From Diaphorobacter sp. HDW4B (GTDB taxonomy: Bacteria > Pseudomonadota > Gammaproteobacteria > Burkholderiales > Burkholderiaceae_C), in contig NZ_CP049905.1 in NCBI RefSeq assembly GCF_011305535.1, forward strand, positions 4,772,001 to 4,836,000: a DNA stretch of 64,000 bases, in the 5' to 3' direction. Below the pieces are notes generated by a model. The model was given only the letters and a program-made list of their open reading frames with translations. It was not told the origin of the DNA and did not search any database. A program made the translations under genes and the position numbers. Positions 1 through 64,000 of the stretch are shown here, one piece after another. Position 1 is the stretch's first letter. Each line of letters opens with the position of its first letter.

Positions 1-561
1 TGCGAGCCATTGCATCTGCTGGACTGCTGCCAGGAATCCGATGGCGCGGTCGCGATGGTGATCACATCGAGCGAGCGTGCGCGCGACCTCAAGGCCAAGC
101 CGGTCTTCATCAAGGCCGCCGCGCAAGGCGTGACCGAAGGCCAGCAAAGCATGACCTCTTTCTACCGCAAGGAGATCACCGGCCTGCCCGAGATGGGCCA
201 TGTCGCCAAGCAACTGTGGGCGCAGGCGCGTCTCACGCCCAAGGATGTGCAGAGCGCGATTCTGTATGACCACTTCTCGCCGTTCGTGCTGCCGCAGCTC
301 GAAGAGTTCGGTTTTGTGCCGCGTGGCGAGGCCAAGGATTTCATCCGTGCGGGCGAGCATGCGCGCGGTGGGTCACTGCCGATCAACACCAACGGCGGCC
401 AGCTTGGAGAGGCTTACATCCACGGCATGAACGGCATTGCCGAAGCGGTGCGCCAGGTGCGCGGCACGGCGGTCAATCAGGTCAAGGACGTGCACAACAT
501 GGTCGTGACCGCTGGCACGGGCGTGCCCACCAGCGGCCTGATTCTTGGCGACGAAGCGTAA
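1..561 (+). CDS. Thiolase-fold lipid-transfer protein, C-terminal part (Ltp2/SCP2-thiolase-like)
   Basis: This is the last 186 codons of a gene that begins before the window; the reading frame is open from base 1. The segment carries the thiolase C-terminal core, with a GGSLPINTNGG stretch followed by EAYIHGMNG. In ordinary thiolases the second part would be a GHP motif carrying a catalytic His; here it reads AYIHG, as in SCP2-thiolase-like lipid-transfer proteins, some of which (Ltp2 of steroid degraders) act as retro-aldolases on side-chain acyl-CoAs rather than as true thiolases. It is followed after 22 bases by an acyl-CoA dehydrogenase, which fits side-chain beta-oxidation. The substrate is unknown. 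The missing N-terminus would show whether the nucleophilic Cys of thiolases is present. Confidence 0.8.
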   Translation, partial: CEPLHLLDCCQESDGAVAMVITSSERARDLKAKPVFIKAAAQGVTEGQQSMTSFYRKEITGLPEMGHVAKQLWAQARLTPKDVQSAILYDHFSPFVLPQLEEFGFVPRGEAKDFIRAGEHARGGSLPINTNGGQLGEAYIHGMNGIAEAVRQVRGTAVNQVKDVHNMVVTAGTGVPTSGLILGDEA

Positions 562-583
562 GCGAAGGCTAGGAGAGCACACC

Positions 584-1765
584 ATGTTCATCGATCTGAC
601 CCCCGAACAGCACGCGCTGCGCCTGAAGGTTCGTGACTACTTCCAGGCGCTCATGACGCCGGAACTCAAGGCCCGCATGCGCGGTGCCGAAAGCGGCGAA
701 GAGTACCGCTCCGTGATCCGCAAGATGGGCCGCGATGGCTGGCTGGCCATCGGCTGGCCCAAGGAGTTCGGCGGCCAGGGCCTCTCGGCCACCGAGCAGT
801 TGATCTTCTTTGAAGAAGCCAACATCGCTGGCGCGCCGCTGCCCTTCGTGACCATCAACACCGTTGGCCCCGCGCTGATGGAGCATGGCACCGAGGCGCA
901 GAAGAAGGAATTCCTGCCCGGCATGGCGACTGGCGAGATCATCTTCGCCATCGGCTATTCCGAATCCGGCGCGGGCTCCGACCTTGCGATGCTCAAGACG
1001 CAGGCGCAACTGCAGGGCGATCTGCAGACCGGCCACTTCGTCGTGAACGGCCAGAAGCTGTGGACCTCGGGCATCGAGTCGGCCGACTTCGTGTGGCTGG
1101 CCGCGCGCACCAACCAGGAACTGGCGCGTCACAAAGGCGTGTCCATCATGGTGGTGGACACGCGCGATCCGGGCTTCTCGCACACGCTGATCCAGACCGT
1201 GGGCAACTTCACAGCGGCCACGTATTTCGACAACGTGAAGGTGCCTGCGCATCGCCTGATCGGCGAGCTCAACGGCGGCTGGAAGCTGATCACCGCGCAG
1301 CTCAACCACGAGCGTCTGGGCCTCGGTTCGTGGTCCGACAAGGTGTTCGGTCCCTTCACCAAGGTGCTGCAATGGGCCAAGGCCAAGGACGAGCAGGGCC
1401 GCCGCGCGGTCGATCTGCCATGGGTGCGTCGCAGTCTGGCCGAGTGCTATTCGCGCCTTGAAGCCATGCGCCTGTACAACTTCCGCATCGCCGCCGATCT
1501 GGAAGCGGGCGCGATGGATGTGGGCCTTGCGTCGAGCACCAAGGTCTACGGTTCGGAAAACATGATCGAAATCCTGAACCGCCTGATGGACATCGTGGGC
1601 AGCAGCGCGCTGGTGCGTGGCAATTCGGCTGCGGCTTACCTGATGGGCGAGCTGGAGTACGAACTGCGTGCCAACACGATCAACACCTTCGGCGGTGGCA
1701 CGAACGAGATTCAGCGCGAGCTGATCGCGCAGTTCGGCCTGGGCATGCCGCGCCCGGTGCGCTGA
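584..1765 (+). CDS. Acyl-CoA dehydrogenase
   Basis: A 393-residue FAD-dependent acyl-CoA dehydrogenase that would introduce the alpha,beta double bond in an acyl-CoA. The FAD/substrate motif GYSESGAGSDL is near residue 122 and the C-terminal GGGTNEIQRE near residue 370. The latter has Gly where medium-chain enzymes carry the catalytic Glu. A Glu in NHERLG (about residue 241) sits where isovaleryl-CoA dehydrogenase-type enzymes place theirs, so activity is plausible (inference). The chosen ATG follows an AGGAG at 571-575; a longer in-frame reading from 545 would overlap the upstream gene. It belongs to the compact run with the ligases and two further dehydrogenases. Confidence 0.9.
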   Translation: MFIDLTPEQHALRLKVRDYFQALMTPELKARMRGAESGEEYRSVIRKMGRDGWLAIGWPKEFGGQGLSATEQLIFFEEANIAGAPLPFVTINTVGPALMEHGTEAQKKEFLPGMATGEIIFAIGYSESGAGSDLAMLKTQAQLQGDLQTGHFVVNGQKLWTSGIESADFVWLAARTNQELARHKGVSIMVVDTRDPGFSHTLIQTVGNFTAATYFDNVKVPAHRLIGELNGGWKLITAQLNHERLGLGSWSDKVFGPFTKVLQWAKAKDEQGRRAVDLPWVRRSLAECYSRLEAMRLYNFRIAADLEAGAMDVGLASSTKVYGSENMIEILNRLMDIVGSSALVRGNSAAAYLMGELEYELRANTINTFGGGTNEIQRELIAQFGLGMPRPVR

Positions 1766-1826
1766 GCGGAGTTCCGCCCGGAATCCGAGAAATAACAAGA
1801 CATACCAACGAGATGGAGACAAACAG

Positions 1827-3638
1827 ATGAGTGCATCGACTGTCGTCCCGCGCGAGCAGACACAGCAAATCCTCGACCGCCGTGGCCCGATCGCCACCAA
1901 GTACATGGCGTCCACGCCATTCACCACGGCGGATCGGCTGGAGGATTGCGCAAAGGAATTCGGCGCGAAAGTGTTCCTCATGGAAGGTGACCTGCGCTAC
2001 ACCTATGCGCAGTTCAACGCCCGGGCCAACCAAGTGGCCCGCGCCTTGCATATCGCGGGCGTGCGCAAGGGGGATGTGGTGGCCTTGTCCATGGAAAACC
2101 GCTCGGCGTTTTTCTTCGCATGGATGGGCATCGCCAAAGTGGGTGCGGTGGCCGCGTTCATCAACACGCATGTCAGCGGCAAGCCGCTGGCGCATGCGCT
2201 GGAGGTGACCGGCGCGCGCTATGCCATCGTGGGCGAGGAGTGCATGCCGCGCTTTGCCGAGACCGATGGCATCAGCGATTCGCTGGTCTATTTCCAGTGG
2301 CCTGATGCCGAGCGTCCCGCCGCGCCTGAACTGCGCTCGGCGTTCGGTGACGATCTGCAGCAACTCGCCGCGCAGCAAGATGGCGCTGCCGTTCCTGCCG
2401 AGTGGCGCGAAGGTCTGCGCGCGGGCGATACCGCGCAGTACATCTTCACCTCCGGCACCACGGGTCTGCCCAAGGCCGCAGTGGTGAGTCACGCGCGCTG
2501 GCTGATGGCGGGTGACGCGATGAAGCTGCTGTGGGAGACCGATTCGAGCGACTGCTTCTACTGCTTCTTGCCGCTGTACCACGGCGCAGCGTCGATGTCG
2601 GCCACGTCCACGGCGCTCAGCTCCGGCGCGAGTCTGGTCGTGCGCCGCAAGTTCAGCCGCAGCGAGTTCTGGAACGATGTGCGGCGCTACCAGATCACCT
2701 TCTGCCAGTACGTGGGCGAGATCTGCCGCTTTCTGCTGAGCGTGCCACCTGCCGACGACGACAAGCAACACAGCCTGCGCAAGATGGCTGGAACGGGATT
2801 GACGACCGAAATCTGGCAGCAGTGGGTGAACCGCTTCGGCCACCAGTTCCGCATTTTCGAAGGCTGGGGCGGGACTGAATCGAACACCAACACCATCAAT
2901 CTGGACAACCATGTCGGCTCGTGCGGACGTGTTCCGTTCTGGGAAAAAACCAATCTGCGCCTCGTCCGCTTCGATCAGGAAAAGGGCGACTACATCCGCG
3001 ATGACAAGGGCTTTTTGCAGCTTGCGGGTGTGAACGAACCCGGTGAGGCGTTGGGCATGGTGATCTCGCATCCCGAGGTGCTGGCGGGGCGTTTCGAGGG
3101 CTACACCAACGCCGAGGCGACGGAGAAAAAAATTCTGCGCAACGTGTTCGCGGAGGGCGATGCGTGGTGGACTTCGGGCGATCTGCTGCGCTGCGACGAG
3201 CATGGCTACTGCTGGTTTGTGGACCGCATCGGCGATACCTACCGCTGGAAGAGCGAGAACGTCTCGACCATGGAAGTGACCGATGCGCTGGTGGAATATC
3301 CTGGCGCGGATGCGGTCACGGTCTATGGCGTGCAGGTGCCGGGACACGATGGCCGCGCGGGCATGGTGGCACTGGTGATGGTCGATGGCGTGTCGTTCGA
3401 TGCGGACGCGTTTTACCGGCTCGCGCTGGAGCGTTTGCCGCGCTACGCCGCGCCGCTGTTCGTGCGCTTGATGGATGCGCCCGACATGACCGGCAACTAC
3501 AAGCTGCGCAAGGTCGATCTGCAGAAGCAGGGTTTCGACACAGCGCTGGTGAAGGACCCGCTCTACGTGCGTGATGATCGCCTGAAGACCTATGTGCCGT
3601 TCACGCCAGCGGCCCTGCAGGAAGCACTCCGTGGATAA
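1827..3638 (+). CDS. Acyl-CoA synthetase, FATP/FadD type
   Basis: A 603-residue adenylate-forming enzyme expected to activate a carboxylic acid to its CoA thioester with ATP. The AMP-binding loop YIFTSGTTGLPK lies near residue 205, the adenine motif GWGGTES near 345, and the C-terminal TSGDLL and DRIGDTYRWKSENVS motifs from about 450. This last form is typical of the very-long-chain/FATP-like branch, which includes steroid side-chain ligases. The ATG follows a GGAGAC at 1814-1819. Its stop overlaps the GTG start of the next gene by 8 bases, so the two are translationally coupled. Substrate specificity cannot be read from the sequence. Confidence 0.9.
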   Translation: MSASTVVPREQTQQILDRRGPIATKYMASTPFTTADRLEDCAKEFGAKVFLMEGDLRYTYAQFNARANQVARALHIAGVRKGDVVALSMENRSAFFFAWMGIAKVGAVAAFINTHVSGKPLAHALEVTGARYAIVGEECMPRFAETDGISDSLVYFQWPDAERPAAPELRSAFGDDLQQLAAQQDGAAVPAEWREGLRAGDTAQYIFTSGTTGLPKAAVVSHARWLMAGDAMKLLWETDSSDCFYCFLPLYHGAASMSATSTALSSGASLVVRRKFSRSEFWNDVRRYQITFCQYVGEICRFLLSVPPADDDKQHSLRKMAGTGLTTEIWQQWVNRFGHQFRIFEGWGGTESNTNTINLDNHVGSCGRVPFWEKTNLRLVRFDQEKGDYIRDDKGFLQLAGVNEPGEALGMVISHPEVLAGRFEGYTNAEATEKKILRNVFAEGDAWWTSGDLLRCDEHGYCWFVDRIGDTYRWKSENVSTMEVTDALVEYPGADAVTVYGVQVPGHDGRAGMVALVMVDGVSFDADAFYRLALERLPRYAAPLFVRLMDAPDMTGNYKLRKVDLQKQGFDTALVKDPLYVRDDRLKTYVPFTPAALQEALRG

Positions 3639-4746
3639 CGCGGTGGCTACTCCCGCTACCCCCGCTGCGTCCGCTGCGCCGCCAGTGGCTGCCCGGCCCA
3701 AAGCCGAGTCACCGCTGCGTTACCCCATCGAGCCGCCGCCGAGCGACGGCTCGCTGGTGGAGATCGCGCTCGGCCTGATGTGGGCGCGCATTCCCATGCC
3801 CATGTCGCTCGACCATATCAACTGCTACCTGCTGCGCGACCGCTACGAAGGCCGCGACGGTTGGGCGGTGGTCGATACGGGCCTGGGCATTCCACGCACG
3901 CACGAGGTCTGGAAAAGGATCTTCGGCGAAACGCTGGCTGGTCAACCGATGACGCGCTTGATCTGCACGCATTGCCATTACGACCATGCGGGCGCTGCGC
4001 GCTGGATGCAGGAACGCTTTGGCGTGCCGCTGCTGATGACGTTCGGCGAGTTCATGATGCTGCGCGGCGTGATGGGGCCACCGCCCGATCCGCTGCCCGA
4101 GACGCACCGCGCGTTCTACCACCGCGCAGGTGTGAGCGACGAGCAGTTGGAGAGCATGGTCGGCGCGATGCGCAAGGACCCGTTCATGCCGCAGGCACCG
4201 TTCAGCTACCAGCGTATGCGCGCTGGCGATGTGCTGCAGATCGGCGAACGTGAGTGGCAGGTGATCGTGGGCGAGGGCCATTCGCCTGAGCACGCGTGCC
4301 TGTACAACGCGCGGGACGGCATTCTGATCGCTGGCGATCAACTGCTGCCGCGCATCACATCGAACGTGATGGTCTCGCCCATCGAGCCCGAGGGCAGTCC
4401 GCTCACCGTGTGGCTGGAATCGACCTTGCGGTTAGCAGAACTTCCTGCGGACACGCTGGTGCTGCCATCGCATCAGGGCGTGTTTCTGGGCGTTCGCGAA
4501 CGTGCGCATGAAGTGGTTGCTCACCACGAGCAGCAGTTCGATTTGATCAGGGCGCATCTGGCGAGCGTGCCCAGCGCTTCGGCGTGGGAGCTGATGAAGG
4601 TGCTGTTCACCCGATTGCGCAGCCCGGTTGACCATCTCATGGCACTAGGGGAAACGATAGCGCATTTGAACCATCTGCGCGCCGCAGGTGAGCTACAACG
4701 CTCATCCGGCACTGACAACATAGACGCGTACGCGCGGGCAGTGTGA
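3631..4746 (+). CDS. Metallo-beta-lactamase-fold hydrolase
   Basis: A 371-residue MBL-fold protein with the zinc-binding signature THCHYDHAG near residue 112 and further metal-ligand regions at GEGHSPEHACL and AGDQLLP. The C-terminal extension with an SHQG motif is typical of the larger glyoxalase II/LACTB2-like group. Members of this group often hydrolyse thioesters or lactones; placed among acyl-CoA genes it may be a thioesterase or ring/lactone hydrolase (inference). The GTG start at 3631 is chosen because it gives an 8-base overlap with the upstream stop and follows a purine-rich GCAGGAAG. A longer reading starting at 3592 would run far into the ligase gene. Confidence 0.8.
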   Translation: MDNAVATPATPAASAAPPVAARPKAESPLRYPIEPPPSDGSLVEIALGLMWARIPMPMSLDHINCYLLRDRYEGRDGWAVVDTGLGIPRTHEVWKRIFGETLAGQPMTRLICTHCHYDHAGAARWMQERFGVPLLMTFGEFMMLRGVMGPPPDPLPETHRAFYHRAGVSDEQLESMVGAMRKDPFMPQAPFSYQRMRAGDVLQIGEREWQVIVGEGHSPEHACLYNARDGILIAGDQLLPRITSNVMVSPIEPEGSPLTVWLESTLRLAELPADTLVLPSHQGVFLGVRERAHEVVAHHEQQFDLIRAHLASVPSASAWELMKVLFTRLRSPVDHLMALGETIAHLNHLRAAGELQRSSGTDNIDAYARAV

Positions 4747-4759
4747 AGGAAGACAGGAA

Positions 4760-5959
4760 ATGGCGGAACTCGACGAATTCAAGCAGGAAGTTTCCACGTG
4801 GCTGGACAGCAATTGCCCGCAAAGCATGCGCCGTCCCATCGTGACCGAGGAGATGGTGTGGGGCAGCTCCAGGCTGCAGTTCTTGAACGAGGACCAGCAG
4901 GTCTGGTTCGAGCGCATGCGCGAGCGCGGCTGGTTCGCTCCATCGTGGCCGAAGGAATACGGCGGCGGTGGCTTGAACCCCAAGCAGGCTCGCGTTCTGG
5001 AAACCGAAATGTCGCGCCTTGGCTGCCGCCAACCGCAGTACAACCTGGGCGTGTGGATGCTCGGCCCCGTGCTGCTCGAAGCCGGAACGCACGAGCAGAA
5101 GCTCGAACATCTGGTGCCCATGATGAAGGGCCAGCAGCGCTGGTGCCAGGGCTTCTCCGAGCCGAATGCAGGCTCCGATCTGGCGAGCCTCAAGACTTCC
5201 GCGCGGCGTGTGAGCGACGAGCAGGGCGAGGCCTACATCGTCAACGGCGGCAAGATCTGGACGTCGGACGGCGACAAGGCCGACTGGATGTACGCGCTGG
5301 TCCGCACCGACAACTCGTCGAAAAAGCAGGAAGGCATCAGCTTTCTGCTGATCGACATGAAGGCGCCGGGTGTGACCGTCAAACCCATCGAGCTCATCAG
5401 CGGCAAGTCGAGCTTCTGTCAGGTGTTTTTTGATGACGTGCGCGTGCCCGTGCGTCAGTTGGTCGGCAAGGAGGGCGAGGGCTGGGCGCTGGGCAAAAAG
5501 CTGCTGCAGCACGAACGCGCGGCCATGTCCAAGTTCACCGAAGGCGGTGCTCCGTCAGCCGACGCGCTGGCCGTGACGCTCGAATATCTGGAGCGCGGTG
5601 ACGACGGCAAGCTCGAAGACGCCGCACTGCGCCAGAAGCTGGCCGAGGTGCTGATGAACGCGCAGTCGTTCACGCTCACGCATCGCCGCGTGACCGAAAT
5701 GGCACTCGCCCGCAAGGACGTGAGCGCGCCCGGCAGCATCATGAAGCTGGTGCAGACCGAGCAGGAAGTGGCCAAGTACGAACTGCTGGAGCAGGTGATG
5801 GGCCTGCGTGGTCTGGGTTGGGAGGGCGAGGATTTCAGCGCCGAAGAGATCGACCTGTGCCGCACCTGGCTGCGCTCCAAGACCTACACGATTGCGGGTG
5901 GCAGCTCCGAAGTGCAGCTCAACATCATCGCCAAGCGCGTGCTCGATCTTCCCGCGTGA
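4760..5959 (+). CDS. Acyl-CoA dehydrogenase, catalytic-type subunit
   Basis: A 399-residue acyl-CoA dehydrogenase. FSEPNAGSDLASLKT near residue 132 is the FAD/substrate signature, QHERA near residue 249 supplies a Glu in the isovaleryl-type position, and AGGSSEVQ near 378 is the C-terminal FAD loop. The ATG is preceded by GGAAGACAGGAA. The next gene is a second, degenerate dehydrogenase 46 bases downstream; adjacent unequal pairs like this form alpha2beta2 heteromers in actinobacterial and proteobacterial steroid side-chain degradation. A heteromeric enzyme is therefore likely here, though this is inference. Confidence 0.9.
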   Translation: MAELDEFKQEVSTWLDSNCPQSMRRPIVTEEMVWGSSRLQFLNEDQQVWFERMRERGWFAPSWPKEYGGGGLNPKQARVLETEMSRLGCRQPQYNLGVWMLGPVLLEAGTHEQKLEHLVPMMKGQQRWCQGFSEPNAGSDLASLKTSARRVSDEQGEAYIVNGGKIWTSDGDKADWMYALVRTDNSSKKQEGISFLLIDMKAPGVTVKPIELISGKSSFCQVFFDDVRVPVRQLVGKEGEGWALGKKLLQHERAAMSKFTEGGAPSADALAVTLEYLERGDDGKLEDAALRQKLAEVLMNAQSFTLTHRRVTEMALARKDVSAPGSIMKLVQTEQEVAKYELLEQVMGLRGLGWEGEDFSAEEIDLCRTWLRSKTYTIAGGSSEVQLNIIAKRVLDLPA

Positions 5960-6005
5960 AGACCGCAGCAGCGCATTGCAGAAACCAAGAATGGGAGACA
6001 ACGAA

Positions 6006-7130
6006 ATGACGATGCTTTTGTCGCAGGAGCAGGAACTGCTCAAGGACAGCGCCGTGGCGTATTTGTCCGAGCAGGCCAACGTGGCGCAGCAACGCAAGCT
6101 GCGCGATGACAAGTCCGCGCTGGGCTTTGATGCCAAGGTCTGGCAGCAGATGGTGGAAATGGGTTGGCCCGTGGCCGTGCTGCCCGAAGAGCACGATGGC
6201 CTGCAGGCCGGTTATCTGGGCATGGGCGCGGTGTTCGAGGCGATCGGTCGCCAGCTCTCCGCACAGCCGCTGCTCACGCAGGCCGTGATCGCGCCGGAAC
6301 TGTTGATCCGCGCAGGCAGCAGCGCGCAGAAGTCGCAGTGGTTGCCAGCGCTTGCAAGCGGCGAAAAACGCATTGCACTGGCGCTCGATGAATCGTCCGG
6401 CAGACACCTCTCGTCTGCCATGAAGACGCGTGTGGCGAAGTCCAGTGCAGGCATGCAGTTGCAGGGCGAAAAGCAGTTCGTGCTGGATGGCGTGGGCGCG
6501 GATGCGTTCATCGTCGCCGCCGGTCCGCTGGCCGAGCTGACGCTGTGGCTGGTGCCCGCCGATGCGCCCGGTGTGAGGGTGCATGCCGTGACCATGATGG
6601 ACAGCCGCAACCACGCGCGCGTCACCTTCGACAACGTGGCGCTGAACGCCGACATGGCGCTGGCCGCCGAGCCTGCACGCAAGGCCCTCGACGAAGTGCT
6701 GGACCGCGCTCGCGCGTGTCTGTCTGCGGAAGCGCTGGGCCTGCTGCGTGAGATGTTCGACCGCACGGTGGCTTATCTGAAAGAACGCGTGCAGTTCGAT
6801 GTGAAGATCGGCTCCTTCCAGGCACTGCAGCACCGCGCCGCGCGCTTGTATGTGGAGCTTGAACTGCTGGAGAGCTGCGTGCTTGCCGCGCTCGAAGCCA
6901 TCGATTCGGGCCGCGAACGTGACGTGCCGCTGCTGTGCAGTCTGGCCAAGGCCAAGGCGTCGGATCTGTGCGAAAAGCTGGGCAATGAAGCGGTGCAGTT
7001 GCACGGCGGCATCGGCGTGACGGACGAGCTCGACCTGGGCCTGTTCTTCAAGCGCGCGCGCGTTCTGCAGCGCACGTTGGGCGATGGCAATTTCCACCGC
7101 GACCGTTACGCGACGCTGAAAGGTTTCTGA
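6006..7130 (+). CDS. Acyl-CoA dehydrogenase-like protein, probably non-catalytic partner subunit
   Basis: A 374-residue member of the acyl-CoA dehydrogenase fold, with the C-terminal NEAVQLHGGIGVTDE segment clear. Its catalytic landmarks are degraded: the usual TEPxAGSD signature reads LDESSGRHLSS near residue 130, the region around residue 240 lacks the Glu-Arg pair, and no Glu appears at the medium-chain position either. That suits a structural or FAD-sharing beta subunit paired with the preceding gene. The ATG at 6006 follows GGGAGAC; an alternative ATG is at 6012. The stop is one base before the ATG of the next ligase. It could still bind substrate; the lack of activity is inferred only. 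Confidence 0.85.
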   Translation: MTMLLSQEQELLKDSAVAYLSEQANVAQQRKLRDDKSALGFDAKVWQQMVEMGWPVAVLPEEHDGLQAGYLGMGAVFEAIGRQLSAQPLLTQAVIAPELLIRAGSSAQKSQWLPALASGEKRIALALDESSGRHLSSAMKTRVAKSSAGMQLQGEKQFVLDGVGADAFIVAAGPLAELTLWLVPADAPGVRVHAVTMMDSRNHARVTFDNVALNADMALAAEPARKALDEVLDRARACLSAEALGLLREMFDRTVAYLKERVQFDVKIGSFQALQHRAARLYVELELLESCVLAALEAIDSGRERDVPLLCSLAKAKASDLCEKLGNEAVQLHGGIGVTDELDLGLFFKRARVLQRTLGDGNFHRDRYATLKGF

Positions 7131-7131
7131 G

Positions 7132-8877
7132 ATGAGCAGCGCACCACAACAACCATCCACACCGCTGGGCAGCGTTGCCGCGCAGGTCAATGCCCTGCGC
7201 ACGCAGCTCACATCGCCCGGCGCACCTTTCGAATTGGTGCAGGTCGAACTCGCCGACGGCAGCAAGGCAAGCGCCTACCGCAATGCGTTCCCCTCGTTGC
7301 CCGACGTGCTCAACGCGGGCCGCGCGCATGGCGCGATGGAGTTTCTGATCTACGGTGAAGACCGCTGGACCTTTGACCGCTTCTTCGCCGCCGCCGATGC
7401 TGCCGCCAGCCGACTGCAGAAGCAGCATGGCTTGAAGGCCGGGGACCGCGTGGCGATCGCCATGCGCAACCGCCCCGAATGGGCCGTGGCCTTCGTGGCC
7501 GTGGCCTTGCTGGGCGCGGTGCCCGTGCCGCTCAACAGTTTCGGGCTGAACAGCGAGCTGATGTCGAATCTGGAAGACACTACGCCCGCTTGGCTGATCT
7601 GCGACACAGACCGTTTTGAACGCGTGGGCGCGAGCCTCCAAAATCTGAAGACTGTGCCCAAGGTGGTGGTGGTCGACGGAGCAGGTGGCGATGTCAACTG
7701 GATCGACCTGATCGCGCCCGGTCATGACGGCTATGACGCACCCGCACTCAAGCCCTATGATCAGGCGCTGATCCTGTTCACCTCCGGCGCGACCAGCCGC
7801 GCCAAGGGCGTGGAATCGAGCCAGCGCGCGGTCTGTCAGGCGATCTTCAACATCGACTACATCAGTGCCGTGGCGGCCATGTCCTCGCCCGAGGCCGTGG
7901 GCCGCATCATGGCGCGCAAGCTGCAGCCCACCACGCTGTCGGCCGTGCCGCTGTTCCATGTGAGCGGCCTGCACGCGCAATTGCTGATCTCGCTGCGCCA
8001 CGGCCGCCGACTGGTGTTCGTGCACCGCTGGGATGCGCAGGCCGCCGTGGACATCATCCGCAAAGAAAACGTCACGCAGTTCAATGGCGCGCCGAGCATG
8101 GTGCAGCAACTGATCGGACAACCAGGTTTCGAGCAACCCGAGAACTCCGGCAACCTGTCGGGTCTGGGCTTTGGAGGCGCGGGCCTGCACCAGCGTCTGA
8201 TCACCGACGTGCTCGAAAAATTTCCGGGCCGCATGTCCGGCATCGGCTTCGGCCTGACTGAGTCGAACGGCGTCTGCGCAGCCTGCTCGGGCCGTCTGTT
8301 TGAAGAACGCCCAGCCGCATCCGGTGCGCTGTCGCCCATCATCGACGTGCGCATTTCCGGGGTGAACGGAGAGGTTTTGCCTGTCGGCGAGGCAGGCGAA
8401 GTCTGGTTGCGCGGCGTGACGCTGATGCAAGGCTACTGGGCCCAACCCCAGGCCACGCAAGCGGCGGTGCAAGACGGCTGGTTCCACACGGGAGACATCG
8501 GCGTGCTGGATGCCAACGGCGTGCTCACCATCGTCGACCGCATCAAGGACGTGATCAACCGCAGCGGCGAAAAGATCGCGGCGGTGGAGGTCGAGTCCTG
8601 CCTGATGCAGCACGACGCGCTGGACGAGGCGGCGGTGTTCTCCATGCCGCACGAAGTGACGGGCGAGCAGGTGGTGGCCGTGGTGGTCGGCAAGCCGGGC
8701 GCTGACGTGAGCGAGGCGGAATTGCGTGAGTTCGTGGGGCAGCGACTGGCTGCGTACAAGGTGCCGAATCTCATCGTGGTGAGGGGGCAGCCGTTGCCGC
8801 GGAATCCGGCGGGGAAGATGTTGAAGTCGAATCTTCGGAAGTTGGTGGAGGAGTGGGGCACTGCCGTGCCTGGCTGA
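7132..8877 (+). CDS. Class I adenylate-forming acyl/aryl-CoA ligase
   Basis: A 581-residue AMP-binding enzyme, the second acid:CoA ligase in the run. The P-loop near residue 213 reads FTSGATSRAKG, with Ala and Arg where T-S-G-T-T-G-x-P-K is usual. GFGLTESNG near 372, HTGDIG near 453, DRIKDVINRSGEKI, and the catalytic Lys in PAGKMLKSN near 560 are intact. It starts one base after the preceding stop, so coupling is likely. It may act on a different intermediate from the FATP-type ligase, for example a shortened side chain or a ring-derived acid (inference). Confidence 0.88.
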   Translation: MSSAPQQPSTPLGSVAAQVNALRTQLTSPGAPFELVQVELADGSKASAYRNAFPSLPDVLNAGRAHGAMEFLIYGEDRWTFDRFFAAADAAASRLQKQHGLKAGDRVAIAMRNRPEWAVAFVAVALLGAVPVPLNSFGLNSELMSNLEDTTPAWLICDTDRFERVGASLQNLKTVPKVVVVDGAGGDVNWIDLIAPGHDGYDAPALKPYDQALILFTSGATSRAKGVESSQRAVCQAIFNIDYISAVAAMSSPEAVGRIMARKLQPTTLSAVPLFHVSGLHAQLLISLRHGRRLVFVHRWDAQAAVDIIRKENVTQFNGAPSMVQQLIGQPGFEQPENSGNLSGLGFGGAGLHQRLITDVLEKFPGRMSGIGFGLTESNGVCAACSGRLFEERPAASGALSPIIDVRISGVNGEVLPVGEAGEVWLRGVTLMQGYWAQPQATQAAVQDGWFHTGDIGVLDANGVLTIVDRIKDVINRSGEKIAAVEVESCLMQHDALDEAAVFSMPHEVTGEQVVAVVVGKPGADVSEAELREFVGQRLAAYKVPNLIVVRGQPLPRNPAGKMLKSNLRKLVEEWGTAVPG

Positions 8878-8996
8878 TATTCGCTTTTCATATTCTATGT
8901 AGAGGTTGATTTCTTGGGGCCTGCGGCGCTTTGGTGCGTTTGCGGGCCTTTGTCGTTTTTTGGGGCTGGCTGGCCGGGACTCGCCCCGGCGGGCGA

Positions 8997-9028
8997 CCTA
9001 CTTTTCTTGCTTCGCCAAGAAAAGTAGG
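8997..9028. repeat. Perfect 13-bp-arm hairpin
   Basis: CCTACTTTTCTTG at 8997-9009 pairs exactly with CAAGAAAAGTAGG at 9016-9028 around a six-base loop. It lies 120 bases after the ligase stop. It has no terminal T-run on plus, but could cause termination or stabilise the mRNA; it resembles a dispersed intergenic element. Confidence 0.75.
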
Positions 9029-9079
9029 CAAAAGAAGGCGAGCCCGCTGTCCACGACCCTTCGCTTGCGCTACGGGCGA

Positions 9080-9224
9080 CCTGATTCTGGAGATTCGTCC
9101 GACTGCACGGCAGAACTCCCGGCGCGCCGAAGGCGCTCTGGTCAAACAGCTGCCGTGAGTCAGATGTGGAAGTTTTGATCGGCACTTGCCGCTCAAAACA
9201 GCCGGACGAATCTCCAGAATCAGG
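9080..9224. repeat. Long inverted repeat with perfect 22-bp arms
   Basis: The arms at 9080-9101 and 9203-9224 are exact reverse complements over 22 bases (left arm begins CCTGATTCTGGAG) and enclose 101 bases. The enclosed segment has no gene-like frame. A small non-autonomous repeat (MITE-like or large REP/BIME-like) would look like this; no flanking direct repeat was established. Confidence 0.75.
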
Positions 9225-9257
9225 CGTGGCCAGAAGGGCGGGGGATTGGGTCGGGGA

Positions 9258-9472
9258 GTGACACGGCACTTTGCTTCGCTCGTGCTGGGTTCCACCCTCA
9301 CCCCAACCCTCTCCCACCAGCGGGCGAGGGGGCAATACCGGCCGCGCGATCCACGGACGAGTGCGACGGATCAAGCGCCGCAACGGAAGTAAAAAAATGG
9401 CGCAGAAGCTCGCACATAGGCATCTCGCGAAGTCGCGAGATGCAGCACGAGCAACGCGAAGTGCCGTGACAC
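9258..9472. repeat. Imperfect 30-bp inverted repeat enclosing a perfect 11-bp hairpin
   Basis: 9258-9287 and 9443-9472 are reverse complements at 26 of 30 positions, both containing GGCACTT and CTCGTGCTG in mirrored order. Directly before the right arm, GCATCTCGCGA (9420-9430) pairs perfectly with TCGCGAGATGC (9433-9443) around two bases. This is a second palindromic unit next to the 9080-9224 repeat. Confidence 0.65.
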
Positions 9473-9573
9473 ACCTCTTATGAAACCACTGACTCGCGGC
9501 GGTTGTCCGAACGGAGCGCCACGGCGCGAAGCTGAGTTCTGCCGCGTGTCCCCGAATTCAAGCGCATTTTTTG

Positions 9574-9622
9574 GTGACTTTTTTGTGCGCAAGCAAAAAA
9601 GTTACTGCCCCGCCGGGGGCAG
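9574..9622. repeat. Two adjacent hairpins
   Basis: GTGACTTTTTTG (9574-9585) pairs with CAAAAAAGTTAC (9594-9605) with one mismatch, and CTGCCCC (9605-9611) pairs with GGGGCAG (9616-9622) around GCCG. The layout parallels the 8997-9028 hairpin (pyrimidine-rich arm, then GC-rich segment), suggesting related intergenic elements bracketing this gap. Confidence 0.6.
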
Positions 9623-9952
9623 TCCCGGCCCCCGCAATCAAACCCCTCACAGCAGTAAGCCAAGAGAAAACCTACACAAACCCAACAACCACAAGCCCCA
9701 AACAAAAAAATCAAAAAACCACCAAGCAGTAAGAAATATCCATATGGACGAAGGAGTAGGGGTCTGTGTGTAGTCCCATCAGACGATGGTGAAAAGCCCC
9801 CACACAACGAGTATCCGTCTGCCAGAAACATTTGGCGAATTCCTTGTCTGATGGCGGTGATCGGGTTCCTGGTGTTCGACTGCCGCCGTCATGACTGCCA
9901 ATGCTTTGTTTGTTGTTTGTTTAAGAGAAACCTAACCTCGAGGAGACAGAAG

Positions 9953-11359
9953 ATGGAGAGCGTGATGATGATGATGAAAAAGAAAGGCAAGACCCCACTC
10001 GCTTTGGCGGTGGTGCTGATGCTGGCCGGTGCCACAGGCAGTGCGTTGGCCAAGGTGACCCCGGCGGAGGCGGAGCGTCTGGGCAAGGATCTGACCTGCA
10101 ATGGCGCGATCAAGGCGGGCAACAAGGAAGGCACGATTCCCGAGTTCACAGGCAAGTGGGTGGGTGCACCTGCCGGTACCGAATTCGTGAAGTCGAGCGG
10201 CAAGCATCCCGTGGACTACTACGCCAACGAGAAGCCGAGCTTCGTGATCACGGCAGAGAACATGGAGAAGTATGCCGACAAGCTGACTCCGGGCTTGAAG
10301 GCGATGTTCCAGAAATATCCAAAGACTTTCCAGATGCCGGTCTATCCCGGTCACCGCGATTTCCGTTATCCCGATGATGTCTGCGCGGTGGTGAAGAAGA
10401 ACGCCGTGGAAGCCGAGGTCACCGAAGGTGGCATGGGCGTGAAGGGCTTCATGGGCGGCATCCCGTTTCCGATGCCCAAGGACGGCAACGAAGCGCTGTG
10501 GAACAACCTGATCCCCGCGCGTGCCTACACCGAGTCCATCATCCGCGACATGGCCAATGTGCTGTCCGATGGTTCGATGACCTTTGGCCGCATGGAGAAC
10601 AATAACCTGGACATGACCAGCAACCCGAGCAATCGCGGCAAGCCGGTCGAAGGCGTGATGGCCTACAGCATGTCACGTGGTCTGTTGCCCGAGCGTGAAA
10701 AGGGTGGCGTGACGGTGTCGTCCGAGCCGCTGAATTTCAAGAAGGACAAGCGTCTGGCGTGGAGCTACGACGCCGGTACGCGTCGCGTGCGTCAGGTGCC
10801 CGAGTATGGTTTCGACCAGCCCATGGTGGGCACGGGCGGCAAGCTGACGATCGATTCCGACCGCCTGTTCAACGGCTCGCCAGAGCGCTACAACTGGAAG
10901 CTCAACGGTCGCCACGAAGTCTACATTCCAGCGAACGCCTACAAGATCCACCAGAGCAGCGTGAAGTACAAGGATCTGCTGACCGCTCAGCATGCCAATC
11001 CTGACTATATGCGTTACGAACTGCGCCGTGTCTGGGTGCTCGAAGGCACGCTCAAGGAAGGCTACCGCCACCTGTACGGCAAGCGCGTGATGTACCTCGA
11101 CGAGGACACCGGCCAGGCGATTCTGGGCGACATGTACGACGCACGTGGCCAGCTCTGGCAGTTCGCGCTGATCAACTACTACTACTCGCCGGACATCAAC
11201 GCATGGCACGCGGGCACGTCGTTCTATCACGACCTGAACTCGGGCAGCTACATGGCCTACAACATGTTCCAGGAACGCCAGACAGGTCCCGTGCTGAACA
11301 AGGGCAACCTCACTCCTGCCATGTACACACCGCAGGCTGCACGCGAGCTGGGCAACTGA
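9953..11359 (+). CDS. DUF1329 family exported protein
   Basis: A 468-residue protein recognised as DUF1329, a family with a LolA/LppX-like lipid-carrier fold expected in the periplasm or at the outer membrane. The N-terminus has Met and Lys repeats followed by a hydrophobic stretch ending GSALA, a type I signal peptide (about 32-34 residues). The ATG at 9953 is chosen from its GAGGAGA at 9939-9945; internal ATGs at 9965-9974 are alternatives. It is followed after 35 bases by a DUF1302 gene, the usual partner. The pair is common near hydrophobic-substrate catabolism in Pseudomonas and Comamonas relatives. A role in moving lipids or hydrophobic substrates across the envelope is inferred, not shown. 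Confidence 0.85.
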   Translation: MESVMMMMKKKGKTPLALAVVLMLAGATGSALAKVTPAEAERLGKDLTCNGAIKAGNKEGTIPEFTGKWVGAPAGTEFVKSSGKHPVDYYANEKPSFVITAENMEKYADKLTPGLKAMFQKYPKTFQMPVYPGHRDFRYPDDVCAVVKKNAVEAEVTEGGMGVKGFMGGIPFPMPKDGNEALWNNLIPARAYTESIIRDMANVLSDGSMTFGRMENNNLDMTSNPSNRGKPVEGVMAYSMSRGLLPEREKGGVTVSSEPLNFKKDKRLAWSYDAGTRRVRQVPEYGFDQPMVGTGGKLTIDSDRLFNGSPERYNWKLNGRHEVYIPANAYKIHQSSVKYKDLLTAQHANPDYMRYELRRVWVLEGTLKEGYRHLYGKRVMYLDEDTGQAILGDMYDARGQLWQFALINYYYSPDINAWHAGTSFYHDLNSGSYMAYNMFQERQTGPVLNKGNLTPAMYTPQAARELGN

Positions 11360-11394
11360 TAGACGTCGATCCAACCTACGAGTCACACAACAAC

Positions 11395-12957
11395 ATGCGC
11401 AACACAATCACTACAAGCCTCAAGCCGGTTGCAGTCGCCGCGCTGCTGACCATGGGCATGGGGGGCATCGCTCATTCCGGGGAAACGGTCGATCTGGGCG
11501 ATGGCCTGAAATTCGACTGGCGCCTGAACGCCAACTACACGCTGGGCACCCGCGTGAAGAGCCCGGACGCGCTGCTCTCCAGCGCCACGAAGAACGCCAA
11601 CGGCAACGATGGCACGAACAACTTCAAGAAGGGCGCGATCACGGCCAACCGTCTGGCGGCGCTGTTCGAGAGCAAGCTCTCCAAAGGCAGCTCGGGTCTG
11701 GTGTTCACGGCTTCGTCGTTCTATGACGATGCTTATCAGGGCCGCAACGACAACAACGGCGCTTCGACCAATCCCAACGCGGTGAATTCGCAGGCACCGT
11801 TTGACCACTTCAACAGCTGGACCGAGCGTTACCACGGCGGCTATACGCGTCTGCTGGATACCTACGCCTACACTGGTTTCGACATCGGCCAGACACGCGC
11901 CACCGTGCGTGTGGGTCGCCACGTCGTGAACTGGGGTGAGTCTTCGTTCTTCGCCAACATCTCGGCGGCGCAGGGGCCGTTCGACGGCACCAAGTCGGGC
12001 ATTCCTGGCACGGAGGTGAAGGAAGCGATCCTGCCCGAAGACCAGATCTCCGGCTCGCTGGAAGTCACTCCGGAACTCACGCTGCTCGGCCACGCGCAGT
12101 TCGGTTTCCATGAAACCATCGCACCCGGTGTCGGCTCGTTCCTGAGCACCAGCGATGTGACCGGCCCCGGTTCGAGCTGTCTTGGCCCCTACACCGCCAC
12201 TGGCGTCTGCCGCGGCGTGAACAAGGGCAACGACATTCGTCCTGGCAAGACCGGCCAATGGGGTATCGGCTCGCGCTACCGCGTGACCAACGAAACCGAA
12301 GTCGGTCTGTACTACCTGAACTACAACGATCGCACGCCGATGGTTGCAGTCAAGCCCGACTACAGCGCCTACCAGATCCGTTATTTCGACGACATCAAGC
12401 TGCTGGGCACGACGGTCAGCACCTCGTTCGGCAAGGTCTCGGCCTACGGTGAATTCACCTACCGCAAGGGCGCGCCAGCGCTGGTGGGCACGGCTTCGAC
12501 GGCCGTGCGTGCCAACATCATGCAGGGCAATATCGGTGGCTTCTACAACATCGGCCGCACACCCTTGGCCGACGACATGCAGTTCCTGGCCGAACTCTCC
12601 GCCGTGCGCATCAACAGCGTCGATGGCTACAGCACCAACGACCTGAGCTTCAAGACCCGCAACGGTCTGGCGTTCTCGGGCACCTGGGTTCTGAGCTATC
12701 CCGGCTTCATCGAAGGCTGGGACATGACCGTGCCGATGAGCTACTCGCGCCAACTGCGTGGTCGCACGCTGGCCGGTGGCGTGGGCGGCGAGGGCGATTC
12801 GCGCTACAGCGTCGGCGTGAACTTCGTTCGCAAGAGTGCGCTCACCATCGGCGTGACCTACCTGGGTTATCTGGGCGACGCTTCGCTCGATTCCAAGAAG
12901 TATCGCGCCATGGTCGATCGCGACCAGTTGTCGATCAACCTCAAGTATTCGTTCTGA
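11395..12957 (+). CDS. DUF1302 family outer-membrane protein
   Basis: A 520-residue protein of the DUF1302 family. A signal peptide is clear (hydrophobic AVAALLTMGMGGIAHSG), followed by alternating polar/aromatic beta-strand sequence and a final aromatic residue (NLKYSF), as in beta-barrel outer-membrane proteins. It starts 35 bases after the DUF1329 gene and is probably co-transcribed. The partner family and the fatty-acyl/steroid-like genes upstream suggest uptake of a hydrophobic compound (inference). The ATG at 11395 is preferred because the signal peptide begins there; a longer frame from 11203 would overlap the DUF1329 gene. Confidence 0.85.
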   Translation: MRNTITTSLKPVAVAALLTMGMGGIAHSGETVDLGDGLKFDWRLNANYTLGTRVKSPDALLSSATKNANGNDGTNNFKKGAITANRLAALFESKLSKGSSGLVFTASSFYDDAYQGRNDNNGASTNPNAVNSQAPFDHFNSWTERYHGGYTRLLDTYAYTGFDIGQTRATVRVGRHVVNWGESSFFANISAAQGPFDGTKSGIPGTEVKEAILPEDQISGSLEVTPELTLLGHAQFGFHETIAPGVGSFLSTSDVTGPGSSCLGPYTATGVCRGVNKGNDIRPGKTGQWGIGSRYRVTNETEVGLYYLNYNDRTPMVAVKPDYSAYQIRYFDDIKLLGTTVSTSFGKVSAYGEFTYRKGAPALVGTASTAVRANIMQGNIGGFYNIGRTPLADDMQFLAELSAVRINSVDGYSTNDLSFKTRNGLAFSGTWVLSYPGFIEGWDMTVPMSYSRQLRGRTLAGGVGGEGDSRYSVGVNFVRKSALTIGVTYLGYLGDASLDSKKYRAMVDRDQLSINLKYSF

Positions 12958-13142
12958 TGACGGCTTGAAGGTCGATATCTTCATCGACGGTTATGGGCTG
13001 CATTTTCAATACCTTGTTTGATTGCGCCGCGCCCCATGACCGTTTGATGGATCGGCAAAGTATGGAGAAAAGTCGTTCACCGACCGCGCCGCATTTGGCG
13101 TGGAGCGGGCGGTGAGCGCAAGGATTTTTTCGGGAGAACGCC

Positions 13143-14252
13143 ATGCGCACCCATCTGAAACGGCTGCTCGCGTTGGCCGTCATCTTCTGCACTGGCGTCG
13201 TCAGCGCCCAGTCCATCCACAACCTGTTTCCCACCTTGCCCGCCATGCCGGAAATCGCTCCCATGGCACCACCCACCGTGCTGCTGAGCGACACGCAGGG
13301 CAATATCCGATTCAACAGCAGCAGCCCCTATGATCTGGACGTGCTGCTGCACCAATCCACCAAGGCCGCGCCCACTGCAGGCATGGGCAAGCTGCTGCTG
13401 CCCCCGCAGGCCAGCGACGCCACGCCCGTGCCGGCCATGGTGATTCTGCCTGGCGGCTCCGGCGTGCTGCCGGGCCGTGAGTTCGAGCTGGCTCAGCAGC
13501 TCACACGCAACGGCATCGCAGCCTTGGTGATCGACTACTACCAGCCGCGCGGCATCAACGACGACACGCCTTACCGCATCAAGCTGCTGGGCGCATCCGA
13601 ATTCGACGTGATGGCCGACGCTTATGCAGCGCTGCGCGCCCTGAATCGCCACCCCGCCATCGACGCGCGCCGCATCGGCCTGATCGGCTACTCGCGCGGC
13701 GGCATGGTCGCGCGCATGAGCATGGACGAGCGCATGCGCGCCCAACTCGCCCCCAAGGTGCCTGCATTCGCGCTGCATGTGGATTTCTACGGCCCCTGTT
13801 TTGAAGAGTTGCGAACCCAGAAAACCACGGGTGCGCCGCTGCTCAGCTTTCGTTCGGGTGAGGACGAATCCAACGACTTGGTCGCCTGCGCCACCGCCGA
13901 ATCACGCCTGCGCAAGGCAGGCTCGCAGGTCAACGCCGTCGTCTTTGCCAAGGCCGGGCACGACTGGGACAGCAGCGAACCCCGCACGGTAGCCGCCGAC
14001 AGGCCTTATCTGCGCGGCTGCACCGTGAAGTTCGACGCCAGGGCGATTCCCAGCGTGCGCGGCCATGCCCTGATCCCCGCCAACGCCAGCCCGGATCGCG
14101 AGACGCGGATGAAGCTGCGTGCGCAAAGTGGCAAGCTGCTGGGCGATTGCGTGAAGATCGGCTATGTGAGCGGCAGGGATGATGAGGTGAAATCGGCTTC
14201 ACATTCCGTGCTCATGCATTTTTTGACGTCGCAATTGAAAAGGGAGGATTGA
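13143..14252 (+). CDS. Exported alpha/beta hydrolase, dienelactone-hydrolase-like
   Basis: A 369-residue protein with a signal peptide (residues about 1-21, ending VVSAQ) and an alpha/beta-hydrolase domain. The nucleophile elbow is GYSRGG near residue 182, with candidate acid GEDESND and base KAGHDWD, so a Ser-Asp-His triad is complete. It lies 185 bases after the DUF1302 gene with its own leader, starting at the ATG after a GGAGAACGCC at 13133-13142. Exported members of this family hydrolyse esters or lactones. The substrate is unknown; an ester that feeds the upstream beta-oxidation genes is one possibility. Confidence 0.8.
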   Translation: MRTHLKRLLALAVIFCTGVVSAQSIHNLFPTLPAMPEIAPMAPPTVLLSDTQGNIRFNSSSPYDLDVLLHQSTKAAPTAGMGKLLLPPQASDATPVPAMVILPGGSGVLPGREFELAQQLTRNGIAALVIDYYQPRGINDDTPYRIKLLGASEFDVMADAYAALRALNRHPAIDARRIGLIGYSRGGMVARMSMDERMRAQLAPKVPAFALHVDFYGPCFEELRTQKTTGAPLLSFRSGEDESNDLVACATAESRLRKAGSQVNAVVFAKAGHDWDSSEPRTVAADRPYLRGCTVKFDARAIPSVRGHALIPANASPDRETRMKLRAQSGKLLGDCVKIGYVSGRDDEVKSASHSVLMHFLTSQLKRED

Positions 14253-14360
14253 TCTCAGGCGACCTCGGTGGTATTTCGGTGTATGATGAAATCAGTTCTG
14301 ATCTTTGCTGATCAGTTTCATGCATCCAATGCTTGCCGGGAGTTAGACCTCTCAGCCCTC

Positions 14361-14387
14361 GCCACCTCCGGGTGGCTTCTTTTTTTG
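14361..14387 (+). terminator. Rho-independent terminator
   Basis: GCCACC (14361-14366) pairs with GGTGGC (14371-14376), followed by a T-rich run at 14377-14386. Oriented for plus-strand transcripts, it would end the exported hydrolase mRNA before the convergent response-regulator gene. Confidence 0.8.
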
Positions 14388-14405
14388 GCAATGAGAAAAG
14401 CGATC

Positions 14406-15128
14406 TCAGCTCTCTCCCAGCGCTTCCAGCCGATACCCCACACCATAGACCGACCGGATCGGCTCCTCCTCGCTGCCTGCATCCAGCAGCTTGCGGCGCA
14501 GGTTCTTGATGTGGCTGTCGATGGTGCGGTCCACGACGACGCGGTGGTCGGGGTAGAGGCGGTTCATGAGGTGGTCGCGTGACCAGACGCGCAGTGGCGT
14601 GGATGCGAGTGTGCTGAGCAGGCGGAATTCGACGGGGGTGAGGTCGAGCGGCTTGCCGTGAAATGATGCCGCGAAGTTGGCCTCGTCGATCTCCAGCACG
14701 CGTGCCATCTGCGCAGGCGAATGGCGGTAGCGACGCAGTACGGCGATGACGCGGGCGACGACTTCCTTGGGGCTGAAGGGTTTGCAGACATAGTCGTCGG
14801 CGCCCACCTGCAGGCCGAGCAAACGATCCACCTCGTCCACGCGGGCAGTCACCATGATGATGGGCACTTCGCTGCGCGCGCGCAGGTCGCGGCAGATGTC
14901 CACGCCGCTGCGGTGGGGGAGCATCAGGTCTAGCAGGATCAGGTCGTGGTGGCGCTGAGTGTAGGCGTCGAGCACCTGCGCGCCGTCGGCAATCCATTCG
15001 GTGCGAAAGCCAGCGGCCTTGAGATAGTCGCCCAGCACGGAGGCGAGACGCGGTTCGTCTTCCACGATGAGGATGAGCGCGCCTTGCGTGGCTGCGGTGA
15101 TGGGATCGAGTGGCATCGCCGTCGTCAT
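14406..15128 (-). CDS. baeR: Response regulator, OmpR/BaeR type
   Basis: A 240-residue regulator with an N-terminal receiver domain (acidic pocket E23-D24, phospho-acceptor Asp 67 in LLDLMLP, Lys in CKPFSPKE) and a C-terminal winged-helix DNA-binding domain (VDRTIDSHIKNLRRKL). Over its length it closely parallels Escherichia coli BaeR, including GADDYVCKPFSPKEVVAR and RSVYGVGYR. It is encoded downstream of the sensor kinase with an ATGA overlap, which fixes the start at 15128; an internal ATG at 15116 is less likely. It probably controls the divergent RND operon; that link is inferred from position and from the known BaeR-mdtABC relationship. Confidence 0.88.
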   Translation of the reverse strand: MTTAMPLDPITAATQGALILIVEDEPRLASVLGDYLKAAGFRTEWIADGAQVLDAYTQRHHDLILLDLMLPHRSGVDICRDLRARSEVPIIMVTARVDEVDRLLGLQVGADDYVCKPFSPKEVVARVIAVLRRYRHSPAQMARVLEIDEANFAASFHGKPLDLTPVEFRLLSTLASTPLRVWSRDHLMNRLYPDHRVVVDRTIDSHIKNLRRKLLDAGSEEEPIRSVYGVGYRLEALGES

Positions 15129-16531
15129 GATGGTAGTTGTTGTAGTTGTTGTTGCAGCAGGGGGATGCGGATGTGGATGCGCAGGCCGCCAAGCGACGAG
15201 GCATCGGCGTGGATGCTGCCGCCGTGTGACTCCACGATGTTTCTGCAGATGGCGAGACCCAGTCCGCTGCCGCCGCTGGCGCGGTTGCGCGAGGCTTCGA
15301 TGCGGTAGAAGCGGTCGAACAATCGCTCGCGCAACGCGGCTTCGACGCCGGGGGCCGAGTCTTCGATGATGACCTGCGCTTCGCCGCCTGCCCGATGGAC
15401 CTGTGCGTGGATCTGGCCGTTTGCGTCGGTGTAGCGGATGGCGTTTTCGAGCAGGTTGGACATGAGCTGCAGCAGCCGGCTCTCGTCGCCGTGGATGAAG
15501 ACGGGCTCGTCCTGCGCGTTGACTTGCAGATCGAGGCCGCTGTCGGCCGCGCGGGCCTGCACGTTGGATGCGGCTGCCTGCACGATGCGGTGCAGGTCGA
15601 TGGCCTCGAATTCGTAGCTGAACTGGCCGGTCTGCGTGACCGCCAGATCGTGGAAATCGTCCACCAGCTTGTTGAGTTGCTGAACCTCGCTTTGCAGCGG
15701 CGCGAGCGTGCTCTGGTTCATGGGGCGGATGCCGTCCTGAATCGCTTCGAGCTCGGCCTTGAGCACGGCCAGCGGCGTGCGCAATTCGTGCGAGATGTCG
15801 GCCATGAAGGCGCGGCGGTTGTGCTCGATGTTCTCCAGTTTGCTGGCAAGCTGCGAGATGTCGCCCGCAAGCTGGTCGAGTTCGTCGCGGTTCAAGGCCG
15901 TGATGCGCTGTGTGTAGTCTCCCAGCGCCAGCTTGTGCACGAATTGGGTGAGCACCTTCAGGCGCTTGAGCAAGGTGCTGGTGAGCAGCAACGCCAACAC
16001 GGCGGCGACCAGCACGGACGTTGCGCCGTTGACCCACCAGGCGCGGACCTGGGCGTTGTAGAAGCGAACGTCGCCCGAGGCAATCGCCTTTTGAAACGGC
16101 ACCATGGCAAGCCAGCCTACCTGCTTGCCATGCGATTCGATGGGCAGGCGAATGGCGTCCTGCGCGGCGTTGGCGTTGCCGACGACGAGCTTTTCATTCA
16201 TGTCGATGAGCGCAAAACGCGGCACCGCGCCGGTCTGGTCGGATACGGACGGAATGCCGAGCGTGGGCGGCTCGTCTTGCGCGCCGCGCGGGCGCATCAG
16301 GTGGAACCATTCGCGTGGATTGCGCCGTGCGAAATCCCAGCTGTTCTCTTTTTCGTATTCAGCGATCAGGCGCGGCATCACCTCGCGCATGCGCTCGACG
16401 CCCTGGTCGTTCAGGTAACCCATGAAATCGCGCATGAACAGAATGCGGCCCAGCACGCCGTTGATGGCAAGCACCGTGGCGCAGGCCACCAGAATGGCGA
16501 TGAAGAGTTTGGCGGACAACCTCAGTTTCAT
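15125..16531 (-). CDS. baeS: Sensor histidine kinase, BaeS type
   Basis: A 468-residue inner-membrane kinase: transmembrane segment about 7-25, periplasmic sensor region, second segment about 169-187, HAMP region to about 240, H-box FMADISHELRTPL with phospho-acceptor His 248, and an ATPase domain with N-box and GSGLGLAIC. Sequence parallels to E. coli BaeS are strong in the cytoplasmic half (ELEAIQDG, FYRxEASRNRASGGSG). Start at 16531 is chosen because the membrane helix begins there; an upstream ATG at 16576 adds a Pro-rich stretch of doubtful use. No good Shine-Dalgarno is seen. The likely stimulus is envelope stress or toxic compounds, as for BaeS. Confidence 0.87.
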   Translation of the reverse strand: MKLRLSAKLFIAILVACATVLAINGVLGRILFMRDFMGYLNDQGVERMREVMPRLIAEYEKENSWDFARRNPREWFHLMRPRGAQDEPPTLGIPSVSDQTGAVPRFALIDMNEKLVVGNANAAQDAIRLPIESHGKQVGWLAMVPFQKAIASGDVRFYNAQVRAWWVNGATSVLVAAVLALLLTSTLLKRLKVLTQFVHKLALGDYTQRITALNRDELDQLAGDISQLASKLENIEHNRRAFMADISHELRTPLAVLKAELEAIQDGIRPMNQSTLAPLQSEVQQLNKLVDDFHDLAVTQTGQFSYEFEAIDLHRIVQAAASNVQARAADSGLDLQVNAQDEPVFIHGDESRLLQLMSNLLENAIRYTDANGQIHAQVHRAGGEAQVIIEDSAPGVEAALRERLFDRFYRIEASRNRASGGSGLGLAICRNIVESHGGSIHADASSLGGLRIHIRIPLLQQQLQQLPS

Positions 16532-16628
16532 GGGCGGAGGGGGTGTACTTGGGGCACTTGTGGCGAAGGCAGCCATTGGGCACCAAGGCGGCTCTGCTCG
16601 TCAACACGGCCTTGGGCAGCGCCGCAAG

Positions 16629-16657
16629 TGTGCAGGGAATTCCATACTTCCTGCACA
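16629..16657. promoter_or_regulatory. Inverted repeat between baeS and the RND operon
   Basis: TGTGCAGG (16629-16636) and CCTGCACA (16650-16657) are exact 8-bp arms around 13 bases, in the 170-base divergent region, 45 bases before the adaptor start. The position suits an operator for the BaeR-like regulator, but the sequence does not resemble the known E. coli BaeR box, so the assignment is only a candidate. Confidence 0.45.
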
Positions 16658-16701
16658 TTTGGAGCCGACCATGGGTGCTTCCCAATCAGAACTCCCGTCA
16701 G

Positions 16702-17946
16702 ATGGCTTCGTTCCCGTGCTCTTTTTCCGGCAGGCGGTCTTTCAGCCGCCTTTCTTTTTTGTCTCTCGCGCTGGTCGCTGCAGGACTGGTGGCCGGCTGC
16801 GGCAAGCAGCAGGCGGGAGCGCCGGGCGGGCCCGGTGGGCCGGGTGGTGCGCGTACGGCCGTGGTCAGCGTGCAGCCGGTGGTGGCGCAGCAACTGGTGA
16901 TGGAGCAGTCGCTCGTCGGTCGCACCGCCGCGCACATGGTCTCCGATGTGCGGCCGCAGGTTGGCGGCATCATCTTGAAGCGGCTGTTCACTGAAGGCCA
17001 GACTGTGAAGGCCGGGCAGGTGCTTTATCAGCTCGATCCGCGCACTTATGAGGCGGCGGTGGACAGCGCCAAGGGCCAGCTTGCGCAGGCCGAAGCCGCT
17101 GTGCTGGCCGCCAAACCGAAGGCAGAGCGTTATCAGAATCTGGTGAAGATCGACGCGATCAGCAAGCAGGATGGTGACGATGCCATCGCCACGCTGCGCC
17201 AGAACGAAGCGGCCGTGGTGTCTGCCAAGGCGGCGGTGCGCACGGCGCAGATCAACATGGAATTCACGAAGGTGACCGCGCCGATCAGCGGTCGCATCGG
17301 CACCTCGACCTACACGCCGGGTGCGCTGGTCACGGCCAACCAGACCAATGCGCTCACGACGATTCAGCAGCTCGATCCCATCTATGTGGACGTGACGCAG
17401 ACGAGCGCCCAGTTGCTCGCGCTGCGCAAGCAGATTGCCAGCGGTGCGCTCAAGGCCGTCGATGGCCGCGTGCCGGTGAAGATCGTGCTTGAAGACGGCA
17501 GCACCTATGCGCAAAAGGGCACGCTGGAATTCATCGGCACGTCGGTGGACACGGGCACGGGCAATGTTTCGCTGCGCGCCATGGTGCCCAATCCCGATGG
17601 CTTGCTGCTGCCCGGAACCTACGTGAAAGCGGTGATGCCTTCTGCGGTGAACGACAAGGCGATTCTGCTGTCGCAAAGCGTGGTGAGCCGCAATACGCGT
17701 GGCGAGCCGGTGGTCAAGCTGGTGGCTGTGGACGGCAAGGTGGAAGAGCGCCTGATCCAGACCGGCGACGCCATCAAGGATCAGTGGGTCGTGACCAGTG
17801 GCCTGAAGGAAGGCGAGCAGGTCATCGTGAGCGGCGCAAGCAATGCGCGCGGTGGACAGCAGGTGCAGATTGCGGACAAGAATGCCGCGGCTCCGGCGCA
17901 GCCAGCGAGCGCAGCGAGTGCGGCAAGCACCGCCGGTGGTCAGTAA
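16702..17946 (+). CDS. RND efflux periplasmic adaptor (AcrA/MexA family)
   Basis: A 414-residue membrane-fusion protein linking the inner-membrane pump to the outer-membrane channel. It has a lipoprotein signal with lipobox LVAGC (Cys about residue 33), a Gly/Pro-rich linker, a barrel-sandwich hybrid domain, an alpha-helical hairpin (AKGQLAQAEAAVLAAKPKAE), the KVTAPISGRIG motif, and a C-terminal Ala/Gln-rich tail. The ATG at 16702 is chosen because it places the basic n-region directly before the hydrophobic core; the frame is open further upstream. It heads a three-gene operon with the pump 12 bases downstream. Confidence 0.92.
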   Translation: MASFPCSFSGRRSFSRLSFLSLALVAAGLVAGCGKQQAGAPGGPGGPGGARTAVVSVQPVVAQQLVMEQSLVGRTAAHMVSDVRPQVGGIILKRLFTEGQTVKAGQVLYQLDPRTYEAAVDSAKGQLAQAEAAVLAAKPKAERYQNLVKIDAISKQDGDDAIATLRQNEAAVVSAKAAVRTAQINMEFTKVTAPISGRIGTSTYTPGALVTANQTNALTTIQQLDPIYVDVTQTSAQLLALRKQIASGALKAVDGRVPVKIVLEDGSTYAQKGTLEFIGTSVDTGTGNVSLRAMVPNPDGLLLPGTYVKAVMPSAVNDKAILLSQSVVSRNTRGEPVVKLVAVDGKVEERLIQTGDAIKDQWVVTSGLKEGEQVIVSGASNARGGQQVQIADKNAAAPAQPASAASAASTAGGQ

Positions 17947-17958
17947 GAAGGAGCCCGG

Positions 17959-20900
17959 ATGTCACGCTTCTTCATTGATCGGCCCATCTTTGCGTGGGTC
18001 ATCGCCATCGTCATCACGCTCGCGGGTCTGCTGTCGATTTCGACGCTGCCCGTGGAGCAGTATCCGAGCATCGCGCCGCCATCGGTGTCGATCCGCGCCA
18101 CCTACACGGGCGCGTCCGCCGAGACCACCGAAAACTCCGTCACGCAGGTGATCGAGCAGAACATGACGGGGCTCGACAACCTGCTGTACATGAGCTCCAG
18201 CAGCACGTCTGCGGGTGCGGCCCAGGTCACGTTGACCTTCGCGTCGGGCACCAACCCCGACATCGCGCAGGTGCAGGTGCAGAACAAGCTGCAGCAGGCG
18301 CAATCCAAGCTGCCTGACACGGTGCAGGCCACCGGGGTGACGGTCACCAAATCGTCGGGCAACATCTTTCTGGTACTGGCCTTCACATCGGAAGACGGCA
18401 GCATGAACGGCACCGACATTGCCGACTACATGTCCTCGTCCGTGAAGGACACGATCAGCCGCGTGAACGGCGTGGGCAATGTGCAGATCATGGGTTCGGA
18501 ATACGCGATGCGCATCTGGCTCGATCCCGAAAGGATGCGCACCTATTCGCTCATGCCATCGGATGTGTCGTCGGCACTGCAGGCGCAGAACGCCGATGTG
18601 TCCTCGGGCTCTCTGGGTGAAGTGCCTGCCGTGCAAGGCCAGTTGCTGAACGCGACGGTGAAGTCGCGCAACCGTCTGCAGACCGTCGATCAGTTCAAAA
18701 GCATCGTGCTCAAGTCCGACAGCCGTGGCGCTGTCGTGCGCCTGTCCGACGTGGCGCGTGTGGAGCTGGGCAGCCAGTCGTATTCGTCCGTCGGCAAGTT
18801 CAACGGCAAGCCCGCTGCGGCATTGGGCATTGAACTCGGTTCAGGCGCGAATGCGATGAGCGTGTCCGACGCGGTCGATGCCAAGATGAAGGAGCTGTCG
18901 CAGTTCTTCCCGAGCGGCCTGACCTACAAGGTCGCGCACAGCACCACGCCGTTCGTGAAGATCTCCATTCAGGAGGTGGTGCATACGCTGTTCGAGGCCA
19001 TCGTGCTGGTGGTCGCGATCATGTATCTGTTTCTGCAGAACTGGCGCGTCACGCTGATTCCGGCGATTGCCGTTCCGGTGGTGCTGATGGGCACGTTCGG
19101 TGTGCTGTCGGTGTTCGGTTATTCGATCAACACGCTGTCGATGTTTGCGATGGTGCTGGCGATTGGCCTGTTGGTGGACGATGCCATCGTGGTGGTGGAA
19201 AACGTCGAGCGCGTGATGAGCGAAGAGGGCTTGTCGCCCTACGAAGCCACGCGCAAATCGATGGGCCAGATCACCGGCGCGCTGGTCGGCATTGCGCTGG
19301 TGCTGACCGCCGTGTTCGTGCCGATGGCCTTCTTTGGCGGATCGACGGGCGCGATCTACCGCCAGTTCTCGGTGACCATCGCGTCGGCCATGCTGCTGTC
19401 GGTGCTGGTGGCGATGACGCTGACCCCGGCGCTGTGCGCCACCATGCTCAAGCCGATCGAGAAGGGCGGCCATGTCACGGCGCGCGGGCCACTGGGTCGA
19501 TTCTTTGCATGGTTCAACGCGCGCTTTGACGACCTGAGCCGTGGTTACGGCGGCGGTGTGAAGCGCCTGACCCGCAACCGCACGATCAGCCTGATCGCGT
19601 TCGCGGCCATCATCGGCGCGATGGCGCTGCTGTTCATGCGCTTGCCCACGTCGTTCTTGCCGGAAGAAGACCAGGGCTCGCTGTTCGTGCAGATCAAGCT
19701 GCCTTCGGGCTCCACGCAGCAGCAGACGCTCAAGGTGATGGACGCCGTCTCGGAATATGTGCGCGAGCAGCCCGAGGTGGAATCGGTGATGGCGGTGGCG
19801 GGCTTCAGCTTCTCCGGCAGCGGCCAAAACGCAGGCATGGGCTTCATTCGCTTGAAGGACTGGAGCCTGCGTCAGGCCAGTGCGACCGACATCGGCCGAC
19901 GCATCACCATGGAGATGATGAAGCGCTACAGCGATGCGCAGATCTTCGCGATGGCCCCATCGGGCATTCCCGGTCTGGGCCAGAGCGCGGGCTTCACGCT
20001 GCAACTGCTGGACCAGAACGGTGCGGGGCACGATGCGCTTGTCGCCGCTCGTCAGCAACTGCTGGCGCTTGCAGCCAAGAGCAGCAAGGTGCAGGCCGTG
20101 CGCTACGGCAGCTTGGAAGATGCGCCCACGTTCAACATCAACGTGGACGACGCCAAGGCCGGTGCGCTCAGCATCACGCAAAGCGACATCAACAACACGC
20201 TGGCGACGGCGCTGGGCAGCACCTATGTGAACGACTTCGTCAACCGTGGCCGCATCAAGAAGGTCTACGTGCAGGGCGATGCGGACTCGCGCATGCTGCC
20301 GGGTGACCTGAGCCGCTGGTCGGTGCGCAACAAGAATGGCGACATGGTGCCGTTCTCGTCGTTCTCCACCACCGAGTGGAGCAATGCGGCGGCGGCGCTC
20401 GCGCGTTTCAACGGAACGGCGTCGATGGAAATCAGCGGGCAGGCCGCGCCGGGCGTGAGCTCGGGTGAGGCGATGATCGAGATGGCAAAGTTGGTCAAGG
20501 AGATCCCGGGCGGCTTTGGCTACGCATGGTCGGGTTTGTCGTTCCAGGAGCAGCAGTCCGGCTCGCAAGCGCCGCTGCTGTACGCGATCTCGCTGCTGTT
20601 CGTGTTCCTGTGTCTGGCCGCGCTGTACGAGAGCTGGTCGATTCCGTTCTCGGTGATGTTGGCCGTGCCGATCGGCATCGTGGGCGCGCTGTTGTTCACC
20701 GCGCTGCGCGGGTTGAACAACGATGTGTACTTTCAGGTCGGACTGCTCGCCACGATTGGCCTGGCGGCGAAGAACGGCATTCTGATCGTCGAGTTCGCCA
20801 AGGAGCTGCAGGAAGACCATGGCATGTCGCTGATCGACGCCACGCTGCATGCGGCCCAGCAACGTCTGCGTCCGATTCTGATGACCTCGTTCGCCTTCAT

Positions 20901-21111
20901 GCTCGGCGTGCTGCCGCTGGTGATCAGCAAGGGCGCGGGCTCGGGCGGCCGCCATTCGCTGGGCACGGGCGTGCTGGGCGGCACCTTGGCATCCACGCTG
21001 CTGGGCATCTTCTTTGTGCCGCTGTTCTATGTGATCGTGCGCAGCCTGTTCAAGGCCAAGCCACGTTCAGCGCAAGCGCAGGTCGAACAGAACCCGGTGG
21101 TGCAGTCATGA
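17959..21111 (+). CDS. RND multidrug efflux pump (AcrB/MexB, HAE1 family)
   Basis: A 1,050-residue proton-driven inner-membrane transporter. It opens with the family hallmark SRFFIDRPIFAWVIAI, contains two periplasmic loop domains and twelve predicted membrane helices, and has the proton-relay Asp pair at residues 407-408 (LLVDDAIVVVENV), the same numbering as AcrB. The C-terminal GLAAKNGILIVEFA motif supplies the TM10 Lys. Length is normal for the family. The start follows AGAAGGAGCCC, and the stop overlaps the outer-membrane channel gene by four bases (ATGA). Substrates are likely drugs, dyes, detergents or aromatic solvents; specificity cannot be predicted. Confidence 0.95.
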   Translation: MSRFFIDRPIFAWVIAIVITLAGLLSISTLPVEQYPSIAPPSVSIRATYTGASAETTENSVTQVIEQNMTGLDNLLYMSSSSTSAGAAQVTLTFASGTNPDIAQVQVQNKLQQAQSKLPDTVQATGVTVTKSSGNIFLVLAFTSEDGSMNGTDIADYMSSSVKDTISRVNGVGNVQIMGSEYAMRIWLDPERMRTYSLMPSDVSSALQAQNADVSSGSLGEVPAVQGQLLNATVKSRNRLQTVDQFKSIVLKSDSRGAVVRLSDVARVELGSQSYSSVGKFNGKPAAALGIELGSGANAMSVSDAVDAKMKELSQFFPSGLTYKVAHSTTPFVKISIQEVVHTLFEAIVLVVAIMYLFLQNWRVTLIPAIAVPVVLMGTFGVLSVFGYSINTLSMFAMVLAIGLLVDDAIVVVENVERVMSEEGLSPYEATRKSMGQITGALVGIALVLTAVFVPMAFFGGSTGAIYRQFSVTIASAMLLSVLVAMTLTPALCATMLKPIEKGGHVTARGPLGRFFAWFNARFDDLSRGYGGGVKRLTRNRTISLIAFAAIIGAMALLFMRLPTSFLPEEDQGSLFVQIKLPSGSTQQQTLKVMDAVSEYVREQPEVESVMAVAGFSFSGSGQNAGMGFIRLKDWSLRQASATDIGRRITMEMMKRYSDAQIFAMAPSGIPGLGQSAGFTLQLLDQNGAGHDALVAARQQLLALAAKSSKVQAVRYGSLEDAPTFNINVDDAKAGALSITQSDINNTLATALGSTYVNDFVNRGRIKKVYVQGDADSRMLPGDLSRWSVRNKNGDMVPFSSFSTTEWSNAAAALARFNGTASMEISGQAAPGVSSGEAMIEMAKLVKEIPGGFGYAWSGLSFQEQQSGSQAPLLYAISLLFVFLCLAALYESWSIPFSVMLAVPIGIVGALLFTALRGLNNDVYFQVGLLATIGLAAKNGILIVEFAKELQEDHGMSLIDATLHAAQQRLRPILMTSFAFMLGVLPLVISKGAGSGGRHSLGTGVLGGTLASTLLGIFFVPLFYVIVRSLFKAKPRSAQAQVEQNPVVQS

Positions 21112-22523
21112 AGAAAGTTGAAATGAAGAATCGAAGCACGCTGCGCGCCGTGGTCTGCGCCGTGGCCGTGATGCTCGCGGGCTGCGCCAGCATGGCCCCG
21201 GACTACGAACAGCCCAAGCTGCCGGTCGCGCAAAGCATGGGGGCGACTGGTGTGGCGGCCGAGGAATTGCCCGCGTTGCAATGGCAAGAAGTCTTTGTCG
21301 ATGCGCGCCTCAAGCAGGTGATCGAAACGGCCATAGCCAACAACCGCGATCTGCGCGTGAGCTTGCTGAATGTGGAAAAGGCGCAGGCCCAGTACCGTAT
21401 CCAGTCGGCCGACCTGTTCCCCCGCATTGCGGCCACGGCCAGCCAGACCACGTCGCGCAATGCGGTGTCCAACGGCAGTGGCGGCGTGCAGGGCCAGATC
21501 AACCGCTCGGCGGGTCTGAGCGTGGGCTTCACAAGCTGGGAGCTGGACCTGTTCGGTCGCGTGCGCAGCCTGAAGAACGAGGCGCTCGAAAACTACCTGT
21601 CGCTCGCCGAAACCGGCCACAGCACGCGCATCAGCCTGATCGCCGAAGTGGCCAGCAGTTGGTTGACCGTGGGTGCGCATCAGCAGCGTCTGGCTTTGGC
21701 GAAGGAAACGTTGGCCAGCCAACGCAAGACGCTGGAGCTCACCCGCAACAAACATGCGTTTGGCGTGGCTTCCGCCGTCGATGTGAGCCAGGTCGAAACC
21801 AGCGTGGAGAGCGCGCGTGTCGATGTGGCGAGCTACACCACGGTGCTGGAGCAGGCGCAGCATGCGCTTGATCTGGTGGTCGGATCGCATGTGTCGAATG
21901 AGCTGCTGCCAGCGGTCGCCAGCGACAACAACACTGGCGTGGCCTTGGCCGCATTGCCGCCATCGCTGTCGTCCACCACCTTGCTCAAACGCCCCGATGT
22001 GCTGGCCGCCGAGCACGCGCTCAAGGCCGCGAATGCCGACATAGGCGCGGCGCGCGCGGCCTTCTTCCCCAAGGTGTCGCTGTCGGTATCGGCAGGTTAT
22101 GGCAGCGATGCGCTGTCCAATCTGTTCGATGCGGGCACGCGCACCTGGTCGTTCCTGCCGAGCATTTCGCTGCCTATCTTCAATGCCGGATCGCTCAAGG
22201 CCTCGCTCGATGTGGCCGAGATCCAGAAGAACATCTACGTCGCTCAGTACGAGAAAAGCATCCAGAGCGCGTTCAGCGAAGTGGCCGATGCGTTGAGCGT
22301 GCGTGCCAACATCGGCGAGCAGCTCAATGCCCAGCGAGCGCTGGTCAAGGCATCGCAGACCAACTACGACCTGTCCGACGCGCGTTATCGCAACGGCGTG
22401 AACAGCTATCTGCAGACGCTCGATGCGCAGCGTTCGCTCTACAGCGCGCGCCAGTCGCTGATCACGCTGCAGTTGAGCGATGCGGTCAGCCGGGTGAATC
22501 TGTACAAGGTGCTGGGCGGCTAG
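21108..22523 (+). CDS. RND outer-membrane channel lipoprotein (OprM/NodT family)
   Basis: A 471-residue outer-membrane factor completing the tripartite pump. It has a lipoprotein signal with lipobox LAGC near residue 26, then two OEP repeat domains of coiled-coil helices and beta-strands (GFTSWELDLFGRVRSLK, and RYRNGVNSYLQTLDAQRSL near the C-terminus). Length agrees with OprM. The ATG at 21108 overlaps the pump stop (ATGA), which decides the start; an internal ATG at 21123 is possible. The longer open frame upstream lies within the pump gene and is ignored. Confidence 0.92.
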   Translation: MKKVEMKNRSTLRAVVCAVAVMLAGCASMAPDYEQPKLPVAQSMGATGVAAEELPALQWQEVFVDARLKQVIETAIANNRDLRVSLLNVEKAQAQYRIQSADLFPRIAATASQTTSRNAVSNGSGGVQGQINRSAGLSVGFTSWELDLFGRVRSLKNEALENYLSLAETGHSTRISLIAEVASSWLTVGAHQQRLALAKETLASQRKTLELTRNKHAFGVASAVDVSQVETSVESARVDVASYTTVLEQAQHALDLVVGSHVSNELLPAVASDNNTGVALAALPPSLSSTTLLKRPDVLAAEHALKAANADIGAARAAFFPKVSLSVSAGYGSDALSNLFDAGTRTWSFLPSISLPIFNAGSLKASLDVAEIQKNIYVAQYEKSIQSAFSEVADALSVRANIGEQLNAQRALVKASQTNYDLSDARYRNGVNSYLQTLDAQRSLYSARQSLITLQLSDAVSRVNLYKVLGG

Positions 22524-23107
22524 TTCCGCAAATTGCCCTGCTCGGCGAGGCGGGCGGGGCACCCAACATGGCGTAGAATCCCGCACGAACATCAGGTGCT
22601 TCAAGGCGCATTCAGCGCAGCGAAGTGAAACGGGAAGCAGGTGAGCGGTCTGTCCAAAGCGATATGACCACCAATCCTGCACTGCACCCGCAACGGTAAT
22701 CAGAGATGTTGGAGCGCACGCCATGCGTCACTCAACGTGACGGCAATGGCGGCCACTGCGAAAGCGGGAAGGCGCGTTCCGACGGCAACTCATCGAGTTG
22801 AGCTCTGTAAGTCCGGAGACCGGCCTGCTGTATTCAAGGCGCAGCGGGAGTGCATGTGACCTGATGGGCGCGCACGTGTGCATGCATGCAAGCAAACGCC
22901 GGTCTTCGCCCCTCATTCCAATTTCTCCCCTGCACATTTTTTCGTTCATGCGGTCACGGGTTGTGGCCGGATCGACTGTGGGTGCTGCATGGTGCGAGAG
23001 TCTCGCAATCGTTGGTTGTCGGCGTGGTTGTCGTCGTGGTTTTTGCATGGAGCATGCGGCCCGGCTGTTGCTTGCCCGCAGGCCGCATCGCTTGGTGGAT
23101 CCATCCC
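22524..23107 (+). promoter_or_regulatory. Leader region of the cobalamin operon
   Basis: A gene-free stretch of 584 bases between the efflux operon and cobG. Its central part is a cobalamin riboswitch (listed separately). The 275 bases after the riboswitch carry no credible gene; open frames there have no domain and no ribosome-binding site. ATGCGGCC (23054-23061) and GGCCGCAT (23081-23088) form an inverted repeat ending 19 bases before the cobG ATG, which might be part of the expression platform. No T-run terminator was found after the aptamer. Confidence 0.6.
22589..22832 (+). promoter_or_regulatory. Cobalamin (AdoCbl) riboswitch
   Basis: The conserved blocks of the B12 aptamer occur in order: AGGTGCTTC near 22595, GAAACGGGAAGCAGGTGAG near 22626-22645, CTGCACCCGCAACGGTAA near 22682-22699, GGCCACTG near 22750, GGGAAGGCGCG near 22766, and the B12 box AAGTCCGGAGACCGGCCTGC near 22809-22828. 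Downstream are eight corrin-ring genes, so the expected effect is repression when adenosylcobalamin is plentiful. Edges are approximate. The aptamer assignment is firm; the switching mechanism (termination or translation) is not evident. Confidence 0.95.
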
Positions 23108-24352
23108 ATGAGCGAACCCTTCATCGTCCAGGGCTGGTGCCCGACCGCATGGCAGCCGATGCAGTCGCAAGACGGCTGGATCGTGCGCGTGCGCCCGCAT
23201 TGCGCGTCCATTCAAGTGGTGCAATGGCGCGTGTTGGCAGAGCTGTCGCTGGCGCATGGCGATGCGCAGATCGAACTGACCCGACTGGGTAATGTGCAAT
23301 TGCGCGGCGTCGCCGAGTCGCAGCTTTTCTCGCTCAGAAGCACATTGATCGCAGCGGGGCTGGTGCCTGCAGATGCCGATGAAGATTTGGCCCCTCCCGT
23401 GCACTGCACGCCGTTCTATCGTCAGGGCGATGCGACGCACGTATTGGCGCAGTCGCTTTCCGCAGCGGTGTGCACGCATTTGCGACCCAGCGCGTTGCAG
23501 CGTCTGGGCCTGGAAGCGCTGCCCAGCAAATTCGGCCTGCTGGTGGACGACACGCAGCAGCGTTTGAAAAACACGCACGCCGATGTTCGCCTGTGGGCCA
23601 CACCCGATGGCCGTTATGCGATGTCGGCAGGTACTGCGTTGACGTGGATTCCGATGGCGCGCATGGAAGATGCGGTGTCCGCTGCCATCGATCTGGCACG
23701 CTGGTTTGCACGTGAGCGCATGGCGCACCAGCCCATGCCGACACGGCTGCAGCGCGTGATCGCCCAATTCCCGCGCGATGCGACAACGCATGGCGCAGCG
23801 GATACGGAAAGCTTGTCGCCAAGCGCCTTGCCGGATGCAGGCCGTTTGATTGGCGTGCCACTTGGCCGCATCGATGCGCAAGCCTTGTTGGATGTGATCG
23901 CGCATATGCCCGATACCGCCGAGCTGCGCGTTACTCCATGGCGTTCCTTGTGGATTGATGGTGATTCAGCGCATTGGGGCAAAGCCTTTCAGGACACCAC
24001 ACATTGGATTACCCAAACGGATGACGCGCGTCTGCGCGTGTCTGCCTGCACAGGGGCTCCGCGCTGCGCGCAAGGGCATATGGCGGCGCAGGCATTGGCG
24101 CTTCACATCGCGCCGCATGTCCCGCAAAACGCTCACGTGCATGTGAGCGGCTGCGCCAAACACTGCGCGCTGTCCGCAGAAGCCACGGCGCTGATCAGCG
24201 CGGTTCGGAACGAAGAGGCCGTGCAACTCGATCTGCGCAAGCCAAAAGACAACGACACGCAAGCCATCCACATCACGCCCGATTCGCTGCAGGCCGCGCC
24301 GCAGCAAATACAGAAACTGATTCATGACCTACACCTACGAAACCAACGGTGA
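23108..24352 (+). CDS. cobG: Precorrin-3B synthase CobG
   Basis: A 414-residue Fe-S monooxygenase that converts precorrin-3A to precorrin-3B with O2, the step that defines the aerobic cobalamin pathway. It shows the duplicated nitrite/sulfite-reductase half-domains (VQLRGVAES-type motif near residue 67) and the 4Fe-4S cysteines in ACTGAPRCAQG near residues 313-320 and SGCAKHC near 347-351. The ATG at 23108 is preferred because homology begins there; the frame is open upstream to 22886 but encodes an unrelated hydrophobic stretch. Its end overlaps cobH by 29 bases. Expression is presumably under the upstream riboswitch. Confidence 0.92.
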   Translation: MSEPFIVQGWCPTAWQPMQSQDGWIVRVRPHCASIQVVQWRVLAELSLAHGDAQIELTRLGNVQLRGVAESQLFSLRSTLIAAGLVPADADEDLAPPVHCTPFYRQGDATHVLAQSLSAAVCTHLRPSALQRLGLEALPSKFGLLVDDTQQRLKNTHADVRLWATPDGRYAMSAGTALTWIPMARMEDAVSAAIDLARWFARERMAHQPMPTRLQRVIAQFPRDATTHGAADTESLSPSALPDAGRLIGVPLGRIDAQALLDVIAHMPDTAELRVTPWRSLWIDGDSAHWGKAFQDTTHWITQTDDARLRVSACTGAPRCAQGHMAAQALALHIAPHVPQNAHVHVSGCAKHCALSAEATALISAVRNEEAVQLDLRKPKDNDTQAIHITPDSLQAAPQQIQKLIHDLHLRNQR

Positions 24353-24953
24353 TGCCATCTACCGGCAATCGTTTTCCATCATCCGCAGCGAGGCCGATCT
24401 CAAGCGCTTTTCGCCGCTGGAGGAACGCGTTGCGTGCCGCATGATCCATGCCGCTGGCATGGTGGAGCTCGCACAGCACATTCACTTTTCCTCCGATTTT
24501 GCAGAGGCGGCTGAAGCGGCCATCCAGCGCGGCGCGCCGATTCTGTGCGATGCGCGCATGGTGAGCGAGGGCATCACGCGCAAGCGCCTGTCGGCGAACA
24601 ATCCGATTGTCTGCACGCTGCAAGACCCGCGCGTGCCAGCCTTGGCAAGCGAGATGGGCAACACACGAAGCGCTGCCGCGCTGGAGCTGTGGCGCGATCA
24701 GCTTGAGGGCGCGGTGGTGGCCATCGGCAATGCGCCGACGGCGCTGTTCCATCTGCTCAACATGCTGCAGGACCCAAGCTGCCCGCGCCCGGCGGCCATC
24801 ATCGGTTGCCCGGTGGGCTTTGTGGGTGCGGCGGAATCCAAGGACGCTCTGCGCGCATGGGGGCAGATTCCGTTCGTGATCGTCGAAGGTCGTCTGGGTG
24901 GCTCGGCCATCACCGTGGCGGCCGTGAATGCGTTGGCCAGCGCGGTGGAATGA
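24324..24953 (+). CDS. cobH: Precorrin-8X methylmutase CobH
   Basis: A 209-residue CobH/CbiC enzyme that moves the methyl group from C-11 to C-12, turning precorrin-8X into hydrogenobyrinic acid. Recognisable family sequence includes AAGMVELAQHIHFS (with the His expected to act in catalysis), GAPILCDARMVSEGI and IGNAPTALFHLL. Normal length. It starts inside the end of cobG (29-base overlap) and ends 10 bases before cobI, so it is part of the same transcript. Confidence 0.94.
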   Translation: MTYTYETNGDAIYRQSFSIIRSEADLKRFSPLEERVACRMIHAAGMVELAQHIHFSSDFAEAAEAAIQRGAPILCDARMVSEGITRKRLSANNPIVCTLQDPRVPALASEMGNTRSAAALELWRDQLEGAVVAIGNAPTALFHLLNMLQDPSCPRPAAIIGCPVGFVGAAESKDALRAWGQIPFVIVEGRLGGSAITVAAVNALASAVE

Positions 24954-24963
24954 GGTGGTTGCG

Positions 24964-25707
24964 ATGAACAACAAAGGACAGATCGTCTGCGTGGGCCTTG
25001 GCCCCGGCGACCCGGAACTCATGAGCGTGAAGGCCGACCGCATGCTGCGCAATGCGCGCCACGTGGCCTTTTTCCGCAAGCGCGGCCATCCCGGAAAGGC
25101 GCGCCAACTGGTCAACGGCATGCTGCATGCGGAGGTCACCGAGTACCCGATGGAGTACCCGTTGACCACGGAAATCCCGCATGACGATCCGCGCTACATC
25201 GCTCAACTGTCGGATTTCTACGCGACCTGGCAAGCCAAGCTGACCGAGTTGGCGCGCGAGCAGGACGTGGTCGTGCTGTGCGAAGGCGACCCGTTTTTCT
25301 ACGGCTCGTTCATGCACCTCTACATCCGTCTGCGACAAGCGGGCGAGGTGCCCGTGAACGTGCTGCCCGGCATTCCCGGCATGGTGGGCTGCTGGCACGC
25401 CACGGGCATTCCCATGACATGGGGCGACGATGTGATGAGTGTGCTGCCCGCCACCTTGCCCGATGCGCAATTGCGCGAACATGTGGCGCGTTCCGATGCG
25501 CTGGTCTTCATGAAGGTAGGCCGCCATCTGGGGCGCATCCGCACGCTGCTGGCAGAGCACGGCAAGCTGGACAACGGCTGGCTGGTGATCAACGGCACGA
25601 TGAGCGATCAGCAGGTCATGCCGCTGCGCGATGCGCCCGAGCGCTGCCCTTACTTCGCCATCGTGATCGTGCACGGTCAGGGTCGGCGTCCCGCCAACGA
25701 CATGTGA
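24964..25707 (+). CDS. cobI: Precorrin-2 C20-methyltransferase CobI
   Basis: A 247-residue S-adenosylmethionine-dependent tetrapyrrole methylase producing precorrin-3A. The N-terminal GLGPGDPELMSVKADRML and the GDPFFYGSFMHL and LPGIPGMVGC motifs are those of the CobI/CbiL branch. The ATG at 24964 follows GAGGTGG; a longer frame from 24928 would overlap cobH. It sits between cobH and cobJ, in the order seen in other aerobic cob operons. Confidence 0.93.
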   Translation: MNNKGQIVCVGLGPGDPELMSVKADRMLRNARHVAFFRKRGHPGKARQLVNGMLHAEVTEYPMEYPLTTEIPHDDPRYIAQLSDFYATWQAKLTELAREQDVVVLCEGDPFFYGSFMHLYIRLRQAGEVPVNVLPGIPGMVGCWHATGIPMTWGDDVMSVLPATLPDAQLREHVARSDALVFMKVGRHLGRIRTLLAEHGKLDNGWLVINGTMSDQQVMPLRDAPERCPYFAIVIVHGQGRRPANDM

Positions 25708-25717
25708 GGCAGACCGC

Positions 25718-26479
25718 ATGAATGCACAACAAGGACGACTCAGCGTGGTGGGCCTCGGCCCCGGCGCGGATGAGCTGGTGACTGATCAGGTGCGAGCCGC
25801 CATCGCTGCGGCGAGCGATGCGTTCGGCTACTTTCCCTATGTCGCGCGACTGAGCGGGCTGGAGCATGTGAAGCTCCACGCCAGCGACAACCGCGAGGAG
25901 CTGGAACGCGCGCGCGAAGCCTTGAACACTGCAGCAGAAGGCCGACAGGTGCTGATGCTGTCGTCCGGCGATCCGGGTGTCTTCGCCATGGCGAGCGCCG
26001 TGTTCGAGATGCTGGACCACGCGCAGCCGCAAGAGCAAGCGCGCTGGGCTGCGGTGGACATCGAAGTGCTGCCCGGTATCACCGCCATGCTGGCCGCATC
26101 CGCACGGTTGGGTGCTCCGTTGGGACATGATTTCTGCACCATCAATCTGTCGGACAACCTCAAACCCGCATTGGTGATCGAGCGCCGCATTCAACTGGCA
26201 GCGCAGGCCGATTTTGCGATGGCGTTCTACAACCCGTGCTCCAAGTCGCGCCCGGAAGGGTTTGAACGTGCGCTGCGCGTGCTGCGCGCGGAGTGCGAGC
26301 CGGATCGTCTGATCTGCTTTGCCCGCAATGTCAGCCGTCCTGACGAGACCTTGCAGGTCCATCGCCTGGCCGATGTGACGGCCGAGATGGCCGACATGCG
26401 CACGCTGGTGATTGTGGGAAACAGTTGCACGCGCCGGGTCGGCAAGCATGTCTACACACCGCGCAGCTATGCCGTGTGA
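25718..26479 (+). CDS. cobJ: Precorrin-3B C17-methyltransferase CobJ
   Basis: A 253-residue tetrapyrrole methylase that catalyses ring contraction with C-17 methylation to give precorrin-4. Family signatures include GLGPGADELVT, FGYFPYVARLSGL, SSGDPGVFAMASAVFE, LPGITAMLAASARLGAPLGHDF and AFYNPCSKSR. The ATG is 10 bases after the cobI stop with TGAGG before it. Downstream, the next gene (cobK) is convergent on minus with only 7 bases between stops. Confidence 0.95.
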   Translation: MNAQQGRLSVVGLGPGADELVTDQVRAAIAAASDAFGYFPYVARLSGLEHVKLHASDNREELERAREALNTAAEGRQVLMLSSGDPGVFAMASAVFEMLDHAQPQEQARWAAVDIEVLPGITAMLAASARLGAPLGHDFCTINLSDNLKPALVIERRIQLAAQADFAMAFYNPCSKSRPEGFERALRVLRAECEPDRLICFARNVSRPDETLQVHRLADVTAEMADMRTLVIVGNSCTRRVGKHVYTPRSYAV

Positions 26480-26486
26480 TGTGCGC

Positions 26487-27233
26487 TCAGCGCGCGTGCG
26501 CAAGCCACTCCATCGTCTGATCGGGCGTTTCGCATTGCGTGCGCGGCGGCAGTTGCGGGCGGTCCACCATGATGACCGGAAGCTGCAACTGGCGTGCGGC
26601 TTCGATCTTGGCGTAGGTGTCCGGTCCACCAGCGTTCTTGCTGACGATGTGCTCGATGCCATGCTCGCGGATCAGAGCTATTTCATCGTCCAGCCGGAAT
26701 GGGCCGCGCGCAATCACCAGTTCGCAATTCGCGGCAGGCAAGGGCAGTGGTTCATCCGCTTGATCGATCACGCGCAGCACAAAGCGATGGTGCGCTGCTT
26801 GGGTTGCAAAGGCGGCCAACTGCTTGCGTCCAATCGCCAGAAACACAGTGCCGCCATCGCAGGGCAGCGCGGCGGCAGCGGCGTTCATGTCGGCCACCTG
26901 CGTCCAGCGATCTCCGCTCTGGGCCTGCCATGCGGGGCGCTCCATCGACAGCAGCGGAATGCCGACCTGCGCGCAGGCCTCGATGGCATGGGCGCTTATC
27001 TGTGCGGCGAAAGGGTGCGTGGCATCCATCACATGGGTGATATGTTGATCGCGCAGATACTGCACCAGCCCGGCCACGCCGCCAAAGCCGCCCACACGTG
27101 TGGGCAGAGCCGGTGTTCGGCGGGTCAGCGTGGCCCCTGCATAGGAATAGACGGCGCTTATCCCGGCCTCGTGCAAACGGGTCGAAAGAACATGGGCATC
27201 GAAAGTGCCCCCTAACAGGAGAACATGGGTCAT
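26487..27233 (-). CDS. cobK: Precorrin-6A reductase CobK
   Basis: A 248-residue NADPH-dependent enzyme reducing precorrin-6A to precorrin-6B. It shows LLLGGTFDAHVLSTRL at the N-terminus, VMDATHPFAAQISAHAIEAC near the middle, and IVSKNAGGPDTYAKIEAARQL near the C-terminus, all typical of CobK/CbiJ. It is the only cob gene on minus. Its ATG (complement of 27231-27233) overlaps the ATG of cobL (27232-27234), so the two are divergent from a shared four-base CATG. Its promoter must lie inside cobL, so it escapes direct riboswitch control unless otherwise linked. A start ten codons earlier (27263) is possible but less like the family. Confidence 0.93.
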   Translation of the reverse strand: MTHVLLLGGTFDAHVLSTRLHEAGISAVYSYAGATLTRRTPALPTRVGGFGGVAGLVQYLRDQHITHVMDATHPFAAQISAHAIEACAQVGIPLLSMERPAWQAQSGDRWTQVADMNAAAAALPCDGGTVFLAIGRKQLAAFATQAAHHRFVLRVIDQADEPLPLPAANCELVIARGPFRLDDEIALIREHGIEHIVSKNAGGPDTYAKIEAARQLQLPVIMVDRPQLPPRTQCETPDQTMEWLAHAR

Positions 27234-28431
27234 GGCCAATCCGTGGCTTTCAATCATCGGCATTCATCCATCCGGGCTGGACGGCCTGAGTGCCGTGGCA
27301 CGCCGAGACCTCGATGATGCCAGCGTTGTGTTTGGCAGTCCGCGTCATCTGGCATTGGCCGAGGTGGGCGCTCGGGGACATGCGTGGCCGATTCCGTTTG
27401 ACGTCGTGCCGGTGCTTGCATTGCGGCAGCGCGAGCGCGTGGCCGTGCTGGTGTCCGGCGATCCGTTTCACTATGGTGCAGGCGCATCGCTTGCGCGGCA
27501 TCTGGAGGTGGGTGAGTGGCGCAATCATCCCGCGCCATCGACCTTCGCATGGGTGGCCGGAGAGCTGGGCTGGTCGCAGGAAAATACGCATTGCCTTGGC
27601 TTGCACGCGCGCCCGCTGCAGACCCTGACGCCGCTGCTGGCCGAAGGCGCGCGCTTCATCTGCCTGCTGCGCGATGGTGCGGCGGCGCAGGAGTTGGCGG
27701 CATGGCTGAGCGCGCAAGGTTGGGGTGCAAGCCCGCTGTGGCTGGTGTCGCAAGCCGGTGGCGGTGCGCAGCAAAACATGCGCTCCGGAACTGCCCAAGA
27801 GTTGCACAAGCAGTTGCTGAGTGATCCGGTCGAAGCTCCTGTTGCCGCAGCCTTCGAGACGCGAGGAGGGCAGGGCTTTGTGCGTGTGCCCGGTCGCAGC
27901 ATCGACACCTTTGCACATGATGGTCAGATCACCAAAAGCCCTGTGCGCGCGATGACGCTGGCCGCGTTGGCTCCGCGTGCGGGCGAGTGCCTGTGGGATC
28001 TGGGCGCGGGTTCGGGTTCGGTTTCCACCGAATGGTGTCTTGCGGGCGGTACCGCCGTCTGCGTGGAGCAGAACGCCGCGCGCGTGGCCAATATTCGGCA
28101 GAACGTGGAGCGCTTTGCGGTGAATGCGGACGTGGTGCACGGCGATTCGCGCGCCATGATTTCCAGTGTGAAACAGGAGCCACACGCCGTATTCGTTGGC
28201 GGTGGTTTTGATCGTGAATTGTTTGCTGCGCTGTGTGCCCGACTGACCTCGCCTTGGCGCTTGGTCGTCAACGGCGTGACGTTGGAAACGCAGGCGCTGC
28301 TCATGGAACTGCATCGCGTATACGGCGGTCAATTGCACCAGTTGCAATGGAGCGAGGCCGTGCCGCTCGGCAGCATGCAGGCATGGAGTGCCGCAAGGCC
28401 GGTGGTGCAGTGGATATGGCACGCAGCATGA
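27232..28431 (+). CDS. cobL: Precorrin-6Y C5,15-methyltransferase (decarboxylating) CobL
   Basis: A 399-residue two-domain enzyme that methylates C-5 and C-15 and decarboxylates the C-12 acetate. The N-terminal CobL/CbiE methylase half has IIGIHPSGLDGLS and SGDPFHYGAGASLARHL; the C-terminal CbiT-like half begins near residue 225 with GQITKSPVRAMTLAALAPRAGE and has the SAM motif LWDLGAGSGSVSTEW. The ATG at 27232 is set by an AGGAG at 27217-27221 and by homology. It overlaps the start of antisense cobK by two bases and ends in an ATGA overlap with cobE. Confidence 0.93.
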   Translation: MANPWLSIIGIHPSGLDGLSAVARRDLDDASVVFGSPRHLALAEVGARGHAWPIPFDVVPVLALRQRERVAVLVSGDPFHYGAGASLARHLEVGEWRNHPAPSTFAWVAGELGWSQENTHCLGLHARPLQTLTPLLAEGARFICLLRDGAAAQELAAWLSAQGWGASPLWLVSQAGGGAQQNMRSGTAQELHKQLLSDPVEAPVAAAFETRGGQGFVRVPGRSIDTFAHDGQITKSPVRAMTLAALAPRAGECLWDLGAGSGSVSTEWCLAGGTAVCVEQNAARVANIRQNVERFAVNADVVHGDSRAMISSVKQEPHAVFVGGGFDRELFAALCARLTSPWRLVVNGVTLETQALLMELHRVYGGQLHQLQWSEAVPLGSMQAWSAARPVVQWIWHAA

Positions 28432-28886
28432 CGTTGTGGGTAGCCGGTTGGGGATTCCGCTCAGGTGCGGATCGCTCGTCGTTTGCAAGCTGCTGGGAGC
28501 AGGCGAGTCAGCGTCTCGACCTTGCGCAGTTGGAGTCTGCACGTTGGACTTTCGCAGTGCTTGAAAGCCGTGTGAGCAAGCCCGGTTGGCAGCAGTTGCT
28601 GGCTTGGAAATCGGGCAGCGTTGTGCCGCACGCAGATTGCGTACAGATCGCGGAGAGCGACATCAGCAAGACGGAAACGCCCACTAGTTCCGCGCGGTTG
28701 GAGCAGCGCTTTGGCACGGGCAGCGTGTGCGAGGCGCTTGCTTGGCAGGCGGCGTTGCAACGGGCCGATCAGCGCGAAGTTCAATGGATGCTGCCGCGCA
28801 TCGTGTCCGCCGATCGCCAGGCGACCTTGGCCGTGGTGCGCATCGGGTCCTTATCAGAATTGCAGGAATCAGGAGTCTTATCGTGA
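28428..28886 (+). CDS. cobE: Cobalamin biosynthesis protein CobE
   Basis: A 152-residue protein resembling CobE and the C-terminal domain of CbiG ([15 protein letters not shown], then [19 protein letters not shown]-type sequence and a final STATLAVVR-like strand). CobE is needed for cobalamin synthesis in Pseudomonas but its exact step is not settled. The start at 28428 gives an ATGA overlap with cobL; 28416 is an alternative ATG. Its stop overlaps the GTG start of cobM by four bases. The position between cobL and cobM supports the name. Confidence 0.82.
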
Positions 28887-29677
28887 CTGTTCACTTCATC
28901 GGTGCGGGCCCTGGTGCCGCCGATCTCATCACCGTGCGCGGCCGCGATCTGTTGGCTGCAAGCCCGGTCTGCCTCTACGCGGGCTCGCTGGTTCCCGACG
29001 AACTGCTGACCCATTGCCCGAAGGACGTGCGCTTGGTGAACACCGCACCCCTGTCGCTGCAGGACATCGCCACGGAAATGCTCGAAGCCCATGCGCGCGG
29101 GCAGGATGTGGCGCGACTGCATTCGGGCGACTTGAGCATCTGGTCGGCCATGGGCGAGCAACTGCGGATTTTGCGCGAGCACAACGTGCCGTACACCGTC
29201 ACGCCCGGCGTGCCATCGTTCAGCGCGGCGGCCGCGGCGCTGGGGGCGGAGCTGACCTTGCCCGGCTCGTGCCAGTCCGTGGTGCTCACGCGCACATCGG
29301 GTCGTGCGTCGAGCATGCCCGATGGCGAAACTCTGGCCGCATTTGCCGCCACGGGAGCCGTGCTGGCGATCCATCTGTCGGTGCATGTGGCCGAGCAGGT
29401 ACAGCAGGAATTGCTCAAGCACTACGGTGCCGATTGCCCAGCAGCCATTGTCTGGCGCGCCTCCTGGCCCGATGAACTCGTTGTGCGCACGCAAGTGGGC
29501 GAGCTTGCCAAGGCCGCGCAATCCAACCCCTTGCAGCGCAGCGCGTTGATGCTGGTGGGGCGCACGATAAGCCAGGAAGACTTTGGCCAAAGTCGTCTCT
29601 ACGCCGATGACTACGATCGCCGCTACCGCCCACGTGGCGCGGAGCCGCGTTTTCCCGTCGGAACCGAGGGGCTGTGA
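28883..29677 (+). CDS. cobM: Precorrin-4 C11-methyltransferase CobM
   Basis: A 264-residue tetrapyrrole methylase converting precorrin-4 to precorrin-5. Signatures are [47 protein letters not shown] and [21 protein letters not shown]. The GTG at 28883 is chosen because it follows AGGAGT at 28871-28876 and overlaps the cobE stop by four bases; the longer frame upstream lies in cobE. It ends by sharing one base with the cobF ATG. Confidence 0.95.
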
Positions 29678-30438
29678 TGCTTGAATTGCTGCTGATCGGC
29701 ATTGGCACCGGCAACCCTGACCACCTCACGCGCGAAGCGGAAAACGCCATTCGTCAGGCGGATCTGGTGCTGCTGCCGCACAAGGAAGACAACAAGGCCG
29801 AACTCGCGCAGGTGCGGTTGTCCTTGCTTGAACAATTGAACGTGTCGCTCGACCGCATAGCGCATTTCGACATGCCGCTGCGCCGCTCGCAGGGCGACGA
29901 TTACGACCAGCAGGTGGATGAATGGCACGACGCCATCGCGCATCGCTGGCAGGCCGCTTTGGATGAGAAGCTGCCCACGGGCAGTGGACGTGTCGCGTTG
30001 CTGGTGTGGGGCGACCCCGCACTCTACGACAGCACCTTGCGCATCGCATCGCGCCTCGGCCTGCCGCGCGAACAGGTGCGGGTGGTGCCGGGCATCACGT
30101 CCATGCAGGTGCTGTGCAGCGCGCACGGCATCGCGCTCAACGACATCGGCGCGCCGTTCCTGGTGACGACGGGACGTCAACTGCGCGACGGCGGCTGGCC
30201 GCAAGGCGTGGACACGCTGCTCATCATGCTTGATGGGCAGTGCTCGTTCCAGCAAGTGAGCGAGCCTGATGTGACGATCTTCTGGGGCGCTTACCTCGGC
30301 ATGCCGCAGCAGTTGCTGATGCACGGGCCGCTTGCGGAGATGGCTCCGCGCATCATCGAACAGCGCCAGCAGGCGCGCGCGCAGCATGGGTGGATCATGG
30401 ATATCTACATGCTGCGCAGGCCTGTGGCGAAGGGCTGA
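29677..30438 (+). CDS. cobF: Precorrin-6A synthase (deacetylating) CobF
   Basis: A 253-residue methylase that methylates C-1 and removes the acetyl group of precorrin-5, an enzyme specific to the aerobic pathway. It has LLLIGIGTGNPDHLTREAENAI at the N-terminus, VVPGITSMQVLCSAHGIALNDIG in the middle and IFWGAYLGMPQQLL near the end. The ATG at 29677 shares a base with the cobM stop (TGATG). It is the last gene of the operon; the convergent Bug-protein gene stops 15 bases away. cobA, cobN, cobS and cobT are not in this window. Confidence 0.93.
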   Translation: MLELLLIGIGTGNPDHLTREAENAIRQADLVLLPHKEDNKAELAQVRLSLLEQLNVSLDRIAHFDMPLRRSQGDDYDQQVDEWHDAIAHRWQAALDEKLPTGSGRVALLVWGDPALYDSTLRIASRLGLPREQVRVVPGITSMQVLCSAHGIALNDIGAPFLVTTGRQLRDGGWPQGVDTLLIMLDGQCSFQQVSEPDVTIFWGAYLGMPQQLLMHGPLAEMAPRIIEQRQQARAQHGWIMDIYMLRRPVAKG

Positions 30439-30453
30439 GCGGACGCTGCTCGA

Positions 30454-31455
30454 TTACTTGTTCGTGATCCCACGCGCCTTGATCATCGGGCCCCAGCGGT
30501 CTTGCTCCTGGCGCACGTAGGCGGTCATGGCGTCCGGCGTGCTGGGGATGGCTTCCATGCCGAGTTCTTCGAGCTTGCGCACCACGTCGGGGTTGGCGAG
30601 CGAGGTCTGCAGCGACTTGGCGATCAGTTGCACGCGGTCGGCGGGCGTGTCTTTCGGGACCACGAGGCCTTGCCATGCGTAGACGGCTTGCGTGGACAGG
30701 TTGAGTTCTTTCAGCGTCGGCACGTTGGGCAGTTGCGGCAGGCGCTTGTCGCCGGTGACGGCCAGTGGCACGAGCTTGCCTTCCTTCACGAACGGCAGTG
30801 ACAGCGATGGCGCGAGCGCGGCGACCTTGATCTGGCCGCCTGCCAGGTCCTGCAGCGCGGGCGCGTCGCCTTTGTAGGGCACATGGTCGGCCTGCGTTTG
30901 CGTGTTGCCCAGAAGCATTTCCATGGCCAGGTGATGCGGCGTGCCCACGCCCGCCGTGCCGTAGCCGATGCCGCCCTTGCGGATCTGGTCCATCAGCTCG
31001 TTCATGTTCTTGATGCCGCTTTGTGTGGAAGCTGCGATCAGGATCGGAAAGCGTCCCATCAGGCCGATGGAGCTGAAGCTCTTTTGCGCGTCGTAGCGGA
31101 TGTTGGAATAGATCGCGGGATTGAACGCGAGGATGGCGACGTCGGCGGTCAGCAGGTTGTAGCCATCGGGCGCTGCGTGCGAGATGGCTTCGGCGGCGAT
31201 CATGCCTGCCGCGCCTGCGCGGTTGTCGATGATGACTTGCTGCTTCAAGTGCTTGGCCAGCTCCACGCCCACGGTGCGCGCGAGCACGTCGGTGCCGCCG
31301 CCTGCTGGAAAGCCCACGGTCCATTTGACGGGTTTGGTGGGGTAGACCTCGGGCGTTGCCGCAAGTGCGGGCAGGGCGGCTCCGAGCGCCAGCGTGCAGA
31401 TCAATGCGCGGCGCGAGAGGGTTTGGAGGCGTGAGGAAGTTGAAGTTGCGGACAT
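30454..31455 (-). CDS. Bug-family (tripartite tricarboxylate transporter) solute-binding protein
   Basis: A 333-residue periplasmic binding protein of the TctC/Bug family, greatly expanded in Burkholderiales. A signal peptide (residues about 1-32, ending ALPALAA) precedes YPTKPVKWTVGFPAGGGTDVLAR and the family motif VIIDNRAGAAGMIAAEAI. No TctA or TctB membrane partner is nearby, so it is an orphan, as most Bug genes are. It is last in a minus-strand set behind the MhpA-like hydroxylase, separated by a 108-base gap with a hairpin, and probably binds the aromatic substrate or an acid derived from it (inference). An AAGGAG precedes the start. Confidence 0.92.
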   Translation of the reverse strand: MSATSTSSRLQTLSRRALICTLALGAALPALAATPEVYPTKPVKWTVGFPAGGGTDVLARTVGVELAKHLKQQVIIDNRAGAAGMIAAEAISHAAPDGYNLLTADVAILAFNPAIYSNIRYDAQKSFSSIGLMGRFPILIAASTQSGIKNMNELMDQIRKGGIGYGTAGVGTPHHLAMEMLLGNTQTQADHVPYKGDAPALQDLAGGQIKVAALAPSLSLPFVKEGKLVPLAVTGDKRLPQLPNVPTLKELNLSTQAVYAWQGLVVPKDTPADRVQLIAKSLQTSLANPDVVRKLEELGMEAIPSTPDAMTAYVRQEQDRWGPMIKARGITNK

Positions 31456-31494
31456 GTTGTTTGTCTCCTTGTTGTGATTTCAGAAATGCCAACA

Positions 31495-31524
31495 GGCGCT
31501 GTTGTCGTGGAGGACAACAGCACC
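31495..31524. repeat. Intergenic hairpin
   Basis: GGCGCTGTTGTC (31495-31506) pairs with GACAACAGCACC (31513-31524) with one mismatch around GTGGAG. It lies between the hydroxylase and Bug genes without a T-run. It could modulate expression within the operon or protect the mRNA. Confidence 0.6.
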
Positions 31525-31563
31525 TGCCATTTGCGGTCTACGTAGTGACCGATATGCCAGTCA

Positions 31564-33261
31564 TCAGGCCGAGACCTGCGCGAGCGCGGCGCGTGCGTCC
31601 ATCACGCCGTGGCTCAGATCGGACTCGGGCTTCGGCTGATCGAACAGGTCCTTGGCGGCACCGTCGATCAGGGTCTTGAGTTCCTGCACCGAATGCGCGA
31701 CGCCGTAGACATAGTGGTCCGGGCGCACCAGCACGGCCACGCCGTTGTATTGCTTGAGCCAGTGGGTGAACAGCGCGCCTTGTTCTTCCACATGCAGCAC
31801 CTGTGGATCGCCGTTTTGGGGCGCGGTGAATTCGTTGTCGTGAACGACCACGGTGCGGCCATTCATCTGACGCCACGCGGGTGACTGGCTCCACTCGTGC
31901 GTGGGCATGTCGGGCGTGGTCGCGATCCAGAAACCGCAAGGCATCACGTCATCCATGCGCGTCCAATCGTCGCCTTGGCGCACCCATGGCTGCACGAACA
32001 GATCGCCCGCACCGGTCAACAGCGAGCCATCGGCGTTGCGTGCGAGCGCGCCGGTTTCGAGGCCGGGAATGAACTTCTGGCGCACGGTTTCGGACTTGCC
32101 GCTGGCCAGCAGCTCGCCCAGTTCTTCATCGCGCTTGCGGGCCTTGGCCTCGTCGAGTTCGCCGATGATGAGACCGAAGGACTTGGCGTGGCCGACCACG
32201 GTGCGCACATGCTTCTTGCGCTCGTGCCCGTAGGTGTCGAGGATGCGCTGGCTGTAGCCTTGGCGCTCGACGCCGTCGATCTTCCACGCGAGGTTGACGG
32301 CATCGCGCACGGCAGCGCACAGGCCCTGACCGAGGAAGGGCGGCATCTGGTGCGCGCTGTCGCCCAGCAGGAACACGCGATCAAATCGCCAGTCGTCCAC
32401 CACCACGGCGTGGAAGCGGTAGACCGCGATGCGGCACAGCTCCAGATGCGTGGTGTCCACGAACGAGGAGAGCGCCTTCATCACCAGCGCCGGGTCCTTC
32501 ATGAACTCCTGCGGGTCTTCGCCGGGCAGCATTTTCATTTCCCAGCGGCGCAGATTGTCCGGGCCGACGATGTAGGTGCCGGGGCGCGATGGGCGGCAAT
32601 ATTGCACGCAGCGCTCGGGCAACTCGATCGGGCCGCGAATCCACATGTCCACCACGATCCACCACTCGTCGAACGCGAGGTCTTCGACGCTGGCGTTTTC
32701 ACGCAGGCGGATCGGGCTGTTCGCACCTTCGCAAGAGAGCAGGTAGCGGCCGGTCAGGTTGACGGTCTGCTGATCGGACAGGCGCAACAGCTCGACCTTC
32801 ACGCCGTCGCCGCGTTTTTCATGGCGAACGAGCTGGTGGCCGAGCAACTCGGTCACGTTGTCGAAACGCGCAACGCCCTTGCGCAGCGTGGCCTCCAGCT
32901 CGGGCTGCACGAACATCCATGTCGGCTCCCACGCCAACTGGTTTGGCGGCGGCGCGGGATAAAAGCGCTTGATCACCTGACCGTCCATGCCGACGAAATC
33001 GGTGCCCGGATGAGGCGAGCTGGTGGCGTTGATCTCTTCGGCCAGACCGATCTCCTGGAACACGCGCATCACTTCCTGATCGGCGGTGATGGCGCGTGGC
33101 TTGTCGAAGATGGCGTCGAACTGGTCGATGACGGCGACGCTGTAGCCGCGCTGGCCCATGAGGTTGGCGATGGTCGCGCCCGCCGGGCCGTAGCCGGAAA
33201 TGATGATGTCGTAGTCAGTCGAGTGGACGCTGGACTGGCTGCTGCGTTGCTGTTCGCTCAT
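31564..33261 (-). CDS. FAD-dependent aromatic hydroxylase, MhpA-like
   Basis: A 565-residue group A flavoprotein monooxygenase. It contains the Rossmann motif ISGYGPAGATIANLMG near residue 22, with Tyr where Gly is common, then DxxFDKPRAITADQEVMRVFQ as in 3-(3-hydroxyphenyl)propionate hydroxylase, and the FAD-ribityl motif LLGDSAHQMPPFLGQGLCAAVRDAVNLAWKI cut to its key part LLGDSAHQMPPFLGQG near residue 300. It would add a hydroxyl ortho to an existing phenolic OH using NAD(P)H and O2. It is preceded by a VOC-protein gene and followed by a Bug gene on the same strand. The substrate need not be a phenylpropionate; no other mhp gene is present. Confidence 0.85.
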   Translation of the reverse strand: MSEQQRSSQSSVHSTDYDIIISGYGPAGATIANLMGQRGYSVAVIDQFDAIFDKPRAITADQEVMRVFQEIGLAEEINATSSPHPGTDFVGMDGQVIKRFYPAPPPNQLAWEPTWMFVQPELEATLRKGVARFDNVTELLGHQLVRHEKRGDGVKVELLRLSDQQTVNLTGRYLLSCEGANSPIRLRENASVEDLAFDEWWIVVDMWIRGPIELPERCVQYCRPSRPGTYIVGPDNLRRWEMKMLPGEDPQEFMKDPALVMKALSSFVDTTHLELCRIAVYRFHAVVVDDWRFDRVFLLGDSAHQMPPFLGQGLCAAVRDAVNLAWKIDGVERQGYSQRILDTYGHERKKHVRTVVGHAKSFGLIIGELDEAKARKRDEELGELLASGKSETVRQKFIPGLETGALARNADGSLLTGAGDLFVQPWVRQGDDWTRMDDVMPCGFWIATTPDMPTHEWSQSPAWRQMNGRTVVVHDNEFTAPQNGDPQVLHVEEQGALFTHWLKQYNGVAVLVRPDHYVYGVAHSVQELKTLIDGAAKDLFDQPKPESDLSHGVMDARAALAQVSA

Positions 33262-33315
33262 GAATGTCTCTCTTGGTGTTTTTGGGATGCGTCCGTGGTG
33301 TGCCGTCGCCCCGGA

Positions 33316-33867
33316 TCAGCTGCGCTGGTAGCCGGTGGCCGCGCCGAAGATCTTTTCGCGCTGCGACCAGTCATGCGTCTGCGCCCACAGGTCGAGCACC
33401 GCTGGCGCTTCGCGTTCGAATTCGGGATAGCGCGCGGGATCGCAGGTGCGGGTCGTGAGTTCGAGGCGGTGGCCCGATGGGTCGAAGAAATAGATCGACT
33501 GGATGAAGTCGTCATGGTTGGTCGGGCCGACCACGGCGAGGCCCTTGGCTTCCAGGTCCTTCTTGGCCTGCAGCAGCGCGTCGACGCTTTCCACTTCGAA
33601 CGCGAAGTGCTGCACCCAGCCGGGGGTCAGCGGGTCGCGGCCCGATGGCTCGCCGTCATCCTGCGGGCACTCGAAGAACGCGATGTTGCTGCCGTCTTCC
33701 ATCTCGAAGAAGATGTGCACGTGTGGGCTGTACTTGCCGGTCGATGGCACATGGTCCTCGCCCATGGCGTGGGCGAACTTGAGGCCCAGGACCTCGGTGT
33801 AGAAGCGCGTGGTTTCCACTGCGTCCTTGCAGCGAAAGGCAGCGTGGTGAAGTTTCTTGCACAGCAT
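33316..33867 (-). CDS. VOC (glyoxalase/extradiol dioxygenase) family protein
   Basis: A 183-residue single-unit VOC protein with two beta-alpha-beta-beta-beta modules. Candidate metal ligands are His in LHHAAF near residue 7, Glu in FFECPQ, His in VQHFAFEV and Glu in HRLELTTR. The first half resembles the glyoxalase start motif (FYTEVLGLKFAHAMG). It is first in a minus-strand operon with the MhpA-like hydroxylase, so it may process the hydroxylated product, either by ring cleavage or as an isomerase. The start is fixed by GAAGGAG. Its promoter region is shared with the divergent IclR gene. Confidence 0.8.
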   Translation of the reverse strand: MLCKKLHHAAFRCKDAVETTRFYTEVLGLKFAHAMGEDHVPSTGKYSPHVHIFFEMEDGSNIAFFECPQDDGEPSGRDPLTPGWVQHFAFEVESVDALLQAKKDLEAKGLAVVGPTNHDDFIQSIYFFDPSGHRLELTTRTCDPARYPEFEREAPAVLDLWAQTHDWSQREKIFGAATGYQRS

Positions 33868-33917
33868 GTCGGTTCTCCTTCGGTTGTTTGGTGGTTTTGT
33901 AAAGCTGTCACACGAAA

Positions 33918-33934
33918 TGTCCGTTTATCGGACA
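33918..33934. promoter_or_regulatory. Candidate IclR-family operator
   Basis: TGTCCG-TTTAT-CGGACA is a perfect 6-bp inverted repeat in the divergent region between the VOC operon (start 33867) and the IclR gene (start 34001). A further half-site TGTCC occurs at 33991-33995 just before the IclR ATG, compatible with autoregulation. Related 9-base half-sites occur at 39173-39181 and 39267-39275. Confidence 0.6.
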
Positions 33935-34000
33935 CTCCTGTGAGTGCATGAATCGATTGTTTTCTAATGCGCTCGTAGACAAAAGGCATGTGTCCAATAA

Positions 34001-34804
34001 ATGAACTCGAAAATCGCCACTGACGCAGGTTCTCTCAAGCGCGGCGTAGCGCTGCTCAAAATTCTGGCGACCGCCGGCAGTCGCGGACAGGCGCTGACCG
34101 AGGTGGCCGAGAAGGCGGGCATTCCGCATCCCACGGCGCACCGCATCCTCAAGCAGCTCATCACCGAAGGCTTGGCGATCCAGCATTTCGAGACGCACCG
34201 CTACAAGCTCGGCCCGCTGGTGTTTGAACTCGGCCTGGCCGGATCGAGCCTGCATGACATCCGTGATCTGTGCGAGCCTTCGATGCGCGACTTGGCGCAG
34301 CAGACCGAAGACACGGTGTATCTGGTGCTGCGCAGCGGCTTCGAGGCCGTGTGCATGCACCGCTGCGAAGGGCCGTTTCCGATCCGCGCGCTGGTGCTCG
34401 AAGTCGGCAGCCGCAGGCCGCTGGGCGTAGGGGCGGGCGGGCTGGCGATTCTGGCGGCCATCGATCCCGAAGAGCGCGGCGCGGTCATCGAACGCGTCGA
34501 GCCTTATCTGCCCGACTTTGGTAACATGAGCGCAGACCTGCTGCGCGATGCCTGCGACAAGACGGTGGCCGATGGCATGTCCCTCGTGCAGAACAAGGTG
34601 AGCATGGGTGTGACTGCGGTCGGCATTCCATTCCGCAATTCGGTGGGCACGCCGATTGGCGCGATCAGCGTGGCCGCGCTCACGCAGCGCATGCCCAATT
34701 CGCGCATCCAGAAGATCGCTGCGGAACTGCGCCGCGAGGCGGCCAACATCGAGGCGCGCCTGCGCAAGAGCAACTGGAGTCAGGCCAACGCGCCGCAGCG
34801 CTGA
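34001..34804 (+). CDS. IclR-family transcriptional regulator
   Basis: A 267-residue regulator with an N-terminal winged helix-turn-helix (about residues 8-65, LTEVAEKAGIPHPTAHRILKQL) and a C-terminal effector-binding domain with the IclR features RPLGVGAGGLAILA and SVGTPIGAISVAAL. IclR proteins of this type commonly control aromatic catabolism genes. It sits alone on plus between two minus-strand operons and is divergent from the VOC/hydroxylase/Bug genes, with a palindromic operator candidate between. It is a good candidate controller of the island, with the LysR gene at 44119 as the second regulator. Confidence 0.92.
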   Translation: MNSKIATDAGSLKRGVALLKILATAGSRGQALTEVAEKAGIPHPTAHRILKQLITEGLAIQHFETHRYKLGPLVFELGLAGSSLHDIRDLCEPSMRDLAQQTEDTVYLVLRSGFEAVCMHRCEGPFPIRALVLEVGSRRPLGVGAGGLAILAAIDPEERGAVIERVEPYLPDFGNMSADLLRDACDKTVADGMSLVQNKVSMGVTAVGIPFRNSVGTPIGAISVAALTQRMPNSRIQKIAAELRREAANIEARLRKSNWSQANAPQR

Positions 34805-34839
34805 GCTTTGCAAGGTGCTTGCACAGCGGCGGCGTGGCC

Positions 34840-36621
34840 TCATGCCGTGGGCAGCACCTTCTGCAGCGCTTGCTCCAGCGCGGCGCGTGGGTCGGCCTGT
34901 CCATCCATCGAACGCCAGGCGATGAAGCGATCGGGGCGCACAAGAATCGCACCGCGTGGGCCGAACTCGCGCTTCTTGCTCCACTCACCGCGCAGGTCGA
35001 ATCGCTCGCCCTTGCTGATGCCGATGGTGCAGGTGTTGAGCCAGACGCCGCGTTCCTGGGCAATGGCTTTCGCCGCCTCGCACCAGTCGCTGCCATCCTC
35101 ACCGGCAATCAGCACAAAGCGTCCCGACGCGGTGATGTCGTTGATCGAATAGCGGCCTTCGGTGTTCTCCAGCCACGCATGCGGCAGCGAGTGGCCGGGC
35201 TTGGTGCTCGGGCGGAAATCGCAGATCGCATCGAGTGGCTGGGGTGCGGGCACATCGTCGGCCTGCAGCGCGCCGTGCTCGTAGACGTAGCCGAAGTTGG
35301 CCTGCAGATGGTTGTAGGTGGTGCGCGCAATGCCGATGCCCGCAGTTGCTTGCTGGCGAGCGGCGTCGGCGGTCTTGCCATCGGCCCACAGGCGGCGCAG
35401 CGCGGCCCAGTTTTCTTCGCTGCTTTGCTTGGGTGAAAAGCCAAACGAGGCGGCGATCTTCCACGCGTTCTGCCAGTTCTCGTAGGCCGACGAGACGATC
35501 TTCTGCGCGACAGGTTTGCGCTCCTGCTCATAGGTGTCGAGCAGCGCATCATCTGCCTCGCCGCGCACCACGGCGGCGAGTTTCCAGCACAGGTTGTAGC
35601 TGTCCTGCACGGCGCTGTTCAGACCATGCGCGCCAGCGGGCGGCATGCGGTGCGCGGCGTCGCCCAGAATGAAGGCGCGACCCACGCGGTATTGGGATGC
35701 CACGGTGGCGTTCAGCGCCCAGCGCGTGATCTGCAGCACTTCGATCTCTTCGCGTGGAATGCCCAGAATCGCGCAGGTGCGTGCCGCCACTTCCTCGTCG
35801 GTGTAAGGCTTGTGCTCGCCGGGTGCGGCAATCATGTTGAAGATCCAGTGCGGCGAATGCACGCCCCAGGTCGTCGGCCCCATCGGCACCAGCACGCCGG
35901 GCTCGCCCACATCAGGGTTCAGGATGGTGCGGTTGAGCACATCGCTGGTTTCGCCTTCGGGGAAATACTTGCTCAGATCGGCCGCAAAGTGCAGCGAGAT
36001 CGTGGTCGCCACCGCATCGTGGCCTTCCATCTTCACGCCGAGTTGCGCGCCCAGTGTCTGGCCGCCATCGCAGGCCAGCAGGTACTTGGCGCGGATGGTG
36101 TAGGTTTCGCCGCTTTCACGGTCGAGAATCTGCGCTTCGATGCCTTCCGAGCCTTCCTTGAAAGATTGGAACTGGTGATAGAAGCGAATGTGATTGGCCG
36201 ACGCAAGTTCTTCCGTGCGCGCATGCAGCAGCGGTTCAAGCTGCGCCTGCGCCAGATTGGTGTAGCTGTTGTCGCTGGCCGCGTGCCAGTCGTTGTCGAG
36301 CCCGCCGCGCCCGAACGCGCCCAAGCGCGCGATCTCACGGCCATGGTCTGGCGTGGGGCCGGTAAGGCCTGCATACCAGCCGACATAACGCATGTTCACG
36401 TCGGGGCAGGCGATGGCGCGGATCGCATCTTCCACGCCGACTTCGCGGAAGACTTCCATCGTCTTGATCGACAGAAGATGCGCCTTGGGCAGTGGTGATG
36501 TTTGCTTGTATTTGCTGACCACGCAATGGGCGATGCCGTATTGCGAGAGCAGCATGGATGCGGTGAGGCCGGTGGCGCCGCCGCCGACGATGAGGACGTC
36601 TGTTTCGAGATGCATGGACAT
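34840..36621 (-). CDS. FAD-dependent phenol hydroxylase, TfdB/PheA-like
   Basis: A 593-residue group A flavoprotein monooxygenase related to 2,4-dichlorophenol 6-monooxygenase. The N-terminal FAD motif VLIVGGGATGLTASMLL begins near residue 9; the second FAD motif FILGDAAHRMPPAGAHGLN lies near residues 305-325, followed by QDSYNLCWKLAAVVRGEA; the C-terminal thioredoxin-like domain (FVLIAGEDGSDWCEAA, WRSMDGQADPRAAL) is present. It is the last gene of a minus-strand set after the VanA/VanB-like genes, 34 bases after the reductase. It probably hydroxylates a phenolic intermediate to a catechol or hydroquinone. No clear Shine-Dalgarno is visible at either ATG (36621 or 36615). Confidence 0.88.
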   Translation of the reverse strand: MSMHLETDVLIVGGGATGLTASMLLSQYGIAHCVVSKYKQTSPLPKAHLLSIKTMEVFREVGVEDAIRAIACPDVNMRYVGWYAGLTGPTPDHGREIARLGAFGRGGLDNDWHAASDNSYTNLAQAQLEPLLHARTEELASANHIRFYHQFQSFKEGSEGIEAQILDRESGETYTIRAKYLLACDGGQTLGAQLGVKMEGHDAVATTISLHFAADLSKYFPEGETSDVLNRTILNPDVGEPGVLVPMGPTTWGVHSPHWIFNMIAAPGEHKPYTDEEVAARTCAILGIPREEIEVLQITRWALNATVASQYRVGRAFILGDAAHRMPPAGAHGLNSAVQDSYNLCWKLAAVVRGEADDALLDTYEQERKPVAQKIVSSAYENWQNAWKIAASFGFSPKQSSEENWAALRRLWADGKTADAARQQATAGIGIARTTYNHLQANFGYVYEHGALQADDVPAPQPLDAICDFRPSTKPGHSLPHAWLENTEGRYSINDITASGRFVLIAGEDGSDWCEAAKAIAQERGVWLNTCTIGISKGERFDLRGEWSKKREFGPRGAILVRPDRFIAWRSMDGQADPRAALEQALQKVLPTA

Positions 36622-36655
36622 GTTGTGGCTGTTGTTCAGTGAAGGGAAAGAAGGG

Positions 36656-37609
36656 TCAGAGATCCAGCACCAGGCGTTGGCTTTTGCAGCCCGAGACGCA
36701 GATCATCATGAGTTGGTTGGATTGCCGTTCGGCATCGGTGAGCACGCTGTCGCGATGATCCGGAATGCCTTCGAGCACTTGCGTTTCACACGCGCCGCAC
36801 AGGCCTTCCTCGCAGCTTGTCATCGGCTCCACGCCGCATTCGCGGATGGCTTGCAGAAGGGATTGCTCGCGGCTTTGGATCGTTATGGTTTTCTGGCTGC
36901 GCTGCAGCACCAGCGTGTAGTGCGATTGCGCGTCATCCGCTGCAGCTACGGCCACGGCGCTGAAGCGTTCGATGTGCGTGCGCGCGCCGTAGCCCAGTCG
37001 CTCGCAGCAGGCCACAAAGTGGTCAAGCATCACCGCCGGGCCGCAGGCGTAGTAATGCGTGCCGGACTGGTTGCGCGCGGCAAGCAGGGCTTGCAGATCG
37101 GCGGGTCCGCCGTTTTCGTCGTCGTAGTGCAGGTGCAGCGGAATGCCCAGCGCCTGGAGTTCAGGCACGAATGCTGCATTGGCTGCGCTGCGAGCGAGGT
37201 AAATCACTTCGACGCAAGCGCCTGTGCTGACCAGATGCTTGGCCATGGACACCAACGGGGTGATGCCAATGCCGCCTGCGACGAGGACGGAGTGGTTGGC
37301 CGATTTCTGGAGGGGGAAGGCGTTGCGGGGTTCGCTGATCGTGATCGTCGTGCCGACGCGCAGTGATTCATGCACGCTACGCGAGCCGCCACGGCTGGAC
37401 TTGTCCTTGAGGACGCCGATGACGTAGCGGTCTATTTCCGCCGGATCGTTTTTCAGCGAGTAGCTGCGGGTCAGGCCATTGGGTAGGTGCAGGTCGATGT
37501 GGGAGCCTGCCGTGAAGGCTGGAAATTTCTCTCCGTTTGTGGGTCGCAAGTCCAAGCTGATGATGTCTTGCGCCTCCCAGGAAATTGTATGAATGAAGGC
37601 ATTGAGCAT
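36656..37609 (-). CDS. Oxygenase reductase component, VanB/phthalate dioxygenase reductase family
   Basis: A 317-residue electron-transfer protein with three modules: a flavin-binding barrel (RSYSLKND near residue 49), an NAD-binding domain (GGIGITPLVSMAKHL) and a C-terminal plant-type 2Fe-2S ferredoxin with CEEGLCGACETQVLEG and a last ligand in MMICVSGC. It would pass electrons from NAD(P)H to the adjacent VanA-like Rieske oxygenase, whose gene is 227 bases upstream on the same strand. The start has no convincing ribosome-binding site, but family alignment supports it. Confidence 0.92.
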   Translation of the reverse strand: MLNAFIHTISWEAQDIISLDLRPTNGEKFPAFTAGSHIDLHLPNGLTRSYSLKNDPAEIDRYVIGVLKDKSSRGGSRSVHESLRVGTTITISEPRNAFPLQKSANHSVLVAGGIGITPLVSMAKHLVSTGACVEVIYLARSAANAAFVPELQALGIPLHLHYDDENGGPADLQALLAARNQSGTHYYACGPAVMLDHFVACCERLGYGARTHIERFSAVAVAAADDAQSHYTLVLQRSQKTITIQSREQSLLQAIRECGVEPMTSCEEGLCGACETQVLEGIPDHRDSVLTDAERQSNQLMMICVSGCKSQRLVLDL

Positions 37610-37836
37610 GTTGTTTTTGTTTTGTTCTTGGTTGCTTCACGAAGCCTTGCGGCTTCGATGGGTGAGTCGTTTTGAGGTGCCGATATAGGCCTTCATGCTT
37701 TGTTGCAAAGCCTTGCCGTACATGAGTACTGTCTGCGGCTTTGCGTCGCGCCTGAAGGCCTATCTCGGCATTGGGGTGTTTGTTCAAGCGCTTGCTTCGC
37801 TTCGGAGCTTGCTGTTGAATACCGGCCCCTCGGTTG
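37610..37836. other. Intergenic region with nested long hairpin
   Basis: 227 bases between the Rieske oxygenase and its reductase contain no gene. They hold a small stem GAAGCC/GGCTTC (37641-37656) and the larger nested inverted repeat at 37678-37770. The structure would sit inside the minus-strand operon transcript and could set the ratio of oxygenase to reductase. Confidence 0.55.
37678..37770. repeat. Nested inverted repeat with GGCCTTCA/TGAAGGCC arms
   Basis: TGCCGATATAGGCCTTCA (37678-37695) matches the reverse complement of 37753-37770 at 17 of 18 positions. Inside, GCAAAGCC (37705-37712) pairs with GGCTTTGC (37737-37744). The same GGCCTTCA/TGAAGGCC pair forms the outer stem of the hairpin at 51589-51625, hinting at a dispersed repeat family. 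Confidence 0.65.
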
Positions 37837-38889
37837 TCATGCAGGGACGGCTTCTGCTGCTTGCTCTTGCTCTTTTTGAATCATGGTTTCGAGCATTCTT
37901 CTTGCTCGGTTCGATCCGCTGTCGGGTCCGAGGTGTACGGGTTTGAGGCTCCAGAATTCGTGGCCTTCGACCGACTTGGCGGCTGCTTCGATGACGGGGA
38001 GGTCTTCGATCTCGAATGCAAAATCGAGCATGCGGCGCAGGCGTTCGTCTTCTGCGTCGGAGTCGAGATTGATGCTGCGCGCGACGCCCCAGAAGTAGTG
38101 GCATTCGTTGTCGTTGATGGGCGTGACCATGTGGGCCAACAGTTGTTCCATGCCTTGTTCGCGCGTGCCGCCGACAGGCGTTTCGCCGATCTGCAGCATG
38201 ACGTTGCCGGGGGCGTTCCAGCGCGTGTCGATCCACATGTCGACGCGCTCCCATGGAATGGTTTCGTAGATCGGGATGGGTTGCTGCGGCACGTCGGTGA
38301 AGGCCCAGTTGTTCCACAGTTCCTGGTCCTGCTGCTTCATGGACTGCTTGCCTTGCTGGATCAGGCCATTGCCGCCGAAGGTCTTGCGGTGCGTCCACTC
38401 GATGTGGCTTACGTCCATGAGGTTGTCGACCACGTATTCGTAGTTGGCCTTCACGTGGATGCGTCCGCACACGGTGCGATTGGTGTCGCTTTCGACGAGG
38501 AAGGAATAGTCGGGGATGAGCGCTTCATCGGCGAGCGACTGGTCGCCCATCCAGACCCAGACCACGGAATGCTTGGCGACGGCTTTGAATGAGGGAATCT
38601 TGCAGCCGGTGGGAATGCGTTCGGAGAACGGGTTCTTCACGCAGTCGCCCCTGGCGTTGAACTCCAGACCGTGATACGGGCAGACCATGTTGCCGCCCAC
38701 CACGTCGCCCAGGCTGAGCGGCGCGAAGCGGTGAGGGCAGCGGTCCTGCACGGCACCCAGTTGGTCGCCGTCGCCGGTCTTGAAAACGACGATGGCGGTT
38801 TCGGCCACGACGCGGCTGAACTTGCCTTCTTTTGCCAGTTCGTTTTCCCAACCAATCATGTACCAGGTGTTTTTCAGTAAACGCTTCAT
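37837..38889 (-). CDS. Rieske non-heme iron oxygenase, VanA-like
   Basis: A 350-residue terminal oxygenase of the VanA/TsaM/dicamba-monooxygenase branch, which hydroxylates side chains or removes O-methyl groups from aromatic acids. The Rieske ligands are in CPHRF and CPYHG (about residues 51-74), and the mononuclear iron site is indicated by NLMDVSHIEWTH near residue 155. The start is fixed by AAAGGAG. It is probably transcribed with the reductase and the TfdB-like hydroxylase. The substrate is unknown; vanillate, a methoxylated or sulfonated aromatic are all possible by family. It is divergent from the extradiol-dioxygenase operon. Confidence 0.9.
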   Translation of the reverse strand: MKRLLKNTWYMIGWENELAKEGKFSRVVAETAIVVFKTGDGDQLGAVQDRCPHRFAPLSLGDVVGGNMVCPYHGLEFNARGDCVKNPFSERIPTGCKIPSFKAVAKHSVVWVWMGDQSLADEALIPDYSFLVESDTNRTVCGRIHVKANYEYVVDNLMDVSHIEWTHRKTFGGNGLIQQGKQSMKQQDQELWNNWAFTDVPQQPIPIYETIPWERVDMWIDTRWNAPGNVMLQIGETPVGGTREQGMEQLLAHMVTPINDNECHYFWGVARSINLDSDAEDERLRRMLDFAFEIEDLPVIEAAAKSVEGHEFWSLKPVHLGPDSGSNRARRMLETMIQKEQEQAAEAVPA

Positions 38890-39434
38890 CGCAGTCTCCT
38901 TTATGTGGGCTATGTATCAAAAATGGAATGGAAACGGTTTTTCGCCAAATCCATTTGCGAATCAGTTGTGGGCTTGATTCGACAGGGTTGGCAGGTTATC
39001 GGGATTGAATTTTTCGTGTAATTCGGTGTTTACCCTTGGGTTTTGAAAATAGCTTCTCCCAGTGCAATTGGCTGATGGGATGCGCTCATGGAGCGCAGTT
39101 TTTTTATGGATGGGGTGGGGTGAGTCCGCTGCCGAAGAGACCTGGGCTCAGGGTTTGTACGGAAGGTAAAGCTGTCCGATTGTTGGAATCGGCAGTCAGC
39201 GCAGGCCGCTGCTTTGGAAGAATTCCCACCAGTGACGCGCTGCAAAGCGCATGGCAGCAGGTCGTGAATCGGACATCCGGAATTCGGGTGTTTTTTCGAG
39301 ATCCGCTCTGGATAAGGGTTAACGCGCGTTTTCTATAAAAAAACTGATGGATGTTATAAAAAATATGCGTTTTTTGATTAGGTTGCAGGATTTTTAAAAA
39401 ATAGACTGCAAGCCCTTTTCAACCGGAGATAAAA
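38890..39434. promoter_or_regulatory. Divergent control region between Rieske and dioxygenase operons
   Basis: 545 bases without a gene. TGTCCGATT (39173-39181) and its exact reverse complement AATCGGACA (39267-39275) occur in mirrored orientation and resemble the half-sites of the IclR-promoter palindrome at 33918. CCGATT/AATCGG also forms a compact repeat at 39176-39192. The last 110 bases are A/T-rich with several TATAAA-like stretches, suiting the plus-strand promoter. Open frames here are short and unsupported. Confidence 0.6.
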
Positions 39435-40367
39435 ATGGGTGTAGTGAATATCCAGCATTTTGCTTTGCAAGTGCCAGAACTGAGTATCGCCAAGGCGTTC
39501 TATGACGACTTTGGTTTGAGGACGGATTATGAAAACGGCAAATTGATTTGCCGTTGCGAGGGCCGCGATCAGATTCAGGTCGTGCTCTCCGAGGGCAAGC
39601 GCAAGCGCCTGCACTATGTGAGCTTCGGCACGACGGCCGAGCACCTCGACGGCATCAAGCAGCGCCTCGCGGCCCGTGGCATGGCTTTCACGAACAAGGT
39701 GGAAGGCAGCGACATCGAAGGCGTGTGGTTCAAGGATTTCGACGGCATGCTGACCAACGTGCAGGTGGCCGAAGAAGCACCCTGGGACGAGACACCGCGC
39801 GTGACTTTCAACGCCGCTGAAATGCGCCGCGTGCGCACCGGTCGCACCGAGTTGATGGACGAAAAGCCGATCAAGCCGCGCCGCTTGGGCCACGTGGTGC
39901 TGTTCACCACCGATCCGGGCAAGAAGGTCGAGTTCTACAACGACGTGTTCCAACTGCGTTTGAGCGACACCGTGGCCTCGTTCCTGAGCTTTCTGCACAG
40001 CGCGGGCGGCAGCGATCACCACATCGTCGCGTTCGGCAAGTCCACTTCCTACGGTCTGCACCACGCAGGCTTTGATGTGGCGACGACCGACGAAGTGGGC
40101 GCGGCGGGCCGCCAGATGGTCAACAAGGGCTATATCGCGGGCTGGGGTCCGGGCCGCCATTTTGTGGGCTCGAACACTTTCGCCTATGTGCGCGACCCAT
40201 GGAACAGCATGCACGAGTATTTCTCGGACATGGACTTCATCCACGACGGCGAAAACTGGGAACCGCAGGACTGGGTGCATCTGGGCACACGCAGCATCTG
40301 GGGCGATTCGGAACCCGAAGACTTCGCCAAGAACTTCGAAACACCGGAGCTGGGCGGCAAACCATGA
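39435..40367 (+). CDS. Type I extradiol ring-cleavage dioxygenase-like VOC protein
   Basis: A 310-residue two-domain VOC protein of the size and layout of catechol 2,3-dioxygenases and 2,3-dihydroxybiphenyl dioxygenase. The C-terminal active domain offers His in LGHVVLFTTD near residue 150, His in LHHAGFDV near residue 210 and Glu in SMHEYFSDMD near residue 262 as the Fe(II) facial triad. The usual tail motif after the Glu is altered, so substrate preference may differ. It leads the plus-strand operon after CCGGAG and overlaps the aldehyde dehydrogenase start by four bases, which is the classic meta-cleavage arrangement. Confidence 0.85.
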   Translation: MGVVNIQHFALQVPELSIAKAFYDDFGLRTDYENGKLICRCEGRDQIQVVLSEGKRKRLHYVSFGTTAEHLDGIKQRLAARGMAFTNKVEGSDIEGVWFKDFDGMLTNVQVAEEAPWDETPRVTFNAAEMRRVRTGRTELMDEKPIKPRRLGHVVLFTTDPGKKVEFYNDVFQLRLSDTVASFLSFLHSAGGSDHHIVAFGKSTSYGLHHAGFDVATTDEVGAAGRQMVNKGYIAGWGPGRHFVGSNTFAYVRDPWNSMHEYFSDMDFIHDGENWEPQDWVHLGTRSIWGDSEPEDFAKNFETPELGGKP

Positions 40368-41797
40368 CGAGCAACACAACGACACTGGTCCATAACGTGC
40401 TGCAAAGCGCGCTGGTCAAGGAGATCACCAACCCATCGAATGGTACGGTGATAGGCGAGTTGCACTGCGCCGAAGCACGCGATGTGGACGCCATCATCGC
40501 CCGTGCCGACAAGGCTTTCGCAAGCTGGCGCAAGGTGCCCGCACGCGAACGCGCACGCCTGCTGATGCAACTGGCCGCGCTGTTCGAGCGCGACAAGGAA
40601 CATCTGGCTTATCTCGAAGCCATCGACAACGGCAAGCCCGTCGGTTTTGCGCTGATGGCCGACATGGCCAACCTGATCGACACCGCGCGTTATGTGGCCG
40701 GTCTGGCCGACAAGCTCGAAGGCCGCAACGTCAACGTGCCCGGCATGCAGGGCCAGCGCGCCGTGGCATCGACGAGCTGGCAACCGCTGGGCGTGATCGC
40801 CGCGATTGCCGCGAGCAACGCGCCCAACATGTATGTGGGCTGGAAGGCGCTGCCCGCGATTGCTGCTGGCAACACCGTGGTCTACAAGCCTGCGGAAGAG
40901 GCGTCGCTCTCGACGCTGTACATCGCCAAGCTGTTTGCCGAAGCGGGTTTCCCGGAAGGCGTTTTCAACGTCGTTCCCGGCGAAGGCCGTGTGATTGGTG
41001 ATCTGCTCACGCTCGATCCGCGCGTGAAGAAGGTCTCGTTCACGGGTGGCGAACAGGTGGGCGCGCATATCGCGGGTCTGGCCGCGCGCCACGCCAAGCC
41101 GGTGACGATGGAACTCGGCGGCAAGGCCGCGCAGATCATCACCGAGAACGCCGACTTTGAACGCGCCATCAAGATTGCCGCGCTGGGCTTCATGGCCAAT
41201 CAGGGGCAGATCTGCGCTGCGGGCACGCGCATTCTGGTGCCGCGCCAGCATGTGGAGCGCGTCGTCGAAGGCATTCGTGCCGAAGTCGCCGCGCAGAACA
41301 TTGGCGAGGCGACGCTTGCGCAGACCAGCTACGGGCCGCTCGGCAGCGCCAAGGCCATGCAGCGCGTGTCTGCCTATGTGCAGCAGGCGCGCAAGGAAGG
41401 CGATCAGGCGCTGATCGGCGGCAGTCGCATCGAGCGCGATGGCTACTTCTTTGAGCCCACGCTGTTCCTGTGCACGCCCGAATCCACGCTGGTGCAGGAA
41501 GAGGTGTTCGGCCCCGTGGCCGCCGTGCTCGCCTACGACAACATCGACGAAGCCGTGCAGCTTGCCAACAGCAGCCAATACGGTTTGAGCTCCGGCGTGT
41601 TCACGCAGAACCTCGACGAGGCGCTGCGCATTTCCGACGCGCTGGACGTGGGCAATGTCTGGGTCAACGGCTTTGGCCTGATCGATCCGTGCCTGCCTTG
41701 GGGCGGCATCAAGGCCAGCGGCTACGGGCGCGAGAACGGCATCGATGCGCTCAAGCCCATGTGCTACGAGAAGGCGCTGACCATCCAGTTCAACTGA
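40364..41797 (+). CDS. Aldehyde dehydrogenase (2-hydroxymuconic-semialdehyde dehydrogenase-like)
   Basis: A 477-residue NAD(P)-dependent aldehyde dehydrogenase. The general base Glu is in MELGGKAAQ near residue 251 and the nucleophile Cys in NQGQICAAGTR near residue 285; the cofactor-loop reads SFTGGEQVG. The start ATG overlaps the stop of the dioxygenase gene (ATGA), so the two products probably act in sequence, with ring-cleavage semialdehyde as the natural substrate (inference from context). The longer open frame from 40199 lies inside the dioxygenase gene. Length and motifs are normal. Confidence 0.92.
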   Translation: MTSNTTTLVHNVLQSALVKEITNPSNGTVIGELHCAEARDVDAIIARADKAFASWRKVPARERARLLMQLAALFERDKEHLAYLEAIDNGKPVGFALMADMANLIDTARYVAGLADKLEGRNVNVPGMQGQRAVASTSWQPLGVIAAIAASNAPNMYVGWKALPAIAAGNTVVYKPAEEASLSTLYIAKLFAEAGFPEGVFNVVPGEGRVIGDLLTLDPRVKKVSFTGGEQVGAHIAGLAARHAKPVTMELGGKAAQIITENADFERAIKIAALGFMANQGQICAAGTRILVPRQHVERVVEGIRAEVAAQNIGEATLAQTSYGPLGSAKAMQRVSAYVQQARKEGDQALIGGSRIERDGYFFEPTLFLCTPESTLVQEEVFGPVAAVLAYDNIDEAVQLANSSQYGLSSGVFTQNLDEALRISDALDVGNVWVNGFGLIDPCLPWGGIKASGYGRENGIDALKPMCYEKALTIQFN

Positions 41798-41839
41798 GCA
41801 GAACACAAGAACAACAAGAGCATAAGCATAAGGATTCAC

Positions 41840-42706
41840 ATGCAATACGAAATCACCTTCCCCTCCGATGGTCTGAAGCTCACCGGCGTCATCCACAAGC
41901 CCGATGGCATGACAGGCAAGCGTCCCGCCGTGATCGTCACGCACGGCTTTGGTGGCACCAAGGGCGGCACGCACGAAAAGGAAGCCGCGCTCTACGAAGC
42001 CTGGGGCTACGTGGTGCTGCGCTTTGACTACCGCGGCTGCGGCGACAGCGAAGGCAAGCGCGGCAACATCATCTGCACCGACCAGGTGGCCGACACGCGC
42101 AATGCTGTGTCGTATATGGCGGCGCAGGAATTCGTCGATGCCGACCGCATCATGCTGAGCGGCCAGAGTTTTGGCGCGGCGATCAATGTCTACACCGGCT
42201 CGGTGGATTCGCGTGTCAAGGCCGTTGTGTCGATTGGCGGCTGGGGCGATGGCCTCGAAAAGTCCAAGGATCAGCATCCATCGCCAGAGCAATGGGGGGC
42301 GTTCACCGACAAGATCGCCGAAGGCCGCGCTCATCGCGAGAAGACCGGCGAGAGCTACATGGTCAAGCGCTGGGACATCGTACCGATTCCCGAACACATG
42401 CGCGGCCATCTGCCTTCCGGCGCGGTCATGGATTTCACATCCGAGACCATGGAGAGCATCTGCACGTTCCGCCCCAATGAAGTCGTTTCACTCATGGCGC
42501 CGCGCCCGATGCTGCTGGTGCACTCGGCCAACGACAGCGTGACTCCCACACGCCAGGCCATTGAGCTGTTCCAGAAGGCGGGCAAGGGCTGCGAGCTGCA
42601 TTTGCTCAGCGAGATCGATCACTTCCCGTTCACCAATGGCGACAGCATGTTCATCGAGATCCTGAACTACTGGCTCAAGCGCAACTTCCCGGTGAACGCT
42701 GAGTAA
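41840..42706 (+). CDS. Alpha/beta hydrolase
   Basis: A 288-residue cytoplasmic hydrolase with a full triad: nucleophile in GQSFG near residue 112, Asp in HSANDSVT, and His in EIDHFPF. The oxyanion region is THGFGGTKGG. The strand order resembles the dienelactone hydrolase/BAAT-like peptidase-S9 group more than BphD-type C-C hydrolases, yet its place after a ring-cleavage dioxygenase and semialdehyde dehydrogenase would suit hydrolysis of a cleavage product, ester or amide. No specific substrate can be named. It is preceded by a 42-base gap with AAGGATT. Confidence 0.82.
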   Translation: MQYEITFPSDGLKLTGVIHKPDGMTGKRPAVIVTHGFGGTKGGTHEKEAALYEAWGYVVLRFDYRGCGDSEGKRGNIICTDQVADTRNAVSYMAAQEFVDADRIMLSGQSFGAAINVYTGSVDSRVKAVVSIGGWGDGLEKSKDQHPSPEQWGAFTDKIAEGRAHREKTGESYMVKRWDIVPIPEHMRGHLPSGAVMDFTSETMESICTFRPNEVVSLMAPRPMLLVHSANDSVTPTRQAIELFQKAGKGCELHLLSEIDHFPFTNGDSMFIEILNYWLKRNFPVNAE

Positions 42707-42785
42707 GCAGTTCTTAAGTCCGAGGTCCGTTGCCATGGGCGCTTTTTGAAAAACCACATCACATCCAACTCACAGGAGATAACCC

Positions 42786-44051
42786 ATGAAAAAGAAAATC
42801 GCCATCATCGGCGCGGGCCTCGGCGGCCTGACTGCGGCGCTGCAACTGCACGAGCGTGGCTTCGAGCCCATCGTGTTCGAGGCGGCCAAGGAAATTCGCC
42901 CACTGGGCGTGGGCATCGTGTCGCAAACCTATGCGACCAAGGAAATCACCGAACTGGGTCTGCTCGACGAGTTGAACGCCAATTCGGTGGACGCGACCGA
43001 GTCGCTGTACTACAACCAGTACGGTCAGGAAATCTACGGCGAGCGCTGCGGCACGCACATGGGCTACGAGCACGCCATGCGCTACATCCACCGCGGCACC
43101 GCGCAGATGATTCTGTACAAGGCCGTGATCGAGCGCCTGGGCAAGGATGCCGTGGTTTCCGGCATGCGCTGCACGGGTTTCAAGCAGGATGCCGATTCGG
43201 CGACTGCGCTGTTCATCGACAGCGAAGGCAAGCCGTTTGAATACACCTGCGACGCGATCATTGCGGGCGATGGCATCAAGTCTGCCGTGCGCCGCCAGCT
43301 TTATCCGGAATCGCGCGAGCCGCATTACTCGGGCATCACGCTGTGGCGTGGCGTCACGAAGATGAAGCCGTTCAAGGGCGGCGGCACCATTCTGCACATC
43401 GGCGCGCCCAGCCAGGGCAGCCTGATCGTCTACCCGATTGCCGACAACATCGACGCCGAGGGCAATACCTTGGTCAACTGGGTGGTCGAGCAGAATGGCC
43501 GTCCAGCCGGTATTGAAGACTGGAATGCCAAGGCCGATGTGAAGGAAATCCAGCACATGTTCGACGAGTGCCAGCTGGACTTCATCGACGCGGGCAAGCT
43601 GCTGCGCGATGCGTCGGAAGTCTATGTGTTCCCGCTGATCGACCATGATCCGCTGGCCAAGTGGAGCTTTGGCCGCGTCACGCTGATCGGCGATGCCGCA
43701 CACGCCATGTACCCGCGCGGCGGCAATGGCGCCTGCCAGGCCTTTGTGGACGCGCGCGTGGTCGCAGAATGCCTGTCGATTCACGATTCGGTGGAAGAGG
43801 CGTTCGTACAATACGAGACGCAACGTCTGCCGATCGCCAACAAGATCGTGATGGCCAACCGTGGCGACGGCCCCGAAGTGGTGCGCCGCATCGTGGAAGA
43901 ACGCACGGGCGGCAAGCGCTTTGACGACATCGAGAAGGTGCTGCCGTTCGACGAAGCCGATTCGATCTTCAAGCAATACCACCGACTGGCAGGCATGAAG
44001 CGCCCCAACGACAACGCACCAAGCGGATTCCGGTCCGTCTTTGCCGAGTGA
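42786..44051 (+). CDS. FAD-dependent monooxygenase, NicC/PhzS/salicylate hydroxylase-like
   Basis: A 421-residue single-component flavin hydroxylase, the third group A flavoprotein in the island. It has the N-terminal dinucleotide motif IIGAGLGGLTAAL, the middle DG motif IAGDGIKSAVRRQL near residue 165, and GDAAHAMYPRGGNGACQAFVDA near residue 300. Relatives decarboxylatively hydroxylate salicylate, 6-hydroxynicotinate or phenazine-carboxylate. An oxidative decarboxylation giving a catechol or dihydroxypyridine is thus one reading, but not proven. GGAGAT precedes the start. The LysR gene follows after 67 bases. Confidence 0.88.
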   Translation: MKKKIAIIGAGLGGLTAALQLHERGFEPIVFEAAKEIRPLGVGIVSQTYATKEITELGLLDELNANSVDATESLYYNQYGQEIYGERCGTHMGYEHAMRYIHRGTAQMILYKAVIERLGKDAVVSGMRCTGFKQDADSATALFIDSEGKPFEYTCDAIIAGDGIKSAVRRQLYPESREPHYSGITLWRGVTKMKPFKGGGTILHIGAPSQGSLIVYPIADNIDAEGNTLVNWVVEQNGRPAGIEDWNAKADVKEIQHMFDECQLDFIDAGKLLRDASEVYVFPLIDHDPLAKWSFGRVTLIGDAAHAMYPRGGNGACQAFVDARVVAECLSIHDSVEEAFVQYETQRLPIANKIVMANRGDGPEVVRRIVEERTGGKRFDDIEKVLPFDEADSIFKQYHRLAGMKRPNDNAPSGFRSVFAE

Positions 44052-44089
44052 ACCGATAGACCACAAGCCAAGGAGACACAACGGGCAGG

Positions 44090-44102
44090 GCTCTTGAAGA
44101 GC
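44090..44102. promoter_or_regulatory. Short palindrome before the LysR gene
   Basis: GCTCTT-G-AAGAGC is a perfect inverted repeat ending 16 bases before the LysR start codon. It could form a hairpin over the translation start or be part of an operator; the small loop makes an RNA hairpin weak. Candidate only. Confidence 0.3.
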
Positions 44103-44118
44103 GCGGTCCGTTGTCCAT

Positions 44119-45045
44119 ATGAACGTAGATCCCAAGCACATCATCCAACTGCACATGATCGTGGAGCTAGGCTCCTACAGTCAGGCGGCGGAGAAGCTCA
44201 ACATCACCCAGCCGGGCCTGACCCGCAACATCCGGGTGCTGGAGGAGCGGCTTGGCGTGAAGCTGCTGCGCCGGGGAAAGACCGGCGCGCGGCCCACGGA
44301 TGAGGGCAAGGTGATCGCCGCATATGGAAAAAAACTCTTCGAGATCAACCAGCGCGTGTCGGGCTATTTCGATGGCCTGCGCGTGGGGGACTTCGGCAAG
44401 ATCCGGCTCGGTCTGGCCTACACGCTGTCCAACGCCTATCTGGCCAATCCGATCCACGAGTACCTGGAAGAAAAGACCCATTCGGTCATCCAGGTGAGTT
44501 CGGGATCGACGCTGGAACTGGTGGAGCAGCTGCAGGCCGAGAAGGTCGATGTGGTGCTTGGCGGCGTGCAGATCAACAAGGCGAGCGACGACTATGTGTT
44601 CGAGCCGCTGACCAAGAACTACCTCATGGTCATCGGTCGCAAGGGGCATCCGCTGGTCAGCAAGGTGCAGGTGGAGAACAAGGATCTGGAGGCGTTCCGC
44701 TGGATCATCTCCGCCGAGTTCGATCCGATCCGCAAGGACGTGGATTCGTTCCTGAGCGCTCTGGGCATCAAGAAGAACATGATTTCGTTGGAGACTTCTT
44801 CGACGAGTCTGATCATCGAGACGCTGCTGATCTCGGACTACCTGGTCGCGCTGCCGTCGGTGATTGCGCAGAAGCTGATCGATGTGGGTTTGATGTCGGA
44901 GGTGAAGATCACCGAAGTGCACAACCTGCGGCCCATCGGCGTCGCGTACCGGCGCAACAGTATCGATGAGTCGTTCGTGCAGTCGTTCGTCACGCACATC
45001 AAGCGCTGGTTTGCCAACCACCATGGTCCGATGGAGAACTCCTGA
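44119..45045 (+). CDS. LysR-family transcriptional regulator
   Basis: A 308-residue LTTR with an N-terminal winged helix-turn-helix (IVELGSYSQAAEKLNITQPGLTRNIRVLEERLGVKLLRR) and a periplasmic-binding-protein-like effector domain. The effector-domain opening GKIRLGLAYTLSNAYL resembles the CbnR/GalR-type aromatic regulators. It is inside the plus-strand gene series rather than divergent from it, so it may control both the upstream ring-cleavage genes and the transport/lower-pathway genes downstream. Inverted repeats of LTTR style lie in the 45046-45468 gap. Confidence 0.92.
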   Translation: MNVDPKHIIQLHMIVELGSYSQAAEKLNITQPGLTRNIRVLEERLGVKLLRRGKTGARPTDEGKVIAAYGKKLFEINQRVSGYFDGLRVGDFGKIRLGLAYTLSNAYLANPIHEYLEEKTHSVIQVSSGSTLELVEQLQAEKVDVVLGGVQINKASDDYVFEPLTKNYLMVIGRKGHPLVSKVQVENKDLEAFRWIISAEFDPIRKDVDSFLSALGIKKNMISLETSSTSLIIETLLISDYLVALPSVIAQKLIDVGLMSEVKITEVHNLRPIGVAYRRNSIDESFVQSFVTHIKRWFANHHGPMENS

Positions 45046-45468
45046 GTTCTGAGTCTTCACATTCGATTCACTGCATTCGCGAGTATTGAATGCGGTAATT
45101 CGTGATTATCCGTGATGGATATTCATGCCGACAATTCATTGCAGGGTTTTCACTGCATTGAATGACTTACGTTGGATATTGATTATCTAAATTTTATGGA
45201 TCTCATTATTTTATTGATGGATCGCCTGAAATATCCGGTGATGGTCAATCGTGCTCCGAATTTCTGATTTTCAATAATCTGCAGTTCATGTTCATTTATT
45301 GGAATTGCGCCATGAAGCGGCGCTGAATGTCGCGATCATTCGTGTTCACAGCCGCAGGGGTGCTGTCAAGTCAATCAGAGACATTCATTGACTTCGTAAA
45401 TACGATTAATGCCAGTCAATCCAAAAGTGGACGGCTGGAGCCAGTTTCAAACAGAAGGAGACAAGCAA
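45046..45468. promoter_or_regulatory. A/T-rich intergenic region with LTTR-style inverted repeats
   Basis: 423 bases, markedly richer in A/T than the flanks, with no supported gene. GCATTC-N9-GAATGC (45073-45093) is a symmetric LTTR-like site. ATTCATTGCAG (45134-45144) pairs with CTGCATTGAAT (45153-45163) with one mismatch. ATTGACT and AGTCAAT occur around 45384 and 45414. Probably the promoter and operator region for the outer-membrane-protein and transporter genes, and perhaps a terminator zone for the LysR transcript. Confidence 0.5.
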
Positions 45469-46422
45469 ATGAAAAGAACATGGATCAGCTTTGCCGTCAT
45501 GGCACTGGTTGCTGCAAGTGGTACGGCCAATGCGTCTGTGCATCAACCTCAAGGTTTGAATCTGGGTGGCACCAGTTTCATGGACGGTTTTGGTTCCAAC
45601 GATCCGGGTTGGGCCTATATCCAACTGTTTCGCGTCAATCGCATCAACAAGACCACGGATTCCAATGGCGATTCCAATCCGCTGCTGAAAGACCCACGCA
45701 TCGGCAGCGAACTCTCGCTGCACCAGATTCTGTACAACACAGATGTCACCATCGGTGGTGGTCGCCTCGGTTTCACGGCCATTCTTCCTCTGGTGCGCCT
45801 GGGTGCCAAGACGGCCGCGGACAGCCCGGTGCAATTGCATTCGAGCAGCGGCATCGGTACGGGTGACCTGACGTTGGGTGCCTATCTGCAGATGCGACCG
45901 GTGATTCAGGATGGTCGTCCGGTATTTTCTCAGCGATTTGAGGTGGATATTCTGGCGCCCACGGGTCAATATGATGCCAAGTATTCTGCCAATCGCGGCA
46001 CGAACTACTGGTCGGTCAATCCAAGCTGGGCCATGACCTGGTTACCGACCAAAGAGCTGGAATTGAGCACGCGCCTGCATTATCTGTACAACTCGAAGAA
46101 TACCAAGCCGGATGGCGTGGCTCCGTTTATCACGAGCTACCAATCCGGTCAGGCGGTGTGGGCCAATTTCGCAGCGAGCTATGCGATCAATGAGCAGTGG
46201 AGGGCGGGGGTGAGCGGCTACTACTTCAAGCAGCTCAGCAATGACAAGGCCAATGGTGCAACGGTGGCAGATTCAAAGACCGTCGGGTTCGCCATGGGGC
46301 CTGGGCTGTTCTGGAAAATGGACCAGCACAATATTTTCATGGCCAATTTCTACGTGCCGGTCGTCAATAAAAACAACCTGTCCGGCAAAACCCTGAACAT
46401 CCGTTGGGTCCATCCCTTCTGA
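45469..46422 (+). CDS. Outer-membrane channel-like protein (SphA/phenol meta-pathway transporter family)
   Basis: A 317-residue exported beta-barrel protein. The signal peptide is residues about 1-23 (ISFAVMALVAASGTANA). The barrel ends NIRWVHPF with an aromatic last residue. The GTNYWSVNPSWAMTWLP segment and PTGQYD motif match the family of transporters found in phenol and aromatic degradation operons (often called MetA-pathway phenol degradation-like protein). The start at 45469 follows AAGGAG at 45454-45459; the longer frame from 45409 is rejected. The gene looks less GC-rich than its neighbours, so recent acquisition is possible. It precedes an MFS transporter, fitting a two-membrane uptake route. 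Confidence 0.85.
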   Translation: MKRTWISFAVMALVAASGTANASVHQPQGLNLGGTSFMDGFGSNDPGWAYIQLFRVNRINKTTDSNGDSNPLLKDPRIGSELSLHQILYNTDVTIGGGRLGFTAILPLVRLGAKTAADSPVQLHSSSGIGTGDLTLGAYLQMRPVIQDGRPVFSQRFEVDILAPTGQYDAKYSANRGTNYWSVNPSWAMTWLPTKELELSTRLHYLYNSKNTKPDGVAPFITSYQSGQAVWANFAASYAINEQWRAGVSGYYFKQLSNDKANGATVADSKTVGFAMGPGLFWKMDQHNIFMANFYVPVVNKNNLSGKTLNIRWVHPF

Positions 46423-46452
46423 TGATTATCTGAACGTTCCAAAGGAGACAAT

Positions 46453-47688
46453 ATGGCGACCAGTATCAAAACTGTCGTATTTCGAGTCGCAGTGATTTAC
46501 CTGCTGGGGGTGCTGGCCGCCATGACGGTCGGCACGGCCGTGCCCGAGGTGTCATTCATCGCTCGAGAATTCCACCCCGAAGACAAGTCGATTCTTGGCC
46601 TCGTGGTGTCCATGCCATCGCTGGTCGTGGCCATCGGCGCGCTGCTGGCGGGCTTCTTCGTCGACAAGCTCGGCGACAAGAAAATGCTGTTCCTCGGCAC
46701 CGTGCTGATGGTGGCGGGCGATGCCACGGTGATCGCTTCGTCGAACATCGACATGCTGCTGGCAGGGCGCTTCATCTCGGGTCTGGGTTATGTGCTGGTG
46801 GCCGTCTCGGCGATCACGATGCTGGTGCGTCTCACGCCCATCGAGCATCGCACCATGGCGCTGGCCGTGTGGTCCACGTTCGTGCCGCTGAGTTTCATCA
46901 TCCCGTTCCTCACATCGGGTTGGCTGCGCGGTCTGAGCGATTGGCGCGGCGCGTTCTACGCACATGCTGCAGCCAGCGTTCTGCTGCTGGTGATTTGCCT
47001 GGCCACCTTGCCATCGCGTGACAAGGAAGGCGAGCAGGTCTCCCGCACCCGCGGCGTGCGTGATGTGCTGAAGTCGCCATGGCCTTATCTGCTGGGTCTG
47101 GGCATTGGCGGCGACGCGTTCCTGCACGTGGGCATCATGTCCGTGCTCGGCCCTTATCTGGCGCACAAGTACGGTACCGATCCTGCGGTCATCAACGTGT
47201 GGAACATCGGCGCGATGGTGCTCAACATGCTGGGTTGTCTGCTGTTCGGCAAGTTGCTGAACAAGGGTGTTTCGCCGCTCAAGGTCAACATCGTCTCGAT
47301 CATCCTCACGGGTGCTCCGGCGCTGGCGATCTTCGCGTTCCCCATCGGTGTCGATGCGTCCATCGCGTGCTCGTGGATCTTCATGTTCTTCAGTGGCCTG
47401 CTGACCGGCATGATCATCTTCACGCCTTCGGTGGCACCGACCCGCGAAAGCATGGGCGCGACGAGCGGCCTGGTCACGCAGCTCACCTTGCTGGGCGTGC
47501 TGCTGAGCGCTCCGGTGTTTTTTGGCGCGATGGCAGCACCTTCGCCCACGCCCATCCTGATCGCCATCTCGGTCGGTCTGCTGGTGTGCCTGTTCCGCAT
47601 TCCGATCCTCTCGCGAATCGAGCACAAGCACAGCGGCACCGACGCGCCAGCCAAGCCCGTTGGAACGCCTTCTCGCGCTGCGACCTGA
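46453..47688 (+). CDS. MFS transporter
   Basis: A 411-residue major facilitator protein with about twelve membrane helices. The loop 2-3 motif is GFFVDKLGDKKML and a second motif RESMGATSGLVTQL occurs near helix 10. It follows the outer-membrane channel gene by 30 bases with AAAGGAGAC before its ATG, so the pair probably moves one compound across both membranes. Import of the aromatic growth substrate is the likely role; export of a toxic intermediate is the alternative. The C-terminal tail is hydrophilic. Confidence 0.9.
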   Translation: MATSIKTVVFRVAVIYLLGVLAAMTVGTAVPEVSFIAREFHPEDKSILGLVVSMPSLVVAIGALLAGFFVDKLGDKKMLFLGTVLMVAGDATVIASSNIDMLLAGRFISGLGYVLVAVSAITMLVRLTPIEHRTMALAVWSTFVPLSFIIPFLTSGWLRGLSDWRGAFYAHAAASVLLLVICLATLPSRDKEGEQVSRTRGVRDVLKSPWPYLLGLGIGGDAFLHVGIMSVLGPYLAHKYGTDPAVINVWNIGAMVLNMLGCLLFGKLLNKGVSPLKVNIVSIILTGAPALAIFAFPIGVDASIACSWIFMFFSGLLTGMIIFTPSVAPTRESMGATSGLVTQLTLLGVLLSAPVFFGAMAAPSPTPILIAISVGLLVCLFRIPILSRIEHKHSGTDAPAKPVGTPSRAAT

Positions 47689-47713
47689 AGCGCTCGACGC
47701 TGCTGTCGCAACC

Positions 47714-47755
47714 ATGACGCAAGCACGGCACCGCCAGGCGGGGTGCTTGTGTCAT
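47714..47755 (+). terminator. Strong hairpin after the MFS gene
   Basis: ATGACGCAAGCAC (47714-47726) pairs with GTGCTTGTGTCAT (47743-47755) with one mismatch, and the enclosed GC-rich segment can extend the stem. There is no long T-run, so it may be an attenuator or 3-prime end stabiliser between the transport genes and the next group of enzymes. Confidence 0.45.
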
Positions 47756-47792
47756 CACACAGATTCATTCACCAACAACAACACCAAGACCT

Positions 47793-48521
47793 ATGACCGA
47801 GCTGCAAAGCAACAACCTTGAGTACTCTTTCGGCGCGCAGAAGCTGATCGGCTTTCTGGCCAAGCCCAAAGCGCAGGCCGTGCGCGCCGGAGTGGTGCTG
47901 ATCCATGACGCGTTCGGCGTCAGCGACTTCATTCGCGAGCAGGCCGAGCGTCTGGCCGCGCAGGGTTATGCGGTGCTGGCAGCAGACATCTGGGGCGATG
48001 GTCGTCAGTTGCGCGATGAATCTGAAATCGGTCCGACGATTGGCCGCTTCGCCAGCGACCGTGCGGAGTGGATGGGGCGCATTCGCGCGGCCATCGACAC
48101 GCTGGCCGACAGCGCCGATCTGGATGTCTCGCGCATTGCGCTCGCGGGTTACTGCTTTGGTGGTGCATCGGCTCTGGAGTATCTGCGCACGCAGCGCCAT
48201 GTGGCGGGTGTGGTGAGTCTGCACGGCGGCCTGGATCTGGTGGGACAGGACTGGAGTGCGGCTCGCACATCTTCCAAGGCGCTGGTGCTCACGGGTGCCG
48301 AAGACCCGATGGCCAGCGAATCGTCGCTCGCGTTCCTGCAGCGCGGCCTCACGCAGTCGGGCGTGGACTGGGAAGTGAATCTCTACGGCCACGTCAAGCA
48401 TGGCTTCACACGCCCCGATGCGGACCGCGCCAACAAGCCCCAGGTCATCGCCTACAGCGAGTCGGCGGCGCGCCGCTCGTGGCTGGCGATGAGCCGCTTT
48501 CTGCAGGAAGTGCTGGCCTGA
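47793..48521 (+). CDS. Dienelactone-hydrolase family protein
   Basis: A 242-residue enzyme with the Cys-Asp-His triad of true dienelactone hydrolases: Cys in GYCFGGAS near residue 124, Asp in TGAEDPM near residue 172 and His in HVKHGFTRPDA near residue 203. Such enzymes open lactone rings formed after intradiol cleavage of substituted catechols, and related forms act on other esters. No intradiol dioxygenase or muconate cycloisomerase is nearby, so the exact role is open. It begins the second plus-strand enzyme group (DLH, cupin, SDR, NTF2-like, FAH-like), which is tightly spaced. Confidence 0.87.
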   Translation: MTELQSNNLEYSFGAQKLIGFLAKPKAQAVRAGVVLIHDAFGVSDFIREQAERLAAQGYAVLAADIWGDGRQLRDESEIGPTIGRFASDRAEWMGRIRAAIDTLADSADLDVSRIALAGYCFGGASALEYLRTQRHVAGVVSLHGGLDLVGQDWSAARTSSKALVLTGAEDPMASESSLAFLQRGLTQSGVDWEVNLYGHVKHGFTRPDADRANKPQVIAYSESAARRSWLAMSRFLQEVLA

Positions 48522-48567
48522 AGGCCGCCCGATTCAAAAGCAAATCACAGTACAGGAAAGCCAAGTC

Positions 48568-49488
48568 ATGAACGCATTGGATGCAGGTATCGTTCCGGTC
48601 GAAACAGCGCTGGAGTTCGATGCCTTGAGAAACGGCTGGTCGGCGTTGACCACCGAAACCAAATTCGTCACCCGCATGGGTCGTCCCGTGGTCGGCGCGC
48701 CTGGCGGCCCCATCTACATTCTGCTGCGCGGTGAAGAGACTGCCGGTCAGGTCGGCATCTACGACCAGACCGCCGTCGCGGGCTCGTCCGTGCCGCTGCA
48801 CCATCAGACCACAGAAGACGAGACCTTCTACGTGCTCGAAGGCCGCTGGCGCTTTCAGGCCGGCTCGGTCGTGCAGGAAGCGGGCCCCGGCATGCTGGTG
48901 CACGCGCCCGCGCACACCAGCCACGCCTTCGGCGCGCTCGAAGGCCCGAACGACATCGCGCGCATGCTGAGCTGGAACGCACCTGCCGGGCACGAGCGTT
49001 TCTACATCGGCATGCACGACTCGGCAGAGAAGGGCGAGCGCCCGGACATCGTCGCCGCGCCGCGCTATCGCACCATCTTCTCGCCCAACGAAGCGCCTAC
49101 GCCAGTACCCGTGGGCACGGAAGGCGGCGCGTTGGCACCTGCCATAGCCATGTTCACGAACTTCGAGCAATCGCCACAAGCCAGCCTCGGCGGCGTGACG
49201 GTCGCCACCTTGCTGAACACCGAGCAGACCACCGATCGCCAACTGATCCGCGAGGTGCATTGCGCCGCGGGCGAGTCGTTCACCGAGTTGGCCGACTACG
49301 GCGTGGGCCCACGCTACTTTTACCTGACCGCGGGCGAATGGGACATCACCGTGGGCGATGAAGTGCACCGCTGTGCAGCACACACCACCGTGATGGTCGA
49401 TCGCGCTGCCCCATTGAAGGCGCAAGTGGTGGGCAATGAGCAAGGCGTGCTGTTGGAACTGAATTTCGGCAAGCCCGCAAACGTTTAA
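48568..49488 (+). CDS. Bicupin protein
   Basis: A 306-residue protein with two cupin domains. The first has the metal-binding pattern VPLHHQTTEDETFYVLEG (two His and Glu) near residue 76 and HAPAHTSHAFG near 112; the second domain (about residues 190-300) keeps the fold (GPRYFYLTAGEWDITVGD) but lacks the His pair, so only one metal site is expected. Bicupins include gentisate and hydroxynaphthoate dioxygenases and quercetinase, so a ring-cleaving dioxygenase is possible; isomerases or unknown roles cannot be excluded. It lies 46 bases after the DLH gene and 15 before the SDR gene. Confidence 0.78.
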   Translation: MNALDAGIVPVETALEFDALRNGWSALTTETKFVTRMGRPVVGAPGGPIYILLRGEETAGQVGIYDQTAVAGSSVPLHHQTTEDETFYVLEGRWRFQAGSVVQEAGPGMLVHAPAHTSHAFGALEGPNDIARMLSWNAPAGHERFYIGMHDSAEKGERPDIVAAPRYRTIFSPNEAPTPVPVGTEGGALAPAIAMFTNFEQSPQASLGGVTVATLLNTEQTTDRQLIREVHCAAGESFTELADYGVGPRYFYLTAGEWDITVGDEVHRCAAHTTVMVDRAAPLKAQVVGNEQGVLLELNFGKPANV

Positions 49489-49503
49489 TTTCGAGAGTCA
49501 ATC

Positions 49504-50286
49504 ATGGATTTGGGAATCAAAGGACGCCGCGCGTTCATCTCCGCTTCTTCGCAAGGTCTGGGTCTGGCATGCGCCGAAGCGCTCGCGCGTGAAGGCGTGC
49601 ATGTCACGCTCAACGGCCGCAATGCCGAAAAGCTCGAAAAGGCCGCCAAGCTGCTGCGCGAAACCCTAGCCGGTGCGCAAGTGGATTTCATCGCCGCCGA
49701 TCTGACCACGCCGGAGGGCCGTGCGCTGATCATTCAAACGCTGCCCGACGTGGACATTTTGGTCAACAACAACGCAGGTCCACCACCTGGCAAGCTTGAT
49801 GACTGGACCGAAGAAGCGCTGCTCGGCGCGATGAACGCCAACATGATCCCCGGCGTGCAGCTCATGCGTGCCTACGTGCCCGGCATGCGTGCGCGCAAGT
49901 TCGGTCGCATCATCAACATCACTTCCGCGATGGTGAAGACGCCGCACTACATCATGGGTCTGTCGACCTCCGCACGCACGGCGCTGACCGCCATCAGCAA
50001 GGCCATCAGCGCCGAAGTGGTGGTGGACAACGTCACCGTCAACAACCTGCTGCCCGAGCGCATCGACACGCCGCGCCAGGAATTCATGGCCCAACGCATG
50101 ATGGCGCAGGACGGCATCACGCACGAAGAAGCGCGCCGCCGCATCGCGTCGAGCATCAACGCCAAGCGCATGGGCAAGCCCGAAGAATTCGGTGCTGCCT
50201 GCGCATTCCTGTGCAGCTCGCTGGCCAGCTATATCTCGGGCCAGAACCTGCAGCTCGATGGCGGTTCGTACGAAGGGCTGGTGTGA
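49504..50286 (+). CDS. Short-chain dehydrogenase/reductase with atypical active site
   Basis: A 260-residue classical-size SDR. The cofactor region is present (ISASSQGLGLACAEAL near residue 14) and NNNAGPPPG near residue 90. Where classical SDRs have Ser followed by Tyr-x-x-x-Lys, this protein has ITSAM and then MGLSTSARTALTAISKA, so neither Tyr nor Lys is at the expected spot (aligned as S-x-x-x-R). The C-terminal SYISGQNLQLDGGS is typical. A subgroup of SDRs shares this change; whether it is a dehydrogenase, a dehydratase-like enzyme or a binding protein is unclear. Its stop overlaps the next ATG by one base. Confidence 0.82.
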   Translation: MDLGIKGRRAFISASSQGLGLACAEALAREGVHVTLNGRNAEKLEKAAKLLRETLAGAQVDFIAADLTTPEGRALIIQTLPDVDILVNNNAGPPPGKLDDWTEEALLGAMNANMIPGVQLMRAYVPGMRARKFGRIINITSAMVKTPHYIMGLSTSARTALTAISKAISAEVVVDNVTVNNLLPERIDTPRQEFMAQRMMAQDGITHEEARRRIASSINAKRMGKPEEFGAACAFLCSSLASYISGQNLQLDGGSYEGLV

Positions 50287-50687
50287 TGGCTGCCGTGGTG
50301 AATCCGTCATTGGATATGGAAATTCGTTCCGCATGTCTGGACTTGGAGCGCCGACGTCAGGCCGCGTTGGTGGCGGTGGACCTCAAGGCGCTGGACGCCA
50401 TGTTCGCCGACGATCTGGTGCACATCCACAGCGTGGGTCTGGTGCACGACAAGGCGGAATTGCTCGCGCACATCGACGCCAAGCGCGGCTTTGCGGCCAT
50501 CGAGCGTGGTCACTTGACGGTTCGTGTGCTGAGTGAAGACGCAGCGGTGATGACCGGCACCATCAACAACCACATGCGCGCGCCCGACGGCAGCATGAGC
50601 GAGATGCGCGGCATGGTCACGCAGATCATTCGGCGCGAGCCTACGGGCTGGAAATTCATGCATTTCCAGCTCACGCTGATCAAATAG
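50286..50687 (+). CDS. NTF2-like (SnoaL/DUF4440) protein
   Basis: A 133-residue cone-shaped NTF2-fold protein. LERRRQAALVAVDLKALDAMFADDLVHIHSVG at the N-terminus and the final GWKFMHFQLTLIK strand are characteristic. Such proteins act as small isomerases, dehydratases or hydrolases, or as partner subunits. The ATG shares a base with the SDR stop (TGATG), so strict coupling with the SDR gene is likely, and the two may work on one intermediate. The longer frame from 50211 is inside the SDR gene. Confidence 0.82.
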   Translation: MAAVVNPSLDMEIRSACLDLERRRQAALVAVDLKALDAMFADDLVHIHSVGLVHDKAELLAHIDAKRGFAAIERGHLTVRVLSEDAAVMTGTINNHMRAPDGSMSEMRGMVTQIIRREPTGWKFMHFQLTLIK

Positions 50688-50708
50688 AAATCAACAGGAA
50701 CAAAAAAG

Positions 50709-51554
50709 ATGAAATTGGTTCGCTTCACCCAGGCAGGCACTACCCGCATCGGCAAGCTCGTCGATGGTCAGGTGATTGACCTCTCCGCAGTCACCGGCCA
50801 CAGCGACTCCATGCGCGCCGTGCTCACGCAATGGAACGACCTGCGCGCAAAGCTCGAAGCCGTCACCGCGCCTGCTTTCGCGCTCGACCAACTGCGCCTC
50901 GAAGCGCCGATCAACGACCCGCAGAAGTACCTGGCCATCGGCCTGAACTACAAGGAGCACGCCGAAGAAGCCAAGGCCGCAGGCATTCCGATTCCCACCA
51001 GCCAGCTGTGGTTCAACAAGCAGGTGTCGTGCATCAGCGGCCCGTTCGATCCCATCGAGTTTCCTGCTGACGTGAAGGTGCTCGACTACGAAATCGAACT
51101 CGGCGTGGTCATCGGCAAGCGCTGCCGCCGCGTGAAGGCTGAAGATGCGCGCTCGGTCGTCGCCGGTTATCTGGTGACCAACGACGTGTCCGCCCGCGAC
51201 TGGCAATCCCGCTCGCCCACGTTCACGCTCGGCAAGTCCTTCGACACCCACGGCCCCATTGGCCCATGGCTGACGACCGACGACGAAATCGCCGACCCGA
51301 TGAACCTGAACATGAAGCTCACGGTGAACGGCGAAGTGCGCCAGAACTTCCCGACCGACGACATGATCTACAACATCTGGCAGCAGATCGAGTACCTCTC
51401 CACCGTCATGACATTGGAACCCGGCGACGTGATCGCCACCGGCACACCATCGGGCGTGGGTGTGGCGATCAACAAGACGCTGCAAGTGGGCGACGTGGTG
51501 CGCGCCGAGATCGAGCAGCTTGGTGCCATCGAGAACACGGTGGTGGCTGGCTGA
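50709..51554 (+). CDS. Fumarylacetoacetate-hydrolase family enzyme
   Basis: A 281-residue FAH-superfamily protein of the acylpyruvate hydrolase/2-oxohepta-3-ene-1,7-dioate hydratase type. Metal ligands are in DYEIELGVVIG (two Glu) near residue 120 and NDVSARDWQ (Asp) near 155, with GKSFDTHGPIGPWL and TGTPSGVGVA closing the site. It would hydrolyse or hydrate a ring-cleavage-derived keto acid. It is the last gene of the island on plus; 35 bases after its stop is the hairpin at 51589-51625. Together with the bicupin it suggests a gentisate/homogentisate-style lower route next to the meta-type genes. Confidence 0.9.
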   Translation: MKLVRFTQAGTTRIGKLVDGQVIDLSAVTGHSDSMRAVLTQWNDLRAKLEAVTAPAFALDQLRLEAPINDPQKYLAIGLNYKEHAEEAKAAGIPIPTSQLWFNKQVSCISGPFDPIEFPADVKVLDYEIELGVVIGKRCRRVKAEDARSVVAGYLVTNDVSARDWQSRSPTFTLGKSFDTHGPIGPWLTTDDEIADPMNLNMKLTVNGEVRQNFPTDDMIYNIWQQIEYLSTVMTLEPGDVIATGTPSGVGVAINKTLQVGDVVRAEIEQLGAIENTVVAG

Positions 51555-51588
51555 CAGGCTTCTCTTCGGCAGTCTCGAAGGTGATGCA

Positions 51589-51625
51589 GGCCTTCAGGCC
51601 GTCAGCGGATGACGGCGTGAAGGCC
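51589..51625 (+). terminator. Long hairpin after the FAH-like gene
   Basis: GGCCTTCAGGCCGTCA (51589-51604) pairs with 51610-51625 except for one central G opposite G, around GCGGA. There is no T-run. It probably marks the 3-prime end of the catabolic transcript and shares GGCCTTCA/TGAAGGCC with the repeat at 37678-37770. Confidence 0.55.
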
Positions 51626-51689
51626 CGCTGCTGTTCAAGCGCTGGTTGATGTTTCCAGTCCATGAACAACAAGAATTCTTTGAATTTGA

Positions 51690-51708
51690 AATAAGAGTGA
51701 TTCGCATT
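51690..51708. promoter_or_regulatory. Candidate Fur-binding site
   Basis: AATAAGAGTGATTCGCATT lies about 100 bases before the ECF sigma gene. Read in reverse (AATGCGAATCACTCTTATT) it resembles beta-proteobacterial Fur boxes before fecI-type genes, although it matches the E. coli 19-mer at only about half of the positions. Iron control of this block is expected on context. Confidence 0.5.
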
Positions 51709-51805
51709 AATGTATGATCATCCCTTTGTGCCATAGGGGCCTGATCGTCTTTGCACGATTCCCGAATGGCGCGCTGCTTTTTCTGGCCGCCATTTGGGAT
51801 TCGTC

Positions 51806-52276
51806 GTGCAGGTGCACTTCTACGCAGAACTTGTCAATTTCTTCGCGCGTTCGCTCAATGATCGGGATGCGGCGCGGGATGTCGTGCAGGAGAGTTATGC
51901 GCGGGTGCTGCGCTTGCAGGCGCGCTCGGCGGTGGTGAACGATCTGCGGGCGCTGCTGTTTCGCACGGGCAAGAACATCGTGATCGACGAGGCACGCAGG
52001 CGCAAGGCCGAGACGGCGGTGCTGGAGACGTTGTCGCTGGTGCATCTGGATGATGCACCGTCGGCCCAGCAGGAGGTCGAAGCCCGCCAGCAACTGGACC
52101 GGCTGCTCGCGCGGCTCAACGTCATGCCGCGCAAGCGGCGCGAGGTGTTCGTGCTGGTGCGCGTCTATGGTTTCAGCCATGCCGAAGCGGCCGAGCACAT
52201 GGAGATTTCCGAAGGTGCAGTCGAAAAGCATGTGGTACGCGCGGTGTGCGATTGCATGGGTTTGGCCGTCGCATGA
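51806..52276 (+). CDS. ECF sigma factor, FecI type
   Basis: A sigma-70-family protein of about 156 residues. Region 2 is seen in YAELVNFFARSLNDRDAARDVVQESYARVLR and region 4 in MPRKRREVFVLVRVYGFSHAEAAEHMEISEGAVEKHV, both as in FecI/FpvI. It would direct RNA polymerase to the receptor gene when the cognate siderophore is bound outside. The start is uncertain: no ATG lies near the N-terminus; GTG at 51806, GTG at 51812 or TTG at 51794 are possible. It overlaps the FecR-type gene by four bases (ATGA). Confidence 0.88.
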   Translation: MQVHFYAELVNFFARSLNDRDAARDVVQESYARVLRLQARSAVVNDLRALLFRTGKNIVIDEARRRKAETAVLETLSLVHLDDAPSAQQEVEARQQLDRLLARLNVMPRKRREVFVLVRVYGFSHAEAAEHMEISEGAVEKHVVRAVCDCMGLAVA

Positions 52277-53268
52277 ACTTGGCCGACTTTCACGAACCCG
52301 CTGCGCGCAAGCGTCTGGAGCATGCCTTGTTGCTGCTGGCCCGTCAACATGGTGGCAGCGCGGAATCTTCTGCGCGCGCCAAGGAGGCGCTGGCGATCTG
52401 GCGCACGAAAGATCCCTTGAACGAAACGGCGGCCTTGGCGGCGACGCAGGGATGGCGCGCGACGCAGGCGTCCGATCTGCGCTCGGACATGCAAATGCCG
52501 CTGTCTCAGCAGGCGCGTCATCAGCGAACGCGGCGGCGTGTGCTGTCGGTGCTTGGCCTAGCAGCGGTGGTTGCGACGACCGCTTGCGTGACGCGTTGGC
52601 ATTGGCAGCAGCCCTTGCAGACGATTGCGCTGAACACGGGTGTGGGCGAGATGGTTTCTCACAATCTGCCGGACGGAACGCATGTCGATCTCACCCCCAA
52701 CACGCACATGGAAGTGGTGCTGTACCGCGACCGACGCGAGGTGCAATTGACGCAGGGGGCGATTCGCTTTGATGTGGCGCGTGATGAAAAGCGGCCGTTC
52801 ATCGTGACTTCGTCTTGGGGTCGGGTGCGCGTGCTGGGTACGGTCTTCACCGTCGATGCGCGCAAGGAGCGCATGAAGGTGGCGGTGGCGCATGGCCGTG
52901 TGGCGGTCTGGATGCGCGACGACGAGCACGATCGCTTTGCCGAGAAGCCGGATGTGGTGTTGCAAGACGGGCAGGGCGTACGCGTGGATGCTGATGGACT
53001 GAGCCGCACGCGCGAGGTCGATGCGAGCAACATCGGTGCATGGCGCGATGGCTGGCTGGTGTTTGATCGCACGCCGCTCAAGGAAGTCGTCATGCGCTGG
53101 AACGACTACCTGGCCAAGCCCATGCAACTCGAAGGTGGCGAGGGCCTGTTGCTCACCGGAAGCTTTCGTGTGCGCGATCCGGATACGTTTGTCGAAGCGC
53201 TGCCGCGTTCGTTGCCGGTGAAGGTGCTGCGTTCCGTGCAGGGGCAGGTGACCATCGTGCAGCGCTGA
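52273..53268 (+). CDS. FecR-family anti-sigma factor/signal transducer
   Basis: A 331-residue inner-membrane protein. The cytoplasmic N-terminus (about 1-85) should hold the sigma factor; one membrane segment is seen at about residues 88-108 (RRVLSVLGLAAVVATTACVT); the periplasmic part has the FecR motif LPDGTHVDLTPNTHMEV and a C-terminal domain (WRDGWLVFDRTPLKEVV) for contact with the receptor signalling domain. The ATG at 52273 overlaps the sigma stop. The receptor gene follows after 82 bases, completing a cell-surface signalling set. Confidence 0.92.
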   Translation: MNLADFHEPAARKRLEHALLLLARQHGGSAESSARAKEALAIWRTKDPLNETAALAATQGWRATQASDLRSDMQMPLSQQARHQRTRRRVLSVLGLAAVVATTACVTRWHWQQPLQTIALNTGVGEMVSHNLPDGTHVDLTPNTHMEVVLYRDRREVQLTQGAIRFDVARDEKRPFIVTSSWGRVRVLGTVFTVDARKERMKVAVAHGRVAVWMRDDEHDRFAEKPDVVLQDGQGVRVDADGLSRTREVDASNIGAWRDGWLVFDRTPLKEVVMRWNDYLAKPMQLEGGEGLLLTGSFRVRDPDTFVEALPRSLPVKVLRSVQGQVTIVQR

Positions 53269-53350
53269 AAAAAACAGTTGAAAAAATTTTGTCCGGTTTT
53301 TGGCGACTCGTGCGTCTTCAGGTGGAAAAACACTCCAAGGAACGCACTTC

Positions 53351-55903
53351 ATGAGCTGCCCGCAAAAATCAGATTTCGACCTTTCCCGCAACGGCTCCGA
53401 CGGGGAGGAGCACCCAGCGCGGCCCGCCTCGTCGCTGCACGCCATCATGCTGGCCTGTGTGGTGGCGATGGCGGGCGCTGGTTTGCCAAGCATGGCTCAG
53501 GCTCAGTCCGGACGCGAGGCAATGAGCGCATCGCGCCAACTGAGCCTGCCTGCGCAGCCGCTTGGGCAGACGCTGAACATGCTTGCACGCACGTGGGGTG
53601 TGTCGATTTCGGTGGACTCTGCCTTGGTCGAAGGTCGTACGGCACCGGCGCAGCAGGGGGCGAGCACACTGGGTGAGGCTTTGCAGAAGGCGCTCGCGGG
53701 AACGGGACTGGTGGCTGTTCCCACGGGCGCCTCCGTCACCGTGCAACGCGCGCCTGCGCCAACGAGCGAGCGCGTGCGGCCAGCACCCGCAGCCGGTCAG
53801 GTGGATTCTCTGGAAGAAGTGCGCGTGACGGAAGCGGCCATGCCCAGCGTCTACAGCGAGGGCAAGCGCAGCTACACGCCGCAGAGCGTGGAAGTGGGCA
53901 AGGCGGCCCAATCGCTGCGCGAGATTCCGCAGTCGGTCACCGTCGTCACGCGCCAGCGCATGGACGATCAGGCAATGCGCACGCTCGATGAAGTGATGAA
54001 CTACACGACTGGCGTGACGCGCGAGGAAAATTGGCTGGACACGACCTACCAGTCGCGTGGTCTGAACATCACCAATTTCCGCTACGACGGCAGCGCCACG
54101 ACCTCGGTGCGCTCGGGAGCACGTTCGCAGGACATGGCGCAGTTCGACAGCGTGGCCCTGCTGCGCGGACCGGATGGACTGTTCGGCGCGGGCGAGGCGG
54201 GGGGCGTGATCAACTTCACCTACAAGCGCCCGCAGGCCGAGCGCAAGACCAAGGTGCTGGTGTCCGCCGGAACCATGAACAACTACCGCGCCGAGCTGGA
54301 CACGACCGGTGCGCTCAACGAATCGGGCAGTCTGCGTGGCCGCGCCGTGGTGGTCACGCACAACCGCGACGACATGGCCGAGCCTTCGCGCCAGAAGCGT
54401 CGTCTGCTGTACGGAACGGTGGAAATGGACCTGGCACCCGAGACCGTCGTGACGCTGGGTGCGAGCTACCAGAACGACAAGAATCCCGGCTTCAATTCCA
54501 GTCTGCCGCGCTATGCGGATGGATCGGACATCGGTTTCGCGCGTGACACCAACATGGGTGCGCCGTGGAACTGGCTCAATCGCGAGAACACGACGCTGTT
54601 CGCCAAGCTCGATCATCAGTTGGCCGCTGGCTGGAAGCTCAAGGCGCAAGTGCGTCACACGCGGTTCAACGAGGGCATCAACGCCGCCGAAATCGAAAAT
54701 GCACCATCGCCGACCACGGGATCGGGTGCGGATTGGTGGATCAATCAGGTCAAGACAAAGTCGCGTGAAACCGGTGTCGATGTGAACGTGCAGGGCGGCT
54801 TCGATGCACTGGGTCAGCGCCACGATGTGATCCTCGGCTTCGACACGCAGCATTCCAACGACTACAGCCGCAGCCTGTGGCCGCGCATCGGCTCGGCGGA
54901 TGTGTTCAATCGCACGCCACCTGCGGACCCCGGTTACCCCATGGCCGACTGGGCCTATGGCTCGCAGACGGTCACGCAGAGGTCGGGCCTTTATGGCTCG
55001 CTGCGCATGCGTCCGGTCGAGAACGTTGCCGTGGTGCTCGGCGGTCGCTACACCTTGCAGGAACGCTCGACGCAACATGACAAGTCGGGCACGTTGAACT
55101 CCAAGGTGGTCGAGGGCAACGTGTTCGTGCCCTATGCCGGTGTGATCTGGGATGTGTCGCGCGATTTCAGCGTTTATGCCAGCACGGCGGAAATCTTCAA
55201 GTCGCAGGCGGACAAGCTCTCTGCGCCGCTGCCCGGCACGCCGCTCGATCCGGTGCGCGGTCGCACCTACGAACTGGGCGTGAAGGGCGAGTTGGCGCAA
55301 GGGCTGGCGGGCAGCGCGGCGATCTTCCGCACCGAGAAAAAGGGCGCAGCGGCCATGGACCCCGCGTATCCCAGCACCGAATGGCGTGGAGGCTGTTGCT
55401 GGTTCCGCGACGGGTATCAGCTCAGTCAGGGCATCGACCTGGAGTTGACCGGCCAGGTCGCGCCCGACCTGCAAGTCGCGATGGGCTATACCTTCAATGA
55501 CAACGTGGACAAGCGCGCGGGCGACGAGCGTTTTGCGACCATCACGCCGCGCCATCTGTTCAAGGCCTGGGGCAACTACCGCTTCTCCGGCGATCTGCGC
55601 GGTTGGAGTGCAGGGGCCGGTGTGACCATGCAAAGCGGCACCTTCCGCAAGTCGGGCATCAACGCCTACAACCCGGACAGCGGCCAGTACGACGGTGCAT
55701 GGACCGCCTACCAGTTCAATGCACCCGGCCATGCCATCTGGTCCGCGCGCGTCGGCTACGAAATCAACAAGGACTGGAGCGTGGCGATGAACATCTCCAA
55801 CCTGTTCGACAAGACGTACTACAGCACCGTGGGCTACGCCGGTTACGGCAACTTCTACGGCGAAAAGCGCGCCGTGGTGTTCACGCTGCAGGGCAACTTC
55901 TGA
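53351..55903 (+). CDS. TonB-dependent siderophore receptor with STN signalling domain
   Basis: An 850-residue outer-membrane receptor. A long signal region ends near residue 53 (PSMAQAQ); the STN domain runs from about 58 to 135 (LSLPAQPLGQTLNMLARTWG); a TonB-box-like EEVRVTEA is near 155; the plug contains REIPQSVTVVTRQRMDDQ and LLRGPDGLFGAGEAGGVINF; the 22-strand barrel ends VVFTLQGNF. The STN domain fits control through the upstream FecR and sigma factor. The ATG at 53351 follows AAGGAA; a longer frame from 53300 has a poor start. Closest in type to ferric pyoverdine/hydroxamate receptors (FpvA/FoxA class); the ligand is unknown. Confidence 0.94.
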   Translation: MSCPQKSDFDLSRNGSDGEEHPARPASSLHAIMLACVVAMAGAGLPSMAQAQSGREAMSASRQLSLPAQPLGQTLNMLARTWGVSISVDSALVEGRTAPAQQGASTLGEALQKALAGTGLVAVPTGASVTVQRAPAPTSERVRPAPAAGQVDSLEEVRVTEAAMPSVYSEGKRSYTPQSVEVGKAAQSLREIPQSVTVVTRQRMDDQAMRTLDEVMNYTTGVTREENWLDTTYQSRGLNITNFRYDGSATTSVRSGARSQDMAQFDSVALLRGPDGLFGAGEAGGVINFTYKRPQAERKTKVLVSAGTMNNYRAELDTTGALNESGSLRGRAVVVTHNRDDMAEPSRQKRRLLYGTVEMDLAPETVVTLGASYQNDKNPGFNSSLPRYADGSDIGFARDTNMGAPWNWLNRENTTLFAKLDHQLAAGWKLKAQVRHTRFNEGINAAEIENAPSPTTGSGADWWINQVKTKSRETGVDVNVQGGFDALGQRHDVILGFDTQHSNDYSRSLWPRIGSADVFNRTPPADPGYPMADWAYGSQTVTQRSGLYGSLRMRPVENVAVVLGGRYTLQERSTQHDKSGTLNSKVVEGNVFVPYAGVIWDVSRDFSVYASTAEIFKSQADKLSAPLPGTPLDPVRGRTYELGVKGELAQGLAGSAAIFRTEKKGAAAMDPAYPSTEWRGGCCWFRDGYQLSQGIDLELTGQVAPDLQVAMGYTFNDNVDKRAGDERFATITPRHLFKAWGNYRFSGDLRGWSAGAGVTMQSGTFRKSGINAYNPDSGQYDGAWTAYQFNAPGHAIWSARVGYEINKDWSVAMNISNLFDKTYYSTVGYAGYGNFYGEKRAVVFTLQGNF

Positions 55904-55932
55904 TCGCGGGGAGAGGTGGACATGGAGATCGG

Positions 55933-56229
55933 ATGCTCATGAGTGGAGCCAAAACTGCCAAGCGCTCGGCGCCGTTTTTTCAGCGACTAGTGGCTGCCGT
56001 GCTCGGTGGCTACCTGCTTGCCAGCGCGTGGATCGTGTTCTGCGGTGCGCTTTCGCAGCCCGCGGCAGAAGCCGTGCTGGCGGGCATGCAGATCAGCTTC
56101 GCGATCCATGTGGCGGCGATCATTTGGTCGTTCTCGCCGGTTTCGATTGCACGCGTGTGGGTGGGGTTGGTCGTGCCTGTCGCGCTGTTGTCCGTGGCCA
56201 CCTGGGCGCTGATGCAGTGGCGGGGTTGA
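55933..56229 (+). CDS. Small membrane protein, DUF3649
   Basis: A 98-residue protein with about three hydrophobic segments (LVAAVLGGYLLASAWIVFC, FAIHVAAIIWSFSP, VWVGLVVPVALLSVATWAL). It is recognised as DUF3649, a family found beside PepSY and DUF3325 genes in iron-uptake loci. Function is unknown; it may assist reduction or release of iron at the inner membrane. Two ATGs (55933 and 55939) are possible. It lies between the receptor and the PepSY gene. Confidence 0.78.
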   Translation: MLMSGAKTAKRSAPFFQRLVAAVLGGYLLASAWIVFCGALSQPAAEAVLAGMQISFAIHVAAIIWSFSPVSIARVWVGLVVPVALLSVATWALMQWRG

Positions 56230-56230
56230 G

Positions 56231-57901
56231 ATGAGCGAAAAACCTGAACAAGGGGCGCTGACCGGCGCTGGCACGGGCGGCTTTCGGCAGGCACATTCAT
56301 GGCTGCACACCTGGTGCGGGCTGTGGTTCTCGTGGCTGCTGTTTGCGGTGTTTCTGACCGGCACGCTCGCGGTTTTCGAGGAGCCCATCACGCACTGGAT
56401 GACGCCGGAGCACCATGCCGAAGAAGCGGCTGAGCGCAGCAAGCCCCAACCCACGGCATCGCTCTCGCAGCGACTTGCCTGGGGCATCGACTACATGCGC
56501 GAGCATCACCTTTCGGCCTCGATGTGGGAGCTGTGGCCCGCCGATGCCCAAGGTGCGGGCGATCTGCGTGTCTACTGGTTCGACAGCAACCGGCAATACG
56601 CCGCAGCGCAGTTGAGCACGGCGGATGGCTCGCCGTCTCAGCCTGCCAATGCACCGCCGGTGCGTGGCACGCAGGGCGGGCACCACTTCGTCACCTTCCA
56701 CTACGAACTGCATGCCGGGACAGTGGGGCTGTGGATTGTCGGCATTGCGGCGCTGGCCATGCTGGTGGCGCTGGTGAGCGGGGTGATCACGCACAAGCGC
56801 ATCTTCAAGGATTTTTTCACCTTTCGCGCGAAGAAGGGCCAGCGCAGTTGGCTGGACGCGCACAACGCGGTGGCGGTGCTCACGCTGCCATTCCAGTTCA
56901 TGATTGCGTACACGGGTCTGGCGATTTCCGCATCGACCTTCATGCCCGCAGGCATTGCCGCGCATTACGGCACGCAGGCGGCTGACAAGGAGCGCTTTTC
57001 CGCCGAAATGAACGAACCCGGCAAGCCCGCGCCCAGCGGCAAACCCATGGCAGTGCCAGATCTGGAGCCGTTTGTGCTGCGCGGCCAGCAACTCATGGGT
57101 CAGCCCGTGCGTGCCGTGGTGGTCGATCATCCCGGCGATGCGGCGGCGCGCATTGGCGTCTATGGCTGGAACGACGAAGCCAGCAGCAAGCAGCGACTGA
57201 GCCCGACCAGCGGCATGGCGATGTTTTCGGCCGCCACTGGCGAGGTGCTGCAGGTACGGCTGCCCGGTGCCACCGATGGCGGCAACGCCACGCTCGCGCA
57301 ATCGGTGATGGGCGGTTTGCACATGGTGCCGTTTGGCGGGTTGGCGCTGAAGTGGCTGTATTTCACCTGCGGGCTGATGGGCAGCGCGATGATGGCCACG
57401 GGCGCGATTCTCTTCATGGTCAAGCGGCGGAACAAACATCTGGGCGAATTCGGTGCATCGACAGCGCGCGTCTACCGTTTGATCGAGGGACTGAACGTGG
57501 CGGCGATTGCGGGTTTGGGTGTCGCCTGCATTGGCTATCTCTGGGCCAATCGTCTGGTGCCGCTCGGCATCGCGCACCGTGATGACTGGGAGATCGGTGT
57601 GTTCTTCGCGCTGTGGGCGCTGTCGCTGCTGCATGCGTGGTGCCGACAGCCAAAGGCCGCATGGCGTGAACAACTGGGTTTGTTGGCCTTGTTGTGCGTG
57701 CTTTTGCCTGCGTTGAACTGGATGACCACCGGCGAAATGTTGTTGACGCAGATGCTGCATGGCGACTGGGAAAGCGCGGGCGTGGAGGGGGTTGCTGTGA
57801 TCACTGGTGTGCTTGCTGCCTGGGCCATCCGTTGGCAAATGCGGCCAGCGTCGGTACGTTTGAAATCGCCGAAAGCCGTTGCCGTCGAGGTGAGCCAATG
57901 A
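56231..57901 (+). CDS. PepSY-associated membrane protein (PiuB/FpvG-like iron reductase family)
   Basis: A 556-residue inner-membrane protein with the family motif HSWLHTWCGLWFSWLLFAVFLTGTLAVFEEPI at the first helix, a periplasmic PepSY domain, a second helix group near residue 170 (GIAALAMLVALVSGVITHKRIFKDFF) and further helices to the C-terminus. Relatives such as FpvG reduce ferric siderophore iron in the periplasm. It begins one base after the DUF3649 stop and overlaps DUF3325 by four bases. A role in releasing iron from the imported siderophore is the best inference. Confidence 0.9.
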   Translation: MSEKPEQGALTGAGTGGFRQAHSWLHTWCGLWFSWLLFAVFLTGTLAVFEEPITHWMTPEHHAEEAAERSKPQPTASLSQRLAWGIDYMREHHLSASMWELWPADAQGAGDLRVYWFDSNRQYAAAQLSTADGSPSQPANAPPVRGTQGGHHFVTFHYELHAGTVGLWIVGIAALAMLVALVSGVITHKRIFKDFFTFRAKKGQRSWLDAHNAVAVLTLPFQFMIAYTGLAISASTFMPAGIAAHYGTQAADKERFSAEMNEPGKPAPSGKPMAVPDLEPFVLRGQQLMGQPVRAVVVDHPGDAAARIGVYGWNDEASSKQRLSPTSGMAMFSAATGEVLQVRLPGATDGGNATLAQSVMGGLHMVPFGGLALKWLYFTCGLMGSAMMATGAILFMVKRRNKHLGEFGASTARVYRLIEGLNVAAIAGLGVACIGYLWANRLVPLGIAHRDDWEIGVFFALWALSLLHAWCRQPKAAWREQLGLLALLCVLLPALNWMTTGEMLLTQMLHGDWESAGVEGVAVITGVLAAWAIRWQMRPASVRLKSPKAVAVEVSQ

Positions 57902-58242
57902 CCGAGTTGCATGCTGGCTTGGTTGTGTTGGCGCTGGCTTGGGGCGGGATGACGGCGCTCGCTTTTGCGATGGATCGGCATCACGAACAGTTGACCGGAA
58001 AGCGGTCTATGGCCTCTTCGCGGGCCATATCGTTGCGCGGGGCAGGGGCTTTCATGCTGCTGTTATCTGCGGTTCCGAGCATCCTGGTTTGGGGCTCCAC
58101 CGTGGGTTTTGTCGCATGGCTGGGATTTGTGTCTGCCGGCGCATTGCTCGCGGTGGCAGGCATTGGCGCAAATGCGCGTTGGACGCTGCGTGGTGTGCTG
58201 TTGGCATTGCTTGCGTCGGTCGTTTCACTGGTTTGGTTTTGA
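57898..58242 (+). CDS. Small membrane protein, DUF3325
   Basis: A 114-residue protein with three to four hydrophobic helices; the N-terminal AGLVVLALAWGGMTALAFAMDRHHEQL is the family hallmark (His-His after the first helix). DUF3325 genes usually accompany PepSY and DUF3649 genes in iron loci. The ATG overlaps the PepSY stop (ATGA). Function is unknown. Confidence 0.82.
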   Translation: MTELHAGLVVLALAWGGMTALAFAMDRHHEQLTGKRSMASSRAISLRGAGAFMLLLSAVPSILVWGSTVGFVAWLGFVSAGALLAVAGIGANARWTLRGVLLALLASVVSLVWF

Positions 58243-58307
58243 GTATGTACAGGGTCTGGCATGGAATGGTTGTTTGAGCGTCGTCTGGCGTCCTATGGAG
58301 TGGGGCG

Positions 58308-59483
58308 ATGAAGAACGCACGCGGACGAGTCTTGCTTTGGGGTGGCTTGTTGCTGCTGGGCGCTGGCGCCGCTGCACTTTGGTGGAGCACGCGCGAGCAC
58401 ACGGTCTACACGACCGAAGTGGTGAAGCGCGGCCATATTGAAGCCACGGTGACCGCCATCGGCACGCTGCAGCCGCTGCGTTATGTGGATGTGGGTGCGC
58501 AGGTGTCGGGTCAGATAACGCGCTTGCTCGTTGCGCCCGGCGCGGTGGTGAAGAGGGGCGATCTACTGGTGGAAATCGACCCCAGCGTGCAGCGCGCAAC
58601 CGTTGATGCGGGCCGCGCGCAGTTGGCCAATTTGCGCGCGCAATTGGCCGAGCAGCAGGCGCAGCAGCGCTTGGCACATCAGCAACTGGCGCGCCAACGG
58701 CAACTGACGGCCGAAGAGGCCACGCGGCTGGAAGACCTGCAAACGGCCGAGGCCGCTCATGCGCAGGCCAGCGCGCGCATCGACCAGTTCAAGGCGCAGA
58801 TCGATCAGACGCAAGCGACGCTCAAGGCCGATGAGGCGCGGCTTGGCTACACGCGCATTTATGCGCCGATGGCGGGCACGGTCGTGTCGGTTGATGCGCG
58901 CGAAGGGCAGACGCTCAACGCCACTTATCAGACACCGGACATGCTGCGCGTCGCCGACCTGTCGGGCATGACGGTATGGACCGAAGTCTCCGAAGCCGAC
59001 ATTCGCCGCGTGCAACCTGGCTTGCCTGTTTACTTCACCACCTTGGGCGGGGCGGACGATGGTGACAAGGCGCGGCGTTGGCACGGCAAGGTGCGTCAGG
59101 TGCTGCCCGCGCCGCAAGTCGCCAAGGCACAGGCTGGTGCGGCCCCCAAACCCGCCACAGCCAGCAAGGCGGTCACCTACACGGCGCTGTTCGATGTGGA
59201 AAACGCGGACGGCGAGCTCATGCCGCAGATGACGGCGCAGGTGGTTTTCATCACCGCCAAGGCCGAGAACGCGGTCGTTGCGCCCCTGTCGGCCATGACG
59301 GTGATCGGCGATGCCACGACCGCACGCGTGCTCGATGCGAACGAACAGCCACAGTCCCGCACGCTGCGTTTGGGCGCACGCAGTCGCCATCAGGTCGAGG
59401 TGCTGGAAGGACTGGGCGAAGGTGATCGGCTCATCACCTCGGAAGCCAAGTCCGGCGGTGGATTGCGATGGCTGCAATGGTGA
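58308..59483 (+). CDS. Periplasmic adaptor, MacA/PvdR type
   Basis: A 391-residue membrane-fusion protein, the same length as PvdR. It has a single N-terminal membrane anchor (about 8-26), lipoyl halves (VGAQVSGQITRLLVAPGAVVKRGDLLVEID), a long alpha-hairpin rich in Gln and Ala (residues about 95-175), YTRIYAPMAGTVVSVDAREGQT, and a beta-barrel domain. It partners the MacB-type ABC transporter, whose gene overlaps its end by 16 bases. In pseudomonads the PvdRT-OpmQ pump recycles or exports pyoverdine; the position after a siderophore receptor suggests the same for a different siderophore. Confidence 0.9.
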   Translation: MKNARGRVLLWGGLLLLGAGAAALWWSTREHTVYTTEVVKRGHIEATVTAIGTLQPLRYVDVGAQVSGQITRLLVAPGAVVKRGDLLVEIDPSVQRATVDAGRAQLANLRAQLAEQQAQQRLAHQQLARQRQLTAEEATRLEDLQTAEAAHAQASARIDQFKAQIDQTQATLKADEARLGYTRIYAPMAGTVVSVDAREGQTLNATYQTPDMLRVADLSGMTVWTEVSEADIRRVQPGLPVYFTTLGGADDGDKARRWHGKVRQVLPAPQVAKAQAGAAPKPATASKAVTYTALFDVENADGELMPQMTAQVVFITAKAENAVVAPLSAMTVIGDATTARVLDANEQPQSRTLRLGARSRHQVEVLEGLGEGDRLITSEAKSGGGLRWLQW

Positions 59484-61456
59484 CGGTTCACGCCGAAACG
59501 CCTCCCGCACTGATCGAGCTGAAAGGCATTCGCAGAAGCTACGGCGGCACGGGTGGACAGCCCGAGGTGGAGGTGCTGCACGGCATCGATCTGCAGATCC
59601 ACGCAGGCGAATTCGTCGCCATCGTCGGTCAGTCGGGATCGGGCAAGTCCACGCTGATGCACCTGCTGGGCTGCCTGGACCGTGCAAGCAGCGGCTCGTA
59701 CCGGTTTGCGGGACACGATGTTTCGCAGCTCGATTCCGATGAGCTGGCATGGCTGAGGCGCGAGGCGTTTGGTTTTGTGTTTCAGGGCTATCACCTGATT
59801 CCCACCGAATCGGCGAGCGAGAACGTGCAGGTCCCCGCGCTCTATGCCGGTTTGCCCGAGCATGAACGCGCGCAGCGGGCGGCTGCATTGCTGACGCGCT
59901 TGGGATTGAATGACAAACTCGACCTGCGGCCCAACCAGCTTTCGGGCGGGCAGCAGCAGCGCGTGTCGATCGCACGAGCGCTGATGAACGGCGGGCGCAT
60001 CATCCTGGCCGACGAGCCCACAGGTGCGCTCGACAGCAAGAGCGGCGAGCAGGTCATGGCGCTGCTGCACGAGTTGGCCGATGCGGGCCACACCATCATT
60101 CTGATCACGCACGATCATCAAGTGGCGTCGCAAGCCAGGCGCGTGGTGGAGATCCGCGATGGCAACATTCTCGCGGACAGTGCGGACCACAGCGTCCCCA
60201 TCCAAAGCAAGGCCGAGCCCTTGCGGCTCGATCCATCGCAAGCGCAATATGCGGCGGCCAATACGCTCTGGAACGACCTGCGCGAGTCCGCACGCACTGC
60301 CTGGCGCGGCATGCGGCTCAACCGCGTGCGCACGGGGCTCACGCTGCTCGGCATCGTGATTGGTGTAGCGTCGGTGATCGTGATGCTGGCGATTGGCGAA
60401 GGCGCGCGTCGCCAGGTGCTTGAACGCATGGGCACCATGGGCACCGCGATTCTGTACATGGGCAGCCGCCCGCCTGCAACGGGCGGGCCATCGGGTGAAC
60501 TCACAGAGGCCGATCTGCAGGCGGTGCGCGAGCTGCCCGAGATACGCTACGTGCTGCCCGTCATTGGCGATCCGACGACCGTGCGCTACGGAAGCAAGGA
60601 CAAGGAAATCTACGTGTTCGCCTCAAGCGAGCAGATGCCTGCTGTCCACCATTGGCCGGTGGAGCAGGGCCGTTTCTATACCGAGGCGGAAGACCGCGCG
60701 CTCGCGCCGCTGGTGGTGTTGGGACACAAGGCGCGCCAGCATTTCTTTCCCGATACGCCCAATCCGCTGGGTCGCCAGTTGCTGATCGGCGCGTCGCCCT
60801 TCGAGGTGGTTGGCGTGATGTCCGAGCGCGGTGCGGATTCGGGCGCGCAGGACTATGACGACATGGTTTTCATCCCGTATCGCGCGGGTCGTGCGCGGGT
60901 CTATCAAACGCAGACGCAGCCCGACTATGTGGTGATGCAGGCCATGTCGTCCGAAGTGGTGAACGAGGCGGAAGCCGCGATTCGCACGCTGCTGATTGCG
61001 CGCCATGGTCGCGAGGATTTCGGCATCGGCAACGCCGCCGCGCGCATCCAGGCCGAGATGGCGACGCGGCGCAGCATGAGCGTGATGCTGGGGCTGATTG
61101 CGGCGGTGTCGCTGGTGGTGGGCGGCATTGGCGTGATGAACGTGATGCTCATGACCGTGAAGGAGCGCACACGCGAGATCGGCATTCGCGTGGCGACCGG
61201 TGCGCGTCAGCGCGACATTCTTCGGCAGTTCATGACGGAGGCGGTGCTCGTCACGCTGGTCGGCGGAACGGTCGGCGTGATCGCAGGCCTTTTGGTGGGT
61301 GCGGTGTTGATCGTGTCGAATGTGCCGGTGGTCTTTTCGGTATCGGCCATGCTGGGCGCTTTCGCCTGCGCGGTGGCTACAGGGCTGGTGTTCGGATACA
61401 TGCCAGCGCGCACGGCGGCGCGGCTCGACCCCGTGGCCGCGTTGACGGGAGAGTAA
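59468..61456 (+). CDS. MacB/PvdT-type ABC transporter
   Basis: A 662-residue fused ATPase-permease. Walker A GQSGSGKST is near residue 54, the signature LSGGQQQRVSIARAL near 157, Walker B IILADEPTGALDS near 177; a membrane helix precedes the large periplasmic domain (GIVIGVASVIVMLAIGEGARRQV near residue 295) and three helices close the protein (with GVMNVMLMTVKERTREIGIR). Length equals PvdT. It overlaps the adaptor gene by 16 bases and is followed after 6 bases by the outer-membrane factor. A macrolide exporter is the alternative reading; context favours siderophore traffic. Confidence 0.93.
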   Translation: MAAMVTVHAETPPALIELKGIRRSYGGTGGQPEVEVLHGIDLQIHAGEFVAIVGQSGSGKSTLMHLLGCLDRASSGSYRFAGHDVSQLDSDELAWLRREAFGFVFQGYHLIPTESASENVQVPALYAGLPEHERAQRAAALLTRLGLNDKLDLRPNQLSGGQQQRVSIARALMNGGRIILADEPTGALDSKSGEQVMALLHELADAGHTIILITHDHQVASQARRVVEIRDGNILADSADHSVPIQSKAEPLRLDPSQAQYAAANTLWNDLRESARTAWRGMRLNRVRTGLTLLGIVIGVASVIVMLAIGEGARRQVLERMGTMGTAILYMGSRPPATGGPSGELTEADLQAVRELPEIRYVLPVIGDPTTVRYGSKDKEIYVFASSEQMPAVHHWPVEQGRFYTEAEDRALAPLVVLGHKARQHFFPDTPNPLGRQLLIGASPFEVVGVMSERGADSGAQDYDDMVFIPYRAGRARVYQTQTQPDYVVMQAMSSEVVNEAEAAIRTLLIARHGREDFGIGNAAARIQAEMATRRSMSVMLGLIAAVSLVVGGIGVMNVMLMTVKERTREIGIRVATGARQRDILRQFMTEAVLVTLVGGTVGVIAGLLVGAVLIVSNVPVVFSVSAMLGAFACAVATGLVFGYMPARTAARLDPVAALTGE

Positions 61457-61462
61457 GCAAAG

Positions 61463-62872
61463 ATGCAGTCACGAATCAACCCATTGGCGTTGGCATGCAC
61501 TGCCTTGCTGATGCTGAGCGCCTGCGCCACGCAGAATGCCGATCTGAAAGTGCCAGACTCAACCCTGCCGCAGAACTGGACGCAAGCCCCAACCTCATCA
61601 CTACCACCATCATCGAACGCCGCGCTGTCGCACGAATGGTGGCGAGGCTTTGGCAGCAACGAGCTCGATGCCCTGATCCAACGTGCATTGGAGCGCAGCA
61701 ACGACGTGGCCTCAGCGGTCGCGCGCGTGCGCCAGTCCGAAGCGCTTGCAAGACAGGCCGGAGCGGCGTTGCTGCCAGAACTGAGTGTTTCGCTCAACGC
61801 CCATCGACAAGCCCGGATCAGCGGAGACGCAGCAGTCTCCGGCAACCAGTTCGGAGTGGGCTTTTCGGCCAGTTATGAGGTCGATTTCTGGGGACGCAAC
61901 CGCGCCATGTCCGATGCCGCGCTCGCGCAATGGCAGGCCAGCGTTTTCGACCGGGACATTGTGAAGCTCAGCATGGCCGCGCGCGTGGCCGATGCATGGC
62001 TGCAGACGCAGGCATTGCATGAGCGCCAACGCATTGCCGAGCGCAATCTGGCCAACGCACAGCGACTGCTGCGCTGGCTGGAGTCGCGCGCCAAGGCGGG
62101 CTCCGCATCCGCGCTTGAACTGGCGCAGCAGCGTGGTCTGGTGGCATCGCAGCGCCGAAACATCGCCGCGTTGCAGCAGCAGATGTCTCAGGCACGAAGC
62201 ACAGTCTCGGTCCTGTTGAGCGAGCCCGTTCTGCCGCCATCTCCGCAGGCGGAGTGGGGCCGATTGACGGAGCCGCCGGTCGCCGCAGGCTTGCCATCGC
62301 AACTGCTTACCCGTCGCCCGGACATCGCACGTGCAGAAGCGCAACTTACCGCTGCCCATGCCAATGTCGTCGCCGCCCGCGCCGCCATGCTGCCTTCCCT
62401 CACGCTCAGCGCGGGCATCGCGGCGGGCGGCCGAAGTCTGGGCAGTGCCTTCGATCATCCGCTCTACACGCTGGCCGCCAATCTGGCCGCGCCCATCTTC
62501 AACGCAGGCCGGCTCCAGGCCGGTGCCGATCTTGCATACGCGCAGCGCGAAGAACTGCTCGCCAACTACCGCCAATCCATCGTCGCCGCGTTCGCAGATG
62601 CTGACGTCGCACTGCAGGCCGTGGACCAATTGCAGTCGCAAAACCTCGCACAAGGAGAAGTGCTTGCGCAGGCAGAGCGCGCACTGACATTGGCCGAGCG
62701 CCGCCATGCAGCCGGTGCGGAGACCTTGCTGGTGCTGCTGGATGCGCAGCGCAGTCTGTATGCGGCTCAGGATGAAGCCGTGCAACTCAAGCTCGCGAGC
62801 TTGCAGACGCGGGTGGCTTTGTTCAAGGCCTTGGGGGGAGGGTGGCTTGGGGAGCGTTCGGACTTGCTGTGA
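61463..62872 (+). CDS. Outer-membrane factor lipoprotein (OpmQ/NodT family)
   Basis: A 469-residue outer-membrane channel of the tripartite exporter. A lipoprotein signal with lipobox LSAC near residue 22 precedes two OEP domains; the family sequence YEVDFWGRNRAMSDAALAQ is near residue 140 and RRHAAGAETLLVLLDAQRSLY near 415. It is the last gene of the iron block. The convergent DUF4124-like gene stops 13 bases away. Confidence 0.92.
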   Translation: MQSRINPLALACTALLMLSACATQNADLKVPDSTLPQNWTQAPTSSLPPSSNAALSHEWWRGFGSNELDALIQRALERSNDVASAVARVRQSEALARQAGAALLPELSVSLNAHRQARISGDAAVSGNQFGVGFSASYEVDFWGRNRAMSDAALAQWQASVFDRDIVKLSMAARVADAWLQTQALHERQRIAERNLANAQRLLRWLESRAKAGSASALELAQQRGLVASQRRNIAALQQQMSQARSTVSVLLSEPVLPPSPQAEWGRLTEPPVAAGLPSQLLTRRPDIARAEAQLTAAHANVVAARAAMLPSLTLSAGIAAGGRSLGSAFDHPLYTLAANLAAPIFNAGRLQAGADLAYAQREELLANYRQSIVAAFADADVALQAVDQLQSQNLAQGEVLAQAERALTLAERRHAAGAETLLVLLDAQRSLYAAQDEAVQLKLASLQTRVALFKALGGGWLGERSDLL

Positions 62873-62885
62873 TGACGGCTTGCTG

Positions 62886-63413
62886 TCAGCGTGGCCACGG
62901 CCCGCGCCCTGCGTGGGTGCGTGTCCATCCGTCGTCCAGCACGCCGTTGTTGATTTCGCAGGAGGCTGGCGTCGCCTGCGTTCCTGTCGTCGGAGCGCCG
63001 GCGATGTTCACCGATGTGAAGGGTACGGAGATCACGATGGTCAGCACGCGTTGGTTCTTGCCCCGGATCGCGTAGGTGGCTCCTTCGCCCATGGGAAAGT
63101 TGGTCTGGTACCAGCCAAAGCACATCTGCGCCTCTCGTTCGAGTGTGGAAGAGGGCGTCTCTTCCACTGGTGCACTTGCGGTTGCGGCGGGTGCTGCGGC
63201 GGAGGAGGTCGGCGCGTTGCGGCGTGTCGGGGAACTGGTGGATTGGGGCGGCGTGGGAGGGTTGGCTTCCAACTCCAACTGTGTACTGGTGGCGTCAGCA
63301 GGGCACGGCGTGTCCTGATACCAGGTCTTGCCATTGCCGGTGCATTTCGTGACCGACCATGCGCACGAGTGCATGCCGAGAATCGCGACTATTCCACAGA
63401 GCATCTTGAACAT
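62886..63413 (-). CDS. DUF4124-like exported protein
   Basis: A 175-residue protein with a signal peptide (about 1-20, LCGIVAILGMHSCAWS) followed by VTKCTGNGKTWYQDTPCPADA, the Cys-containing motif of DUF4124 proteins. A long Pro/Thr/Ser/Ala-rich linker (about residues 50-90) joins it to a C-terminal part with Cys in AQMCFGWYQTNFP and ASCEINNG, possibly a disulfide. DUF4124 has no established function. It is transcribed towards the outer-membrane-factor gene and is not obviously connected to iron uptake. Confidence 0.72.
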   Translation of the reverse strand: MFKMLCGIVAILGMHSCAWSVTKCTGNGKTWYQDTPCPADATSTQLELEANPPTPPQSTSSPTRRNAPTSSAAAPAATASAPVEETPSSTLEREAQMCFGWYQTNFPMGEGATYAIRGKNQRVLTIVISVPFTSVNIAGAPTTGTQATPASCEINNGVLDDGWTRTHAGRGPWPR

Positions 63414-63546
63414 GGCGCTTTTCCAGAATCAAAAAATTGCTTGCTGACGAGCTCCGGTTCAATGCGTCCGAATGCCGTGCGCGATCAAGTACCGGGGGCG
63501 GGAGCGAGCCACCATTGTCAGTCATCCCAAATTCCGATCTTTTTAA

Positions 63547-63576
63547 TTGTTAACTAACTGGCTAACAATGTAAAAT
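63547..63576 (+). promoter_or_regulatory. Putative sigma-70 promoter
   Basis: TTGTTA (63547-63552) and TAAAAT (63571-63576) with an 18-base spacer, in a short A/T-rich stretch, about 65 bases before the proposed start of the repeat lipoprotein gene. This pair matches the -35 and -10 consensus reasonably well; no other candidate is better in this gap. Confidence 0.5.
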
Positions 63577-63639
63577 TTGCAACTTTCGGATTTGGCCTGT
63601 CGCTGCCCCGGATCCTCTGGGAGTCAGCCTTGAACTGCT

Positions 63640-64000
63640 TTGAATGCTCACAAAAACATAGTCCAGCGTTGGACACTGACGCTCCTGGCCAGCTTGGTAC
63701 TTGTCGCCTGCGGTGGCGGCGGCAGTGGATCGAATGCATGGACCGATCCCCCGGCTTCCGGGCAGGCTCCTGACAACAGCACTCCGTCGGAGGTCACGCC
63801 GCCCACGGAGGTGCCGCCTCTTGAAGTGCTGCCGCCGACCACGGAAACCCCTGGCGAGACGCCTCCGGTGACCGAGACGCCAGTGGTCACGCCACCCACC
63901 ACGGAGACGCCCGTCGTCACGCCCCCTGTGACCGAAACGCCTGTGGTGACTCCGCCCACGACGGAAACTCCTGTCGTCACGCCTCCGGTGGTGGTGACGC
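63640..64000 (+). CDS. Repeat-containing lipoprotein, N-terminal part (runs off the window)
   Basis: An open frame on plus continues past the window edge. It encodes a lipoprotein signal (basic start, TLTLLASLVLVAC lipobox, then GGGGSGS) and a Thr/Pro/Val-rich region in which the decapeptide TETPVVTPPx recurs at least four times, in alternating VTE and TTE versions, each about 30 bases. The proposed TTG start is at 63640; an in-frame stop at 63631 excludes longer readings. An ATG at 63644 is one frame off and closes after five codons. Such Pro/Thr spacers hold surface domains away from the membrane; the function of the missing part is unknown. Confidence 0.65.
   Translation, partial: MNAHKNIVQRWTLTLLASLVLVACGGGGSGSNAWTDPPASGQAPDNSTPSEVTPPTEVPPLEVLPPTTETPGETPPVTETPVVTPPTTETPVVTPPVTETPVVTPPTTETPVVTPPVVVT
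63850..64000 (+). repeat. Tandem 30-base coding repeats
   Basis: Units of about 30 bases encoding TETPVVTPPx follow one another to the window edge, with alternating synonymous variants (ACGGAGACGCC, ACCGAAACGCC, ACGGAAACTCC). Copy number beyond the edge cannot be seen. Repeats of this sort can vary in number by slippage. Confidence 0.75.

Follow-up and report, generated by a model that had tools for sequence, protein, structure and literature searches.

Periplasmic reduction and the recycling of pyoverdine by PvdRT-OpmQ have been described (PMC6954188). So far, the return of a stripped siderophore has been established where the cell makes the molecule itself, the molecule being pyoverdine. 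For foreign siderophores, a receptor encoded beside a PepSY_TM protein is described in the available portions of PMC10866019 and PMC13001220: FoxA-FoxB in Pseudomonas, FhuA-FhuB in Burkholderia, and HiuABC in Caulobacter. In the same portion of PMC10866019 (2024), export of the xenosiderophore after stripping is mentioned as a mere possibility for Burkholderia and no exporter is named; the words "efflux" and "export" do not occur in PMC13001220. Here we describe a block of nine genes in a 64,000-nucleotide stretch (the window) of the Diaphorobacter sp. HDW4B genome. We lean towards reading it as a self-contained cassette that would catch, strip, and re-export siderophores the strain does not make itself.

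Results

The nine genes lie head to tail on the + strand, at 51.8-62.9 kb of the window (Table 1). A preliminary description had listed an ECF sigma factor, FecR, an STN receptor, DUF3649, PepSY, DUF3325, and a tripartite exporter in this order and direction, and all of them were found. It had also described the genes as overlapping, which holds at three joints: the ATG of DUF3325 (57898) lies within the stop codon of PepSY (ATGA), 16 nt are shared by MacA and MacB, and FecR and sigma overlap by 31 nt with the listed GTG start, or as ATGA if FecR starts at 52273. The remaining joints are gaps of 1-65 nt. The receptor more probably starts at an ATG at 53351 than at 53300. The DUF3649-like protein (98 aa) has no Pfam match itself; it is 31-53% identical to 16 counterparts, and PF12365 is matched by 13 of the 17 aligned members. 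FpvCDEF-type periplasmic binding proteins and ABC importer components had no family match among the nine proteins.

Table 1. Features of the siderophore-related block, in window coordinates
Feature	Position	Strand	Basis and remarks
Fur-box-like candidate site	51693..51711	+	upstream of sigma gene; 12/19 consensus matches
ECF sigma factor, FecI/FpvI type	51794..52276	+	PF08281 2.2e-15, PF04542; start uncertain
FecR-type regulator	52246..53268	+	PF04773 9.4e-21; alternative start ATG 52273
TonB-dependent siderophore receptor, N-terminal STN	53300..55903	+	PF00593, PF07715, PF07660 over cut-off, TIGR01783
DUF3649-like small membrane protein	55933..56229	+	alignment to counterparts
PepSY_TM protein, putative periplasm-facing ferric-siderophore reductase	56231..57901	+	PF03929 2.1e-61
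DUF3325 small membrane protein	57898..58242	+	PF11804 1e-21
PvdR-like periplasmic adaptor (MacA family)	58308..59483	+	identity to PvdR
PvdT-like ABC transporter (MacB family)	59468..61456	+	PF12704, PF00005, PF02687
OpmQ-like outer membrane factor (NodT type)	61463..62872	+	PF02321, TIGR01845

The Fur-box-like site was scored against an E. coli Fur consensus, which the counterpart sites in two relatives match at 14 (L030) and 13 (L031) positions. Since the window has 13 places with at least 12 of 19 matches, the score carries little weight by itself, and the argument for the site is its conservation: in a three-genome alignment, about 28 nt around it form a conserved block between diverged flanks. 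The sigma factor is 41.9% identical to the P. aeruginosa pyoverdine-region sigma factor, and identity reaches 90-96% in two congeners. The STN receptor adjoins the FecI- and FecR-type genes, as in FecI/FecR/STN signalling. Among 42 cassette receptors, an STN domain and an adjacent FecR gene were both present in 20 and both missing in 18, with STN only in 2 and FecR only in 2. The best PDB match of the receptor was FptA; FpvA, to which it is 24% identical, was matched along the signalling domain.

The exporter had initially been likened to PvdRT-OpmQ by length, and the lengths do agree: 391, 662, and 469 aa here, versus 391, 663, and 474 aa for PvdR, PvdT, and OpmQ in an annotated P. aeruginosa record. 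The assignment is borne out beyond length by the kinship of all three subunits. MacA shares 54.8% identity with PvdR versus 37.4% with E. coli MacA, MacB shares 56.0% with PvdT versus 45.4% with E. coli MacB, and the outer membrane factor shares 48.9% with OpmQ versus 39-44% with those beside five other MacAB of the family. In the MacB tree, PvdT and the synthesis-linked and receptor-linked rows are parted from E. coli and the five other family MacB (SH-aLRT 99), and synthesis-linked exporters form their own subclade. In the MacA tree, PvdR has other MacA on one side and the betaproteobacterial rows on the other, and the receptor-linked rows do not form a clade separate from the synthesis-linked rows. 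The NCBIfam models that fit best are those of MacA and MacB, yet the scores lie below the curated cut-offs (255 versus 342 and 658 versus 966 bits), as do those of PvdR and PvdT. The three proteins thus form one unit nearest PvdR, PvdT, and OpmQ, and at 60 of 80 related loci a receptor match lies within the stretch examined. Taken from identities and the MacB tree, an ordinary MacAB drug pump appears to be ruled out.

Five histidines of the PepSY protein (His26, 157, 188, 211, and 364) are invariant among 15 sequences, and we take these conserved positions to be haem ligands. A profile search of the PDB gave FoxB (7abw) as the sole match (E 5.9e-7), with His26 and His157 aligned to FoxB histidines; a single-sequence search gave no relevant match. 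FoxB chains were also the only fold matches <0.001 for the PepSY structure model, which is of low confidence (pLDDT 62) and gave TM-scores of just 0.23-0.33. This kinship supports placing the protein in the FoxB family, with ferric-siderophore reduction as its putative activity.

We compared the block with 80 related loci. One open reading frame table was generated mechanically and includes spurious frames; only its labelled matches were used. The core order DUF3649-PepSY-DUF3325-MacA-MacB was kept at 46 loci and a receptor lay directly before the core at 38, and this conservation of gene order rules out a chance neighbourhood. The core almost never adjoins biosynthesis genes at the related loci. 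DUF3325 and MacA are fused in frame in Simplicispira (L134), and a marginal PepSY-DUF3649 fusion occurs at another locus (L039). In the family sample, MacAB was adjacent to PepSY at 6 of 8 places with at least 61% PepSY identity versus 0 of 5 at 43-47%. Two genomes (G151 and G126) have a PepSY protein 69% identical but lack a MacAB of this kind within the 20 kb analysed, and in a draft assembly (G140) the exporter looks broken.

Receptor identity to the window's receptor is bimodal, either 68-88% or 28-36%, and the core shows little variation (0.60-0.85 for MacA, 0.47-0.79 for PepSY). Median identities that counted matches solely where the window's query scored best were left aside. Receptors therefore seem exchangeable on a shared core across species. 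Distance correlations (r 0.56 for receptor-PepSY, 0.59 for PepSY-MacA, and 0.39 for receptor-MacA) do not part receptor from core cleanly, so exchangeability rests on the bimodal receptor identities.

The absence of a siderophore synthetase had been noted within the window; extended to the whole genome (100% complete), a search that could have refuted the preliminary reading found no match to the NRPS condensation domain (PF00668) or to IucA/IucC of the NIS family (PF04183), with control genomes positive. None of the eleven query gene types occurred in the 20 kb after the window (L047). Both synthetase families were likewise missing from 34 of 60 tested cassette genomes. NRPS occurred in 21 of 50 cassette genomes versus 80 of 299 in the family sample (Fisher p 0.04). 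Cassette genomes are hence not poor in NRPS, which rules out the cassette as a marker of non-producers; as they are, if anything, richer in NRPS, it could serve a self-made siderophore in many hosts. The proposal of a scavenging non-producer thus fits the present host and does not extend to the cassette as a whole, since genomes with NRPS often carry it. Within the genus, two genomes have the cassette only (G000 and G003), one has NRPS only (G001), and one has both, 1.65 Mb apart (G004), its NRPS locus having its own receptor, 26% identical to the window's. Hydroxylase matches were found in the stored flanks of 0 of 55 PepSY-MacAB loci. An NRPS-like match at one of the 55 (L088) was rejected as a synthesis cluster because the genome has no condensation domain; it is perhaps a lone adenylation-type enzyme.

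Discussion

We hypothesize that the STN receptor would take up a ferric siderophore made by other microbes and would signal through FecR to the ECF sigma factor, switching the block on, as domain anatomy and co-occurrence suggest. The siderophore would halt in the periplasm, where PepSY, aided by DUF3649 and DUF3325, would reduce Fe(III) and free Fe(II), a step to which the FoxB/FpvG family membership points. Pumps of the PvdRT-OpmQ class draw their substrates from the periplasm. That the pump here would return the empty siderophore to the medium is suggested by its kinship, the order of the genes, and the fusion of DUF3325 to MacA. Counterparts of FpvCDEF, which are iron chaperones and an Fe(II) importer, would need to be encoded elsewhere, as the block holds none. 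In other species, the release and export core may be combined with other receptors.

A broader proposal is more tentative, and we regard it as possible rather than probable. The core DUF3649-PepSY-DUF3325-PvdR-PvdT-OMF may strip iron and return siderophores in general, with betaproteobacteria attaching different receptors to it and non-producers using foreign siderophores catalytically and handing them back. DUF3325 would then tie the reductase to the pump, allowing direct handover without a periplasmic carrier like the FpvF of Pseudomonas.

The pump might instead act in selectivity or clean-up, mainly expelling siderophores with the wrong metal or breakdown products rather than the apo-siderophore left after reduction. 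Titles cited in PMC8891985 assign to PvdRT-OpmQ the control of metal selectivity in pyoverdine uptake and to Salmonella MacAB the secretion of linearised siderophore products, and the sequence alone fits this as well as recycling. The tight linkage of exporter and reductase and the DUF3325 fusion point rather to a step tied to the release of iron, and we consider this alternative unlikely. A relic origin is also quite improbable; in that case this lineage would have lost the synthetase genes of a former self-siderophore cluster and kept its half for uptake and export. The sigma gene, FecR gene, pvdRT-opmQ, and receptor of P. aeruginosa do lie with synthetase genes, and some congeners keep NRPS genes. 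However, NRPS and cassette are far apart in G004, with a separate receptor at the NRPS locus; the PepSY-MacAB loci have no hydroxylase, and their sole NRPS-like match is in a genome without condensation domains; the synthesis-linked exporters branch separately in the MacB tree; and every gene of the block is intact here.

Protection is very improbable: antibiotic efflux is known for MacB-type pumps of other bacteria, and a pump beside the receptor would suit the removal of sideromycins or toxic siderophore-like compounds entering through it, but this leaves unexplained why pump and reductase genes are kept together across exchanged receptors. Hardly any weight falls on a siderophore made outside NRPS and NIS, with the block then exporting and taking up that siderophore as a conventional locus of the strain's own; the genome-wide search covered PF00668 and PF04183 only, but the majority of characterised bacterial siderophores depend on one or the other of these families.

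If the block does strip and return foreign siderophores, its conservation as a cassette in non-producers would imply that "cheaters" are able to return a siderophore they have taken instead of destroying it. Models of piracy would change, with piracy becoming the reuse of a public good, and the unnamed domains DUF3649 and DUF3325 would gain a testable role. Culturable hosts for such tests exist, for example Comamonas testosteroni; a literature search on siderophores and xenosiderophores in this species found no paper. Strain ATCC 11996 of this species (L092) carries the cassette, with a receptor of the window's type (70% identical), and has neither condensation domains nor NIS.

Comparison with known systems

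The closest likeness is to the P. aeruginosa pyoverdine system, which also has an ECF sigma factor, a FecR-type regulator, an STN receptor, a PepSY reductase, and a closely related tripartite pump, and where the FecR gene, pvdR, pvdT, and opmQ are also adjacent. Unlike that system, the Diaphorobacter block has neither synthesis genes nor FpvCDEF-like proteins, has DUF3649 and DUF3325 in place of FpvH/J/K, and unites receptor, reductase, and pump in one same-direction block. It differs from FoxA-FoxB, FhuA-FhuB, and HiuABC in having an exporter in the block, where the available portions of PMC10866019 and PMC13001220 report none for those systems. The architecture of the pump is that of MacAB-TolC, whereas its MacB falls with PvdT in the tree. 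As in FecI-FecR-FecA, sigma factor, FecR, and STN receptor stand in a row; there a ferric-complex importer follows, whereas here they are followed by the genes for reduction and export.

Results

The block encodes an ECF sigma factor, FecR, an STN TonB-dependent siderophore receptor, a DUF3649-like protein, a PepSY_TM protein, DUF3325 and a MacA/MacB/NodT-type exporter. ORF and domain searches confirmed both the gene list and the coordinates of the preliminary description, as well as its overlapping genes: the PepSY stop codon contains the DUF3325 start, and MacA and MacB overlap. Although Pfam gives no match for the window's own DUF3649-like protein, PF12365 matches 13 of 17 aligned members. 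Alignment of three congeners revealed a Fur-box-like core in a conserved block of ~28 nt 5' of the sigma gene, with diverged flanks; the Fur-box-like score by itself would not reach significance.

Positions of the block and of other features (L, stored loci of related genomes; G, genomes of the family sample, with G000 the window's own; C, contig)
Feature	Location	Strand	Observation
Sigma factor to OMF block	window 51.8-62.9 kb	+	
ORF start	window 63640-64000		Pro/Thr-rich repeats follow a lipoprotein-like signal; by eye, probably encodes a surface protein
1050-aa ORF	window 17959-21108		First residues resemble an RND drug-efflux pump (by eye)
Low-G+C stretch	window 38000-46000		Two 2-kb bins at G+C 0.54-0.56 against ~0.63 around; aromatic-degradation type genes (by eye)
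Second-contig receptors	L048 (G000:C2:10000-29900)		Two additional receptors, with sigma/FecR genes, plus PepSY and DUF3325 as a pair; no exporter match
Congener NRPS locus	G004:C1:566018-588489 and L045		Own receptor and hydroxylase match, distant from cassette; looks like a self-siderophore cluster
DUF3325-adaptor fusion	L134:9650-11110 (Simplicispira metamorpha)		DUF3325 in frame with a PvdR/MacA-type adaptor; one 487-aa protein, both domains recognised
Apparently damaged exporter	L033:11015-14416 (G140)		Stop codon within MacA frame; MacB and OMF apparently frameshifted and fused by internal deletion; appears to be decay or assembly error

We compared the exporter, previously described as PvdRT-OpmQ-like, with PvdR/PvdT/OpmQ from an annotated P. 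aeruginosa record, which of the sets compared was the closest. The adaptor is 54.8% identical to PvdR, 47-53% to its counterparts in five other MacAB-OMF sets of the family and 37.4% to E. coli MacA; the ABC protein is 56.0% identical to PvdT, 50-52% to the five sets and 45.4% to E. coli MacB; the OMF is 48.9% identical to OpmQ and 39-44% to the five sets. The MacB tree (80 rows, ~20 near-copies or short rows excluded first; quick mode; midpoint root for drawing only) agrees: a branch with SH-aLRT 99 sets the MacB of E. coli and of the five other family sets apart from PvdT, four hydroxylase-adjacent exporters and the receptor-linked exporters. On the PvdT side, one subclade (100) unites the four hydroxylase-linked rows with locus L037, and a second (92) holds 68 rows. 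The MacA tree (79 rows) places PvdR between the betaproteobacterial rows and the other MacA; five hydroxylase-linked rows make one group (100/99), and the receptor-linked rows do not make a single clade. The hydroxylase query (L075) is a PF13434 protein (E 4e-123). The pyoverdine region (FecR gene, pvdRT-opmQ, receptor, NRPS) is present in two P. aeruginosa "plasmid" records (L162, L164), which are perhaps excised chromosomal segments.

PF03929 (PepSY_TM) matches the window's protein at E 2e-61, and His26, 157, 188, 211 and 364 are invariant in 15 PepSY sequences. Against the PDB, a profile of these 15 has one matching sequence only, the siderophore reductase FoxB (7abw, 5.9e-7), with His26 and His157 opposite FoxB histidines that we take to be haem-binding. 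The predicted PepSY model is of poor quality (pLDDT 62); its sole PDB matches below 0.001 are two FoxB chains, with TM-scores of at most 0.33. Two fusions, each seen once, connect the small proteins with the pump (DUF3325-MacA) and with the reductase (PepSY-DUF3649); the latter, in G291 (L039), has DUF3649 at the C-terminus of the PepSY protein and is marginal (21.8 vs 21.2 bits).

A scan of one genome per species (84,980 species), seeded with two MacA motifs and thus favouring the seed's relatives, yielded 135 loci. Among the best 80 of these, some with short stored stretches, PepSY accompanies MacA and MacB in 55, and 46 have the exact order DUF3649-PepSY-DUF3325-MacA-MacB, with a receptor directly 5' of this core in 38 and an OMF directly 3' in 21. 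Hosts include Comamonas, Delftia, Acidovorax, Variovorax, Janthinobacterium, Massilia, Zoogloea, Azoarcus, Azonexus, Dechloromonas, Herminiimonas and Advenella. In the family sample (299 genomes), eight PepSY places have 61% identity or more; the exporter adjoins six of them and was not found within the 20 kb fetched at the other two (G151, G126). It adjoins none of five places with 43-47% identity. The cassette arrangement is real and conserved.

Receptors were compared in 42 rows, among them two fragments and two pairs that each come from one genome. Two congeners have receptors 82% and 88% identical to the window's, seven loci (Comamonas, Simplicispira, a MAG) lie at 68-73% and the remaining 33 rows at 28-36%, with no intermediate values; in 18 representatives, identity to the window ranges from 0.60 to 0.85 for MacA and from 0.47 to 0.79 for PepSY. 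The seven close receptors lack both an STN extension and a FecR directly 5', whereas those of the window and locus L030 have both. Because of this difference and the bimodal identities, receptor and signalling module both look exchangeable, judging from sequence; distance correlations gave no clean separation of receptor from core. STN and adjacent FecR occur together in 20 of 42 receptors, neither in 18, and four are discordant (Fisher 1.5e-7, rows not corrected for kinship). For the window's receptor, FauA ranked top in NCBIfam, far below its cut-off, and the pyochelin receptor FptA in the PDB.

The preliminary description saw no siderophore synthetase and proposed use of a foreign siderophore, a reading that a nearby synthesis cluster would contradict. 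No such cluster emerged: neither the NRPS condensation (C) domain PF00668 nor the NIS synthetase PF04183 has a match anywhere in the genome (6.21 Mb, 2 contigs, 100% complete), control genomes being positive, and none of eleven query gene types was found in the 20 kb after the window (L047). Stored stretches of the best 80 of 135 loci hold a hydroxylase match in four and an NRPS-like match in two; at the 55 PepSY-MacAB loci these counts are zero and one (L088, rejected as a synthesis locus, its genome having no C domain).

NRPS C domains were present in 21 and absent in 29 of 50 screened genomes from the 55 (completeness of the 50 not given), and NIS was also absent in 28 of the 29. None of the ten Comamonas isolates tested has a C domain; three occur in an uncultured Comamonas (L128). 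Ten further genomes hold PepSY and MacAB at a single locus (G000, G003, G004, G222, G140, G291, G245, G190, G089, G257); both families are absent in six of these, making 34 of 60 cassette genomes with neither. Cassette genomes are not NRPS-depleted, because NRPS exceeds the cut-off in 80 of 299 family genomes (21/50 vs 80/299, Fisher p 0.04 in the opposite direction). Within the genus, cassette and NRPS are uncoupled: G000 and G003 have the cassette alone, G001 NRPS alone and G004 both, 1.65 Mb apart; neither was found in G002 or in G005, the latter 83% complete.

Discussion

Alongside the directly observed anatomy, kinship, gene order and absence of two synthetase families, we envisage a mechanism in which a ligand would drive signalling, iron would be reduced in the periplasm and the stripped siderophore would be returned outside, with the exporter of the same block as candidate. 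The arrangement is apparently undescribed so far: searches of the open PMC literature yielded no description of the cassette and no mention of DUF3649. DUF3325 is a table entry beside PepSY in a Stenotrophomonas regulon in one siderophore paper (PMC6240677). In P. aeruginosa, return of the stripped siderophore has been described for pyoverdine (PMC6954188). Compared with that recycling system, the cassette, its function read from sequence, would be a variant without synthesis and with exchangeable receptors.
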